Origin: Oribacterium sp. NK2B42
GTDB taxonomy: Bacteria; Bacillota; Clostridia; Lachnospirales; Lachnospiraceae
Direction: 5' to 3'
Length of the DNA: 50,425 nucleotides
Assembly (NCBI RefSeq): GCF_000424445.1
Contig: NZ_AUJX01000032.1
Location: 1-50,425, forward strand
Under the pieces are notes generated by a model. The model saw only the letters and a program-made list of their open reading frames with translations, ran no database searches and had not been told where the DNA came from. Each line of letters opens with the position of its first letter. Within the stretch, counting starts at the first letter, position 1. Below, in pieces: positions 1-50,425 of the stretch. The translations under genes and the position numbers were made by a program.

Positions 1-346
1 CATCCATTTCCCCACAGGGTGGATACGCAACCTAGCGGCTTATACAGGTATAGCCTGAGGCTCCCAACCAGCCAAAACATAAATCACCACCGAATGGACT
101 GACAGACTTTGTTCGAGGTATCACCAACCGAAGTTGGCTCCCAAGGAGGAACCGTCAATGATCCTGCCTCGATGATTATATACCTTTTGATCTGTCTGGA
201 GTATATGGGAGCTACAGACATGTATAACTGTTAGTTAAGCTCCTTGATGATATCTGATGAGAGGGGAATCCTCCCTTCAATCATTACTTAGATTTGGAAA
301 TTGAAACTATTAACTGTAGTCCTTAATGACTACATCATTACTATAC
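1..346. mobile_element. End of an unidentified inserted element, non-coding and highly structured
   Basis: No credible ORF lies here. The asnB reading frame stops abruptly at the junction near 344-347, so this is foreign DNA inserted in asnB. It is rich in hairpins. GTAGTC/GACTAC around a 6-nt loop sits at about 317-335, some 12 nt from the junction. ACCAAC-CGAA-GTTGG(C)T lies near 122-137, GGAGCT/AGCTCC near 209-243, and GAGGGG/CCTCCC near 261-276. A folded, ORF-free element end of this size with a hairpin just inside the boundary fits an IS200/IS605-type right end carrying a TnpB-guide (omega) RNA read on the plus strand, with asnB as flanking guide. A 5' omega-RNA of an IscB-type element on the minus strand is also possible. 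I see no tnpB or iscB coding sequence in the window, no group II intron domain V and no GUGYG start. The element identity is therefore inference. Confidence 0.5.
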
Positions 347-1591
347 TAGGAGGTATTTTCCCTTGTTATAGGTGTTGAGCTTTTTTTCGGGATCGATATG
401 CATCACATAGTCTGCAAATGCCAGATCGCCGAAAGGTACACGGGCCTCCAGGGAGTTTACGCTGATGCAGCGGTCTGCACGAAGAACATCGTACATATGG
501 AGCTCACGGACACGCTTTTCCGCTTCTTTTTGGAATTCCTCAGCAGAAGGGGCAAAGTCTGTGTATTTGTAGCCGAAAAGCTCGTCTGAAATCTCACCGG
601 TGAGAAGCACACGGATGTCGGACTGCTCATGGATAGCCTTACAAAGGAGATACATACCTATGGAAGCTCTGACGGTTGTGATATCGTAGGTTCCAAGGGC
701 TTCAATAACAGACTCGATGGCATTTATAACATCATTACGGTTGATTATCACTTCGTGGTGGTTCGAGCCGATGTAATCCGCAACTTCTCTTGCGTACTTA
801 AGGTCGATGGCGTCAATGTCCATACCTATGGCATAGGTTTCAATGGGCTTGTTCAGAAGCTTTGCGGAAATAGCGCAAACTAGAGAAGAGTCGAGACCTC
901 CGGAAAGCAGGAAACCGACAGGAGCATCCGCTTCGAGACGCTTCTCTACACCCTTTATAAGAAGGTCATGAATGTTTTTTGAGATGGCATCAAGATCATC
1001 CTGCTTATTATATTTATTTACTTTGGAAACATCATAGTAGCAAATGAATTCGCCGTCCTTGTAGTAGTGTCCCGGCGGGAATGGCTTAACTTCATGGCAA
1101 AGCCCCACAAGGTTTTTGGGCTCGGAAGCGAAGGAGAGAACACCGTCTGTGGTTTCTCCATAGTAAAGGGGACGGATTCCGAAGGGATCCCTTCCTGCGA
1201 TGTAGGAGCCGGTTTCTGCATCATAGATAACCATGGCAAACTCTGCATCCAGCATTCGGAACATATCTGTTCCAAACTCTTTATAAAGAGGCAGAAGGAT
1301 CTCGCAGTCGGAATCTGACTTGAAGGTGTAACCCTTCTTTATAAGCATTTCCCTTAATTTGCGGAAACCGTAGATTTCTCCGTTACATACAATGAAGGAA
1401 CCATCCAGCTCAAAAGGCTGCATGCCGGCATCATTGAGTCCCATGATAGAAAGTCGATTAAAGCCAAGGAAACCATTACCTGTGTCGATGATCCTTGAGG
1501 CATCAGGCCCTCTGGACGTAGTTTTAAGAAGCGCAGTTTTTACAACCTCATACTGTGCGCGCTTATCACAGAAACCAATGATACTACACAT
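341..1591 (-). pseudogene. asnB: Asparagine synthase (glutamine-hydrolysing), C-terminally truncated by insertion
   Basis: AsnB converts aspartate, glutamine and ATP to asparagine. The N-terminal glutamine amidotransferase class II domain (about residues 2-185) starts with MCSIIGF, whose Cys2 is the nucleophile after Met removal. The synthetase domain has the ATP pyrophosphatase loop SGGLDSS at 230-236. The frame ends at residue 416 with NKGKYLLV and a stop. In the family, KYLL is followed by roughly another hundred residues that complete the synthetase domain, so the protein is cut by the element to its left and is probably inactive. The start is supported by CAGGAG nine bases upstream. It is transcribed from a promoter at 1740-1768 through a terminator-bearing leader. 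Divergent from dapL. Confidence 0.88.
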
Positions 1592-1681
1592 ATGCTGATA
1601 CTCCTGAATAATAGTAATAGGTTAAAAGTCCCTGGTATTATTACCACAACAATGTTGACTTCAGGGGACTTACAAAACAAA

Positions 1682-1733
1682 AAAGGCGGCAAAGATCCCG
1701 GTGATTAAACCGACATCTTTGCCGTCTTTATGG
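1682..1733 (-). promoter_or_regulatory. asnB leader: terminator with competing ANTAR-type hexaloop hairpin
   Basis: Read on the minus strand, the leader starts about at 1733. An intrinsic terminator is formed by CGGCAAAGAU (5' arm) with AUCUUUGCCG, followed by a run of U. The 5' arm can alternatively fold as CGGC-AAAGAU-GUCG (plus-strand 1711-1724), a 4-bp stem with a hexaloop having A1 and G4. The two folds exclude each other. A second small hairpin CGGU-UUAAUC-ACCG follows directly but lacks A1/G4. Known ANTAR proteins of the EutV type bind hexaloops with A1 and G4 and prevent termination. The assignment rests on that rule and on three sister leaders. Confidence 0.72.
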
Positions 1734-1739
1734 TTAGTG

Positions 1740-1768
1740 ATTATTGCGCAGTACATAATAAATGTCAA
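1740..1768 (-). promoter_or_regulatory. Sigma-70 promoter of asnB
   Basis: On the minus strand, TTGACA (plus 1763-1768) and AATAAT (plus 1740-1745) are separated by 17 bases. Transcription would start near 1733, immediately before the regulatory hairpin. Confidence 0.75.
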
Positions 1769-1784
1769 GGAAAAAATAAGAAGA

Positions 1785-1824
1785 CCACGGGGAGGGTTCT
1801 CGCCGGTGAAAACTCTCCCCGGTG
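1785..1824. repeat. GC-rich imperfect palindrome (GGGGAGGG...CTCCCC family)
   Basis: This inverted repeat is centred on CTCGCCGGTGAAA and lies between the divergent asnB and dapL promoters. It is a close relative of the near-perfect palindrome at 49070-49115, which has GGGGACGGTTCT and its complement. It has no U-tract and is likely a dispersed intergenic repeat. Confidence 0.6.
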
Positions 1825-1885
1825 TTTCTTCAGGTGGATTTCTCGGTGGAATAGCTTATATGAAATTTTGCAATCCGAAATATTC

Positions 1886-1913
1886 TTGACAAGCTATTTG
1901 TGTCTCGTATAAT
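1886..1913 (+). promoter_or_regulatory. Sigma-70 promoter of dapL
   Basis: TTGACA (1886-1891) and TATAAT (1908-1913) are 16 bases apart. The predicted start at about 1919-1921 places the regulatory hairpin at the very 5' end of the transcript, the same geometry as in asnB. Confidence 0.8.
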
Positions 1914-1918
1914 GATGA

Positions 1919-1969
1919 CAAAGGACAACGGCGTCCCGGTTATGATACCAGGGGTGTGTTGTCCTTTTT
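1919..1969 (+). promoter_or_regulatory. dapL leader: terminator with competing ANTAR-type hexaloop hairpin
   Basis: The terminator is AAGGACAAC (1921-1929) paired with GTTGTCCTT (1958-1966) plus T-tract. The alternative hairpin is GGAC-AACGGC-GUCC (1923-1936), whose hexaloop has A1 and G4. A second small hairpin GGU-UAUGAU-ACC (1938-1949) has G4 but not A1. After the T-tract comes a block TATAAGTC (1974-1981) that recurs in the glnN leader and, slightly changed, in the pyrG and asnB leaders. The leader then runs to the RBS near 2043. Confidence 0.75.
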
Positions 1970-2056
1970 AAATGTATAAGTCAGGCATTGCAAGAGCGAA
2001 AGCCGGGCAATATGCGGTACTTATGCGGCATTAACAAAATTACAGGAGCATTCATA

Positions 2057-3259
2057 ATGTCTGCAAATATAAATGAGAACTATTTAAAACTTAACGAGAG
2101 CTATCTTTTTTCTGAGATCGCAAGGCGCATCCGTACCTGGCAGGAATCAAATCCTGAGGTTTCAGATAAGCTTATCCGCATGGGAATCGGAGATGTGACG
2201 AGACCTCTTCCTAAAACTGTAGTTAATGCTATGGTGGAGGCAGCCAGGGAAATGGGAGAGCCGGAGACCTTCAGAGGTTACGGACCGGAACAGGGATATG
2301 ATTTCCTTAAGGAAGCTATCAGAAATTACTATACAAAATTTGGAGTGGAACTTAATCCTGACGAAATATTCATTTCCGACGGTGCAAAGTCAGACCTTGG
2401 CAACATACTGGATCTTTTCGATAAAGACAATACTGTCCTTGTTACAGATCCTGTTTATCCGGTATATGTAGACACCAACATGATGGACGGAAGAAAGATA
2501 ATCCTTGCAATGTCTTCAGAGGACAATGGCTTCCTCCCGCTTCCGGCACCTGAATACAAGGCAGACATCATTTACCTCTGCAGCCCCAACAATCCGACAG
2601 GTGCGGTTTATGACAGAGAAGGACTCCGGAAATGGGTTGATTTCGCAAGAGAGAATGATTCCGTAATCCTGTTTGATGCAGCCTATGAATGCTTTATCAC
2701 CGGTGACTACCCTCACAGCATTTACGAGATTCCGGGAGCAAGAGACGTAGCCATAGAGTTTTGCAGCCTTTCAAAGAAAGCAGGTTTCACCGGGACAAGA
2801 TGCGGTTATACTGTGGTTCCCGATACCCTTACAAGAGGTGAAGGAAATCTCAATAAAATGTGGCTCCGCAGGCAGACTACAAAGTTTAACGGCGTAAGCT
2901 ATATCATCCAGAGAGGCGCAGAGGCTGTATTCTCAAAGGATGGTGAAAAAGAAATCGAAGAAAATATCAGGTATTATCGTGATAATGCAAAAATTATTAC
3001 AGATACCATGGACAAACTTGGCATTTACTACACCGGCGGCAAAAATTCTCCATATATATGGTTAAAGTGTCCGGGAAATATGGACGGTTGGGACTTCTTT
3101 GACAGGCTCCTTAAAGAAGCTTACGTAGTCGGAACCCCCGGCGCCGGCTTCGGAAAATCCGGAGAGAACTTTTTCAGACTTACGGCATTCTCTACACATG
3201 AGAATACAAAGGAAGCCATGGACAGATTCGAGAAATTTGTCGGTGGGATAATGTTTTAA
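2057..3259 (+). CDS. dapL: LL-diaminopimelate aminotransferase
   Basis: This PLP enzyme converts tetrahydrodipicolinate and glutamate to LL-diaminopimelate in one step, giving lysine and a peptidoglycan precursor. It is about 400 aa, normal for the family. A fold-type I aminotransferase is shown by the [15 protein letters not shown] region, [11 protein letters not shown], and [15 protein letters not shown] with the PLP-binding lysine. The start at 2057 (MSANINENY) is chosen for CAGGAG upstream; an earlier in-frame ATG at 1988 lies inside the regulated leader. Its place among glutamine/glutamate genes and the shared leader imply nitrogen control, which is sensible because glutamate is the amino donor. 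Cytosolic. Confidence 0.9.
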
Positions 3260-3286
3260 CAATTAAATAATCAACTTAATAACAAA

Positions 3287-3336
3287 AGAGGACAATGGCG
3301 TTCGGTTATATAAAACTGTGTCACTGTCCTCTTTTT
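3287..3336 (+). promoter_or_regulatory. glnN leader: terminator with competing ANTAR-type hexaloop hairpin
   Basis: Terminator AGAGGACA (3287-3294) pairs with TGTCCTCT (3325-3332) plus T-tract. The competing hairpin is GGAC-AAUGGC-GUUC (3290-3303), with A1 and G4 in the loop. A following hairpin CGGUU-AUAUAA-AACUG has A1 but not G4. A weak promoter candidate lies just before it (TTAACA at 3256-3261, TAATAA near 3277). ATATAAGTCCGG follows the T-tract, as in dapL. Confidence 0.75.
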
Positions 3337-3429
3337 CGTTATATATAAGTCCGGTATCGGGCAGCTTTTAAACCTTAGGGAATGCCTGAGAGGATGATCA
3401 TATATGTTTACAATGAGGGAGGAGAAGTT

Positions 3430-5538
3430 ATGAGTACATCTACAATTTCTGACATTTACGGAAGCCTTGTATTTAACGACAAGATAATGAGGGAGAGACT
3501 TCCTAAGGATATTTATAAGGCTGTTCACAAGACCATACAGAATGGTTCACATCTTGAAATAGATGTAGCCAATACTGTTGCCGCAACCATGAAGGAGTGG
3601 GCATTGGAAATGGGAGCTACCCATTTTACTCACTGGTTCCAGCCTATGACAGGACTCACAGCTGAGAAGCATGACAGTTTCATTACCCCTACCTCAGACG
3701 GAGGAGTACTTCTGGAGTTCTCCGGCAAGGAGCTTGTAAAGGGTGAGCCGGATGCATCATCCTTCCCTTCAGGAGGCTTGAGAGCTACCTTTGAGGCAAG
3801 AGGATATACTGCATGGGATCCTTCTTCTCCTGCATTTATAAAGGACGGAACACTGTACATACCGACAGCATTCTGCGCATACACAGGTGAAGCTCTCGAC
3901 AAGAAGACTCCGCTTCTCAGATCCATGGAGACTTTAAGTGAATCTGCCACAAAGCTTCTTCATGTTCTCGGAAAAACAGGAGTTACAAGAGTTGACACGA
4001 CTGTTGGTTCAGAGCAGGAATATTTCCTTATCGACAAGGATCTCTACAAGGAGAGAGAAGACCTTCTTCTTACAGGACGTACACTTATCGGTGCACCTGC
4101 TCCAAAGGGACAGGAAATGGAGGATCATTATTTCGGAGTTCTGAAGCCAAAGGTTTCAGCATTCATGCATGACCTTGATGAGGAGCTCTGGAAACTGGGT
4201 ATCCCGGCAAAGACCAAGCATAACGAGGTTGCACCTTCACAGCATGAGCTTGCACCTGTATTTGAGACTGCAAACATTGCAGTTGACCATAACCAGCTTA
4301 CCATGGAGATGATGAAGAAGGTTGCCGACAAGCACAATTTCGCATGTCTACTTCACGAAAAGCCATTTGAGGGAATCAACGGCTCCGGTAAGCACAACAA
4401 CTGGTCAATGATCACATCAGAGGGCGAGAACCTTCTGGATCCCGGCAAGAACCCTGAGAAGAACACTCAGTTCCTGCTTTTCCTTGCTGCAATTATCAAG
4501 GCTATCGATGAGTATCAGGATATCATGAGAGTGTCCGTTGCTTCTGCCGGTAATGATCACAGACTTGGCGCAAACGAAGCACCTCCGGCTATCGTTTCCG
4601 TTTATGTAGGTGATGCCCTCGAGAGGGTACTTGAATCCATCGAAAATGGTGAGGCTGATTTCAAGTCGGATGCTGCAGCCCAGATGGAAACAGGTGCACA
4701 CGTACTTCCTCATTTCAGAAAGGACAACACCGACCGTAACAGAACATCGCCTTTCGCATTTACAGGAAACAAGTTCGAGTTCCGTATGCCCGGTTCCTCA
4801 CTTTCAGTTGCAGACCCTAACATCGTCCTTAATACCGCTGTTGCCGAGGCTATCGATCAGATTGCAGACAGACTTTCAGGAACAGCACCTGAGAACATCG
4901 AGGAAGAGGCCGGAAAGCTTATTAAGGAACTCATTGAGGAGCACAGAAGAATAGTATTTAATGGAAACGGCTACACAGACGAGTGGGTAGAGGAAGCCGA
5001 GAGGAGAGGTCTCTTTAACCTTAAGTCACTTCCGGAAGCTATGCCGAGACTTATTGCCGAGAAGAACAAACAGCTCTTCATAAAGCATCATGTATTTACC
5101 GAATCCGAGATAGATTCAAGATATGAGATATTCCTTGAGAACTACGCAAAGACCATCCGTATCGAGGCTTTGACCATGCTTGAGATGGTTAAGAAGGATT
5201 TTACAGAGGGACTTCTCAAATATCAGACAGAGGTTACAGCTACTGCACTTTCCAAGAAACAGCTGCTTTCAGATGCAGTCTGCTCTATTGAAACAGGCAT
5301 CCTTGCAAAGCTTGATGCAGAGGCAGTTGAGATAAGCAAGGGCATAGAGAAACTGGAAAAAGACCTTCACTTTACAGAGGGACTCGGGGACAGCCTTTCA
5401 CAGGCAAGAGCTTACCATGACAAGGTACTGAGCGACATGGAGGAGCTTAGAGCACATGTTGACCATGCAGAAAGCATGATCCCTGAGAGCTGCCTGCCAT
5501 ATCCGACCTATTCAAAGCTTCTTTTCTCATTGAGATAA
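3430..5538 (+). CDS. glnN: Glutamine synthetase type III
   Basis: Makes glutamine from glutamate, ammonia and ATP; cytosolic. Length is about 702 aa, typical of the large GSIII family, which is unrelated in length to the 440-aa type I enzyme. Recognisable GSIII signatures are HWFQPMTG, EKHDSF, the glutamate-binding region with SEQEYFLID, NEVAPSQHELAP, HEKPFEGINGSGKHNNWS, and NRTSPFAFTGNKFEFR. The start at 3430 (MSTSTIS) has an excellent GGAGGAG upstream; an upstream in-frame ATG at 3382 lies in the leader. Preceded by an ANTAR-type antitermination leader and followed by gltB, so glutamine synthesis and glutamate synthase are adjacent. Confidence 0.95.
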   Translation: MSTSTISDIYGSLVFNDKIMRERLPKDIYKAVHKTIQNGSHLEIDVANTVAATMKEWALEMGATHFTHWFQPMTGLTAEKHDSFITPTSDGGVLLEFSGKELVKGEPDASSFPSGGLRATFEARGYTAWDPSSPAFIKDGTLYIPTAFCAYTGEALDKKTPLLRSMETLSESATKLLHVLGKTGVTRVDTTVGSEQEYFLIDKDLYKEREDLLLTGRTLIGAPAPKGQEMEDHYFGVLKPKVSAFMHDLDEELWKLGIPAKTKHNEVAPSQHELAPVFETANIAVDHNQLTMEMMKKVADKHNFACLLHEKPFEGINGSGKHNNWSMITSEGENLLDPGKNPEKNTQFLLFLAAIIKAIDEYQDIMRVSVASAGNDHRLGANEAPPAIVSVYVGDALERVLESIENGEADFKSDAAAQMETGAHVLPHFRKDNTDRNRTSPFAFTGNKFEFRMPGSSLSVADPNIVLNTAVAEAIDQIADRLSGTAPENIEEEAGKLIKELIEEHRRIVFNGNGYTDEWVEEAERRGLFNLKSLPEAMPRLIAEKNKQLFIKHHVFTESEIDSRYEIFLENYAKTIRIEALTMLEMVKKDFTEGLLKYQTEVTATALSKKQLLSDAVCSIETGILAKLDAEAVEISKGIEKLEKDLHFTEGLGDSLSQARAYHDKVLSDMEELRAHVDHAESMIPESCLPYPTYSKLLFSLR

Positions 5539-5559
5539 GAACATACATAAGACAAAGAT

Positions 5560-5635
5560 TTCCTGCATAGCTGCAGGGCAGATCCTGCAGGAGTGGATGC
5601 CTGCCTACGACTTGTTTTTTGATCGTGGGCGGTAT
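5560..5635 (+). promoter_or_regulatory. Structured gltB leader, two hairpins, function unknown
   Basis: Two strong hairpins lie between glnN and gltB. The first is CTGCAGG-GCAGAT-CCTGCAG at about 5571-5590; its six-base loop has G at position 4 but G rather than A at position 1. The second is GCCTACGA with TCGTGGGC across a 12-nt loop at about 5603-5630. Neither is followed by a T-tract, so no terminator is visible. It may be part of glnN 3' processing or of gltB control. Confidence 0.4.
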
Positions 5636-5737
5636 CATTCCTGCTTGATTTGTACTATAGGACTTTTATTCCTTAGTGATATGGGAAAAGTGATGAACAG
5701 ATATATCTTGAAGGTGTTAATCATCAAATGGGTTGGC

Positions 5738-5785
5738 GTGGCAGCTATTAAGGTTTAAATAGCAGCGTTAACAGATGAGGAGAAT
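5738..5785 (+). repeat. Partial copy of the leader-located dispersed repeat
   Basis: GGCAGCTATTAAGGTTTAAATAG...GTTAACAGAT-AGGAG matches 33534-33572 almost base for base over 40 nt. The copy sits directly over the gltB RBS, as the other copies sit directly over theirs. Confidence 0.5.
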
Positions 5786-5789
5786 AAAA

Positions 5790-8700
5790 ATGGAGAATTA
5801 TCAAAATACAAATCAGGAGGCCGCCAATGTAACTGCCGGTAACTGCTTCATAGTTCCGGAAGAACTCCGCGGCCACAACACATTATGGAGACCGGTTTCC
5901 TCAGGACACCCTGAGGAGCTCGGCAACGATGCCTGCGGAATAGGAACCGTTGTAAACATTGACGGTACAAAGGACGGAAAGGTTCTTGATGATGCCCTTC
6001 ATATAGTAGAAAAGCTGGAGCATCGTGCCGGAAAGGATGCCACAGGTAAGGTGGGAGACGGTGTAGGTATACTTCTCCAGATAAGTCATGATTTCTTTAA
6101 AAAGGCAGCACAGGAAGCCGGAATCGTGCTTAGAGAAGAAAGAGATTACGGCGTTGGAATGTTCTTTTTCCCTGAGAATGAAAAGAAGAGAACCTTCGCA
6201 AAAAGGATGTTTGAAGTCATCGCAAAAAAGAACGGGCTCACGGTCCTTGGCTGGAGACCGGTTCCCTCGCATCCCGAGATTCTGGGAAAGATAGCATTGG
6301 ACTGCATGCCCTGTATAGAGCAGTGCTTCATTGAAAGACCTGGGGGAGTGGAGAGAGGCATTGATTTTGACAGAAGATTATATGTTCAGAGACGTGAGTT
6401 CGAGCAGTCCTCTGAGGACACCTATATCTGTTCTCTGAGCTCCAGAACCATCGTATATAAGGGAATGTTTCTGGTGGGACAGCTTCGTGCTTTCTATGAT
6501 GATCTGAGGGATCCCGATTACAAGACTGCCATAGCCATCGTTCACTCTAGATTCTCAACAAATACAACTCCCAGCTGGGATCGTGCCCACCCCTACCGCA
6601 TGCTTGCCCATAACGGAGAGATCAATACCATCAAGGGAAACATTGACAGGATGCTGGCCCGTGAAGAAACCATGCAGAGTCCCTTCCTTGACAAGGAGGT
6701 TGAGAAGATATTCCCGGTGGTGGAGCGAAACGGTTCCGATTCCTCCATGCTGGACAATACTTTGGAATTCATGTATATGAACGGTATGGAGCTTCCTCTT
6801 GCCATGACTGTGACCATTCCCGAGCCCTGGAAGCATAACAGGTTTATGGATCATGAGAAGAGGGATTTCTATCATTACTATGCCACCATGATGGAGCCCT
6901 GGGACGGTCCCGCAGCCATCATTTTTTCCGACGGGGATGTGGTGGGAGCAACCCTTGACAGAAACGGTCTGAGACCCTCGAGATACTACATCACCGACGA
7001 TAACAGACTGATCCTTGCCTCTGAAGTGGGAGTTCTTGACATTGACTCAAAGCATATCGTAGATAAGTCAAGACTTCAGCCCGGGCGTATGCTCCTTGTG
7101 GATACCAGACAGAAAAGGATAGTATCGGATTCCGAGATAAAGAAGCATTATGCCGAGAAGAATCCTTACGGAGAGTGGCTTGACAGAAATCTTCTGCATC
7201 TTGAGGATATCAGGATCCCTAACCACAAGGTGGAAACCCATGACAGGGAGCAGAGAGACAAGCTTTACAAGGCTTTTGGATATACTCATGAGGATGTGAA
7301 GTCCATAATCCTTCCCATGGCGCAGAATGGTGTGGAGGATACGGCCTCCATGGGACATGACACGCCTCTTGCGGTGCTTGACAATAAACATCAGCTTTTG
7401 TTCAGATACTTTAAGCAGCTTTTTGCCCAGGTTACAAATCCGCCCATCGATTCACTTCGTGAAAAAGTGGTTACGGATACTACAGTTTATCTTGGTTCTG
7501 ACGGAAATCTCCTTCAGGAAAAGGCGGAGAACTGCCGGGTTCTGGAGATAACAAATCCTATTCTTACGGGAGTAGAGCTTTTGAAGATAAAAGAGCTTTC
7601 AGCTCCTGGCTTCAAGTCAGCTGTTGTGTCGCTGCTTTACTACCAGAATACTTCTCTTGAAAGAGCCCTCCAGCAGTTAAATATCACTGTGGACCGTGCC
7701 TATCAGAGAGGCTGCAACATTATCATCCTCAGTGACAGGGGAGTTGATGAAAACCACGTTGCCATCCCTTCGCTGCTTGCTGTGAGCTCCGTCGAGCAGC
7801 ATCTGGTGCTTACAAAGAAGAGGACTGCGGTTTCCCTGATACTTGAGTCCGCAGAGCCGAGAGACGTTCATCAGTTTGCGGCGATCCTTGGCTTTGGCGC
7901 CCGTGCCATCAATCCATATCTCGCACATGAGTGTATAGCCGAGATCATCGATGAAGGATATCTCGACAAGGACACACATACCGCTATCGAAGACTACAAC
8001 AAGGCGGTCCTCCACGGCATAGTAAAGATTTCGGCGAAGATGGGTATATCCACCATCCAGTCCTACCAGTCGGCGAAGATATTTGAAGCCATCGGGCTTA
8101 GCCGTGAGTTTACGGACAAGTATTTTACAGGCACTGTTTCAAGGGTAGGAGGCATCGGCATAAAAGAAATATCCGAAGGCGTAAACTGGAGGCATGAGCT
8201 GGCCTTTGATCCTCTGGGACTCAATGGGGCAGATGGGGATGAGTCAATGTTTTACAGTGTACCCGCCCTTAAGAATAGGAAGATCTCTTTAGAGGCTTCC
8301 GGGGAGGAAAATGAAAAGCTTCAGAAGCTGAGGATGGCAAATTTCTGCAATGTTAAAGATAAGGATGAACACCTTTATACTCCAAAGACCATAAAGGCAC
8401 TGCAGCAGGCAGTGCAGAAGGGGGACTACAAGAGGTTTAAGGAATACAGCGCCATGATAGATGATGCACCTATTCCCCATGCCCTTCGAGGCATCATGGA
8501 ATTCGCTCCGAAGAATAAGCCGGTTCCTCTCAGTGAGGTTGAGCCGGTGGAGTCCATCGTGAAGCGTTTCAAGACAGGTGCAATGTCTTACGGCTCCATA
8601 TCTCTGGAAGCCCATGAGACTATGGCCGTTGCCATGAACCGCCTTGGCGGAAAGTCAAATTCGGGCGAAGGCGGAGAGGATCCTTCAAGATACGGAACAG

Positions 8701-10511
8701 AGAGGAATTCTGCCATAAAGCAGGTGGCCTCGGGACGTTTCGGCGTTACGGGATCCTATCTTAATTCCGCAAGTGAGATACAGATAAAGATGGCTCAGGG
8801 CGCAAAGCCGGGCGAAGGCGGACATCTTCCGGGAAAGAAGGTTTACCCCTGGATCGCAAAGACCAGATTTTCAACTCCCGGTGTATCCCTGATCTCACCG
8901 CCGCCTCATCACGATATCTACAGTATCGAGGATCTGGCGCAGCTTATTTATGATCTTAAGAATGCAAACCGCCGTGCAAGGATTTCGGTGAAGCTGGTTT
9001 CCGAAAACGGCGTAGGAACCATCGCCTGCGGTGTTGCCAAGGCAGGTGCCCAGGTCATCCTGATCTCTGGTTATGACGGAGGAACCGGTGCGGCCCCCAT
9101 GACTTCCATTCATCATGCGGGACTTCCCTGGGAGCTGGGAATCACTGAGGCTCACCAGACACTTATCCGTAACGGACTTCGCAACAGGGTAATGCTGGAG
9201 ACGGATGGTAAGCTTATGACCGGTCGTGATGTTGCCATCGCAGCACTTCTCGGTGCCGAGGAGTACGGCTTTGCCACAACGGCTCTTGTGAGCATGGGAT
9301 GTATGATGATGAGAGTCTGTCATAAAGATACCTGCCCCTTCGGAGTTGCCACCCAGAACGACAGGCTTCGTGCAAAGTTCAGGGGCAAGCCGGAGTATGT
9401 TATGAACTTCATGAGGTTTATAGCAGAGGAGCTTCGGGAAATCATGGCAGAGCTTGGCTTCAGAACTGTGCAGGAGATGGTTGGACGTACCGACTGCCTG
9501 ACTTTTTCCGAGGAGCGTGCCAATGTTACCGACCGTGCCAAAAAGGTTGATCTTTCAGCCATACTCGATCCTGAGTTTGCAAGTCTTCCCGAGAATGTAC
9601 GTCATTTTGATCCGGAACATGTTTACGATTTCCATCTGGAGAAGACATTGGACGAAGACGTGCTCCTGCCTAAGTTTAAGGGGGCTCTAGAGAAGGGTGA
9701 GCATCACGAGGAGAAGGTCAAGGTTTCAAGTACAAACCGTACCTTCGGAACCATCCTGGGCTCTGAGATCACCGACAACTACTGGATGGGCACAAAGACA
9801 CAGGAGCTTCAGGATGACACTTTTGTGGTTGAAGCCTACGGCGGCGGAGGACAGTCCTTCGGTGCCTTCATTCCCAAGGGGCTCACCATCAGACTTCACG
9901 GTGATGCAAATGACGGCTTCGGAAAGGGACTGAGCGGCGGAAAGCTGATCGTGACACCGCCTAAAGGAAGGGCTTTCCGTCCGTCCGAAAACATTATCAT
10001 CGGTAACGTGGCGCTTTATGGCGCTACTTCCGGAAAGTGTTATGTTGAAGGTATAGCCGGAGAACGTTTCTGCGTGAGAAACTCCGGAGCTACTGCGGTG
10101 GCTGAGGGCTGCGGAGACCACGGTCTTGAGTACATGACCGGCGGCCGGGCAGTTATCCTCGGACACACCGGAAAGAATTTTGCGGCAGGTATGTCCGGTG
10201 GTATCGCCTATGTTCTTGATGAAGATCATTCACTGTATCTGAAGCTCAACAAGGACATGGTGCAGCTCCGGGAGGTGACGGAAAGATATGACGTGAAGGA
10301 ACTTAAGGCCATACTTAAGGACTATGTTCAGGAGACCGGCTCCGAGCTTGGAAAGGATATACTTGAGAACTTCGACAGATTCCTTCCGAGCTTCAAGAAG
10401 ATAGTTCCGAACGATTACCAGAAGGTGCAGGACGCTGTAAATCATTTTGAGGACAGCGGTTCATCACCCCAGGATGCGGAAATGGAAGCCTTTAAGCTGC
10501 TGTTTAGCTAA
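5790..10511 (+). CDS. gltB: Glutamate synthase, large subunit
   Basis: Transfers the glutamine amide to 2-oxoglutarate, giving two glutamates. About 1573 aa. An N-terminal propeptide of about 48 residues precedes NDACGIGTVVN, whose Cys49 would become the N-terminal Ntn amidotransferase nucleophile after processing. The FMN/2-oxoglutarate barrel includes GAMSYGSISLEAHE, GGKSNSGEGGEDP and GYDGGTGAAP. A 3Fe-4S cluster motif has Cys at about 1171, 1177 and 1182. The C-terminal GXGXG beta-helix has repeated gly-rich turns. The start at 5790 has AGGAG seven bases upstream; ATG 5775 overlaps that RBS and is less likely. No gltD is adjacent, so the electron donor is either a GltD encoded elsewhere or ferredoxin. 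A copy of the leader-type repeat lies right upstream. Confidence 0.95.
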   Translation: MENYQNTNQEAANVTAGNCFIVPEELRGHNTLWRPVSSGHPEELGNDACGIGTVVNIDGTKDGKVLDDALHIVEKLEHRAGKDATGKVGDGVGILLQISHDFFKKAAQEAGIVLREERDYGVGMFFFPENEKKRTFAKRMFEVIAKKNGLTVLGWRPVPSHPEILGKIALDCMPCIEQCFIERPGGVERGIDFDRRLYVQRREFEQSSEDTYICSLSSRTIVYKGMFLVGQLRAFYDDLRDPDYKTAIAIVHSRFSTNTTPSWDRAHPYRMLAHNGEINTIKGNIDRMLAREETMQSPFLDKEVEKIFPVVERNGSDSSMLDNTLEFMYMNGMELPLAMTVTIPEPWKHNRFMDHEKRDFYHYYATMMEPWDGPAAIIFSDGDVVGATLDRNGLRPSRYYITDDNRLILASEVGVLDIDSKHIVDKSRLQPGRMLLVDTRQKRIVSDSEIKKHYAEKNPYGEWLDRNLLHLEDIRIPNHKVETHDREQRDKLYKAFGYTHEDVKSIILPMAQNGVEDTASMGHDTPLAVLDNKHQLLFRYFKQLFAQVTNPPIDSLREKVVTDTTVYLGSDGNLLQEKAENCRVLEITNPILTGVELLKIKELSAPGFKSAVVSLLYYQNTSLERALQQLNITVDRAYQRGCNIIILSDRGVDENHVAIPSLLAVSSVEQHLVLTKKRTAVSLILESAEPRDVHQFAAILGFGARAINPYLAHECIAEIIDEGYLDKDTHTAIEDYNKAVLHGIVKISAKMGISTIQSYQSAKIFEAIGLSREFTDKYFTGTVSRVGGIGIKEISEGVNWRHELAFDPLGLNGADGDESMFYSVPALKNRKISLEASGEENEKLQKLRMANFCNVKDKDEHLYTPKTIKALQQAVQKGDYKRFKEYSAMIDDAPIPHALRGIMEFAPKNKPVPLSEVEPVESIVKRFKTGAMSYGSISLEAHETMAVAMNRLGGKSNSGEGGEDPSRYGTERNSAIKQVASGRFGVTGSYLNSASEIQIKMAQGAKPGEGGHLPGKKVYPWIAKTRFSTPGVSLISPPPHHDIYSIEDLAQLIYDLKNANRRARISVKLVSENGVGTIACGVAKAGAQVILISGYDGGTGAAPMTSIHHAGLPWELGITEAHQTLIRNGLRNRVMLETDGKLMTGRDVAIAALLGAEEYGFATTALVSMGCMMMRVCHKDTCPFGVATQNDRLRAKFRGKPEYVMNFMRFIAEELREIMAELGFRTVQEMVGRTDCLTFSEERANVTDRAKKVDLSAILDPEFASLPENVRHFDPEHVYDFHLEKTLDEDVLLPKFKGALEKGEHHEEKVKVSSTNRTFGTILGSEITDNYWMGTKTQELQDDTFVVEAYGGGGQSFGAFIPKGLTIRLHGDANDGFGKGLSGGKLIVTPPKGRAFRPSENIIIGNVALYGATSGKCYVEGIAGERFCVRNSGATAVAEGCGDHGLEYMTGGRAVILGHTGKNFAAGMSGGIAYVLDEDHSLYLKLNKDMVQLREVTERYDVKELKAILKDYVQETGSELGKDILENFDRFLPSFKKIVPNDYQKVQDAVNHFEDSGSSPQDAEMEAFKLLFS

Positions 10512-10552
10512 AGGGCTGAACTGAGGAGGGGTATAGGGGAGGTCAGACCTTT

Positions 10553-10817
10553 TCTGAATGACCTATATCTCCAAAAACAGAATATGAGTCAATGAAGAAC
10601 CTGATTCTGAATGACCTATATCTCCAAAAACAGAATATGAGTCAATGAAGAACCTGATTCTGAATGACCTATATTCCAAAAAAACAGAATATGAGTCAAT
10701 GAAGAACCTGATTTTGAATGACCTATATTCCAAAAAACAGAATATGAGTCAATGAAGATCTTGATTCTATATGACCTATATCTCTAAAAACAAATTATAG
10801 GTCAAGGAGCGACCGAT
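10553..10817. repeat. Five tandem ~53-bp hairpin repeats
   Basis: Units lie at 10553-10605, 10606-10658, 10659-10712, 10713-10765 and 10766-10817. The first two units are identical over most of their length and the last is the most diverged. Each unit contains TGACCTATAT and a near-complement ATATGAGTCA (ATTATAGGTCA in the last), so each can fold as a hairpin with one mismatch. There are no unique spacers, so it is not a CRISPR. It fills the gltB-pyrG gap and is AT-rich without a T-tract. Confidence 0.85.
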
Positions 10818-10865
10818 TTATAAACCTAAAATAAATAGTAAAAACCCTATTTACAAATTCCTGTT

Positions 10866-10896
10866 TTGATTGTATCATCTTCATGTTTTTTATAAA
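10866..10896 (+). promoter_or_regulatory. Candidate promoter of pyrG
   Basis: TTGATT (10866-10871) and TTATAA/TATAAA (10890-10896) are 18-19 bases apart, placed just upstream of the regulatory hairpin as in dapL. Confidence 0.45.
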
Positions 10897-10901
10897 TATC
10901 A

Positions 10902-10964
10902 GGAGGTGACAAGGGCGTCACGGGGGCAATGGAAAGTGTCCCCGCCACTGTCACCTCTTTTTTT
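10902..10964 (+). promoter_or_regulatory. pyrG leader: terminator with competing ANTAR-type hexaloop hairpin
   Basis: Terminator AGGTGACA (10904-10911) pairs with TGTCACCT (10949-10956), followed by a long T-tract. The competing hairpin is GUGAC-AAGGGC-GUCAC (10906-10921), a perfect 5-bp stem with a hexaloop having A1 and G4. GTATAAATCCG follows the T-tract, like the block after the dapL and glnN terminators. The remaining leader runs to 11072 and contains GC-rich short hairpins (for example GCGTAAGCGTAAGCG) that I cannot assign. Confidence 0.72.
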
Positions 10965-11072
10965 GTGTATAAATCCGAATCTGAGATTTCCAGGCATTGT
11001 GTGAGCTTGGTATTGCGTAAGCGTAAGCGGAGAAATGCGTGGATTTATGCTTGTATTATGAAAGGGGACTCT

Positions 11073-12680
11073 ATGATCAAGTACATTTTTGTAACCGGCG
11101 GTGTAGTTTCAGGACTCGGAAAGGGCATTACTGCAGCTTCTCTTGGAAGGCTTCTCAAGGCAAGGGGCTACAAGGCAACCATGCAGAAATTTGATCCATA
11201 CATAAACATTGACCCGGGTACCATGAACCCCATCCAGCATGGTGAGGTTTTTGTAACCGATGATGGTACCGAGACGGATCTTGATCTCGGTCACTATGAG
11301 CGTTTCATTGACGAGTCCCTGGATCACCGTTCCAATATAACCTCCGGAAAGGTTTACTGGTCTGTTCTCAACAAGGAGCGTCACGGAGAGTACGAAGGCC
11401 ACACAGTTCAGGTCATCCCTCACATCACAAATGAAATAAAGTCCGATTTCTATCGCTCAACAGATCCTTCCGAGGACCGCATTGCCATCATTGAGGTAGG
11501 CGGCACAGTGGGAGATATCGAGTCCCAGCCCTTCCTTGAGGCCATCCGTCAGTTCCAGCATGATATCGGACGTGAAAATGCCATCATGATACACGTGACT
11601 CTCGTACCATATCTTCATGCCTCCGAGGAGCTTAAGACAAAGCCCACACAGATGAGCGTTCGTGAGCTTCAGCGTCTCGGACTTCAGCCGGACATCCTTG
11701 TATGCCGCACCGAGTATCCGATCCCCAAGGACATCAGAGAGAAGATCGGTATGTTCTGTAACGTACCTTCAAATCACGTGCTTCAGAGCACAAATGCCGA
11801 GTTTATTTACGAGGTTCCCCTTCTCATGGAGCGTGAGCACCTTGCACAGTCAGTGTGCGAATGTCTACACCTCCCATGCCCCGAACCGGACCTTACTTCC
11901 TGGAGGGCAATGGTAGAGAATCTTCGCCATCCTGAAAAGGAAACCGTCATTGCCATCGTCGGCAAGTACACACAGCTTCACGATGCCTACCTTTCCGTTG
12001 CGGAATCCCTGAAGCACGGTGCCATCGCGAATAATGCAAAGGTAAACATCCGCTGGGTGGATTCCGAAGAGGTTGAAAAGGAGGGAGCAGCCACTTTATT
12101 AAAGGGGGTTAACGGCATCCTCATCCCGGGCGGGTTCGGTCAGCGCGGAATCGAAGGCATGATTATGTCGGCGCAGTATGCCCGTGAGAATAAGATACCT
12201 TATCTCGGAATCTGTCTCGGAATGCAGATCTCCATCATAGAATTTGCCAGAAATGTTCTTGGCTGGAAGGATGCAGACTCCACGGAATTTCAGCCGGAGA
12301 CCACACATCCTGTCATCGATCTTATGCCTGAACAGAAAACAGTCACAGACCTTGGAGGAACCATGCGTCTCGGATCCTATCCCTGTGAGCTGAGAGCGGG
12401 TTCAAAGTCGGAAAGACTTTACGGAACCACCTCCATAACCGAGCGTCACAGACACAGATATGAAGTTAACAATGATTACAGGGAAGATCTGGAATCAGCA
12501 GGAATGATGCTGGTCGGACAGTCTCCGGACGGCCATATAGTTGAGATGATCGAACTTAAGGAGCATCCCTATTTTGTTGCTACCCAGGCACACCCTGAAT
12601 TTAAATCACGACCCAATAAAGCACACCCTCTTTTCAGGGGACTTATTGAGGCTGCATTAAAAAATCAGGAGAACATCTGA
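11073..12680 (+). CDS. pyrG: CTP synthase
   Basis: Aminates UTP to CTP using glutamine and ATP; forms a cytosolic tetramer. About 535 aa, usual length. The N-terminal amidoligase domain begins [18 protein letters not shown] with its P-loop and continues with [13 protein letters not shown] and [10 protein letters not shown]. The C-terminal class I glutaminase has GGFGQRG, the nucleophile Cys381 in GICLGMQ, and HPEF near the end. The start at 11073 is supported by AAAGGGG upstream; the frame is open back to 10929 but that part is the regulatory leader. As a glutamine consumer it fits the common leader control. Confidence 0.95.
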
Positions 12681-12691
12681 AAGTAACAGAT

Positions 12692-12771
12692 CAGCTGATG
12701 GACCACCGACCCCGTCCCCAAGGTGCGACACAAAATGGATCACCGACCCCGTCCCCATGGTCCGTCGGCTG
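12692..12771. repeat. Long hairpin repeat between pyrG and glnA (GACCCCGTCCCC family)
   Basis: CAGCTGATGGACCA (12692-12705) pairs over 14 bp, allowing G-U, with TGGTCCGTCGGCTG (12758-12771). Inside are two direct copies of CACCGACCCCGTCCCC. Relatives in reverse orientation lie at 14848-14916. It can act as a weak terminator for pyrG, but no clear T-tract follows. The segment up to glnA shows no ANTAR-type hexaloop. Confidence 0.6.
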
Positions 12772-12856
12772 GCAGTATTTTAAGAAAAGCGAGTTTACTG
12801 CAATGAATTTCAGTAATAAAATATTCAGTACTTATGAAAAATTCGAGGTGGAAAAA

Positions 12857-14071
12857 ATGAATTCATACGAAGAGGTTCTTGAATTTGTCGAAGACGAAAA
12901 TGTCAAATTTATCAGACTCGCATATTTTGATGTATTTGGAGTTCAGAAGAATATAGCTATAATGCCAGACGAGCTCAGGAGGGCATTTTCCGAAGGTATA
13001 AGCATTGACGCAAGCTCCGTAGCGGGCTTCGGTGCAGAGGTTCACTCAGATCTTTTCCTGAGACCGGATCCCACGACTCTTTCCATAGTTCCCTGGAGAC
13101 CCATAGACGGAAGAGTTGCAAAAATGTTCTGCGACATAGAGTATCCGGATGGCAGCACATTCCAGAGAGACAGCCGCTGGCTCCTGAAGCAGGCAGTAAG
13201 AATGGCCGAAGATAAAGGATTCATAATAAACATTGGCACAGAGGTGGAGTTTTACATCTTCAAGCTTGATGAAAATGGTAATCCCACCAAGATACCTCAG
13301 GATAATGCAGGCTACATGGATATAGCGCCTGAGGATCACGGTGAGAACATCCGGAGAGAAATAAGCTTTGCCCTGGTTGACATGGGTATCAGACCCGAGG
13401 CCAGCCACCACGAAATGGGTCCGGGACAGAATGAAGTGGATTTCCGTTATGCAGAGCCTCTTGAGGCTGCGGATAATGCCTCTACCTTCAAGTGGGTGGT
13501 AAAGTCCATAGCGAATTCGGATGGCGTTTGGGCAGATTTCAGTCCGAAGCCCCTTACCAACGAGCCGGGAAACGGTATGCATATAAACATTTCCGTAAGA
13601 TCCAGGGACGGTAAGGATTATACCGATAACTTTATGGCGGGCATACTTGAACATATTCGTGAAATCACTCTTTTTCTCAATCCAAAAAGAGAGAGCTACG
13701 AGAGACTGGGAGATATGAAGGCGCCAAAGTATGTAAGCTGGTCAGCCGAAAACCGTTCACAGCTTATCCGTATCCCTGCCACAAGATCAGATCAAAAGAG
13801 AATTGAGCTCAGATCACCGGATCCCACTGCAAATCCTTATCTTGCGTTTATGCTCCTTATATACGCAGGAATCGACGGCATTGAGAGAAAGCTTGAGCCA
13901 ATGGAGCCTTTGGATGTAAATCTCTTTAAGGCAGACACTTCCATCACCGATAAACTGAAGAGACTGCCACAGTCCCTTGATGAAGCCATCGCCTATGCAA
14001 GAAACTCGGAATTTGTAAGAACACTTATTCCGGAAGGATATCTCGCAGCATATTCCGGTGAGGAAGTCTAG
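12857..14071 (+). CDS. glnA: Glutamine synthetase type I-like, short form
   Basis: A second glutamine synthetase in the block. Type I hallmarks are beta-Grasp FIRLAYFDVFGVQKNIAIM, EVEFYIF, HHEMGPGQNEVDFRY, TNEPGNGMHINIS, AENRSQLIRIPA, and RIELRSPDPTANPYLAF. At about 404 aa it is some 35-40 residues shorter than usual GlnA: after LPQSLDEAIAYARNSEF it ends at GEEV and lacks the usual ExxEWxxY...W tail. The usual DGSSI loop reads DASSVAGFG, and no adenylylation-site Tyr loop is present. The start at 12857 is supported by GAGGTGG upstream; an earlier in-frame ATG at 12698 lies in repeat DNA. Activity is likely but specificity could be altered, for example a glutamine-synthetase-like ligase. Confidence 0.82.
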   Translation: MNSYEEVLEFVEDENVKFIRLAYFDVFGVQKNIAIMPDELRRAFSEGISIDASSVAGFGAEVHSDLFLRPDPTTLSIVPWRPIDGRVAKMFCDIEYPDGSTFQRDSRWLLKQAVRMAEDKGFIINIGTEVEFYIFKLDENGNPTKIPQDNAGYMDIAPEDHGENIRREISFALVDMGIRPEASHHEMGPGQNEVDFRYAEPLEAADNASTFKWVVKSIANSDGVWADFSPKPLTNEPGNGMHINISVRSRDGKDYTDNFMAGILEHIREITLFLNPKRESYERLGDMKAPKYVSWSAENRSQLIRIPATRSDQKRIELRSPDPTANPYLAFMLLIYAGIDGIERKLEPMEPLDVNLFKADTSITDKLKRLPQSLDEAIAYARNSEFVRTLIPEGYLAAYSGEEV

Positions 14072-14085
14072 AATTTATATTTGGT

Positions 14086-14109
14086 GATGCCAATGGCGGC
14101 ATAGGCATC
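14086..14109 (+). promoter_or_regulatory. ANTAR-type hexaloop hairpin in the leader of the ANTAR gene
   Basis: AUGCC-AAUGGC-GGCAU (14087-14102) is a perfect 5-bp stem with exactly the hexaloop found before glnN. A competing stem GATGCC (14086-14091) with GGCATC (14104-14109) overlaps it. No clear U-tract terminator follows before 14230, although CCGG-rich hairpins lie at 14130-14170. It suggests autoregulation, or coupling to glnA read-through. Confidence 0.55.
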
Positions 14110-14229
14110 TAAGTTGAAACTCCCGGAGTCAGGACCGGGGAATGAGAAGTCCGGAATCATATTTCGGGCGTATGAACTGATAGTTTTAGGATTCTTGGTA
14201 CTGCAAAAGTATCGTTTAGGGAGATTAAC

Positions 14230-14832
14230 ATGGAGAGAGCAGAAAAAGGGAGCAGTTTGCTGATTGCGGCTGCCATGGAAAAAGTGGCGACTCAGATCAA
14301 AGGGATCCTGCCCTCGGGATTTGGCAAGTTGTCATATCAGCCGTCCATGACAAAGGTTAAGCAAAAGCTTATGGAGGAGAGTTTTGATTTATTGATCATT
14401 TATACTCCTCTTCCTGATGAGTTTGGTCTTCAGGCTGCACTGGAAATCGCAGCAAAATATCAGGCCATGAGTATACTGATGCTTGTAAACAAAGATGTTT
14501 ACCAGGAGGTTCTTTACCGGTCAGGAGATTCAGGCATCATGGTTATGGCGAGACCTGTAAATCCGGCATTGTTCACATCATCAGTAGAGATGCTTTGCAC
14601 GGTAAGTCGTAAAGTGCAAAGGATTTTAAATGATAATCAGAAGCTGCAGCGAAAGCTTGAAGATGAGAGATATGTGACCAGGGCCAAATGCCTGCTTATC
14701 GAAAGATGCGGCATGACAGAACCCGAGGCTCATAAATATCTGGAAAAAGAGGCCATGAATGCCTCCATCACAAGAAGAGAGGCTGCAATCAGAGTCATCC
14801 GTGAAAACGGAAGGATAGTTACAAATATGTAA
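14230..14832 (+). CDS. ANTAR-domain RNA-binding antitermination regulator with degenerate receiver
   Basis: 200 aa. The N-terminal half is a receiver-like domain. Where receivers have the phospho-acceptor Asp after a hydrophobic strand, this protein reads FDLLIIYTPLP, with no Asp at that place, so phosphorylation control is unlikely. A short coiled coil (about 125-145) leads into the C-terminal three-helix ANTAR domain (about 145-195), with AKCLLIERCGMTEPEAHKYL and a basic helix ITRREAAIRVI. Known ANTAR proteins bind hexaloop RNA hairpins and stop transcription termination. Placed at the end of the nitrogen block whose leaders carry such hairpins, this is the obvious regulator of that block. 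The start ATG 14230 follows GGGAG. Confidence 0.88.
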   Translation: MERAEKGSSLLIAAAMEKVATQIKGILPSGFGKLSYQPSMTKVKQKLMEESFDLLIIYTPLPDEFGLQAALEIAAKYQAMSILMLVNKDVYQEVLYRSGDSGIMVMARPVNPALFTSSVEMLCTVSRKVQRILNDNQKLQRKLEDERYVTRAKCLLIERCGMTEPEAHKYLEKEAMNASITRREAAIRVIRENGRIVTNM

Positions 14833-14847
14833 AATTTCGGCCGAAGG

Positions 14848-14916
14848 ATCAGTGGGACGGAGTTAGTGGTTTATCGGTAGATGGACCAAGGGGACGGAGT
14901 CAGTGGTCCACCGGCT
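14848..14916. repeat. GGGACGGAGT(C/T)AGTGGT repeats
   Basis: Two direct copies (about 14853-14871 and 14891-14911) of a motif that is the reverse complement of CCACCGACCCCGTCCCC at 12700-12757. The second can fold as GGACCA with TGGTCC. Dispersed repeat family downstream of the ANTAR gene. Confidence 0.55.
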
Positions 14917-14956
14917 GAACTGAAAGAATAACTGATATAGAGAAAATGATATTGTG

Positions 14957-15001
14957 AAAAAAGCGTTTGTTCCTTAAAATTGTTGGAACAGACGCTTTTT
15001 T
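14957..15001 (+). terminator. Intrinsic terminator abutting the MATE gene RBS
   Basis: AAAAAGCGTTTGTTCC pairs with GGAACAGACGCTTTTTT. The T-tract ends three bases before GAGGT, the apparent RBS of the next gene. Confidence 0.9.
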
Positions 15002-15013
15002 GAGGTAGACAAC

Positions 15014-16345
15014 ATGGCTCAACATAATCTTTCAAAGGGAAACCTTCTTCACAACATGATATGGTTCTCGCTTCCGTATCTGCTCAGTTATTTCCTGCAG
15101 ACGCTATACGGACTTGCGGATCTTCTTATTGCAGGGCAGTATAATGGCGCAGATGTCATATCCGCCGTATCCATCGGCTCGCAGGTAATGCATATGGTGA
15201 CGGTAATGCTTGTGGGGCTTGCCATGGGCTCTACTGTCATGATAGGTCAGTATGTGGGTGCGGAGGATGAGAGAAGGATCAACAAGGCTATAGGAAATAC
15301 CATCACATTTTTTGCTGTGACAGCGGTGGTTGTGACGGTGCTCCTGAATATCTGCATACATCCGATAGTTTCTGTGCTGTCAACACCGGCTGAGGCTGTA
15401 CCTGGAACCGTAAGTTATCTTCAGATCTGCTTCACAGGAATTCCCTTCATAATTGCCTACAATGTACTGAGTTCTGTTTTCAGAGGCATGGGAGATTCCA
15501 AAAGTCCGCTGATATTTATCACCATAGCCTGCTTTGTAAACATTATTCTGGACATCCTTTTTATGGGACCTATGCACATGGGTGCAGCAGGTGCGGCCTA
15601 CGGTACTATCCTTGCCCAGGCAGTGAGCGTCGTCATAGCATTTGCGGCTATAATAAAAAAGAAGCTGTTTGAGATCCAGCTGACGGATCTTTACCTTGAT
15701 AGATTTGTACTTGAAAAGATTCTGGGAGTGGGGGTTCCCATTTCGTTTCAGGACGGATTCATACAGATTTCCTTCCTCGTGATCACAGTTATAGCCAATC
15801 AGCGTGGTGTAGACATTTCCGCAGCGGTGGGCATCGTGGAAAAGACCATCAGCTTCCTGTTCCTGGTGCCTTCCGCTATGCTTTCCACTGTTTCTACCAT
15901 CGTGGCCCAGTCCGTGGGGGCAGGAGACCTTGAGAGGGCGGGAAAGACCCTGAAATATGGTGTGATAATGTCTTTCTCCATAGGTGATTTCTTTGCGGTT
16001 CTTTTCCAGTTTATATCACCCCTGTTCTTCGGAATGTTCACTGATGACCCGGTGGTAAAGGAGTACGCGGTGCAGTACATGAGAACCTACGTCATTGATT
16101 GCGCCATAGCGGGAGTGCATTTTTCGTTTTCCGGATTCTTCAGTGCCTGCAACAGGTCTGTACTCAGCTTCATTCACAATCTGGTATCGGTCATCCTGGT
16201 GCGGGTGCCGGGAGCATGGCTTGCCACGAAGCTGTTTCCGGATACACTTTACGCCATGGGACTTGCAGCACCCGCAGGATCGCTTCTCAGTGTTATCATT
16301 TGTACAGGATTTTATATTCATATCAAAAAACAGGAAAAACCTTGA
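15014..16345 (+). CDS. MATE family multidrug/cation exporter
   Basis: 443 aa, about 12 membrane helices, cytoplasmic membrane. The MATE fold is shown by the N-terminal GLADLLIAGQYNGADVISAVSIGSQ stretch, the pseudo-repeat in the second half (MLSTVSTIVAQSVGAGDLERAGKTLKYGV), and FRGMGDSKSPLIF between helices. Such proteins export cationic drugs or metabolites in exchange for Na+ or H+; the substrate is not predictable. GAGGT precedes ATG by seven bases. Its RBS sits directly on the T-tract of the preceding terminator, so expression depends on read-through or a promoter I did not identify. Followed by a bidirectional terminator. Confidence 0.88.
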   Translation: MAQHNLSKGNLLHNMIWFSLPYLLSYFLQTLYGLADLLIAGQYNGADVISAVSIGSQVMHMVTVMLVGLAMGSTVMIGQYVGAEDERRINKAIGNTITFFAVTAVVVTVLLNICIHPIVSVLSTPAEAVPGTVSYLQICFTGIPFIIAYNVLSSVFRGMGDSKSPLIFITIACFVNIILDILFMGPMHMGAAGAAYGTILAQAVSVVIAFAAIIKKKLFEIQLTDLYLDRFVLEKILGVGVPISFQDGFIQISFLVITVIANQRGVDISAAVGIVEKTISFLFLVPSAMLSTVSTIVAQSVGAGDLERAGKTLKYGVIMSFSIGDFFAVLFQFISPLFFGMFTDDPVVKEYAVQYMRTYVIDCAIAGVHFSFSGFFSACNRSVLSFIHNLVSVILVRVPGAWLATKLFPDTLYAMGLAAPAGSLLSVIICTGFYIHIKKQEKP

Positions 16346-16400
16346 CTTGTTACTGTTCACAGTAAAGTTCTTCAAGGAAAACCGCCTGTAGTTTGAGATT

Positions 16401-16464
16401 AAATACCGTGTATGATTTCAAAAGAGTAAGATATGAAGTATTCTTTTGGTCATACACGGTATTT
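16401..16464. terminator. Bidirectional terminator between convergent genes
   Basis: AAATACCGTGTATGA pairs exactly with TCATACACGGTATTT, and inside it CAAAAGA pairs with TCTTTTG. It separates the MATE gene (plus) from the HTH gene (minus). Confidence 0.85.
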
Positions 16465-16497
16465 CTTTTGCATATGAATACTAACTGCAGATGTCCC

Positions 16498-18294
16498 TTA
16501 AATGCACTTTGCTTCCAGGGTCTTTCTGAGGGTATTCCTGTCCATCCGGTACTGCTGCATCAGAGCTTCTGCATAGCTTAGGAAGGCCCGGCACATGAGT
16601 GGGTGAGTAAACCCAAAGGAAAGCTCCGGCTTTTTCCCGTGGATGATACTTGCACTGTCTTCAGTGATCATCAGTTTCATATTGGGAAATGGCGTTTCCG
16701 GAAGGATATACAGGCGGTAGTTAGGATATATCTCTGACAACCGGATGATATTCCGAAGGTGCATGGAATATTGCTTCGGAGTATAGAAGAGTTCACTGAT
16801 CCCGTTTTGCTCCCCGATCCGTACTTTTCCGGAAAACAGCTCTTCATCATCAGCAAGTGTGACACACTCGTTCACCCTTGCTTTTTCAAGCCTCAAAAAC
16901 ATTGTATCCCGAAGAGCCTTCCATTTTTCATACAGTGCCGGTTCATCAAAAGAACTAACCAGTTCTTCCGACATAGTCGCAAGGGACAGACCGCTCTGAA
17001 TAACCGTGAGTTCCGAATCGCCTTCAGCTGCCGGTGCGGCAGGAACTTTCAAAAGGGGCTGCGCATTCTCCAGCATACTTTCAAATCCCGACAGACAAAC
17101 TTCCAGTATATGCGGGTCCGTATAGTAATGATAAACCCCTGACGCTTCCGTACCGATGGGGTGAAAAGCTTCTATACAGGCTTTCCCCGGGCAGAGGAAA
17201 ACGGTATGAGAGAATCTCGGGTTTCGTTTCCGGGTGCTGTATCGGGACTCTACCATGCCGGACATATAGAGCGGCAGCCAGCTTTTGATGGCGTCCGTCA
17301 TCTCTGAAAGATCACGTTCTACATTGTGAATGATCCGTACCCTTGTACCGTTTTTGACACAGGCACTCATAAGGGCTGCCCAGCGCATAAGGTAACCTTT
17401 GTCTCCGGTAAGCCACGACTGATCTTCATCCGAATACAGTAATAGCAGTCCGGCTTTATCTCTCCATGCATCGAAAAGAAATCGCAGGACTGCGCTTCGT
17501 ATTCCTTCTCTTCCGAAGTATTCGGTTTGTTCCGACCGGATGATCTCTTCCGGGACGGTTTCTTCCGGTGCCGGAAGGGAAAGTTGAGTCTCTGTGGAAA
17601 AGGTGTCAAAAAAACCCAGCAGGCTTTCCGCGATACCGGCATCCCGGTCAGTGATATATCCGTCATCAAACAGCCAGGCGGAGATGGCTTCTTCATCGAT
17701 CATATCGGCAGAGATACCCATGAGCCCGGCAAGACCACTGAGTTTTCCTCCGGCGGCTGCTCTTTCATAGAGAACAGAAGAAATCCTTGCAGTTACATTG
17801 CTCTCCGGAACGGGAGTACGTACCCCTGTCCTGAAGCGGCTGACCATGGATGCATCCATATGGATATAATGACTGAAACGGGCATTGGACAGATCCGTCA
17901 GCTTCATCACCGCATCCAGACGTTCCCCGAAGAAATGATAGACCGGCTTTGGTTTTTTTATGACCTTTGGAGGCACCGGCGACGCAGCATCTTTTTTCAC
18001 ATTTACCGGCTCTCCTTCGTAGAGCCAGTCCCTTATCTTATCTTTGATCTCATCTGCGTTTTCACCCGGATCTGCACCGATACATCCACAGAGTATATCA
18101 AGTTCATTACGATTATCTGCATAGAGATACAGCCCTGTGACAAGTTTCCGTATCGTCGGACCGGTTCTACCGGGGATCCGGGCAGAGCTTCGCAGACGAC
18201 TTATATTGGTCCGGTCAAATCCGGCAAGCTTTGCCACCTGACCGTTTTTTGCTCCTAAGCATTGGAACAGTTCGTTGATCCTGGCAAAAAACAT
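16498..18294 (-). CDS. Large HTH transcriptional regulator with two XRE-like domains
   Basis: About 598 aa. Residues 1-75 form an XRE-like HTH (NGQVAKLAGFDRTNISRLRSS). A second, similar one lies at about 130-185 (NARFSHYIHMDASMVSRFRTG). The C-terminal part of about 330 residues (LLLLYSDEDQSWLTG, GTRVRIIHNVERDLSEM, GVYHYYTDPHILEVCL) is not one I can name; it resembles ligand or effector domains of large Lachnospiraceae regulators. The start at 18294 has GGAAAGGAGAG upstream on the minus strand; the frame is open to 18375 without an RBS. Divergent from the surface-protein genes beginning at 18643, which it may control. Confidence 0.72.
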   Translation of the reverse strand: MFFARINELFQCLGAKNGQVAKLAGFDRTNISRLRSSARIPGRTGPTIRKLVTGLYLYADNRNELDILCGCIGADPGENADEIKDKIRDWLYEGEPVNVKKDAASPVPPKVIKKPKPVYHFFGERLDAVMKLTDLSNARFSHYIHMDASMVSRFRTGVRTPVPESNVTARISSVLYERAAAGGKLSGLAGLMGISADMIDEEAISAWLFDDGYITDRDAGIAESLLGFFDTFSTETQLSLPAPEETVPEEIIRSEQTEYFGREGIRSAVLRFLFDAWRDKAGLLLLYSDEDQSWLTGDKGYLMRWAALMSACVKNGTRVRIIHNVERDLSEMTDAIKSWLPLYMSGMVESRYSTRKRNPRFSHTVFLCPGKACIEAFHPIGTEASGVYHYYTDPHILEVCLSGFESMLENAQPLLKVPAAPAAEGDSELTVIQSGLSLATMSEELVSSFDEPALYEKWKALRDTMFLRLEKARVNECVTLADDEELFSGKVRIGEQNGISELFYTPKQYSMHLRNIIRLSEIYPNYRLYILPETPFPNMKLMITEDSASIIHGKKPELSFGFTHPLMCRAFLSYAEALMQQYRMDRNTLRKTLEAKCI

Positions 18295-18642
18295 GATAGT
18301 CTCTCCTTTCCGCAAGCCGGCCGCATCACAAATGGTGATGAAAAGCAATTCCATGCCAGCTACTTCTTTAGTCAAGAATACTACACAAGCGTGACAAACG
18401 AAAGATGCATTGCATATGATTTTGGCACACTTCGTGAAAGAGGCAAAAAGCTTATAATTAATTTAGGGAACTTATGTCGTCGAGACAGTCCCTGATGTAT
18501 ATGAAAACCAGAACTTGAGTTTCAGCTGATCCTGTCAGAAAAGACCAGACAGAAAAGTGAAACGGTGATATCGTGAAGCGCCGGTCCGTATCCGGATGAA
18601 ACAGTCCGGTGCAGAGATCAGCTCTAAAAAAGGAATCCTACT
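18295..18642. other. Divergent intergenic region
   Basis: 348 bases between the HTH regulator and the first surface-protein gene. A TATAAT-like hexamer occurs at about 18450 (CTTATAAT) without a convincing -35, and CCGGTCCGTATCCGGATGAAACAGTCCGG near 18580-18612 has short inverted repeats that might be operator sequence. Nothing decisive. Confidence 0.35.
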
Positions 18643-21600
18643 ATGGCTGGAAAGATGAAATACTGTCGTAAGTGCGGTATGCAGTCGCCGGCAGAGGCGA
18701 TATTCTGTCCGACCTGCGGCACTGAATTTATGAAGACTTCCGATCCTGATCGAAGCCGTGTCAGGCCGATCAAATATTGCAGATCCTGCGGAAAAGAAAA
18801 CGCGGCAGAAGCTAAGTTCTGCCGGTACTGCGGGTATCACTTCACGGTAGCTGCCGGGGGCGGGGTCAAAACTCAAAAGCATGAGGCATTCAAAACTGAA
18901 AAAAAGGTAAGGCAGGCACATCCTGCAGCATCCGGAAAAGACAGCCGGAAACGTATTCTTGCAGGAGTGCTGATAGCCGCGATTTTTGTTGTGACGGCTT
19001 TTAAGTATCCGGGATTCCTTGTAAAGAAAGGAAGACCCGAAGACATTGGAAGCACCTACCAAACAACAGGAAAAAAAACCGGTAAAGATGCAGGTGGAGA
19101 TTCAGTATCTGCCAACGGTGCAGGGGACGGTATGGTTTATGATGACTTGGCTGATCCCATGGCTCTTTCAGCAGGTGAGATCCCGCTTCGGTATACCTCC
19201 GCTCAGTTGGAAGAAGCTCCTTTACAGTCTGCTGACGTGATCCCAAATCAGGGAAGTGTGGTACTTGGAGAAGTGAGTGTAGATATCCCTTCCTGGGAGC
19301 TGGAAGCAGCGGGAGACCGCATCGAAGTCCGTGACCTTCCGAAACTCACTCAGGGAAAGGACGGCTGGTCCATCAAGGCTTATGATTTCTCGCTGGCTTC
19401 CGGTACACATGAGTTTGACAGTGATATCCGTATCACCATCCCTCGCGGGAACGACGGAAGCACAGGCTGTGTCTGGTACAATGCTGAGACCGGCAGATGG
19501 GAGGATATCTATAGCGAGGTCAGTGAGGACGGAAAGAACTATATCATCTATACAGATCATTTCAGTCTCTTCGGAAAGAAGTATATCTTTGATGAAAAGC
19601 GGCTTGACCTGATCGTCGATGACGGCAGGCGCCTTGATCTGAAGCATGGAATATTTATAGAAAACCGTCATAAGAACAGGCGCATGGAAGAGTCGGTGCG
19701 GATCGACTACGAACGCATGTGGAACTTGTTTCAGAACAGAACCCTGGAAGATGTAAAAGACCTTCACCGCAGCATGGCACTGCTGACGAAAACGGCGAGG
19801 GATCGCTCCGCAATGACCGAGGAAGGTTATCATCCTGCCGCCGATATCCTGGCGGAAGCTGTGGGTGATTACGGAATCGCTGAAGGGGCATTTCAGGTAA
19901 ATGCGGGACTTCGTTACGATAAAGTGCCTTCCACGAACAAAGCAGCAGCGGCTGCAAAAAAAGTCCCTGAAACAAAACTATGGCCGGAACAAATAGGTCA
20001 GGTCATGACGATGCTCGACGTCATCCTTACAGGCTATAAGATCCGGGCAGAAGCCCTGGATAAAACCACGAACTCCTATTCCCAGGCACTTTGGGATACC
20101 GTCAAGGAGCATAAGCTGGATCTTTTCAGCACCTCGACAGGAGTTGTGGGAACCTTCACCCCCGAAGTACTGAACCCGGTCATGGCTGTGATCGGGCTGG
20201 CACTCACGGCATATTCCATAAAATACAATGAATATATCACTGAAGGAGTTGATGAATGGTATAAACAGTACTATCCGGATGAGGGAGAGGTATACCGGCG
20301 CTTCTATCAGGATGCCGGAGTGACTCTGTATTACGATTCTGAGGAGTTCAGTAAGGCTGCTCAAGATGACTATCACGTAGCCCTTATGGAAAAACCTGTC
20401 AATATGGATGACAAGAGGTTCAAGGAGTTCAGTAGCTTCATTAACTCAAAAAAAGGTCTTCGTACAGATACCTACAAGGGGTTTGCAGCTGCATTTTCCA
20501 AGCTGATGGAACTCTATGCAGATCAGCCGGAACAGCTTGAGACCATTTTCGATGATTTTTACCGTTCTGTAGCCGGTGCCTTCTGGAAGCTGCCGGTGAA
20601 GGAGACCCAGGGAGCCCGCGGACAGGGGCCAAGGTATAAATTCCTTGATGAGTACAAGTATCTCGGAAAGGATCCCTACAATCTGCAGGCACGGGAGCAG
20701 ATCAGGATTTCTGATTCCTATATTAAAAAGTTAAGAGTCGATACAGTTGGTATCCTTGATAATGTCACCTACAGATATCAGAGGAAGGCCTGTGATGTTG
20801 TGATGCAGAAGATGGAAAAGGAGGTTCTGCCGATACTGAACAGAACCCTGGTATTCCACGTGATCGACGAGGCAGTTGGCAGTGGGAAGACATTTGCCGA
20901 TTCCGTATACTGCGTAGACTGGCAGAGCATCAATTCCAACCGTAAGTATCGTTCCCTTCCTGATGGGGAAAGCATATTTGATGACAAGTTCAAGACACCT
21001 ATGTGGTTTGAAGGAGCAGACAGACCTGTATTCCTGCCCATCGACAGTGACGGAAGCGAGAATTCCGTTCGCAATTACTGGCCGTATACGCCGGGCTTCC
21101 TGCCTCAGGCAAACAAGAAAAGTGATATCGTTTTTCGCTGTACCTACTACCACTACATGATGATGGGCGCTCCGAAGAAGATGGTCTTTAAAGACTTGAA
21201 TTCCGGTAAGGAAGTAAAGGCCGATATCGAGATCCCGAAGATCGATCCGAAGGACGGGACCCGCGTCACGGATGTATATATCACCGTGAATGGAAAAAAG
21301 GAGATCCCGCAGCTTCAGCTGATGCTGGAGTATTTACGTATTGACGGTTCTCCGGAGAACAACCTTGTAGAGGTATTCCCCAACGGAGAGGTAAGGTTTA
21401 CCCTTGCGCCGCTCAATGATTACCGCAATGGGTTGAGCTTTGACACTTACAGTATTTATAACTATCCCGCCCTCACTTTCAACGGCAGGGTAGTAACGTG
21501 CACCGCTTTTGATGATCCAAACAGAGCTCCGGGAGATGATCCGCCGGAGGTTACAAAAGAGAACTGGTATATCATAAAAGGATATCTCACAGGCTCTCCA

Positions 21601-21924
21601 TCTCCGTTCTCCCATGACATAACAAAGTATTGGAATGGCGAATATGACGGGAAGGACGGATATAAGGTGAACAGGATCAGTATCGCTCCAAAGAGAAATG
21701 ATACCTATGTGGACACGTTTGGAGACTACTCAACATTCAGTATCGAAAGGTCCCGGAAAACGGGTAATGTTCGGGTCACGATCCGCATCAGAGGAGATGT
21801 ATACTACTGGAGCTATGGAAAGGGACTTAAGGAAACCTTATATTATGATATCGATCTGGGGAAACTCGATCCGATAAATCTCACAAACATTGAGGATCCT
21901 GTGGTGAGTAAGATAGGTTCATAA
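18643..21924 (+). CDS. Zinc-ribbon, single-pass membrane protein with large extracellular region
   Basis: 1093 aa, unknown function. There are two N-terminal zinc ribbons with Cys at 8, 11, 22, 25 and at 46, 49, 60, 63. A basic linker follows, then one membrane helix (about 104-120, AGVLIAAIFVVTAF), leaving about 970 residues outside. Residues about 200-320 (VSVDIPSWELEAAGDRIEV ... VWYNAETGRWEDI ... YTDHFSLF) resemble ZU5-like beta domains of bacterial surface proteins. The remainder is mixed alpha/beta with no catalytic motif I recognise. Zinc ribbons in the cytosol plus a wall-side body suggest a sensor or scaffold. First gene of a probable operon with the next two. Start ATG 18643 or 18655; an AAGGA-like RBS fits 18643. 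Confidence 0.75.
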   Translation: MAGKMKYCRKCGMQSPAEAIFCPTCGTEFMKTSDPDRSRVRPIKYCRSCGKENAAEAKFCRYCGYHFTVAAGGGVKTQKHEAFKTEKKVRQAHPAASGKDSRKRILAGVLIAAIFVVTAFKYPGFLVKKGRPEDIGSTYQTTGKKTGKDAGGDSVSANGAGDGMVYDDLADPMALSAGEIPLRYTSAQLEEAPLQSADVIPNQGSVVLGEVSVDIPSWELEAAGDRIEVRDLPKLTQGKDGWSIKAYDFSLASGTHEFDSDIRITIPRGNDGSTGCVWYNAETGRWEDIYSEVSEDGKNYIIYTDHFSLFGKKYIFDEKRLDLIVDDGRRLDLKHGIFIENRHKNRRMEESVRIDYERMWNLFQNRTLEDVKDLHRSMALLTKTARDRSAMTEEGYHPAADILAEAVGDYGIAEGAFQVNAGLRYDKVPSTNKAAAAAKKVPETKLWPEQIGQVMTMLDVILTGYKIRAEALDKTTNSYSQALWDTVKEHKLDLFSTSTGVVGTFTPEVLNPVMAVIGLALTAYSIKYNEYITEGVDEWYKQYYPDEGEVYRRFYQDAGVTLYYDSEEFSKAAQDDYHVALMEKPVNMDDKRFKEFSSFINSKKGLRTDTYKGFAAAFSKLMELYADQPEQLETIFDDFYRSVAGAFWKLPVKETQGARGQGPRYKFLDEYKYLGKDPYNLQAREQIRISDSYIKKLRVDTVGILDNVTYRYQRKACDVVMQKMEKEVLPILNRTLVFHVIDEAVGSGKTFADSVYCVDWQSINSNRKYRSLPDGESIFDDKFKTPMWFEGADRPVFLPIDSDGSENSVRNYWPYTPGFLPQANKKSDIVFRCTYYHYMMMGAPKKMVFKDLNSGKEVKADIEIPKIDPKDGTRVTDVYITVNGKKEIPQLQLMLEYLRIDGSPENNLVEVFPNGEVRFTLAPLNDYRNGLSFDTYSIYNYPALTFNGRVVTCTAFDDPNRAPGDDPPEVTKENWYIIKGYLTGSPSPFSHDITKYWNGEYDGKDGYKVNRISIAPKRNDTYVDTFGDYSTFSIERSRKTGNVRVTIRIRGDVYYWSYGKGLKETLYYDIDLGKLDPINLTNIEDPVVSKIGS

Positions 21925-22046
21925 AGGTCAGGCTCCGGCCTCCCATAGAGAATAGAAAGACCCTATAGCATTACATGAGTTTTTGATGCAGAAAAACCAA
22001 CAGTTCAATATCCGGAAGAAATGGCCGGAAGAAGGGAGAGATTAAA

Positions 22047-22595
22047 ATGATCAAAAAAGGAATTATGACAGGTGTGATGGCTCTGCTGCTCGGCGGTGTT
22101 ATGTGCTTTACCGCTTTTGCGGGAGAGTGGGTAGAGGACAGCAGCGGATGGTGGTTCCGGAACAGTGACGGAAGTTTCCCGTCCAATGGCATCTATGAAA
22201 TAGGCGGGAAAAAGTATGCGTTCAATGATTCCGGGTACTTAGTCCAGGACAACTGGTATCAGCATCCCGAGACCGGAGACTGGTACTATGCTTCCGGCAG
22301 CGGAGCACTGGCATCTGACCAATGGGTAGGAGACTATTATATGGGCAGCGATGGGGCAATGGCAACCGATACCTGGGTCGATGGATATTATGTCGGAGGC
22401 GACGGAAAATGGGTTGAGGGGGCTACGAAGAGCAGTTCTTCAGGAAGTTCCTATTCGTCCTATGATGAGTATGGAGATGTACATAACCCGTTCCGGGACG
22501 CACCTCTGGGCTACGGATACGACCACAGCAGTAGCAGCAGCACCTCATACAATAATGATCTTGAAACCAAGGACTTCCGTCACCACTCATACTAG
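22047..22595 (+). CDS. Secreted protein with choline-binding-type wall repeats
   Basis: 182 aa. The signal peptide at 1-26 ends in CFTAFAG. Aromatic/glycine wall-binding repeats follow: GEWVEDSSGWWFRNSDGS, IYEIGGKKYAFNDSGYL, NWYQHPETGDWYYASGSG, WVGDYYMGSDGAMA, WVDGYYVGGDGKW. The tail is Ser/Tyr-rich with runs of serine. Such repeats bind choline or wall teichoic polymers. There is no catalytic domain, so it is a small wall-associated protein, perhaps a partner of the neighbours. RBS AGGGAGAG upstream. Confidence 0.85.
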   Translation: MIKKGIMTGVMALLLGGVMCFTAFAGEWVEDSSGWWFRNSDGSFPSNGIYEIGGKKYAFNDSGYLVQDNWYQHPETGDWYYASGSGALASDQWVGDYYMGSDGAMATDTWVDGYYVGGDGKWVEGATKSSSSGSSYSSYDEYGDVHNPFRDAPLGYGYDHSSSSSTSYNNDLETKDFRHHSY

Positions 22596-22674
22596 TCCGT
22601 CAGATCACTGCTATATAACTATTGGCAAGTGAAGTGAATTTGGCATACAGGGGTTTGCAGAAAGGAGTTACACT

Positions 22675-24420
22675 ATGTTTTGTCCGAATTGTGGAGCACA
22701 GCTTCCGGATGACAGTACATTTTGTGAAAAATGTGGGGCAAGGCTGGAAAAACCTGTTAAGCGCGACGGCTCCGGGATGACAAAATATGCAGTCATCGGG
22801 ATCGCAGTTATCCTGCTGGTCGCAGTTGCAGCGCTTTTTTTGAGACCCGGCACGGGATCAGAAAAAGCCGCAGCGACGGAACCATTGAAGGAGAGCACTT
22901 CAAATCCGGCACAGCAGAGTGCTGCGGCACCGGTTCAGGAACCTGCGACAGCAGTGTCTATGGGTGAAAAAGAAGCTGCTTCTGATGCAGTTGAAAGTGT
23001 ATCAGGCGGACAGACGGACCGGGTGGTGTCTCCCCACTGGGTGAAAGGAACCGGAAATCCGGCTGCGCCGGTGGTCCTTTATGATACCCTGAGTGAGGCG
23101 GAGAAGATCTATTATGACGCCTTGGAGGAGCACTATACAAACGGTACAAGGGAAGTCAGGATCGGAAAACAGAAAGGTTCGGGAATGGATGAATTTGAGC
23201 GGGCGAAATATGCCTTTATGAACGATCATCCATACATCGGAGAAGCTCATCACTATACCTCCAGCAACCTTCTTCCTGTGACAGCCGGAAGCGATGAATT
23301 CCGTATCATATTTGAAGACAGGCGGGATCATGCTGCTGATCTTGAGGCGATTCGGGCGGAAACAGACCCGTTCATAAAAAACCTGAGCGGGAAGGCCAGT
23401 GAAAAGGTACTTGAGATCAACAATTACATCACAGACAGGGTGTTTTATGACTATGCTTATCTTGAGGATTATACAAACCAGGTCGATGAAAGCGGCTTTC
23501 GTGCCGTAGATCCGGAAAACATGCCTGTAGAACTTGCGCACAGTGCCTATGCGGCTATTGTTGAACGGGTCGCAGTATGTGACGGATATGCACTGGCATT
23601 TGCTTACATCTGTCAGGAAGCCGGTATCCCATGCTATGTACTTATGGGAGATGCGATTACCGCTGAAGGTGAGACCCTCACTCATGCGTGGAATATCGTG
23701 CAGCTGGAAGACGGCAACTGGTATGAGATCGATACAACCTGGAATGACAGCAGAGGAGATCATACGTATTTCTGTATTCCCAGCTCGGAAATGGAGAAGA
23801 ATCACACCAGGAAACAAGGCGATATGTATGGCTTTGCCGATGTGATCCCAAGAACTGACGAAGAAAGTGACACACAGGGGAAGCTTACAGGGAATGGATC
23901 GGAACGACCAGCTTTTGCAGATTTTTACTGGGCAGATCTTCTGATAGAGAAAAAACAGAGTCCGTTTACCGGAGGAAGGCAGCTGACCGACGCTTCGGAG
24001 ATATCCGGAGACTGGAAAGTGATGATGATGAACATTCCTTCTGATGATGATATCTTCAAGTATCGAATGCTTCTTAACATGCAGATCAGCATTAACGGAG
24101 ACACAGCTGAAGTCACCGCCGACTGGTACCGTAATTATACTTTGGTTCCCGAGACGATGCAGCCGTTCTCAGTATATGACGCTTCAAATGATTCCGACGT
24201 GGTCTATGCCGGACTTTTCTCATCCTCTCCGGATGAGAAGACACTTACCGTTCAGGATCTTGTCAATGACGCAGCGTCAAGATACCTCTTTAACGGCGGA
24301 GGTAATATCGAGACTATCCGTATAGACAAGTTTTACGAAAACAACGGTGTGCAGTACGGAGTCGGTTCGGTTTTGGGAAACGACGGGGAATACATCGCGC
24401 GGATAACTCTGGTGCGGTAA
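22675..24420 (+). CDS. Zinc-ribbon membrane protein with extracellular transglutaminase-like domain
   Basis: 581 aa. A single zinc ribbon (Cys 3, 6, 17, 20) and a membrane helix (about 37-56) are followed by a low-complexity Ala/Glu linker, then a transglutaminase-like protease/amidase core. The triad is visible: Cys302 in VAVCDGYA, His337 in LTHAWNIV and Asp353 in EIDTTWND. A C-terminal beta-rich domain follows. Bacterial members often act on wall or surface proteins. It shares the zinc-ribbon/TM layout with the 1093-aa protein two genes upstream. RBS AAAGGAG upstream of ATG 22675. Confidence 0.85.
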   Translation: MFCPNCGAQLPDDSTFCEKCGARLEKPVKRDGSGMTKYAVIGIAVILLVAVAALFLRPGTGSEKAAATEPLKESTSNPAQQSAAAPVQEPATAVSMGEKEAASDAVESVSGGQTDRVVSPHWVKGTGNPAAPVVLYDTLSEAEKIYYDALEEHYTNGTREVRIGKQKGSGMDEFERAKYAFMNDHPYIGEAHHYTSSNLLPVTAGSDEFRIIFEDRRDHAADLEAIRAETDPFIKNLSGKASEKVLEINNYITDRVFYDYAYLEDYTNQVDESGFRAVDPENMPVELAHSAYAAIVERVAVCDGYALAFAYICQEAGIPCYVLMGDAITAEGETLTHAWNIVQLEDGNWYEIDTTWNDSRGDHTYFCIPSSEMEKNHTRKQGDMYGFADVIPRTDEESDTQGKLTGNGSERPAFADFYWADLLIEKKQSPFTGGRQLTDASEISGDWKVMMMNIPSDDDIFKYRMLLNMQISINGDTAEVTADWYRNYTLVPETMQPFSVYDASNDSDVVYAGLFSSSPDEKTLTVQDLVNDAASRYLFNGGGNIETIRIDKFYENNGVQYGVGSVLGNDGEYIARITLVR

Positions 24421-24527
24421 CCGAACTTATACTTACCAACGTGAGTGAGTCATGAATAGTGTAGTAATTGGCTGAACTTTTATAAATCCGGCCGATCTTT
24501 TCGCTACATATTTCCATGTTGAATCAA

Positions 24528-24592
24528 AAAGACGCATTGACCTTTGGGGTCATGCGTCTTTAAGGGCATGATCTTCGGATCATGTCTTTTTT
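24528..24592 (+). terminator. Tandem intrinsic terminators
   Basis: Two hairpins lie in series: AAGACGCATTGACC with GGTCATGCGTCTT (24528-24561), then GGCATGATC-TTCG-GATCATGTC followed by T6 (24562-24592). Confidence 0.88.
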
Positions 24593-24705
24593 CTTAAATT
24601 ATAAAAACCTCATGATATAATTATTATTGAGCATTATAGTTATAAAAAAATAACCGATAATATAAGAATAGTAAAATTTTTTATCGGGTTGACACACAAT
24701 ATCCG

Positions 24706-25662
24706 ATGGAAAGGCAGAGGAAAATCGTGGAAAAAAACCATTTCAAAGATATCAATCAATATGTAAGTCCGGAAAACAGTGCTTACTCCAAAAAGGCGAA
24801 CACTGTGGTGAGCTTTGTGTATATCGCTCTTTCAGTGATCATGTTCCTGCCAGTACTCCTTGTAATCATAATCTCGTTTTCCTCTGAGGATAGCATAAAT
24901 GAAATCGGGTACAGCTTTTTTCCAAAAGGATTATCTCTGAAGGCTTACGGCTACCTCTTTAATTCCGGTGGCTTTCTTGGAAGAGCCTTTCTGAATTCCC
25001 TTTTGATAACTGCAGCCGGTGTTGTTTTCGGCCTTATGCTCATGTGTCCCATAGCTTATGCATTATCCCGAAAAGAATATAAATTGAGACGAGGAATCCT
25101 TTTGTTCCTTATGATTCCAATGCTTTTTTCCGGTGGTCTTGTGTCGTCCTATATGGTGAACACCCAGATTTTTCATTTGAGTAATTCTTATTATGCCCTT
25201 ATTCTGCCAAATCTCTGTTCAACCTGGTTCATCATGATACTGAGAAATTACTTTCAGAATGCCATACCGGATTCCCTCATAGAAGCAGCGGAGCTGGACG
25301 GAGCCGGCCATTTTCAGATATTCAGACTCATAGTGGCACCCGTGGCGAAGCCTGTCATCATGACAGTTGCCCTGTTCCAGACCTTCAACTATTGGAACAG
25401 CTGGTATCCATCGCTTTTGTATCTTGACAGTAATCACACAGAGCTTTATCCACTCCAGTATGTTCTTGTAAATATGGACCGAAGCATTCAGACTCTCGTC
25501 AGAGATACCCAGTATCTTTCGGGAATGAATGCCTATACTCCGCCCACCATCACCATCAGAATGGTCATGGTAGTGGTGGTTATACTTCCGGTGATGCTGA
25601 TACTTCCGTTCTTCCAGCAGTTTCTGAAGCGAGGAATGACAGTCGGAGCCATAAAGGGCTGA
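24706..25662 (+). CDS. Carbohydrate ABC transporter permease, YtcP/LplC type
   Basis: Up to 318 aa, six membrane helices, binding-protein-dependent transport inner-membrane component. The EAA loop that docks the ATPase is EAAELDGAGHFQIFRLIV. The Lpl/Ytc subgroup is indicated by the DINQYVSPEN N-terminus and the NYWNSWYPSLLYL region. There is no RBS before ATG 24706; a GTG at 24727 is preceded by GAGG at good spacing and may be the real start. First gene of an importer with the lipoprotein and second permease that follow; oligosaccharide uptake is likely, substrate unknown. Confidence 0.88.
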   Translation: MERQRKIVEKNHFKDINQYVSPENSAYSKKANTVVSFVYIALSVIMFLPVLLVIIISFSSEDSINEIGYSFFPKGLSLKAYGYLFNSGGFLGRAFLNSLLITAAGVVFGLMLMCPIAYALSRKEYKLRRGILLFLMIPMLFSGGLVSSYMVNTQIFHLSNSYYALILPNLCSTWFIMILRNYFQNAIPDSLIEAAELDGAGHFQIFRLIVAPVAKPVIMTVALFQTFNYWNSWYPSLLYLDSNHTELYPLQYVLVNMDRSIQTLVRDTQYLSGMNAYTPPTITIRMVMVVVVILPVMLILPFFQQFLKRGMTVGAIKG

Positions 25663-25690
25663 TATGGACAGGCGTGAATTTCATCATTAT

Positions 25691-25785
25691 CAGTGCCGAA
25701 AAGCATGGGTTCATATAGGAGCCAATTAGATTGGTATCTGAATGTCAGAAATAAACGGCGAAAAACATGAGCTTAAATAGGAGAT
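25691..25785 (+). repeat. Leader-located dispersed repeat (two tandem halves)
   Basis: The core TCAGAAATAAACGGCGAAAA-ACATGAGCTTAAATAGGAG at 25745-25783 is repeated in shorter form at 25691-25721 (CAGTGCCGAAAAGCATG...ATAGGAG). Copies of the core lie at 33475 and 45528. The repeat's end provides the RBS of the binding-protein gene. Confidence 0.75.
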
Positions 25786-25789
25786 TGGT

Positions 25790-27271
25790 ATGCTGCGTAA
25801 ATTTATAAATAGGATAGTGGCTGTATTTTTTGCGATATCGCTTTCTGTTTTAATGCTTACAGGCTGCGAAGCCGCAAGAAAAGACGATGACAGCATCGTC
25901 CTTCGATGGGTTACCTACCAGGCCTCGGATGTGCCTCTTGATATAAAAGAAGTGGTGGAGGCTGCCAATGCCGTGTCGAAGGAGAAGATAGGAGTTACCG
26001 TAAAGCTTGAATTTCAGCCCTCGGATAAACTTAATCTGATGATGGCCTCCGGGGAATATTATGACATGGTCTTTACCTCTTCATGGGTAAATCCGTTTGA
26101 TAAGGGAGCTTCAGCCGGGCTTTATCGTGACGTAACGGATTTAGTGAAGACAGAGACACCTGCACTATATGATTACATAGATCCCTTCTGGGATGCCGGA
26201 ACGGTTAATGGGAGAATATATGGGATTCCGCTTCTTAAGGATATGGGTGCCGAAGAAATGTTCCGCATAAATTCGGATTATTTTGAAGGAAAGAAGGGGA
26301 TGGTCATCCCGGAAAGAATGAATTTTGAGGATATAGAACCCTTCCTTAAGGCTTACAAGGAGGACTTTCCGGGCAGGTATCCCCTGGATATGACCAGGGG
26401 CGGGATACCGGGATATATGAATTCTGTGGAGAGGGTAGTCCAGACTCTGGTGGTGCTGCCTTTTGGTGAAGGTCATGAAGCCTCAAATGTGATACCGTTT
26501 TACGAGTGTGATCAGCTGATGGACAGGTTCAGGCTCTTACACAAGTGGTATAAGGCGGGGTACATTCATCCCGATGCCGCAACCATAGAATCAACGACCT
26601 CGGATAAATCCATTCCGGTTCGTTTCGGAGTTGCCTGGAAAGGATATCAGGGATACTCAAATCCCGAGAACTGGGGATTTAATGTCAAAACCTCAATCTA
26701 TGAAGGTCCGTTTTTATCCCGCTCCAGCGAGCAGGGAGCCATGATCGGTATATGTGCAGCCTGTGATGATGAGCACACAAAAGCATGCCTTAAGTATCTC
26801 GAACTGCTCAGCACAGATAAAAAGTTCAGGGATATCCTGGCTTACGGGATAGAAGGCAAGCATTTTGAATATCTGGAAAACGGTACCGTCCTTCGAACTG
26901 ATACGGGACTCAGCAGATACAATACTTCTCTCTATCAAACGGGAGCTGCAGCCGCTGCTTCCGTGGAATCTGTCAGCAGGACTTTTCTGGCGGACCCCGA
27001 TCAGTGGAAGGGCGTATTTGAGGAATACGAAACAGATGGTATATACAGTGCCATCAATGGGTTTGCCTATGATCAGGCCAGAAAAGAAGATATCATTGCC
27101 GCTTTGAATGCAATCTACAGTGACTATAAGACAGAGCTCATCACCGGTACAAGCGATCCTGATAAGGTACTTCCGGTGATAAAAAAGCGAATGGAAGAGG
27201 CAGGCATGAAGGAACTGGTGGAGGATGTAAGGCAGCAGCTGGAGGAGTGGAAAAAACTTAATCATGAATAA
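25790..27271 (+). CDS. Extracellular solute-binding lipoprotein of sugar ABC transporter
   Basis: 493 aa. The lipoprotein signal has lipobox LTGC, lipidated Cys26, so it is anchored outside the membrane. Family 1 solute-binding fold: ITVKLEFQPSDKLNLMMASGEYYDMV and similar. It resembles the large LipO/YtcQ binding proteins that pair with LplB/YtcP permeases. AGGAG, contributed by the repeat just upstream, precedes ATG 25790. Its 3' end overlaps the next gene by 8 bp, indicating translational coupling. Confidence 0.88.
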   Translation: MLRKFINRIVAVFFAISLSVLMLTGCEAARKDDDSIVLRWVTYQASDVPLDIKEVVEAANAVSKEKIGVTVKLEFQPSDKLNLMMASGEYYDMVFTSSWVNPFDKGASAGLYRDVTDLVKTETPALYDYIDPFWDAGTVNGRIYGIPLLKDMGAEEMFRINSDYFEGKKGMVIPERMNFEDIEPFLKAYKEDFPGRYPLDMTRGGIPGYMNSVERVVQTLVVLPFGEGHEASNVIPFYECDQLMDRFRLLHKWYKAGYIHPDAATIESTTSDKSIPVRFGVAWKGYQGYSNPENWGFNVKTSIYEGPFLSRSSEQGAMIGICAACDDEHTKACLKYLELLSTDKKFRDILAYGIEGKHFEYLENGTVLRTDTGLSRYNTSLYQTGAAAAASVESVSRTFLADPDQWKGVFEEYETDGIYSAINGFAYDQARKEDIIAALNAIYSDYKTELITGTSDPDKVLPVIKKRMEEAGMKELVEDVRQQLEEWKKLNHE

Positions 27272-28217
27272 AGCTTCTGTAAAGAAAGAAATAGGCTACT
27301 CAAAAAAGAAGAATCGTGACCTGACGCTTATGGCGCTTCCGGCCATAATATGGTTCATCTGCTTTTGCTATATTCCCCTGTTCGGAATATGCTTTGCGTT
27401 TAAAAGGTTCACACCGGTACCCGGAGAATCTCTTTTTAAAAATCTGTTTGTGAACAGCAAGTGGGTGGGACTTGAAAATTTTTCATTTCTGCTCCGGTCT
27501 TCGGACATGCCCGGGATAATGTTTAACACGCTTTTTTACAACATTATCTTTATAATACTCAACATAGTCATACCTGTTTTTCTGGCGATTTTTCTTACGG
27601 AGTTACACAGCGAAAAACTAAAGGGCAGCATTCAGATGGTTATGGTTCTTCCGTACTTTCTGTCCTGGGTCATAGTCGGATATCTGGTATATGCTTTTCT
27701 TGCCACGGATGAAGGAACTGTCAATCATATCCTCGGCTTTTTTGGAAAAACAGCCGTTCAGTGGTATCAGAGTCCAAAATGCTGGAGATTGTTTCTGATA
27801 ATTCTCGGAGTATGGAAGTCCGCAGGCTACAGCATGATTATTTATCTCTGTGCCATTACTTCCATCGACAGAACCCTGTATGAGAGTGCGGATCTTGACG
27901 GAGCCACCTTTATGGAAAAGGTGCACTATATCACCTTGCCGCATCTCACTCCGACCATATGTACCATCTTTATATTGAGCGTCGGGAATATACTTAATTC
28001 GGATTTTGGACTTTTCTATCAGGTGCCCATGGACTCCGGCTCCCTGCAGGGAGTCACACAGACCCTGGACGTATATGTCTATAAGGCTCTCATGCAGCAG
28101 GCAAACTTCAGTTTTTCGGCAGCGGCATCGTTTTTACAGAGCCTGGTAGGTTTTGTACTCCTGATGGTGACCAATAACATCATCGCTGCCATCGACAGGG
28201 ACAGCAGTCTGATGTGA
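27264..28217 (+). CDS. Carbohydrate ABC transporter permease, LplB/YteP type
   Basis: 317 aa, six membrane helices. EAA loop: ESADLDGATFMEKVHYITLPHL. The N-terminus PAIIWFICFCYIPLFGICFAFKRF is typical of LplB-like permeases. It begins inside the end of the binding-protein gene. No ATPase gene is in this operon; such systems commonly use a shared MsmX-like ATPase encoded elsewhere. Confidence 0.9.
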   Translation: MNKASVKKEIGYSKKKNRDLTLMALPAIIWFICFCYIPLFGICFAFKRFTPVPGESLFKNLFVNSKWVGLENFSFLLRSSDMPGIMFNTLFYNIIFIILNIVIPVFLAIFLTELHSEKLKGSIQMVMVLPYFLSWVIVGYLVYAFLATDEGTVNHILGFFGKTAVQWYQSPKCWRLFLIILGVWKSAGYSMIIYLCAITSIDRTLYESADLDGATFMEKVHYITLPHLTPTICTIFILSVGNILNSDFGLFYQVPMDSGSLQGVTQTLDVYVYKALMQQANFSFSAAASFLQSLVGFVLLMVTNNIIAAIDRDSSLM

Positions 28218-28320
28218 GAAGGCAGTGTGACCAAACTCGATTTAAAGTTTATGAATGCCATTCTGAGTGCTATACGCACTATCTTCGTGAGAAGAAAGTG
28301 TGACCCAACTTGATTAAAGG
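28214..28320. repeat. Direct repeat pair of about 34 bp
   Basis: GTGAGAAnnnAGTGTGACC..ACT.GATT.AAAG occurs at 28214-28247 and again at 28287-28320. The first copy overlaps the 3' end of the permease gene and the second runs into the terminator stem. Confidence 0.6.
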
Positions 28321-28363
28321 TCAGCGAAATGCTTTATCCGGGAGCGTTTCGCTGGCTTTTTTT
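28319..28363 (+). terminator. Intrinsic terminator of the sugar transporter operon
   Basis: GTCAGCGAAATGC pairs with GCGTTTCGCTGGC over 13 bp, allowing G-U, followed by T7. Confidence 0.9.
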
Positions 28364-28402
28364 ATGGTTGGAATGTGAATAAAATGTGAAATCTTAAAAT
28401 TG

Positions 28403-28445
28403 TTAGCACTCGACCCTTGACGTTGCTAATAATGCGTTTTATAAT
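28403..28445 (+). promoter_or_regulatory. CIRCE operator overlapping the groESL promoter
   Basis: TTAGCACTC-N9-CGTTGCTAA (28403-28429) matches the HrcA operator TTAGCACTC-N9-GAGTGCTAA fully in the left arm and 6/9 in the right. The -35 TTGACG (28417-28422) lies inside it, with -10 TATAAT (28440-28445) after 17 bases. HrcA repression of groESL by this means is established in Firmicutes. The rest of the intergenic region to 28575 is an AT-rich untranslated leader with no clear structure. Confidence 0.88.
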
Positions 28446-28575
28446 ACGTTTTGTTGCTAGAGAAAAAGTCTTTCAGACATAAAAACAGAAATCCGGTTAG
28501 CTTAGATGTGGATTTTTGTAAAAATTCTATATCCCGTTCTAGCCGGACAAGTTAATAAATTAGGAGGTCAATCAA

Positions 28576-28866
28576 ATGAAGTTAGTTCCATTATTTGACA
28601 GAGTAGTTCTTGAGAAAGAAAAGATGGAAGAGACCACAGCAAGCGGTATCGTTCTTCCCGGACAGAATGACAAGGAGAAGCCAGGTCAGGCAGTTGTTGT
28701 TGCAGTAGGTCCCGGCGGAGTTGTTGACGGAAAAGAGATCACAATGCAGGTTAAGGTTGGCGATCACGTTCTTTTCTCAAAGTATGCAGGTTCAGAGGTT
28801 GAGATCGACGGAACCAAGTATACAGTTGTTAAGCAGAACGACATTCTTGCAGTTGTAGAGAAGTAA
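28576..28866 (+). CDS. groES: Co-chaperonin GroES
   Basis: 96 aa, complete. Seven-fold lid of the GroEL folding chamber. Signatures: LVPLFDRVVLEKEK, the mobile loop TTASGIVLPGQNDKEKP, VAVGPGG, GDHVLFSKYAGSEVEIDGTKY. AGGAGGT upstream. First gene of the heat-shock operon. Confidence 0.98.
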   Translation: MKLVPLFDRVVLEKEKMEETTASGIVLPGQNDKEKPGQAVVVAVGPGGVVDGKEITMQVKVGDHVLFSKYAGSEVEIDGTKYTVVKQNDILAVVEK

Positions 28867-28931
28867 GATTACTGTGAGGCAAAAACATTTGCCTGAGTTA
28901 TCGAAAGATTAATACAGATTTCCCGTCGTGA

Positions 28932-30596
<1,665 letters not shown>

Positions 30597-30699
30597 TAAA
30601 AGTAAAAGTTTGAACTTTTAAACTTATTTGGTGTGTCTGGTATGTGTCCGTATAAATCCGGCATATGACAGGCTCATGGATTACAAATGTAGATCAGGT

Positions 30700-30737
30700 A
30701 AGACCCCGCAGAAAATCACTGCGGGGTCTTATTTTTT
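30700..30737 (+). terminator. Intrinsic terminator of groESL
   Basis: AAGACCCCGCAG pairs perfectly with CTGCGGGGTCTT, followed by a T-rich run. The following space to 30896 holds a TATAAT at 30809-30814, a possible -10 of the kinase gene. Confidence 0.92.
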
Positions 30738-30896
30738 ACGATAAAAACAGTCTGTGTCATAAGAAATACGTTCTGTTAACAGAGGATGTATTTTGGGGGA
30801 ATTATAAGTATAATGAGAGTGTAGATGTTGTCCTTTAGTAGGTTATGAGGACAGAAGCTTTTGTCCGAATGGCCGCATAATATGGAGGCTTGAATC

Positions 30897-33344
30897 ATGG
30901 TAAATAAAAAACCGGGGTTTACGGCGACGTTCGCCATCATTATTTCGGTTATGCTCCTTGCGGTGAACTTTCTGCTGGGTGGCATACTTGTGAACAACTC
31001 CAAAAAGTCTATGATCACACTCATTCAAAACCGTATGCTTGATATCTCAAATACCGCTGCGGATATGCTTGACGGAGATGCCCTCAGAAGCCTGAAAAAA
31101 GAAGACAAGGACACGCCCGCCTACAGGCAGGTCAACGATACTCTCGCATATTTTCAGAACAATATCGATCTCAAATATATTTACTGCGTTACGGCAAAAA
31201 GCGAAAAAGAATTTGTATTTTCCGTTGATCCCACCATAGAGGATCCGGGTATTTTCGGGGAACCTGTAGTGTATACCGATGCGCTCTACCGTGCAAGCAA
31301 AGGTGTTCCGTCAGTGGATGAGGAACCTTACTCCGATGACTGGGGACGATTTTACAGTTCATACAGTCCGGTTTTTGATTCAGCGGGAAATGTTGCCGGT
31401 ATAGTGGCTGTGGATTTCGATGCCGAGTGGTATGACTGGCAGTTTAAAAAACAGGACATTTCCATACTTATCAACAGTATTGCCTCCGTTATCATCGGTA
31501 TCCTTCTTGTTTTCATCGCTACAGGAGGGCTCAGGCGCAGGATGAAAACCATTTCGGAGGATATTGCAGATGCCACAAGAGATGTGGAGGAACTCAGTCT
31601 GAAGGTTGATCTCGAAACCACCATGGCAGACAGCGGAAATTATGAACCTACCGATGTACAGGAGCTGGCAGTGCGTATCCGTAAAGTCAGGGATGGACTG
31701 GCCAAATATACCGGCAATATCAATACCCAGGCCAATAACATGATCAATGCACTTTCTGCGGAATACAGAGGAGTATATTATATAGATCTGGATAATGATG
31801 ATGGAATCTGTTACCGGACACATAGTAAGATAGATAACGGTATAGGGAGAGGAGAGCATTTTCCCTATATAAAAACACTCACCAAATATGCCGAGGATTA
31901 TGTAAGTGAAGATTACCGTGAGGATTTTCTGAAGTTTATAGCTCCTGAGACTATCCGGGAAAATCTGAAGGATGAGCCTGTATGTACCTTCCGCTATATG
32001 ATAGATCAGGAAGGACACCAGTCCTATGAGATGATCCGTATGGCGGGGATACGTCATCATGATTCCGAACCAAATCATGAAATCCGGGATATCAGCATGG
32101 GTTTTGCGGATGTGGATGCCGAGACCAGACATACCCTGACACAAAGCCAGGTGCTTTCCGATGCACTTTTATCCGCGGAATCAGCCAGCAAGGCAAAAAC
32201 AGCATTCTTATCAAATATGAGTCATGAGATCCGCACACCTATGAATGCCATCATTGGCCTAAACCGTATCGCACTGGATGATCCCAACACTCCGGAAGTC
32301 ACAAAGGAATACCTGAAAAAGATAGGTACGTCTGCGGATCATCTGCTGATGCTTATTAATGATATTCTCGATATGTCACGCATAGAAGCAGGTCGTATGG
32401 TGCTGAAAAAGGAAGTATTTTCACTTCCTGCTTTACTCGGGGAAATCGATGTGATCATAGGAGGCCAGTGCAAAGAGAAAGGATTAAACTGGAAATATGA
32501 CCTGAGAAACACCGCCGGTGAATGTTTCATCGGGGATAATATGAAGCTCAAGCAGGTACTCATCAATATCCTGGGGAACTCCGTAAAATTCACTCATACA
32601 GGAGGCAATGTAGATCTGGATGTGGAATGTATTTCCCATTTTAAAAATTCTTCCGTTTTCAGGTTTGTCATAAAGGATACCGGAGTAGGAATGGACAGCG
32701 AATTTCTGCCTAAGCTGTTTGATGCTTTCAGCCAGGAGTCTTCTTCAGTGACCACAAAATATGGCAGTACGGGTCTCGGAATGTCTATCACGAAGAGCAT
32801 AGTGGAAATGATGAATGGTGACATAAAGGTTGAAAGTCAAAAGAACGTCGGCAGCACATTTACCGTAACTGTTACACTTGAAGATTCGGATACGGTTCCT
32901 GCCGATACAGTGCCTGATGTACCGGAGGAGTCCGATTATGAGATCTTAAAGGGAAAGCGTATCCTGTTGGCGGAGGATATGGAAATAAATGCAGAGATAA
33001 TAAAAATGCTGCTTGATGAAAAAGAGATTACGGTTGAACATGCAGGAAACGGACAGATTGTTGTTGATATGTTCTGCAGTAGTACTGAGAACTACTATGA
33101 TGCCATCCTTATGGACATGAGGATGCCTGAGATGGATGGACTCGAAGCAACCAGGATGATTCGGAAGCAGGACAGAAAGGACGCGCATACCATACCGATA
33201 ATAGCTCTTACCGCCAATGCTTTTGAGGAGGACGTTCAGCGTTCGCTTCAATCCGGTCTGAACTCACACCTTTCAAAACCGGTTGAGCCGGATGTCCTGT
33301 ATTCTACTCTGGTAAAGGAATTGAAAAAGAAGAACGTTCTTTGA
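30897..33344 (+). CDS. Hybrid sensor histidine kinase with C-terminal receiver
   Basis: 815 aa. Membrane helices at about 8-30 and 190-213 flank an extracytoplasmic sensor of about 160 residues (Cache-like, with DLKYIYCVTAKSEKEFVFSVD and YSPVFDSAGNVAGIVAVDFD). A linker and PAS-like region (about 285-420) follows. HisKA has phospho-acceptor His443 in NMSHEIRTPMN. The ATPase domain has N-box NILGNSVKFTH, DTGVGM and GSTGLGMSI. The receiver has phospho-acceptor Asp740 in ILMDMRMPEMDG. No separate response regulator or HPt is adjacent, so the output is unknown. TGGAGG precedes the ATG. Confidence 0.93.
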   Translation: MVNKKPGFTATFAIIISVMLLAVNFLLGGILVNNSKKSMITLIQNRMLDISNTAADMLDGDALRSLKKEDKDTPAYRQVNDTLAYFQNNIDLKYIYCVTAKSEKEFVFSVDPTIEDPGIFGEPVVYTDALYRASKGVPSVDEEPYSDDWGRFYSSYSPVFDSAGNVAGIVAVDFDAEWYDWQFKKQDISILINSIASVIIGILLVFIATGGLRRRMKTISEDIADATRDVEELSLKVDLETTMADSGNYEPTDVQELAVRIRKVRDGLAKYTGNINTQANNMINALSAEYRGVYYIDLDNDDGICYRTHSKIDNGIGRGEHFPYIKTLTKYAEDYVSEDYREDFLKFIAPETIRENLKDEPVCTFRYMIDQEGHQSYEMIRMAGIRHHDSEPNHEIRDISMGFADVDAETRHTLTQSQVLSDALLSAESASKAKTAFLSNMSHEIRTPMNAIIGLNRIALDDPNTPEVTKEYLKKIGTSADHLLMLINDILDMSRIEAGRMVLKKEVFSLPALLGEIDVIIGGQCKEKGLNWKYDLRNTAGECFIGDNMKLKQVLINILGNSVKFTHTGGNVDLDVECISHFKNSSVFRFVIKDTGVGMDSEFLPKLFDAFSQESSSVTTKYGSTGLGMSITKSIVEMMNGDIKVESQKNVGSTFTVTVTLEDSDTVPADTVPDVPEESDYEILKGKRILLAEDMEINAEIIKMLLDEKEITVEHAGNGQIVVDMFCSSTENYYDAILMDMRMPEMDGLEATRMIRKQDRKDAHTIPIIALTANAFEEDVQRSLQSGLNSHLSKPVEPDVLYSTLVKELKKKNVL

Positions 33345-33378
33345 ATTGCACCCTTAATGTAAATTTCGTATAATTAAG

Positions 33379-33410
33379 CTCGGATTGCACAGTTGTAATC
33401 CGGACTTTTT
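33379..33410 (+). terminator. Intrinsic terminator after the kinase gene
   Basis: CGGATT pairs with AATCCG across a 10-nt loop, with T5 shortly after. Confidence 0.7.
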
Positions 33411-33448
33411 CGAAAAAATGCCGGTTTTACATATAGTACGGTTGAATG

Positions 33449-33575
33449 GAGTCAATTAGATCAGCATTTGTATGGCAGAAATAAACGGCGAAAATGTTAG
33501 TTTATAGAGCTGATTAGATCTGCATCCAAGTGTCAGATATTAAGGTTTATAGTCAGTGTTAATAGATTAGGAGAA
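33449..33575 (+). repeat. Leader-located dispersed repeat (tandem)
   Basis: GTCAATTAGATCAGCATTTG-TATG then GCAGAAATAAACGGCGAAAA (33475-33494) and a second, diverged unit GATTAGATCTGCATCC-AAGTGTCAGATATTAAGG up to GATTAGGAG. The same order as at 25691-25785 and 45496-45566; the last unit matches 5742-5780. It ends at the RBS of the next gene. Confidence 0.75.
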
Positions 33576-33579
33576 ATAT

Positions 33580-33855
33580 ATGGATGATTATGTAGAGCAC
33601 ATGGTGAAAAGAAACGACCCTGTATACTGGAAAGCAGCATTGGGCATTGCAGCAGTTCTTACGGTTATCTCACTGTTTTTGGCCCTTCAGTATGCATTTG
33701 CACTGCTTTTGCTCCTTGCGATGATGGCAGCCGACTATGCAATCTGGCTGTTTTCAAGTGTTGAATATGGAGAAACCCACACTGCTTTTTTGCAACAGTC
33801 CAGTCGGCTCTTATCCGCTCATGCCCCGGCTGAACTATTATATTTTGCAGTTTAA
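33580..33855 (+). pseudogene. Small membrane protein, apparently C-terminally altered
   Basis: 91 aa. The N-terminal 65 residues (DDYVEHMVKRNDPVYWKA, then two membrane helices about 20-60, ending SSVEYGE) resemble small two-helix Clostridia membrane proteins of the DUF6106 type. In those, a charged tail with an EYEYxYVxGEL-like region normally follows the helices. Here the frame continues as an unrelated tail, THTAFLQQSSRLL...FAV, so the gene looks broken by a recombination or frameshift after about residue 65. AGGAG precedes the ATG. The family assignment is from memory of motifs and is tentative. Confidence 0.5.
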
Positions 33856-33860
33856 GATAC

Positions 33861-33909
33861 ATATCTGCTTATGGTTATTCTCGACTTAAAATTGACGTAA
33901 AGCAGATAT
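33861..33909. other. Inverted repeat downstream of the small membrane gene
   Basis: ATATCTGCTT pairs with AAGCAGATAT around a 29-nt loop, no T-tract. It could be the end scar of a small insertion, or a stabilising 3' stem. Confidence 0.45.
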
Positions 33910-33947
33910 TTGATTCAGGTGACATTTACGAAAACCTTACAAAAATG

Positions 33948-33985
33948 AAGGAACAGACTTTTTTATTAAAGTCTGTTCCTTTTTT
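33948..33985 (+). terminator. Intrinsic terminator
   Basis: AAGGAACAGACTT pairs with AAGTCTGTTCCTT, followed by T5. Confidence 0.9.
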
Positions 33986-34108
33986 GTATGGATAACTTCA
34001 ACCAAATTAAGGCGGATTTTTGTTAACATGTAAGAACAGAGACAGTAGCGGTTCCGGTAATGTCAGATGAAGAACCGTTTCTTCTCAAAGGGAAGGGTTT
34101 ATGATATT

Positions 34109-36259
34109 ATGAGAGAGTTTAAGAGCAGAAAAAAACAGGATGATAATAACGAGACCTGGGAGAATGAGGAGTTACAGGAATTTAGAAAGGACTCCGTGGA
34201 ATTCTTCAGGAAGCATAAGAAGGTTCTTGCTTTGGGTGCCGGCTTTACCATAGCCTTTATGCTTTTATTCGGAACCATAGCTTTTGGAATCGTTAATCGT
34301 GCCGCTACAGTTGAACAGGTACAGCAGCTTGCGGAGGTTGAGACAACCGGTGAGGTCATTAAGATCACAACCGATGAAGGTCTTACAGAGGCTGCACTTG
34401 ATCAGTCAGAGAAAATCAACACTACTATAGAGACCGGAATTCCGGAAACAGCGGAGACGGCAGCTGCGACAGGCGAAGATCGTGCTTCGAAAGCAGCTGC
34501 CGGATCCGGCGCGAAGGCTTCAAACGGTAATGTTTCCGGTGGTAAAGCTTCAAAAGTAAATGATTCCGGTGCAGCAGACAATAAAGCGGCGGGAGCGGAC
34601 CGCAGTGTGGATTCTGAAAAGAAAGAGGCTGATGTTTCGGCCGAAGCAGTTGCATCAGGTACTTCAGCCGGCAGCGTTTCGGGAAATACCGCACATGAAG
34701 ATCAGGAGGCTCTCAATCAGATTTTGGGTGTAGGTTCATCCGCGGCAAAGCTTGATAAGGCATCTTCTGATGGGACAAAAAAGACCACGGAGACCCATAT
34801 CATTCTCAGTAATGAGCCTTATATGGACGGTTCCTCTGATACAAATGCGGTTTCAGATACTGAGACAAAAGAAAATGCTCAGGAGACAAAAAATGCAGTC
34901 GAGGCTGAAACTCCTGCAGAGACCACAAAAGAGACTGCAGCTGAAACAACAAAAGAGACTATAGCTGAAACGGAAACCGCAGCGGAGACTGAAAAGGAGA
35001 CAGAGGCTGCATCAGAAACCGTAGCCAAGGAGAAAAAGAGTGCCACATCAACAAACAGCGGCACAGTAACACTTCCTTTGGATAAAAAGAAGCTTACGGT
35101 TCTTGTATATATGATCGGTTCTTCTCTCGAGACCAAATCTAACCTTGCAGCAAACAGTCTTGTGACCATGCTTTCTGCAAATCTCAACACAGATGATATG
35201 AATGTTATCATCGAAACAGGCGGGACCAAGGATTTCCATAACATTTCAACTGCGGACAAGGAATTTGACGAGTCTAAGATTGAAAGATGGATGGTTAAGG
35301 GCACGAAGCTCATTTATCTCGGTGATGGCGGAAACACTTCCGAAGTCAGCATGACAGACGGTGATTCATTTGAGGCTTTCCTTAAATATGTAAAGAAAAA
35401 CTTCCCGGCAAAGAGATATGAGGCGGTTCTCTGGGGACAGTCCGGCGGACCTGTAAGCGGTTTTGGATATGATGAGGTTAATGGTTCGGGCGAGCAGCTT
35501 ACACTGACAGAAATGTCTACGGCTCTCGGCAATGCAGACATGGATCTGGATCTTTTGCTTTTTGATGCGAGACTTATGGGAGCCATGGAAACCGGCTACG
35601 GGCTTTCATCTCATGTGGATTATATGATCGCGTCGGAAGATAATGAGTATTCCATCGGTCTTAACTATACAAACTGGTTGAAAAAGCTGAACAGCAATCC
35701 TGAGTTATCAGCTATAGAGCAGGGTAAGCAGGTTATAGATGATTTCATTGCCGTAAACAAGGGAAAAGGTGAAGGCAAGGATGAAATGGTAGGCGCTTAT
35801 TCACTGGTGGATCTTAAAGCCCTTAAGCGAAACACTTCCGACAGGCTGAAGGCATTGGCAGAGCTTCTGAAGAGCGCTGAGAAAACCGAAAACGGAAGAG
35901 ACCATCTGAGACAGGCAAGTAAGGAGGCTTACAGATTTGCACCTAATTACAGCTATGATCTTGTGGATTTCAGCAGTTTTCTCGGAGCAATAGAGAGCAA
36001 CTTCACAGGCAGCGGAAGTGATGGCATCAATTACAAAGATATAAGGGAAGCTGCGGCAGCTCTCAGGAGTTCTGTTGAAAATGCCGTTGAGATCAGCAGA
36101 TATGTGACTCCCAATGATGACGGCGGTGTATCCGGTCTCACCATTTATTTCCCGCAGCCCGGCACAGATGCAGAAAAGAAGGAGAAAATGCTCAAAAAGT
36201 ATGAGGGACTGAATTTCAGTACTTCCTATCAGCAGCTTATCAAGCAGTATACTGAATAA
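34109..36259 (+). CDS. Clostripain-family (C11) fold protein, predicted pseudo-protease, membrane-anchored
   Basis: About 716 aa. A charged cytosolic N-terminus, one membrane helix (about 45-65, VLALGAGFTIAFMLLFGTIAF), then a long Thr/Glu/Ala-rich stalk to about residue 315. The clostripain-like domain starts at LTVLVYMIGSSLETKSN. In active members His lies in LWxHGGG and Cys in DACLM. Here the sequence is VLWGQSGGP (Gln444) and FDARLMG (Arg488), so both catalytic residues are replaced while the surrounding fold is kept. It is probably a binding or scaffold protein on the cell surface. The start at 34109 is chosen for GGGAAGGG upstream; ATG 34067 lacks an RBS. Confidence 0.8.
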   Translation: MREFKSRKKQDDNNETWENEELQEFRKDSVEFFRKHKKVLALGAGFTIAFMLLFGTIAFGIVNRAATVEQVQQLAEVETTGEVIKITTDEGLTEAALDQSEKINTTIETGIPETAETAAATGEDRASKAAAGSGAKASNGNVSGGKASKVNDSGAADNKAAGADRSVDSEKKEADVSAEAVASGTSAGSVSGNTAHEDQEALNQILGVGSSAAKLDKASSDGTKKTTETHIILSNEPYMDGSSDTNAVSDTETKENAQETKNAVEAETPAETTKETAAETTKETIAETETAAETEKETEAASETVAKEKKSATSTNSGTVTLPLDKKKLTVLVYMIGSSLETKSNLAANSLVTMLSANLNTDDMNVIIETGGTKDFHNISTADKEFDESKIERWMVKGTKLIYLGDGGNTSEVSMTDGDSFEAFLKYVKKNFPAKRYEAVLWGQSGGPVSGFGYDEVNGSGEQLTLTEMSTALGNADMDLDLLLFDARLMGAMETGYGLSSHVDYMIASEDNEYSIGLNYTNWLKKLNSNPELSAIEQGKQVIDDFIAVNKGKGEGKDEMVGAYSLVDLKALKRNTSDRLKALAELLKSAEKTENGRDHLRQASKEAYRFAPNYSYDLVDFSSFLGAIESNFTGSGSDGINYKDIREAAAALRSSVENAVEISRYVTPNDDGGVSGLTIYFPQPGTDAEKKEKMLKKYEGLNFSTSYQQLIKQYTE

Positions 36260-36369
36260 GTTATATGTAAGGCGGCTATGCATAGGACATGTACCTTCGC
36301 CTGGCTGCATCAGACTTAAGAAGTTGATATTACTAAGATTTCTAAATAACATACATAGAATTGCTTATG

Positions 36370-36403
36370 AAAAGGAGGGTTGATTTTAAACCCTCCTTTT
36401 GTT
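36370..36403 (+). terminator. Intrinsic terminator
   Basis: AAAAGGAGGGTT pairs with AACCCTCCTTTT. TTATACT just after it may be a -10 for guaB. Confidence 0.88.
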
Positions 36404-36542
36404 ATACTCGTTAAAATTTTAAAACAAATACCCATTCATAACCTGGATCCAAGTCCTTCAAGGGGAAAAGGACCTTTTAAACAGACAGAGTGACATATTG
36501 AAAAGTGTCAACGATTGTTTTTATTTTGAAAGGAGATTTCCG

Positions 36543-38009
36543 ATGGCCAAGATTATCGGCGATGGCATCACATTCGATGATGTACTGCTCGTACCTCAGT
36601 ATTCAGAGGTTGTTCCCAATTCTGTTGATGTTTCAACTTACCTTACAAAATCCATAAAGTTAAACATCCCGTTTATTTCTGCAGGTATGGATACCGTTAC
36701 AGAGCATCAGATGGCTATCGCCATGGCACGCTGCGGCGGCATAGGCATCATCCACAAGAATATGTCTATCGAGCAGCAGGCAGAGGAAGTAGATATGGTA
36801 AAGCGTTCAGAGAACGGCGTTATCACAGATCCTTTCTTCCTTAGCCCGGAGCATACTCTTAAGGATGCCAATGACCTCATGGGCAAGTACAGGATTTCAG
36901 GTGTACCGATCACAGTGGATCGTAAGCTTGTGGGTATCATCACAAACCGTGATCTGGTTTTCGAAGAGGATTTCACAAAGCAGATCAAGGAGTGCATGAC
37001 TTCCGAAAATCTCATAACAGCAAAGGAAGGAACAACTGTTGAGGAGGCAAAGCAGATCCTCGCAAAGGCAAAGGTTGAGAAGCTTCCTATCGTAGATGAT
37101 GATGGAGTTCTCAAGGGTCTCATCACAATCAAGGATATCGAGAAGCAGATGAAGTATCCTAATTCTGCAAAGGATTCACAGGGAAGACTTCTTTGCGGTG
37201 CAGCCCTCGGAATCACTGCCAATGTTGTAGAAAGAGCAGCTGAGCTCGTAAAGGCACATGTTGATGTGGTTGTACTTGATTCTGCTCACGGTCACAGCGG
37301 AAACGTACTTAAGTGTGTATCACTTCTCAAGGAGAAGTTCCCGGATCTTCAGATCATTGCCGGTAATGTTGCCACAGGTGCCGCAACCGAAGCTCTTATC
37401 AAGGCAGGAGCTGACTGCGTAAAGATCGGTATCGGACCGGGATCTATCTGTACAACCCGAGTTGTTGCAGGTATCGGTGTTCCTCAGATCACAGCAGTTA
37501 TGAATTCTTACGAGGTATCTTCAAAGTATGGTGTACCTATCATCGCAGATGGTGGTATCCAGTATTCCGGTGATGTTGTAAAGGCTATCGCAGCAGGCGG
37601 AAACACAGTTATGATGGGTTCTGTATTTGCGGGGTGTGATGAGGCTCCGGGTGAATTCGAGCTTTATCAGGGACGTAAGTACAAGGTATACAGAGGCATG
37701 GGCTCAATGGGTGCCATGAAGCAGAAGAACGGTTCTGCAGACCGTTATTTCCAGGCCAATGCCAAGAAGCTCGTACCTGAAGGTGTTGAGGGACGTGTTG
37801 CTTACAAGGGTAAGGTAGAGGATACGATATTCCAGTTTGTGGGCGGTCTCAGAGCAGGTATGGGATACTGTGGTGCAAAGGATATTCCTACACTTCAGAG
37901 TACAAGCGAGTTCGTGAAGATCTCAAGTGCATCCCTGAAGGAATCACATCCACATGATATTCACATCACAAAGGAAGCGCCTAACTACTCGGTTGAGGAT
38001 AACGGCTGA
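36543..38009 (+). CDS. guaB: IMP dehydrogenase
   Basis: Oxidises IMP to XMP with NAD+, the committed step to GMP. About 488 aa. The barrel begins [20 protein letters not shown]-domain pair is inserted at about 95-210 ([19 protein letters not shown] and [26 protein letters not shown]). Catalytic Cys303 is in [11 protein letters not shown], with the IMP-binding GMGSMGAM region and active-site flap. The start at 36543 follows AAAGGAG; the frame is open to 36498. Terminator downstream at 38071. Confidence 0.97.
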
Positions 38010-38070
38010 TATCCGTGTTTTGTAAAAACACTGATGCCGCAAAATTCATAAAACAAATATTTATTTTTCA

Positions 38071-38098
38071 GGCTGTTCCGAAAAGGAACAGCCTTTTT
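38071..38098 (+). terminator. Intrinsic terminator of guaB
   Basis: GGCTGTTCC-GAAAA-GGAACAGCC followed by T5. TATAAT at 38102-38107 right after it is a likely -10 for nadE. Confidence 0.92.
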
Positions 38099-38147
38099 GT
38101 GGTATAATCAACATCAAATAACAGTAAATCAATCGGAGGCTTTTTCA

Positions 38148-40190
38148 ATGATAGAAGGATTTATAAGAGTTGCTTCCGCAACGCCCGGGATAAAGGTTGC
38201 GGATGTTTCACATAATAAAGAAGCGATAATCAGTAACATAGTGGAGGCGGAGAAGCAGGGAGTTAAGCTTATCGTTTTCCCGGAGCTTGCATTAACGGCA
38301 TATACCTGTGCGGATCTGTTCCACCAGACGATTCTTATTGATAAAGCAGAAAAAGCACTGGATGAAATTGCGGAAGAAACCAAAGGAAGAGAAATTGTTG
38401 TAGTAGTGGGAACCACCTGGTATACGGATCATAAGCTTTATAATACAGCTGCTGTTCTTCACGATGGACGTATTCTTGCCATTATCCCCAAGAAGAATCT
38501 TCCGAACTATGGTGAGTTTTATGAGAGAAGATGGTTTAATCCCGGAAGCGAAGCTGTGAGATTTTTAAAGCACAGATCAAAGGCAACCGGAGAAACCTAT
38601 GAGATACCCTTCGGTATGAATATATTGCTCGAAGCCGAAGACTTTAAGGATTTTGTTCTTGCAGCTGAAATCTGTGAGGACGTATGGGTTCCGGAAACTC
38701 CCTCCACAAAGCATGCCCTTGCGGGAGCTACCGTCATTGCCAATACTTCCGCCTCTGATGAAACAGTCGGAAAGGACAGTTACCGCCGGGAGCTTATCCG
38801 TTCCACTAGTGCCCGTCTTGTGGCAGCTTACATCTATACCAATGCAGGCGACGGTGAGTCAACAACAGACCTTGTTTTCGGAGGACAGGATATCATTGCG
38901 GAGAATGGCTCCATAGTTAAAGAAGGAAAGCGCTTCGAGACAGGACTCTACATTGCGGATATCGATCTCCGTAAGCTGGATCAGGAGAGGTCCAGAACCA
39001 CCACGTATCCTTCTGTTTCCGAGGAGCTGAGAGAAAAATATGAGATCGTAAGATTCAGTTTTAAGCCGGAGAAGTTTGAGTCTGAAACGGAGGATTCTGA
39101 AGCCTCAGGAGAAGCTGTTGGAGAAAAGCTCCTTGCCGAAGCATTAGATCTCAGAAGATACATCGATCCTAAACCCTTTGTACCCGGCAATCAGCAGGAG
39201 AGAACCCGGAGGTGTAACGAAATCTTCACCATACAGGCGCTGGGACTCAAAAAGAGACTGGAGCACATCGGCTGCAAGACTGCAGTTATAGGTATTTCCG
39301 GAGGTCTTGATTCCACACTGGCACTTCTGGTTACCGCAAGAGCCTTTGATCTGCTGGGATTACCGAGAGAAAACATTATCTCTGTGACCATGCCGGCTTT
39401 CGGAACCACAGACAGAACCTATAACAATGCCGTGACTCTGACAAAGAGCCTTAACGCCACTCTTAGGGAGATCAATATCAAGGAGTCGGTTTTACTTCAT
39501 TTCAGGGATATCGGACATGATCCGGAGGATCATTCTGTCACCTATGAGAATTCCCAGGCAAGGGAGCGGACCCAGATACTTATGGATATCGCAAATCAGA
39601 CCGATGGAATAGTTATAGGAACAGGAGATCTCAGCGAGCTTGCCCTCGGATGGGCGACCTATAACGGAGACCACATGTCCATGTATGCGGTTAATGCAGG
39701 CGTTCCGAAAACTCTGGTGAGATATCTTGTTAAGTATGTAGCTGATACTTCAGAGGATAAGGCATTAAGCTCATGTCTTTATGATATCTTTGATACACCT
39801 GTGAGCCCGGAGCTTCTTCCTCCGACAGGAGACGGAAAGATATCCCAGAAGACAGAGGATCTGGTGGGACCTTATGAGCTCCACGATTTCTTCCTCTATC
39901 AGATAATGAGATTTGGTTTCAGCCCGAAAAAGGTTTATATGCTGGCTTTGAAGGCTTTCTCACGAGAAAATCAGGGGGATTCGGACGATGCTGAGATATA
40001 CGATGCTGATGAGATCTTCAAATGGTTAAACAAATTCTATTGGAGATTTTTCACTCAGCAGTTCAAGAGAAGCTGTCTCCCTGACGGACCAAAGGTTGGT
40101 TCTGTGGCAGTTTCTCCAAGAGGAGATCTGAGGATGCCGAGTGATGCGGTAGTAAAGCTGTGGATCGAAGAATTGAAAGAATTGAGGTAA
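38148..40190 (+). CDS. nadE: Glutamine-dependent NAD+ synthase
   Basis: Amidates deamido-NAD using ammonia released from glutamine. About 680 aa. The N-terminal nitrilase-type glutaminase has its Glu-Lys-Cys triad recognisable as Glu46 (FPELALTAY), the Lys in PKKNLPNYGEFYERR and Cys176 (AEICEDVW). The C-terminal synthetase has PP-loop GISGGLDSTLAL and GTGDLSELALGW. The start at 38148 follows CGGAGG. Its last codons contain the RBS of the downstream precursor peptide gene, which starts three bases after the stop, so the two are probably translationally coupled. Confidence 0.96.
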   Translation: MIEGFIRVASATPGIKVADVSHNKEAIISNIVEAEKQGVKLIVFPELALTAYTCADLFHQTILIDKAEKALDEIAEETKGREIVVVVGTTWYTDHKLYNTAAVLHDGRILAIIPKKNLPNYGEFYERRWFNPGSEAVRFLKHRSKATGETYEIPFGMNILLEAEDFKDFVLAAEICEDVWVPETPSTKHALAGATVIANTSASDETVGKDSYRRELIRSTSARLVAAYIYTNAGDGESTTDLVFGGQDIIAENGSIVKEGKRFETGLYIADIDLRKLDQERSRTTTYPSVSEELREKYEIVRFSFKPEKFESETEDSEASGEAVGEKLLAEALDLRRYIDPKPFVPGNQQERTRRCNEIFTIQALGLKKRLEHIGCKTAVIGISGGLDSTLALLVTARAFDLLGLPRENIISVTMPAFGTTDRTYNNAVTLTKSLNATLREINIKESVLLHFRDIGHDPEDHSVTYENSQARERTQILMDIANQTDGIVIGTGDLSELALGWATYNGDHMSMYAVNAGVPKTLVRYLVKYVADTSEDKALSSCLYDIFDTPVSPELLPPTGDGKISQKTEDLVGPYELHDFFLYQIMRFGFSPKKVYMLALKAFSRENQGDSDDAEIYDADEIFKWLNKFYWRFFTQQFKRSCLPDGPKVGSVAVSPRGDLRMPSDAVVKLWIEELKELR

Positions 40191-40193
40191 ATT

Positions 40194-40364
40194 ATGGATA
40201 ATATTAAGGATGACAAAAAAGTTCTTGAAAAAAGTGAAGATCTGAATAAGGCTGCGGAGACAGAGTTTATTGATGGATTTTCCGGATTCGAACCCATACC
40301 CGATCAAGATCTGAAGAAGGTTATGGGCGGTCAGGATATCATGACAAAAAGCGATAAATTTTAA
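40194..40364 (+). CDS. Double-glycine leader peptide precursor (bacteriocin/signal peptide-like)
   Basis: 56 aa. The sequence is acidic and Lys-rich, then FEPIPDQDLKKVMGG and a 10-residue tail QDIMTKSDKF. A hydrophobic/acidic segment ending in GG (residues 45-46) is the recognition and cleavage pattern for C39 peptidase transporters, and one is encoded two genes downstream with its catalytic residues intact. The mature product would be only 10 residues, with no Cys and one each of Ser and Thr, and no modifying enzyme is nearby, so an unmodified short peptide is predicted. RBS GAGG lies within the end of nadE. Alternatively the tail may be processed further, or this is a decayed precursor. Confidence 0.68.
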   Translation: MDNIKDDKKVLEKSEDLNKAAETEFIDGFSGFEPIPDQDLKKVMGGQDIMTKSDKF

Positions 40365-40372
40365 GGACAATT

Positions 40373-40888
40373 ATGGATAAAAAACAGCTTTTTAGAAAGA
40401 AAAGTTATGAGCATATCAATTCCCCTGAGAAGCTCGATCAATATCTGGATATTCCCGGTCCCAATACCTGGGCACTGATCATAGCCCTTTTTATAGCAAT
40501 AGGAGCGGCCATACTGTGGGGCATCTTTGGCAGCGTTCCCGACACAGTGGAGGCAGTTGGCATCAGAACACCTAGGGGTATAACCTGCTTTGTGTCTTCC
40601 CAGGAAGCTCATCGCATAGAACCGGGTATGAAGGTAGTTGTAAGTGATGATAAGAACAGCATAGTCGGAACGGTGGATCTGGTTGGAATGAGTGTGTCTT
40701 ATGACAATGCGGGACAAGCCGTTAATGCGCCCTGGCTGTTGGAACATAACCTTAACGATACAGAATGGGTGAGTTCTGTAATCGTAAAGCTTGATGATAG
40801 TGACATAGACAAGCTGGCCATTAACGCAGAGCTTAAGGCAAAGGTTGTGGTGGAAGAGAGCGCACCATATAAGATACTGTTTGACTGA
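40373..40888 (+). CDS. Minimal HlyD/NHLM-type secretion accessory protein
   Basis: 171 aa, far shorter than usual adaptor proteins (about 400). The N-terminus LFRKKSYEHINSPEKLDQYL and one membrane helix (about 38-60, ALIIALFIAIGAAILWGIFGSVP) are typical of the NHLM bacteriocin-system HlyD protein. The barrel part (CFVSSQEAHRIEPGMKVVVS) remains, but the lipoyl and coiled-coil hairpin are absent. It may act as a lid for a Gram-positive exporter that needs no outer-membrane reach. Eight bases separate it from the precursor stop; RBS AAGGA. Confidence 0.78.
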   Translation: MDKKQLFRKKSYEHINSPEKLDQYLDIPGPNTWALIIALFIAIGAAILWGIFGSVPDTVEAVGIRTPRGITCFVSSQEAHRIEPGMKVVVSDDKNSIVGTVDLVGMSVSYDNAGQAVNAPWLLEHNLNDTEWVSSVIVKLDDSDIDKLAINAELKAKVVVEESAPYKILFD

Positions 40889-40902
40889 CTTATGGGAGGC
40901 AT

Positions 40903-43131
40903 ATGAGTAAGATCAATAATATTCCTATAGTTATGATGATGGAGAATACAGAGTGCGGTGCCGCGTGCCTCAATATGATATTGGGATACTACGGCAAATG
41001 GGTCTCTCTTGAGCAGGTTCGCCAGGACTGCGCCATAAACAGGGATGGAAGCAATGCCCTGAACCTTGTTAAGGCGGCACGAAATTACGGTCTCCGGGGA
41101 GGCGGATACCGGGCTTCCGTTGATGCCCTCAGGGATGTTTCAGAACCCTTGATCCTTCACTGGAATTTCAGTCATTTTGTTGTTCTCTGTGGATTTGACA
41201 AGGATAAGGCTGTGATCATCGATCCTGCCATGGGCAGGGTTAATGTTTCCATGGAAGAGTTTGATGTTTCATATACAGGAGTAGTACTTAAGTTTGAGCC
41301 GGGTCCGGAATTCAAGAAAGAGGGACACCGTGATACTGTTATCAATTTTGTGAGAAGCAGACTCAGAAACTCCCACAGAACCTTTTTGGCAGCGGCGCTT
41401 TTTTCGATCCTGGTGGGTCTGGGCGGCCTGATAAGCCCATTCCTCAGCAGGGTATATCTTGATTATATCCTTTCGGGATCAAATGAAGAATGGTTCACAA
41501 CAGTTATAGGATTTATGGCCTTGATGGCAATCTTCATAGGTCTTTCTTCCATAGTTGAAGCTGTCTATGGTCTTCAGGTGGAAGCCAAGCTTGGTGTTAA
41601 TGCCGGCACCAGGTTTATGTGGCATGTTCTCCATCTGCCGGTGGAGTTTTTTAAGCAGCGTTATGTGGGAGATGTGGTCCAGAGACAGGAAAGTAACCAG
41701 AATATCGCCAGGCTTCTGATAAAAAGCCTGGCACCTATAGTGATAGAAGTGGTTTTTACCATTTTTTTTGTTGCAGCCATGCTTCATTATTCTGTTATGC
41801 TTACGCTGCTTGGGGTTTTGGTCTTGTTCCTGAACCTTGTTATCACTGAGAGAGCAACCATGGTTGATATAAACAGAAACCGTGCCCAGCTACAATATAA
41901 AGGGCGTATGGACAACGCCACCATCGCCGGAGTTGAGATGATCGAAACCATAAAGGCATCTGGAACGGAGGATGAATATTTTGAACGATGGGCAGGGCTT
42001 CATGCAAATTTCCTTAATTATGGAAATACCACAAGAGGAGCCCGTTTGGAGGTGTATCTCGGATTTTTCAGGGATCTCGCAAACTGGGCGGTTGTTATCG
42101 CCGGCGGCTGGTTGATATTACAGGGAGAGATAACAGTCGGTATGCTTCTTGCCATCCAGGGTTTTCTGTCCAATGTTTCTACACCGTTACAGAGTCTTAT
42201 CTCAGTGGGCCAGCAGTTCCAGGAGCTTGTCAATGCCATTAACAGAGTTGAAGATGTAATGAGATACAAAGCGGACGTTCCGGAGACCTTCAGCGAGGAG
42301 ATGGAGAAGGCCGGGATCGTCTTGCCAAAAGAAGGCTCAGACTCTGAGAAACGGGACTTAGATAAGGATCGTATAGTTGAAAAACTATTCCAAAACGAAG
42401 ATCCCGAAAAACTGAGCGGAGAGATTGAGTTCAGGAATGTTACCTTTGGCTACAGCAAACTATCGGATCCTTTTATTGAAAACTTCTCATTAAAGGTTCC
42501 CGCAGGCGGCAGTGTAGCATTTGTGGGATATTCAGGCTGCGGCAAGAGCACCATGGCCAAGCTTTTGTCGGGACTTTATAAGCCTTGGTCGGGAGAGATA
42601 CTTTATGACGGAACTCCTATCAATGATATACCAAGGGATATATTCACCAGTTCACTTTCTGTAGTTGATCAGGATATCGTTCTTTTCGAGGATGAGATAG
42701 CTGAAAATATTTCTCTGTGGGATAAATCAATAGAGGATTTTGACATCATCCTTGCCGCAAGAGATGCTCATATCCACGATGAGATCATTTCAAGAGAAGG
42801 CGGTTATCATGGCATGATCCGTGAGAACGGAAAGAACTTTTCCGGAGGACAGAGGCAGCGTATCGAGATCGCAAGAGTCCTCGCTGAGGATCCGTCCATA
42901 CTTATACTTGATGAAGCCACCAGCGCCCTTGATGCTGAGACCGAATATAAGGTCATGGATTCCATCAGGGATCGAGGCATTTCGACGATAGTAATTGCCC
43001 ATCGTCTTTCCACTATTCGTGAGTGTGATGAGATCATTGTTATGGACAAGGGGAAGATTGTTGACAGAGGAACGCATGATGAACTTATGTCAAGGGGAGG
43101 CTTGTATCACCAGCTTATTACGATGGAGTAA
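40903..43131 (+). CDS. Peptidase-containing ABC exporter (C39 peptidase, permease, ATPase)
   Basis: 742 aa, NHLM ABC1 type. The C39 peptidase at about 1-135 has catalytic Cys18 (TECGAAC), His91 (NFSHFVVL) and Asp107 (IIDPAMGR). The transmembrane domain spans about 155-440. The ATPase has Walker A GYSGCGKST (about 541), signature FSGGQRQR, Walker B LILDEATSALD and a switch His. It should cleave after GG of the upstream precursor and export the C-terminal part. GGGAGG precedes the ATG; 4 bp to the next gene. Cytoplasmic membrane dimer, or heteromer with the next protein. Confidence 0.93.
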   Translation: MSKINNIPIVMMMENTECGAACLNMILGYYGKWVSLEQVRQDCAINRDGSNALNLVKAARNYGLRGGGYRASVDALRDVSEPLILHWNFSHFVVLCGFDKDKAVIIDPAMGRVNVSMEEFDVSYTGVVLKFEPGPEFKKEGHRDTVINFVRSRLRNSHRTFLAAALFSILVGLGGLISPFLSRVYLDYILSGSNEEWFTTVIGFMALMAIFIGLSSIVEAVYGLQVEAKLGVNAGTRFMWHVLHLPVEFFKQRYVGDVVQRQESNQNIARLLIKSLAPIVIEVVFTIFFVAAMLHYSVMLTLLGVLVLFLNLVITERATMVDINRNRAQLQYKGRMDNATIAGVEMIETIKASGTEDEYFERWAGLHANFLNYGNTTRGARLEVYLGFFRDLANWAVVIAGGWLILQGEITVGMLLAIQGFLSNVSTPLQSLISVGQQFQELVNAINRVEDVMRYKADVPETFSEEMEKAGIVLPKEGSDSEKRDLDKDRIVEKLFQNEDPEKLSGEIEFRNVTFGYSKLSDPFIENFSLKVPAGGSVAFVGYSGCGKSTMAKLLSGLYKPWSGEILYDGTPINDIPRDIFTSSLSVVDQDIVLFEDEIAENISLWDKSIEDFDIILAARDAHIHDEIISREGGYHGMIRENGKNFSGGQRQRIEIARVLAEDPSILILDEATSALDAETEYKVMDSIRDRGISTIVIAHRLSTIRECDEIIVMDKGKIVDRGTHDELMSRGGLYHQLITME

Positions 43132-43134
43132 AGA

Positions 43135-45306
43135 ATGGGACTTCTTGATAATCAGATAAAAACCAGAAGAAAAAATGATAATGATGCCATGGAGCGGGCG
43201 TTGGGCGAGCTTCGCGCGGCGGTCATGGGAGAAGAGATTTACTTCCAGAGCAAGGGCACAAAAGATGATGCCCTTAAGGAAATACTTATTTATTACGGGG
43301 TTAAATATGAAGATCCCCCAAGTATCCTTGACTCCTTTGAAGACCGGATGAATTTCATGCTCAGTCCTACAGGTATCATGAAGAGACACGTCAGGCTTGC
43401 CGGAAAATGGTGGATCCATGATGCCAATCCCATACTGGCTTATACCAAAACCGGAGAGGCATTGGCCCTGCTTCCGAAAAATTTCGGAGGATATCAGTGG
43501 TATGATTATAAAAGCGGTAAGTATATCAAGGCACAGAAGGATAATGTGGATATATTTACCGGGGAGGCTATCCTTTTTTACAGACCTATGCCCATAAAAA
43601 AAATGACTCTTATGGATTATTTCAGGTATATAGTGACTGAAATAAGAACCTACAGGATCATATATTTTGTTCTCCTCAGTATGATGGTCAGCTTTATGGG
43701 ACTTGTGACGCCTGTCTTTACAAGAATGATATTTGATACTGCTATCCCCATGAAGAGCAGGCGCGGTCTTATGGTCATAGCTGCCTCTTTCCTGGGAATT
43801 CTTGTTTCGACCATGCTGATAAAGCTCAGTAAAGCCATGTCACTCAGAACTATCCAGAGGAAAGCCGAGATTGCTTCAGAATGCGGGATCATGGGAAGAG
43901 TTCTCAATCTTCCTGTGCAGTTTTTTGAGAATCATAATTCCGGTGAGATGCAGAGAAGGATAATGGCGGGTAAGGAGATCGTTGAAAAGACCACAACTAT
44001 AGCATTGGCTGCCATAGTCGGGGCTGTACTCGCTGTAGCCTACCTCATCCAGATAATGGTTATGGTTCCGGAGCTGTTTCCTGCCACCATCGCTATAGTT
44101 GCCATACAGATATTTTTCTTTGTCCTAATAGCATGGATACAGCAGGACTGGAATTATACTCTTCTTGAGGTTAAGTCAAAGATAAACGGACTTACCTATC
44201 AGCTTTTTTCCGGAATACAGAAAATAAAGCTTGCCGGTGCGGAAAAGAGAGCATTTGCCAAGTGGGCAAAGCTGTTTAAAGAGGAGTCTGACTGTAATTA
44301 CAATGCTCCTACCATCACAACTCTTCCGGTGGTTCTTGAAGAGTTTATAGTTTTGGCAGGCACTGTGGTGCTTTGCGTGATAGCGGTGAGAAAAAATCTC
44401 AGTGAAGCCGATTTCATGACATTTTCTTCGGCTTTTACATTATTTCAGGCATCCTTTTCGGCATTGATCTCTGTGGAAGGTGAGATATGTATGATAGGAC
44501 CTTTGACCCGGGAACTCATGCCTATTCTTGAGGCTGTGCCTGAGGTCGGAGAAAGTAAAAAGCCTATACCGCGTATGACCGGAGGTATAGAGCTTAGTAA
44601 TGTCAGCTTCAGATACTCTGATGATGGTCCCATGGTACTTAAGGAGATAAATCTCAAGATACAGCCGGGACAGTATGTGGCCATTGTCGGGCATACGGGC
44701 TGTGGCAAGAGTACCCTTATGAAGCTTCTTCTTGGGTTCGTGACCCCTACTGAAGGTGGGATATACTACGACGGAAGGGGTCTGGACTCCATTGACCTTA
44801 AGAGACTGCGCAGAAATATCGGAGTTGTTTTGCAGAATGCCCATCTTTTTGCAGGTACGATTTTTTCCAATATTTCCATCGCCTGCCCGGGGCTTACCAT
44901 GAAGGAAGCCTGGAAAGCGGCAGAAATGGCTGATATAGCAGATGATATCCGGGCTATGCCACTTGGTATGAGAACTATGATCTCTGAGAGTGGCGGCACT
45001 ATATCCGGAGGTCAGAAGCAGAGGCTTATGATAGCCCAGGCTATAGCCTGCAAGCCCAGGATCCTTATGTTCGATGAAGCCACCAGTGCTCTTGATAATA
45101 TCTCCCAGGATCAGATAGCAGAGTCACTTTCGCAGCTTAAGTGTACCCGTATTGTGATCGCCCACAGATTAAGTACGATCAAAAAGTGCAGCAGGATCAT
45201 AGTGCTGGATGGCGGGCAGATAGTTGAAGACGGTAAGTATGAGGAGCTTCTGGACAGGGGCGGTCTGTTCTCAGAGCTCATAAAGCGGCAGCAGGTGGAT
45301 ATGTGA
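43135..45306 (+). CDS. NHLM-type ABC exporter with long N-terminal domain (no peptidase)
   Basis: 723 aa. About 150 N-terminal residues (DAMERALGELRAAVMGEE, RLAGKWWIHDANPILAYTKTGEALALLP) replace the C39 domain; this is characteristic of the second ABC protein (NHLM ABC2) in such clusters. A six-helix permease domain follows, then an ATPase with Walker A GHTGCGKST (about 519), signature SGGQKQR and Walker B LMFDEATSALD. It probably works together with the upstream transporter. Start ATG 43135 lies 3 bp after the previous stop. Terminator at 45411. Confidence 0.92.
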   Translation: MGLLDNQIKTRRKNDNDAMERALGELRAAVMGEEIYFQSKGTKDDALKEILIYYGVKYEDPPSILDSFEDRMNFMLSPTGIMKRHVRLAGKWWIHDANPILAYTKTGEALALLPKNFGGYQWYDYKSGKYIKAQKDNVDIFTGEAILFYRPMPIKKMTLMDYFRYIVTEIRTYRIIYFVLLSMMVSFMGLVTPVFTRMIFDTAIPMKSRRGLMVIAASFLGILVSTMLIKLSKAMSLRTIQRKAEIASECGIMGRVLNLPVQFFENHNSGEMQRRIMAGKEIVEKTTTIALAAIVGAVLAVAYLIQIMVMVPELFPATIAIVAIQIFFFVLIAWIQQDWNYTLLEVKSKINGLTYQLFSGIQKIKLAGAEKRAFAKWAKLFKEESDCNYNAPTITTLPVVLEEFIVLAGTVVLCVIAVRKNLSEADFMTFSSAFTLFQASFSALISVEGEICMIGPLTRELMPILEAVPEVGESKKPIPRMTGGIELSNVSFRYSDDGPMVLKEINLKIQPGQYVAIVGHTGCGKSTLMKLLLGFVTPTEGGIYYDGRGLDSIDLKRLRRNIGVVLQNAHLFAGTIFSNISIACPGLTMKEAWKAAEMADIADDIRAMPLGMRTMISESGGTISGGQKQRLMIAQAIACKPRILMFDEATSALDNISQDQIAESLSQLKCTRIVIAHRLSTIKKCSRIIVLDGGQIVEDGKYEELLDRGGLFSELIKRQQVDM

Positions 45307-45410
45307 GAACGGCTCATCAGGATGAGCTCCGGCTCCTGGTCCACTCACGTCCGGTCAAGCTGTTGTGAGAACTTAGTTGGTTAATATATTTTATTTTCAT
45401 AAAACAGTTG

Positions 45411-45469
45411 AAAAAGTCCAAAGGGTGAGCAATATTTATAATGCACACTCTTTGGACTTTTTCTTTTTT
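45411..45469 (+). terminator. Intrinsic terminator of the peptide export cassette
   Basis: AAAAAGTCCAAAG with CTTTGGACTTTTT, plus GGGTG/CACAC inside, followed by a T-rich run. Confidence 0.9.
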
Positions 45470-45495
45470 GTGACATAAGTCCTGCTTCTGTTGGG

Positions 45496-45566
45496 CAGAT
45501 AGGAGCCGACAAAAGCGTATCTGTATGTCAGAGATAAGCGGCGAAAAACATGCGTTTATAGAGGGG
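45496..45566 (+). repeat. Leader-located dispersed repeat
   Basis: GCAGATAGGAGCCGAC ... GTATCTGTATG, then TCAGAGATAAGCGGCGAAAA-ACATGCGTTTATAGAGG (45528-45564). The same arrangement as at 25691 and 33449. It provides the RBS region of the methyltransferase gene. Confidence 0.75.
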
Positions 45567-45571
45567 AATCA

Positions 45572-46372
45572 TTGGAGAAGATCATATCTACCGGTAATAA
45601 ATTGGTAAAAGAGGTTAGGGAACTTGAAAAGAAGGCAAAGCTGAGACGGGAAACCGGACTCTTTGTGGCCGAAGGCGAGAGGCTTTGCAGTGAGATCCCT
45701 GCGGATTCCATAGTCCGTATATTTGTTACCCCGGATTACCATGGACGGATGCCAGAGGGTTTAGTGTGGGATAAAGTTAAAAATACGTATACAAGAGCCG
45801 GAGGAGATATTGCTGTATATCAGGTGTCGAGGCAGATCATGGAATTCATGTCGGACACAAAAACAAGTCAGGGCATACTTGCTATCGTAAAACAGAAACA
45901 TTACAAATCTTTATCCGGAGATTTCTTTATCATTCTTGATACCCTGCAGGATCCGGGAAACATGGGAACCATATTCAGAACAGCCGAGGCTGCGGGAGTA
46001 AAGGGAATAATCATGAATCGGAACTGTGTCGATATTTATTCACCCAAGGTTGTCAGAGCTACAATGGGGGCAATGTTCAGGATGCCTTTCATTATATGTG
46101 AGGACCTTTCTGCCGAAATAATAAGAATGAAGGATAAAGGCATAGCTATATATGCGGCACACCTTAAGGGTGAGAAGAACCATTGGGAATTCGATTACAG
46201 TAAACCTACGGCGTTCATGATAGGAAACGAAGGCAATGGTCTCAGTGATGAGATCGCAGCACTGTCGGATGCATATATGCGTATTCCGATGATGGGAAAA
46301 ACCGAGTCATTAAATGCAGCTGTTGCAGCAACTGTACTGATGTATGAAACGGTCAGACAGCGTATGAACTGA
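45572..46372 (+). CDS. TrmH/SpoU-family RNA 2'-O-methyltransferase
   Basis: 266 aa, start TTG with GAGGGG five bases upstream. An RNA-binding N-terminal substrate domain ([27 protein letters not shown]) precedes a SPOUT trefoil-knot domain: motif 1 [21 protein letters not shown], motif 2 [13 protein letters not shown], motif 3 [16 protein letters not shown]. Methylates rRNA or tRNA ribose with SAM. Overlaps the open frame of argF by one base at the stop, though the argF start is 26 bases later. Confidence 0.92.
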
Positions 46373-46398
46373 TGACAGAGTCGAAAGGGGAGGATATT

Positions 46399-47412
46399 AT
46401 GGCAGATTTAACCGGAAGAGATTTTCTAAAGCTTCTTGACTATTCACCTGAGGAGATAAATTATCTTCTCGATATGGCAGCACGTTTAAAGGCTGAAAAA
46501 AAGGCAGGTCCGGTAAATGGACAGCCGATGCACAAGGCAAGCTTCGAAGGAAAGAACATTGCACTGATCTTTGAGAAGGATTCCACCAGAACCAGATGTT
46601 CCTTTGAGGTTGCGGCTTCAGATCTCGGTATGGGGTCAACCTATCTCGGACCCAGTGGTTCCCAGATAGGAAATAAGGAGTCCATCGCAGATACCGCCAG
46701 GGTACTTTCAAGAATGTATGATGGTATCGAGTATCGCGGTTTCGGACAGGAGCTTGTGGAGGAGCTTGCGAAGTATAGTGATGTTCCTGTATGGAACGGT
46801 CTCACCAATGAGTTCCATCCAACTCAGATGCTTGCAGATATGCTTACCATACGTGAGCACAAAGGGAACCTTAAGGGACTTAAGCTGGTTTATATGGGTG
46901 ATGCCAGATACAATATGGCGGATTCCTATATGGTGACCTGTGCAAAACTCGGAATGCATTTCGTAGCCTGTGCTCCCGAAGAGTACTGGCCGGATAAGAA
47001 GCTTATAGAAACCTGCAAAGAGATTGCTTCTCAGAATGGGGCAGTTCTTGAGTTTACAGAGGATGTTAAAACAGCATGTACCGATGCTGATGTTATTTGT
47101 ACCGACGTTTGGGTATCCATGGGCGAACCGGATGAGGTATGGGAAAAGAGAATACATGATCTCAGCCCATATCAGGTTAATGCAGAGGCCTTTTCATATG
47201 CAAAGGAAGATGCTGTTTTCCTGCATTGTCTCCCGGCTTTCCACGATACAAATACAAAGATTGGCAAGAAGATATATGAGAAGTACGGTTTAAAAGAAAT
47301 GGAAGTGACAAACGAGATTTTTGAGTCAAAGCACAGTGTGGTATTTGACGAGGCGGAAAACCGTATGCATACTATCAAGGCAGTTATTTACACTACACTT
47401 GGCGGAAAGTAA
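46399..47412 (+). CDS. argF: Ornithine carbamoyltransferase
   Basis: Makes citrulline from ornithine and carbamoyl phosphate in arginine synthesis. About 337 aa. Carbamoyl-phosphate loop [23 protein letters not shown], the ornithine-binding region with DVWVSMGE, and catalytic Cys motif [10 protein letters not shown]. The start at 46399 (MADLTGRD) is supported by AGGGGAGGA upstream. No ARG-box search was possible by eye. A transferase involved in catabolism (arcB) is the alternative, but no arcA or arcC is nearby. Confidence 0.93.
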
Positions 47413-47421
47413 GAGGTGCAG

Positions 47422-47727
47422 ATGGCAAAAATAAATACTGTATCAAGAGGTACAGCAAAGAATCTCGATTTCATACATATCGTTCTTGGGATAGTGATCA
47501 TCGTCATGTCAGTTATGGCTTTCACGAATCCTGTCGATAATATGGTATTGTTTCCTTTGATATTTTTTGCTGCGGCCGCACTTAAGATAATTTGCGGAGT
47601 TACGGTAGTTTCAAGATATGATACCGAACATGACAAGAAGCAGCGTTTTCGTGGTTCGCTTCAGATTGTTGCGGGAATGATCATTTTTGGAATAGGAATC
47701 ATTTCGGCAGTATCTATTTGGTTTTAA
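47422..47727 (+). CDS. Small three-helix membrane protein, unknown function
   Basis: 101 aa from ATG 47422, with AGAGGTG upstream. Three hydrophobic stretches: about 20-38 (IVLGIVIIVMSVMAFT), 43-62 (NMVLFPLIFFAAAALKIICG) and 80-100. The pattern resembles DUF308/HdeD-like fragments, but I do not recognise it firmly. Lies between argF and rpoD on the same strand. Confidence 0.75.
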   Translation: MAKINTVSRGTAKNLDFIHIVLGIVIIVMSVMAFTNPVDNMVLFPLIFFAAAALKIICGVTVVSRYDTEHDKKQRFRGSLQIVAGMIIFGIGIISAVSIWF

Positions 47728-47781
47728 ACAGAATAATGATCAAAGGATTTTCGGATGTTTAAACCATAAAAAGGAGTAAAG

Positions 47782-48990
47782 ATGGCTAATAAAAAGGGTG
47801 TTGGTGAAAATGCTTCAAAGGCTTCTGACAAGAAGGAGCTTAGCAAAGAGGAACTTGTAAAAAAGATAGAGCTGCTGTGTAAAAAAGGCAAGAGCAATAA
47901 AAACTCAATCGATCAGTCCGACATAAATGAGATGTTCGCATCAGATGATATAACTGAGGAACAGATGGAGAATATCGGTCGTCTCATAGAAAACCGTGGC
48001 ATCGAGATCAATCCGATCGTTGATGAATCTGTTTTGAAGGGGATGGAAAAGGGTGTTCTTCTCGGTGATGCAGATGATGATATCGAACCCATAGATGATG
48101 AGCTTGAAAAAGAAGAAGAGGAAAATGTAGATCTGGATGCCGTCAATCTGCTTGAGGGTATAGGTACAGAAGATCCTGTACGTATGTATCTCAAGGAAAT
48201 CGGAACAGTTCCCCTTCTTACAGCCGAGGAAGAGTATAGTCTTGCTACCCGTAAGGCTAATGGAGATGAGGATGCAAAGCAGCGTCTTATCGAGGCAAAC
48301 CTTCGTCTTGTGGTTTCCATTGCTAAGAGATATACAGGCAGAGGTATGAGTTTCCTGGATCTGGTCCAGGAAGGAAACCTGGGACTTATCAAGGGTGTTG
48401 AAAAGTTTGATCCGGAAAAAGGTTTTAAATTGTCTACTTATGCAACCTGGTGGATCAGACAGTCTGTAACCAGAGCTTTAGCAGATCAGGCCAGAACTAT
48501 CCGTGTGCCGGTTCACATGGTAGAGACTATAAACAAGATGTCCAAGATGCAGCGTAAACTTACATTGGAGCTTGGATACGAGCCCAGCGTTAAGGAGCTG
48601 GCAGAGCATCTTGATATGACTGAGGAGAAGGTTCAGGAGATCATGCAGATCGCAAGAGAACCGGCTTCACTTGAAACACCTATAGGTGAAGAGGATGACT
48701 CCAATCTCGGAGATTTTGTCGCAGATTCCAATATCGTATCCCCTGAGGGAAATGTTGAATCTGTAATGCTGAGAGAGCATATCGATTCACTTCTCGAGGA
48801 TCTCAAGGAGCGTGAACGTCAGGTTATAGTCCTCAGATTCGGACTTGAGGACGGTCATCCGAGAACCCTCGAAGAGGTAGGCAAGGAGTTCAATGTTACC
48901 CGTGAACGTATCCGTCAGATCGAAGCGAAAGCACTTCGTAAGCTTAGGAATCCTGTCCGTTCAAAGCGGATCAGAGATTTCCTTCAGTGA
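47782..48990 (+). CDS. rpoD: Primary RNA polymerase sigma factor
   Basis: 402 aa. An acidic region 1.1 is followed by region 1.2 [16 protein letters not shown]. Region 2 holds the -10 recognition helix [14 protein letters not shown]; region 3 follows. Region 4 holds the -35 [32 protein letters not shown]. Full length for a Clostridia SigA. RBS AAAGGAG. The dnaG gene that often precedes it is absent here. A terminator follows at 49016. Confidence 0.97.
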
Positions 48991-49015
48991 TGAATGGTTT
49001 TTGATAATTGAGAAT

Positions 49016-49047
49016 AGACAGCCGGCTATACAGCCGGCTGTCTTTTT
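49016..49047 (+). terminator. Intrinsic terminator of rpoD
   Basis: AGACAGCCGGCT-atac-AGCCGGCTGTCT followed by T5; perfect stem. Confidence 0.95.
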
Positions 49048-49069
49048 GCGAAAAAAGATGATAGAATGT

Positions 49070-49115
49070 ATCCACCGGGGACGGTTCTCGCCGGCGAGAA
49101 CCGTCCCCAGTGGAT
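49070..49115. repeat. Near-perfect 46-bp palindrome (GGGGACGGTTCT family)
   Basis: ATCCAC-GGGGACGGTTCTC-GCCGGC-GAGAACCGTCCCC-GTGGAT, with one mismatch. Related to 1785-1824. Lies just after the rpoD terminator and before queH; no T-tract. Confidence 0.8.
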
Positions 49116-49165
49116 TTCTGTTAACGAGTATAAGCTGAAAGTATATGGATTGCGAAAGGGAAATA

Positions 49166-49924
49166 ATGGAGTACATTAAACCGGAACCCAATACTAAAAA
49201 CTATATGATGCTGCTGAATAAGATCATCGAATCATGGCAGAAGGATCCTGAAAAAAAGGGGAGAAGGCCAAGACTGCTTCTTCATAGCTGCTGTGCGCCA
49301 TGTTCCAGTGCGGTTTTGGAACGGATGTGCCAGTATTTTGACATTACCCTGTTTTACTATAACCCCAATATCTCTACAAAAACCGAGTTCGATCACAGAG
49401 TATCCGAGCTGAAAAGACTTATACATGAGATGGGGATAGACAAGGAAAGGATGGATGAAGACGGAGCTTTGCTTGGGAAGGTTTCGGTGGTGGTTCCTGA
49501 ATATGATCACAGGGAATTCCTGGAAATTGCAAAAGGTCATGAGAAGGATCCTGAACGCGGAGAGCGGTGTCATTTATGTTATCGTCAGAGACTGGAGAAA
49601 ACTGCAGAATATATGGATACCATAAGGAAAGCTGCCGAGTCCGGCAAGGGAGCCGGTGAAACGACCTATGACTATTTCTGCACAACCCTTACCATTTCTC
49701 CGATGAAATCAGCGGAGATCCTTAACAGGATTGGTGAAGAGGTGGGGACTGATCATGGAGAAGCATTTCTCCCCTCGGATTTCAAAAAAAATGGTGGATA
49801 TCAAAAGTCCATCGAACTTTCCAGGGAGTATAACCTTTACAGGCAGAATTTCTGCGGCTGTGAATTTTCCAAAGCGGCCAGTGAAAAAGAACGGGAAGAA
49901 CGTATGGCGTTTAGAGATAAATAG
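49166..49924 (+). CDS. queH: Epoxyqueuosine reductase QueH
   Basis: Last step of queuosine tRNA modification; an Fe-S enzyme that replaces QueG. About 252 aa. Cys ligand pairs are HSCCAPCSS (Cys42, Cys43), CHLCYRQRL and FCGCEFSKAA, the characteristic QueH (DUF208) set. The start at 49166 (MEYIKPEP) follows AAAGGGA; the frame is open to 49145. Confidence 0.93.
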   Translation: MEYIKPEPNTKNYMMLLNKIIESWQKDPEKKGRRPRLLLHSCCAPCSSAVLERMCQYFDITLFYYNPNISTKTEFDHRVSELKRLIHEMGIDKERMDEDGALLGKVSVVVPEYDHREFLEIAKGHEKDPERGERCHLCYRQRLEKTAEYMDTIRKAAESGKGAGETTYDYFCTTLTISPMKSAEILNRIGEEVGTDHGEAFLPSDFKKNGGYQKSIELSREYNLYRQNFCGCEFSKAASEKEREERMAFRDK

Positions 49925-49995
49925 AGTTATAATCAACCTGTTAAAATTTAATTCTTTTTTACCCGAAATAATTACTTTAAGGAAGAGGATTACAA

Positions 49996-50124
49996 ATGGT
50001 ATCAGGAGAAGTAACCGTAGTTAATGAGTCAGGATTACATCTTAGGCCTGCAGGAGTTTTGACACAGACAAGTATAAAGTATAAAAGCAATATTTATGGT
50101 GTTAGTTGGAAAATGGGTCGGTAA
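49996..50124 (+). pseudogene. ptsH: HPr phosphocarrier protein, truncated by IS insertion
   Basis: Only 42 codons before a stop. MVSGEVTVVNESGLHLRPAG is the HPr N-terminus with phospho-His15. After KYKSNIY the protein reads GVSWKMGR and stops, whereas HPr normally continues to about 88 residues, including regulatory Ser46. The switch to foreign sequence at about 50097-50110 coincides with the IS end. PTS transport and HPr(Ser-P)-CcpA control would be lost unless another copy exists. GAGGA upstream of the ATG; TTATAAT at 49927 may be its -10. Confidence 0.85.
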
Positions 50125-50425
50125 CCATGACTCCAATCAAATGATCGTTAAGCCGTACCTTTTTACATCTGAAATACTGTAGCGTATAGCAGAACCCGGT
50201 CTTAACATACCATCCTTTATAGCACGAATCGAAATATCTGTTTTACGGTACATATACTCAAATAGTGTACAGTAACGATTTATGTATTTTGTGGCCACAC
50301 CACGGTAAAACTCATACTGTTTTTTGATAACTGAATGAAGGTTATTTACCGTGTTAAGATTGTAAAAGCTGGTCTTCTCGTTTTCGACATTCTTGATACT
50401 ACAATCCGCCAATGTTTCGAGAATG
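50100..50425 (-). mobile_element. Insertion sequence, 3' part of an ISXO2-like (IS1595-type) transposase
   Basis: The transposase reads on the minus strand and runs off the right edge in frame (…ILETLADCS), with its stop at 50137. The visible 96 residues contain NTVNNLHSVIKKQYEFYRGV and ATKYINRYCTLFEYMYR, the typical C-terminal part of the DDE ISXO2-like domain of IS1595-family elements. The IS end lies within about 50100-50115 (GGGTCGGTAACC candidate terminal repeat). The other end, inverted repeat and target duplication are outside the window. Confidence 0.75.

Follow-up and report, generated by a model that had tools for sequence, protein, structure and literature searches.

We propose, with a probability of roughly 80%, that a single ANTAR protein runs a nitrogen/glutamine regulon in the gut-type bacterium Oribacterium sp. 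NK2B42 through antitermination at one hexaloop per leader. The regulon would comprise asnB, dapL, glnN and pyrG, with a GlnA-like gene and the ANTAR gene joining through operon structure, and judged from its sequence the switch appears to be a simpler version of the known two-hairpin ANTAR switch. The window, that is the whole stretch of DNA analysed, covers 50,425 bases of contig NZ_AUJX01000032.1. Its asnB gene (341..1591, minus strand) encodes 416 aa and departs from the family sequence after residue 415, the relative in locus L016 having 528 aa. The plus strand carries dapL (2057..3259), encoding LL-diaminopimelate aminotransferase (TIGR03542 above cut-off), glnN (3430..5538) for a type III glutamine synthetase (GSIII_N, Gln-synt_C-ter), gltB (5775..10511) for the large subunit of glutamate synthase (NF008730), and pyrG (11073..12680) for CTP synthase (NF003792, and TIGR00337 above cut-off). 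These are followed by the gene of an ANTAR-linked GlnA-like protein (12857..14071), a degenerate type I glutamine synthetase (GS) and our proposed sensor, and by the ANTAR gene (14230..14832), whose product consists of a pseudo-receiver, a long helix and an ANTAR domain. The scan of the window found no A1/G4 leader belonging to gltB itself.

Attenuator leaders in the window

The leaders of asnB, dapL, glnN and pyrG contain hairpins whose hexaloops have A1, G4 and a C-G closing pair: CGGC(AAAGAT)GTCG for asnB (1711..1724, minus strand), GGAC(AACGGC)GTCC at the predicted RNA 5' end for dapL (1923..1936, plus strand), GGAC(AATGGC)GTTC for glnN (3290..3303, plus strand) and GTGAC(AAGGGC)GTCAC for pyrG (10906..10921, plus strand). 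In 4/4 leaders the 5' arm and loop of the hairpin also belong to an intrinsic terminator, as part of its 5' arm. The terminators were identified by scan and folding at 1682..1729 on the minus strand (asnB) and, on the plus strand, at 1920..1969 (dapL), 3284..3338 (glnN) and 10901..10962 (pyrG). The leader model R1 matches them with E-values of 2.2e-10 (asnB, 1678-1732), 6.8e-11, 7.3e-12 and 9.5e-08, respectively, each being a training row of the model. Both the four A1/G4 hairpins and their overlap with the terminator arm had been described in the first-pass annotation, and both descriptions hold.

A scan of both strands of the 50,425 bases for any hexaloop hairpin inside a terminator 5' arm (score of at least 20, span of at most 85 nt) returned 4 matches, 4/4 of them A1/G4. 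Looser settings also brought up matches with other loop letters, every one with a terminator score of at most 20.0. Across 31 Oribacterium leaders, the terminator, which is the minimum-energy fold, has a mean energy of -29.4 kcal/mol and the hexaloop hairpin -3.5 kcal/mol; by folding and covariation the two structures are mutually exclusive. Weak R1 matches occur elsewhere in the window, for example at 14956-15003 and 36366-36405, and another R1 match of the same genome (G000:C59:12059) is a symmetrical terminator that carries no hexaloop.

The five leaders counted originally reduce to these four attenuators and one unsupported hairpin. This fifth hairpin, ATGCC(AATGGC)GGCAT (14087..14102, plus strand), lies upstream of the ANTAR gene, has neither T tract nor terminator, and is found in 3/12 of the glnA-ANTAR spacers inspected (window, L015, L016). 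Of the autocontrol proposed for the ANTAR gene, the route through this hairpin lacks support; autocontrol through operon structure, from the leader of the operon, is more likely.

Conservation, covariation and promoters

Within Oribacterium the motif was present in 31/33 leaders inspected (asnB 9/9, dapL 9/10, glnN 10/11, pyrG 3/3) and absent from the dapL leader of L024 and the glnN leader of L026; the alignment of 31 leaders consists of the motif-bearing ones, those two being left out. A hairpin TTGG(AGCGGC)CCAG before the L026 glnN gene and off-site matches before the window asnB and the L025 glnN genes were left uncounted. Further pyrG leaders were found, four on other contigs (not used to build R1) and three outside the congener set. 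The inclusion of dapL and pyrG, which had been singled out as unusual, is thereby borne out.

The leaders covary three ways, the 5' arm pairing with the hairpin arm and with the terminator arm. The four core stem positions are paired throughout the alignment, in hairpin and terminator alike, and the cells changed on both sides number 16 and 75, where shuffling gave means of 5.9 and 26.2 (0/500 shuffles each). Covariation of the hexaloop stems, named at the outset as the test of the proposal, is thus present in 31 homologous leaders. Two other measures, the pairs changed on both sides (201/500, 109/500) and the pair types (268/500, 122/500), did not rise above shuffles.

Strong predicted promoters stand just upstream of two of the sites. 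That of asnB (1740..1768, minus strand) has a -35 box TTGACA (1763-1768), a 17 nt spacer and a -10 box AATAAT (1740-1745) 15 nt from the hairpin arm; that of dapL (1886..1913, plus strand; TTGACA at 1886-1891, TATAAT at 1908-1913) ends 9 nt ahead of the arm. The distance from the end of the -10 box to the arm is kept at 14-16 nt in 9/9 asnB and 9-11 nt in 9/9 dapL leaders. Predicted start sites lean on the usual distance between a -10 box and the start site, and we infer those of the leaders on this basis. Because the predicted asnB and dapL promoters leave no space for an upstream hexaloop, the hairpin should be the RNA 5' end. For pyrG a promoter-like site (10850..10878, plus strand; TTTACA at 10850-10855, TATCAT at 10873-10878) precedes the TGAC arm by 28 nt, and the RNA may begin about 20 nt ahead of the hairpin; for the three pyrG leaders outside the congener set, promoter-like sites lie more than 20 nt away (26, 55 and 69 nt). 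The promoter search for glnN gave a best score of at most 9 of 12.5 in 10/10 leaders.

The hairpins might instead be chance features of ordinary terminators that end upstream transcripts, since terminators and small hairpins are common and other genes precede the leaders of glnN and pyrG. We consider this extremely improbable: all four nested matches in the window are A1/G4. The ordinary-terminator reading is rejected because strong predicted promoters lie directly upstream of the asnB and dapL sites and both alternative folds covary.

One hexaloop per leader

The leaders look like single-site targets, unlike the classical dual-hexaloop ANTAR RNA. An upstream A1/G4 hexaloop (stem of at least 3 pairs, within 30 nt) was found in 0/31 leaders; the same test recovered P1 in 3/3 tandem motifs from eutP/pduV loci, these being the three leader-like ones picked from the ten tandem pairs that 30 such loci of the phylum yielded. 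The eutB loci of Lachnospiraceae, taken as a further dual-hairpin control, gave no clear dual leader in 15 loci. Downstream, the best second hairpin was an A1/G4 hexaloop in 0/31 leaders, in agreement with the original observation that only the first hairpin follows the rule. For the eutP motif, the published overlap with the terminator is at the second hairpin, P2 (PMC3369931, PMC8934654), and the leaders therefore miss an upstream partner as much as a downstream one.

A classical dual-hairpin motif whose second site, a small hairpin before the 3' arm of the terminator, departs from the A1/G4 rule is the alternative to be weighed here, and we regard it as improbable. All 31 leaders allow another small hairpin of at least 3 base pairs to be drawn, and one eut control, L255, combines a first hexaloop that overlaps the terminator with a further A1/G4 hexaloop in the terminator loop. 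Yet the second-hairpin loops in our leaders, in a search that covered loops of 3-8 nt, measure 4 (10 leaders), 7 (7), 3 (6), 8 (5), 6 (2) and 5 nt (1), none being an A1/G4 hexaloop; their length and letters vary among orthologues, and minimum-energy folds extend the hairpin into the apical stem of the terminator. The second hairpin is mainly this apical stem. By a looser test, 3/22 Oribacterium matches (L020, L022, L023) hold a possible second, downstream A1/G4 hexaloop, which is unconserved. Among the 51 A1/G4 matches of the wider sets, two of which overlap in the single L147 leader, there is 1 candidate upstream hexaloop (L068) and there are 6 candidate downstream ones (L020, L022, L023, L048, L068, L147). 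Some of these 51 matches look like chance, such as GGTGGAT in L024 and the matches in L067 and L076.

Under the single-hexaloop reading, the leader would by default fold into the strong terminator, which engulfs the 5' arm and loop of the hairpin. A free ANTAR dimer would grip the hexaloop once the RNA 5' end has emerged and keep the 5' arm occupied, so that polymerase would pass. One hairpin would then both recruit the protein and antiterminate, tasks which the classical dual motif splits between P1 and P2. RNA binding, the action of the dimer, antitermination and the direction of the signal are all inferred.

The ANTAR protein as probable regulator

The ANTAR protein matches PF03861 with 57.6 and 54.2 bits (cut-off 27.3), the single match in the genome, and the four leaders adjoin this only ANTAR gene. 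In a Foldseek search, the second match to the protein model was RNA-bound EutV (6ww6_B; TM 0.78, rmsd 2.9). At the hexaloop position the Met is retained, as M176 (EutV M172), and it is invariant in 13 proteins. Of the other EutV RNA-contact residues, K143 corresponds to R147, K147 to R151 and N173 to N177; R168 is replaced by E172 with an adjacent basic residue, R175 by S179 and R177 by T181, all equivalences assuming, on our own reading, an offset of two residues between chain and paper numbering. The receiver lacks the phospho-acceptor Asp, the aligned position being Y, H, C, F or N in 13/13 proteins.

R1, trained on 31 of the leaders that it recovers, gives 5-10 matches per genome (opposite strands of one site scored separately) in 12/12 genomes with a close ANTAR homologue, and 0, 0, 0 and 1 weak match in four ANTAR-less congeners. 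These four have one GSIII copy each, 51-53% identical and free of such a leader; searches of them for asnB (at 1e-50) and pyrG (at 1e-5) also came back empty, the pyrG query having matched in G000 and G013. The co-occurrence of ANTAR gene and leaders consequently holds only at the level of the module, and its support is weakened. Genome G016, with a 30% ANTAR homologue, gave only weak R1 matches and no pyrG match; its asnB leader contains TAAGAC(AAGGGC)GTCTTG opposed to a terminator.

The 5'-terminal layout recurs before glnN, gltB and asnB in other Clostridia outside the congener set. Near glnA-type ANTAR genes (window, congeners and 20 Lachnospiraceae loci) A1/G4 loops make up 38/58 matches, compared with 4/25 in the comparison set (Fisher p 3.6e-5). 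The 69 distant loci alone show weak enrichment (17/83); with these included, the four ANTAR-linked sets pooled give 55/141 (p 0.039), where locus sets L038-L106 and L136-L155 overlap in at least 2 loci (L038 = L136, L052 = L140). These wider counts comprise matches that score at least 20 and span at most 85 nt, and the relatives used were the best 80 of 208. There are 29 A1/G4 matches outside the congener set, 11 of them with none of seven reference genes in the 1,200 nt that follow.

Gene linkage is by itself no proof of regulation, and the attenuators could be real and still answer to another RNA-binding protein, to a ligand-binding RNA or to nascent-chain control. We judge this very unlikely: publications give the A1/G4 hexaloop as the signature of ANTAR targets, its share of matches is raised near glnA-type ANTAR genes, and no Rfam family reached its gathering score anywhere in the window (a search of 1-2100 returned miRNA models only, E 0.6-0.94). 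The proposal that the linked ANTAR protein controls the block is supported by covariation, conservation and the sole, adjoining ANTAR gene, so far as sequence can speak to it.

A degenerate glutamine synthetase as putative sensor

A glnA-like gene lies directly upstream of the ANTAR gene in 86/89 loci outside the congener set. A receiver that has no phospho-acceptor, encoded behind a degenerate GS-like gene, suggests that the linked pseudo-GS may act as the glutamine sensor for the ANTAR protein. In C. saccharobutylicum, nitR presumably adjoins glnA as well. The GlnA-like protein of the window scores 350.6 bits against a TIGR00653 cut-off of 429.15, and its flap Glu is replaced by Lys. In 97 linked GlnAs (93 distinct cores), the flap Glu is absent from 71/97, the flap is shortened in 97/97, the His of GQHE is lost in 97/97, the residue aligned to R62 is never Arg, and at least one ligand is lost in 19/97; the GS residue numbers (R62, E304/E327, D50, S53) and ligand names are taken as background.

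Concerning the sensor, though not the leaders, the linked GlnA could be a functional type I glutamine synthetase, with something else in control of the ANTAR protein, which we rate as a real possibility somewhat short of an even chance. Six metal or substrate ligands are intact in 78/97 proteins, 26/97 keep the flap Glu, and a review passage on C. saccharobutylicum NitR mentions no pseudo-GS. Against a working enzyme stand the flap, GQHE and R62 changes, the ligand losses and the score below the curated GlnA cut-off. Also against it, five genomes each have no type I match besides the linked GlnA, and a type III match is present in 3/3 of those also searched for one (G000, G013, G016). The pseudo-GS reading extends, tentatively and at odds just under even, to a widespread clostridial switch in which two broken proteins would act together as one sensor. 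A degenerate GS, its fold retained but its flap shortened, the flap glutamate mostly gone and the feedback residue lost, would hold or free the pseudo-receiver ANTAR protein depending on glutamine, and the dimer, once freed, would antiterminate at a single 5'-terminal hexaloop.

Relation to known systems

EutV/EutW of Enterococcus faecalis (PMC3369931, PMC8934654) share with the present system the receiver, coiled coil and ANTAR domain, the A1/G4 hexaloop and its exclusion of an intrinsic terminator, and our protein model is near RNA-bound EutV. In contrast, we find one hexaloop rather than two, predicted at or near the RNA 5' end, no phospho-acceptor Asp, and glutamine-related instead of ethanolamine genes. 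Both hairpins are required in vivo for EutV (PMC3369931, PMC8934654). Passages of the 2022 EutV structure paper give one hexaloop as the binding unit, yet hold that antitermination requires contact with both hairpins, and leave the role of single hexaloops open. The leaders described here appear to form a natural family that makes do with one hexaloop, so the question of sufficiency becomes directly testable with short defined RNAs. Two-hairpin searches, such as the published covariance search, should miss them.

A further related system is NitR of Clostridium saccharobutylicum (Stutz et al. 2007), an ANTAR protein which, in passages of PMC6316151 and PMC4676874, induces GS/GOGAT genes upon nitrogen limitation. 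Here a glnA-like gene stands beside the ANTAR gene, and the leaders before glnN and gltB make these genes putative targets; the differences are the antisense RNA reported in those passages and the membership of asnB, dapL and pyrG in our regulon. AmiR of the Pseudomonas AmiC-AmiR pair is likewise a pseudo-receiver ANTAR protein (the published amiE leader is dual-hairpin), and NasT is an ANTAR protein held by its ligand-binding partner NasS, whereas we propose a degenerate glutamine synthetase as the partner. A glutamine synthetase that senses nitrogen by binding a regulator has a precedent in GS-TnrA of Bacillus subtilis, where, in the passage concerned (PMC6316151), GS blocks a factor that binds DNA; in our case the regulator would bind RNA, and the GS-like protein appears degenerate. 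A pseudo-GS sensor, if true, would explain how ANTAR proteins that lack a phospho-acceptor sense nitrogen. A search of viral contigs found no relative of the ANTAR protein, and 345/396 sampled genomes of the family carry some ANTAR relative (E of at most 0.001).

Leader architecture and conservation

The window corresponds to contig 26 in a genome of 3.79 Mb, for which Oribacterium and other Lachnospiraceae were the nearest named relatives among the matches listed. It carries asnB (minus strand), dapL, glnN (type III glutamine synthetase), gltB, pyrG, a GlnA-like gene and an ANTAR gene, the last being the single PF03861 match in the whole genome. Both strands were scanned for intrinsic terminators whose 5' arm encloses a hexaloop hairpin, whatever its loop sequence (score at least 20, span at most 85 nt). 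In 50,425 bases the scan recovered exactly four such hairpins, those of asnB, dapL, glnN and pyrG, and all four loops have A at position 1 and G at position 4 (A1/G4). The first-pass annotation had proposed five leaders; these four were confirmed, while the fifth, a terminator-less hairpin before the ANTAR gene (14087-14102), was set aside.

Two further features of the window were recorded. A tandem array of a 53-bp unit (10552-10845; 4.5 copies, 93% matches) lies between gltB and the pyrG promoter. The asnB gene (341-1591, minus strand) encodes 416 residues and departs from the family sequence past residue 415, its relative in the fetched locus L016 has 528 residues, and the first 360 bases of the window were unmatched among the fetched loci; asnB thus seems interrupted near the contig end.

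Among the leaders inspected, the motif was found upstream of asnB in 9/9, glnN in 10/11, dapL in 9/10 and pyrG in 3/3, and on separate contigs also in pyrG leaders of four more species, which upholds the proposed membership of dapL and pyrG. In an alignment of 31 Oribacterium leaders the core of the 5' arm differs by gene (CGGC, GGAC, GGGC or TGAC), both of its pairing partners change alongside, and the four core pairs are intact in hairpin and terminator in 31/31 rows. Alignment cells changed on both sides numbered 16 in the hairpin (shuffled mean 5.9) and 75 in the terminator (shuffled mean 26.2), neither value being reached in any of 500 shuffles, and the covariation score dropped in every case when the partner was slid. 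The expected covariation of the hexaloop stems in homologous leaders was therefore found, but since the rows are related and two measures, the pairs changed on both sides and the further pair types, did not rise above the shuffles, it does not count as evidence of independent events.

At the third core position an arm G faces C in the terminator (13/13 rows) and U in the hairpin (12/13), so that the hairpin stays weak. The two folds exclude each other. Hairpin free energies averaged -3.5 kcal/mol (-6.1 to -1.1) and minimum-energy folds -29.4 kcal/mol (-41.5 to -20.8) over the 31 leaders. The predicted default of the leader is termination, and the hairpin would need help to form.

A single hexaloop near the predicted 5' end

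The published ANTAR target carries two hairpins, each with an A1/G4 loop, and it is the second hairpin that overlaps the terminator (PMC3369931). In contrast, the Oribacterium leaders have one such loop. The small second hairpin is the apical stem of the terminator in most printed folds, and its best version was an A1/G4 hexaloop in 0/31 leaders (loops of 3-8 nt searched). A looser downstream test (stem of at least 4, G-U allowed) gave candidates for 3/22 Oribacterium matches, in loci L020, L022 and L023, none of them common to orthologues. Upstream, no A1/G4 hexaloop with a stem of at least 3 was found within 30 nt in any of the 31 leaders; the same test recovered the first hairpin of three tandem motifs (L255, L257 and L265), controls hand-picked from ten printed tandem pairs of 30 eutP/pduV loci.

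The predicted -10 element ends 14-16 nt before the arm in asnB (9/9) and 9-11 nt before it in dapL (9/9), hence the RNA should begin at most about ten bases from the hairpin and another hairpin would not fit. At pyrG approximately 20 nt of RNA would precede the hairpin, and they contain no hexaloop. The best promoter candidate of glnN scored no higher than 9 (of a possible 12.5) in 10/10 leaders. Promoters that scored 9 or more and had their -10 no further than 20 nt from the hairpin were obtained for 14/22 A1/G4 matches in the congeners, 8/12 in Lachnospiraceae and 6/17 in distant loci, as against 0/9, 0/11 and 7/66, respectively, for other loops. Among 51 A1/G4 matches of the wider sets, one (L068) had an upstream and six a downstream A1/G4 candidate.

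Comparison of these sequences supports the view that the leaders would work like ANTAR antitermination, yet fall outside the dual-hairpin definition. One hexaloop was described as the minimal binding unit in a paper (PMC8934654) that does not settle what single hexaloops do. We recognised no description of single-hexaloop, 5'-terminal ANTAR leaders among the listed matches of open-access literature (titles and abstract starts), a body that mostly excludes subscription papers.

Distribution of the motif and of the ANTAR protein

Nested hexaloop matches were A1/G4 in 22/31 cases in loci of twelve congeners and in 12/23 around glnA-type ANTAR genes of 20 other Lachnospiraceae, and in just 17/83 in 69 more distant loci. 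The comparison loci gave 4/25 (weak-class ANTAR genes 1/13, eutB 2/8, eutP/pduV 1/4). The window, congeners and Lachnospiraceae pooled (38/58) differ from the comparison set with a Fisher p of 3.6e-5; with the 69 distant loci included (55/141), p is 0.039. A C-G pair closes the loop at 21/22, 11/12 and 15/17 A1/G4 matches of congeners, Lachnospiraceae and distant loci, respectively. A weak-class, not glnA-type, ANTAR locus (L169) has a single A1/G4 hexaloop ahead of a terminator at about 8077, 33 nt downstream of a TTGACA box and 10 nt downstream of TAAGAT.

The ANTAR protein is present in 13/17 congeners, the window genome included. A leader model (R1), trained on 31 of the leaders it detects, gave 5-10 matches at E ≤ 1, opposite strands counted apart, in each of 12 genomes with close homologues and no match at that threshold in genomes G001, G002 and G003; G009 had one match (E 0.007), whose printed sequence is without a hexaloop of this kind, and G016 two (0.10-0.17). 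In the four ANTAR-less species asnB had no match at 1e-50 and pyrG none at 1e-5, whereas the window genome and G013 match pyrG. The GSIII copies of these four species are not preceded by a leader of this kind. Thus module and protein are jointly absent, rather than the leaders alone having been lost.

The ANTAR protein and its GlnA-like neighbour

The predicted structure of the ANTAR protein (mean pLDDT 89) combines a receiver-like part with a long helix and an ANTAR bundle. In Foldseek the top-ranked structure was Rv1626 (TM 0.55), followed by RNA-bound EutV (TM 0.78, rmsd 2.9). Y, H, C, F or N occupies the phospho-acceptor position in 13/13 aligned proteins. Beyond the congener set, 86 of 89 loci, a total that counts two of them twice, have a GlnA-like gene directly 5' of the ANTAR gene. 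When 97 linked GlnA-like proteins (93 distinct) were aligned with solved type I enzymes, all 97 had a catalytic flap one residue shorter and had lost the GQHE histidine, and none had Arg at the residue aligned with R62. The flap glutamate position holds Lys in 53, Glu in 26 and other residues in 18; all six ligands are kept in 78/97, one or more being lost in 19/97. The window protein scored 350.6 bits against a curated type I cut-off of 429.15. In each of five genomes the linked protein was the sole match to type I, and the window genome has two type III genes. The linked protein may be a non-enzymatic sensor. No degenerate glutamine synthetase paired with ANTAR was recognised among the listed open-access titles and abstract starts, a set probably excluding the NitR paper.

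Genes behind the leaders

In 10/12 congener loci glnA and the ANTAR gene come after dapL, an order in which the dapL leader would govern the ANTAR gene too. The pair stands behind pyrG in the window and in locus L015, hence again downstream of a motif-bearing leader. In the window it is flanked by GACYCCGTCCCC repeats (12708-12756 and 14890-14901), three exact copies with the last one inverted; these are possibly a trace of the pair's relocation.

Outside the congener set 11/29 A1/G4 matches have no reference gene downstream and 18/29 have one: glnN at eight, gltB at four (three leaders), pyrG at three, glnA at two (one 943 nt from its match) and asnB at one. A promoter-like -10 occurs within 20 nt at most glnN sites and at the gltB and asnB sites, and at none of the three pyrG sites. 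Individual congeners have further hexaloop-like A1/G4 leaders, which precede an amino-acid permease (L209), an amino-acid ABC transporter (L211) and an 870-residue protein (L222), all named from sequence alone.
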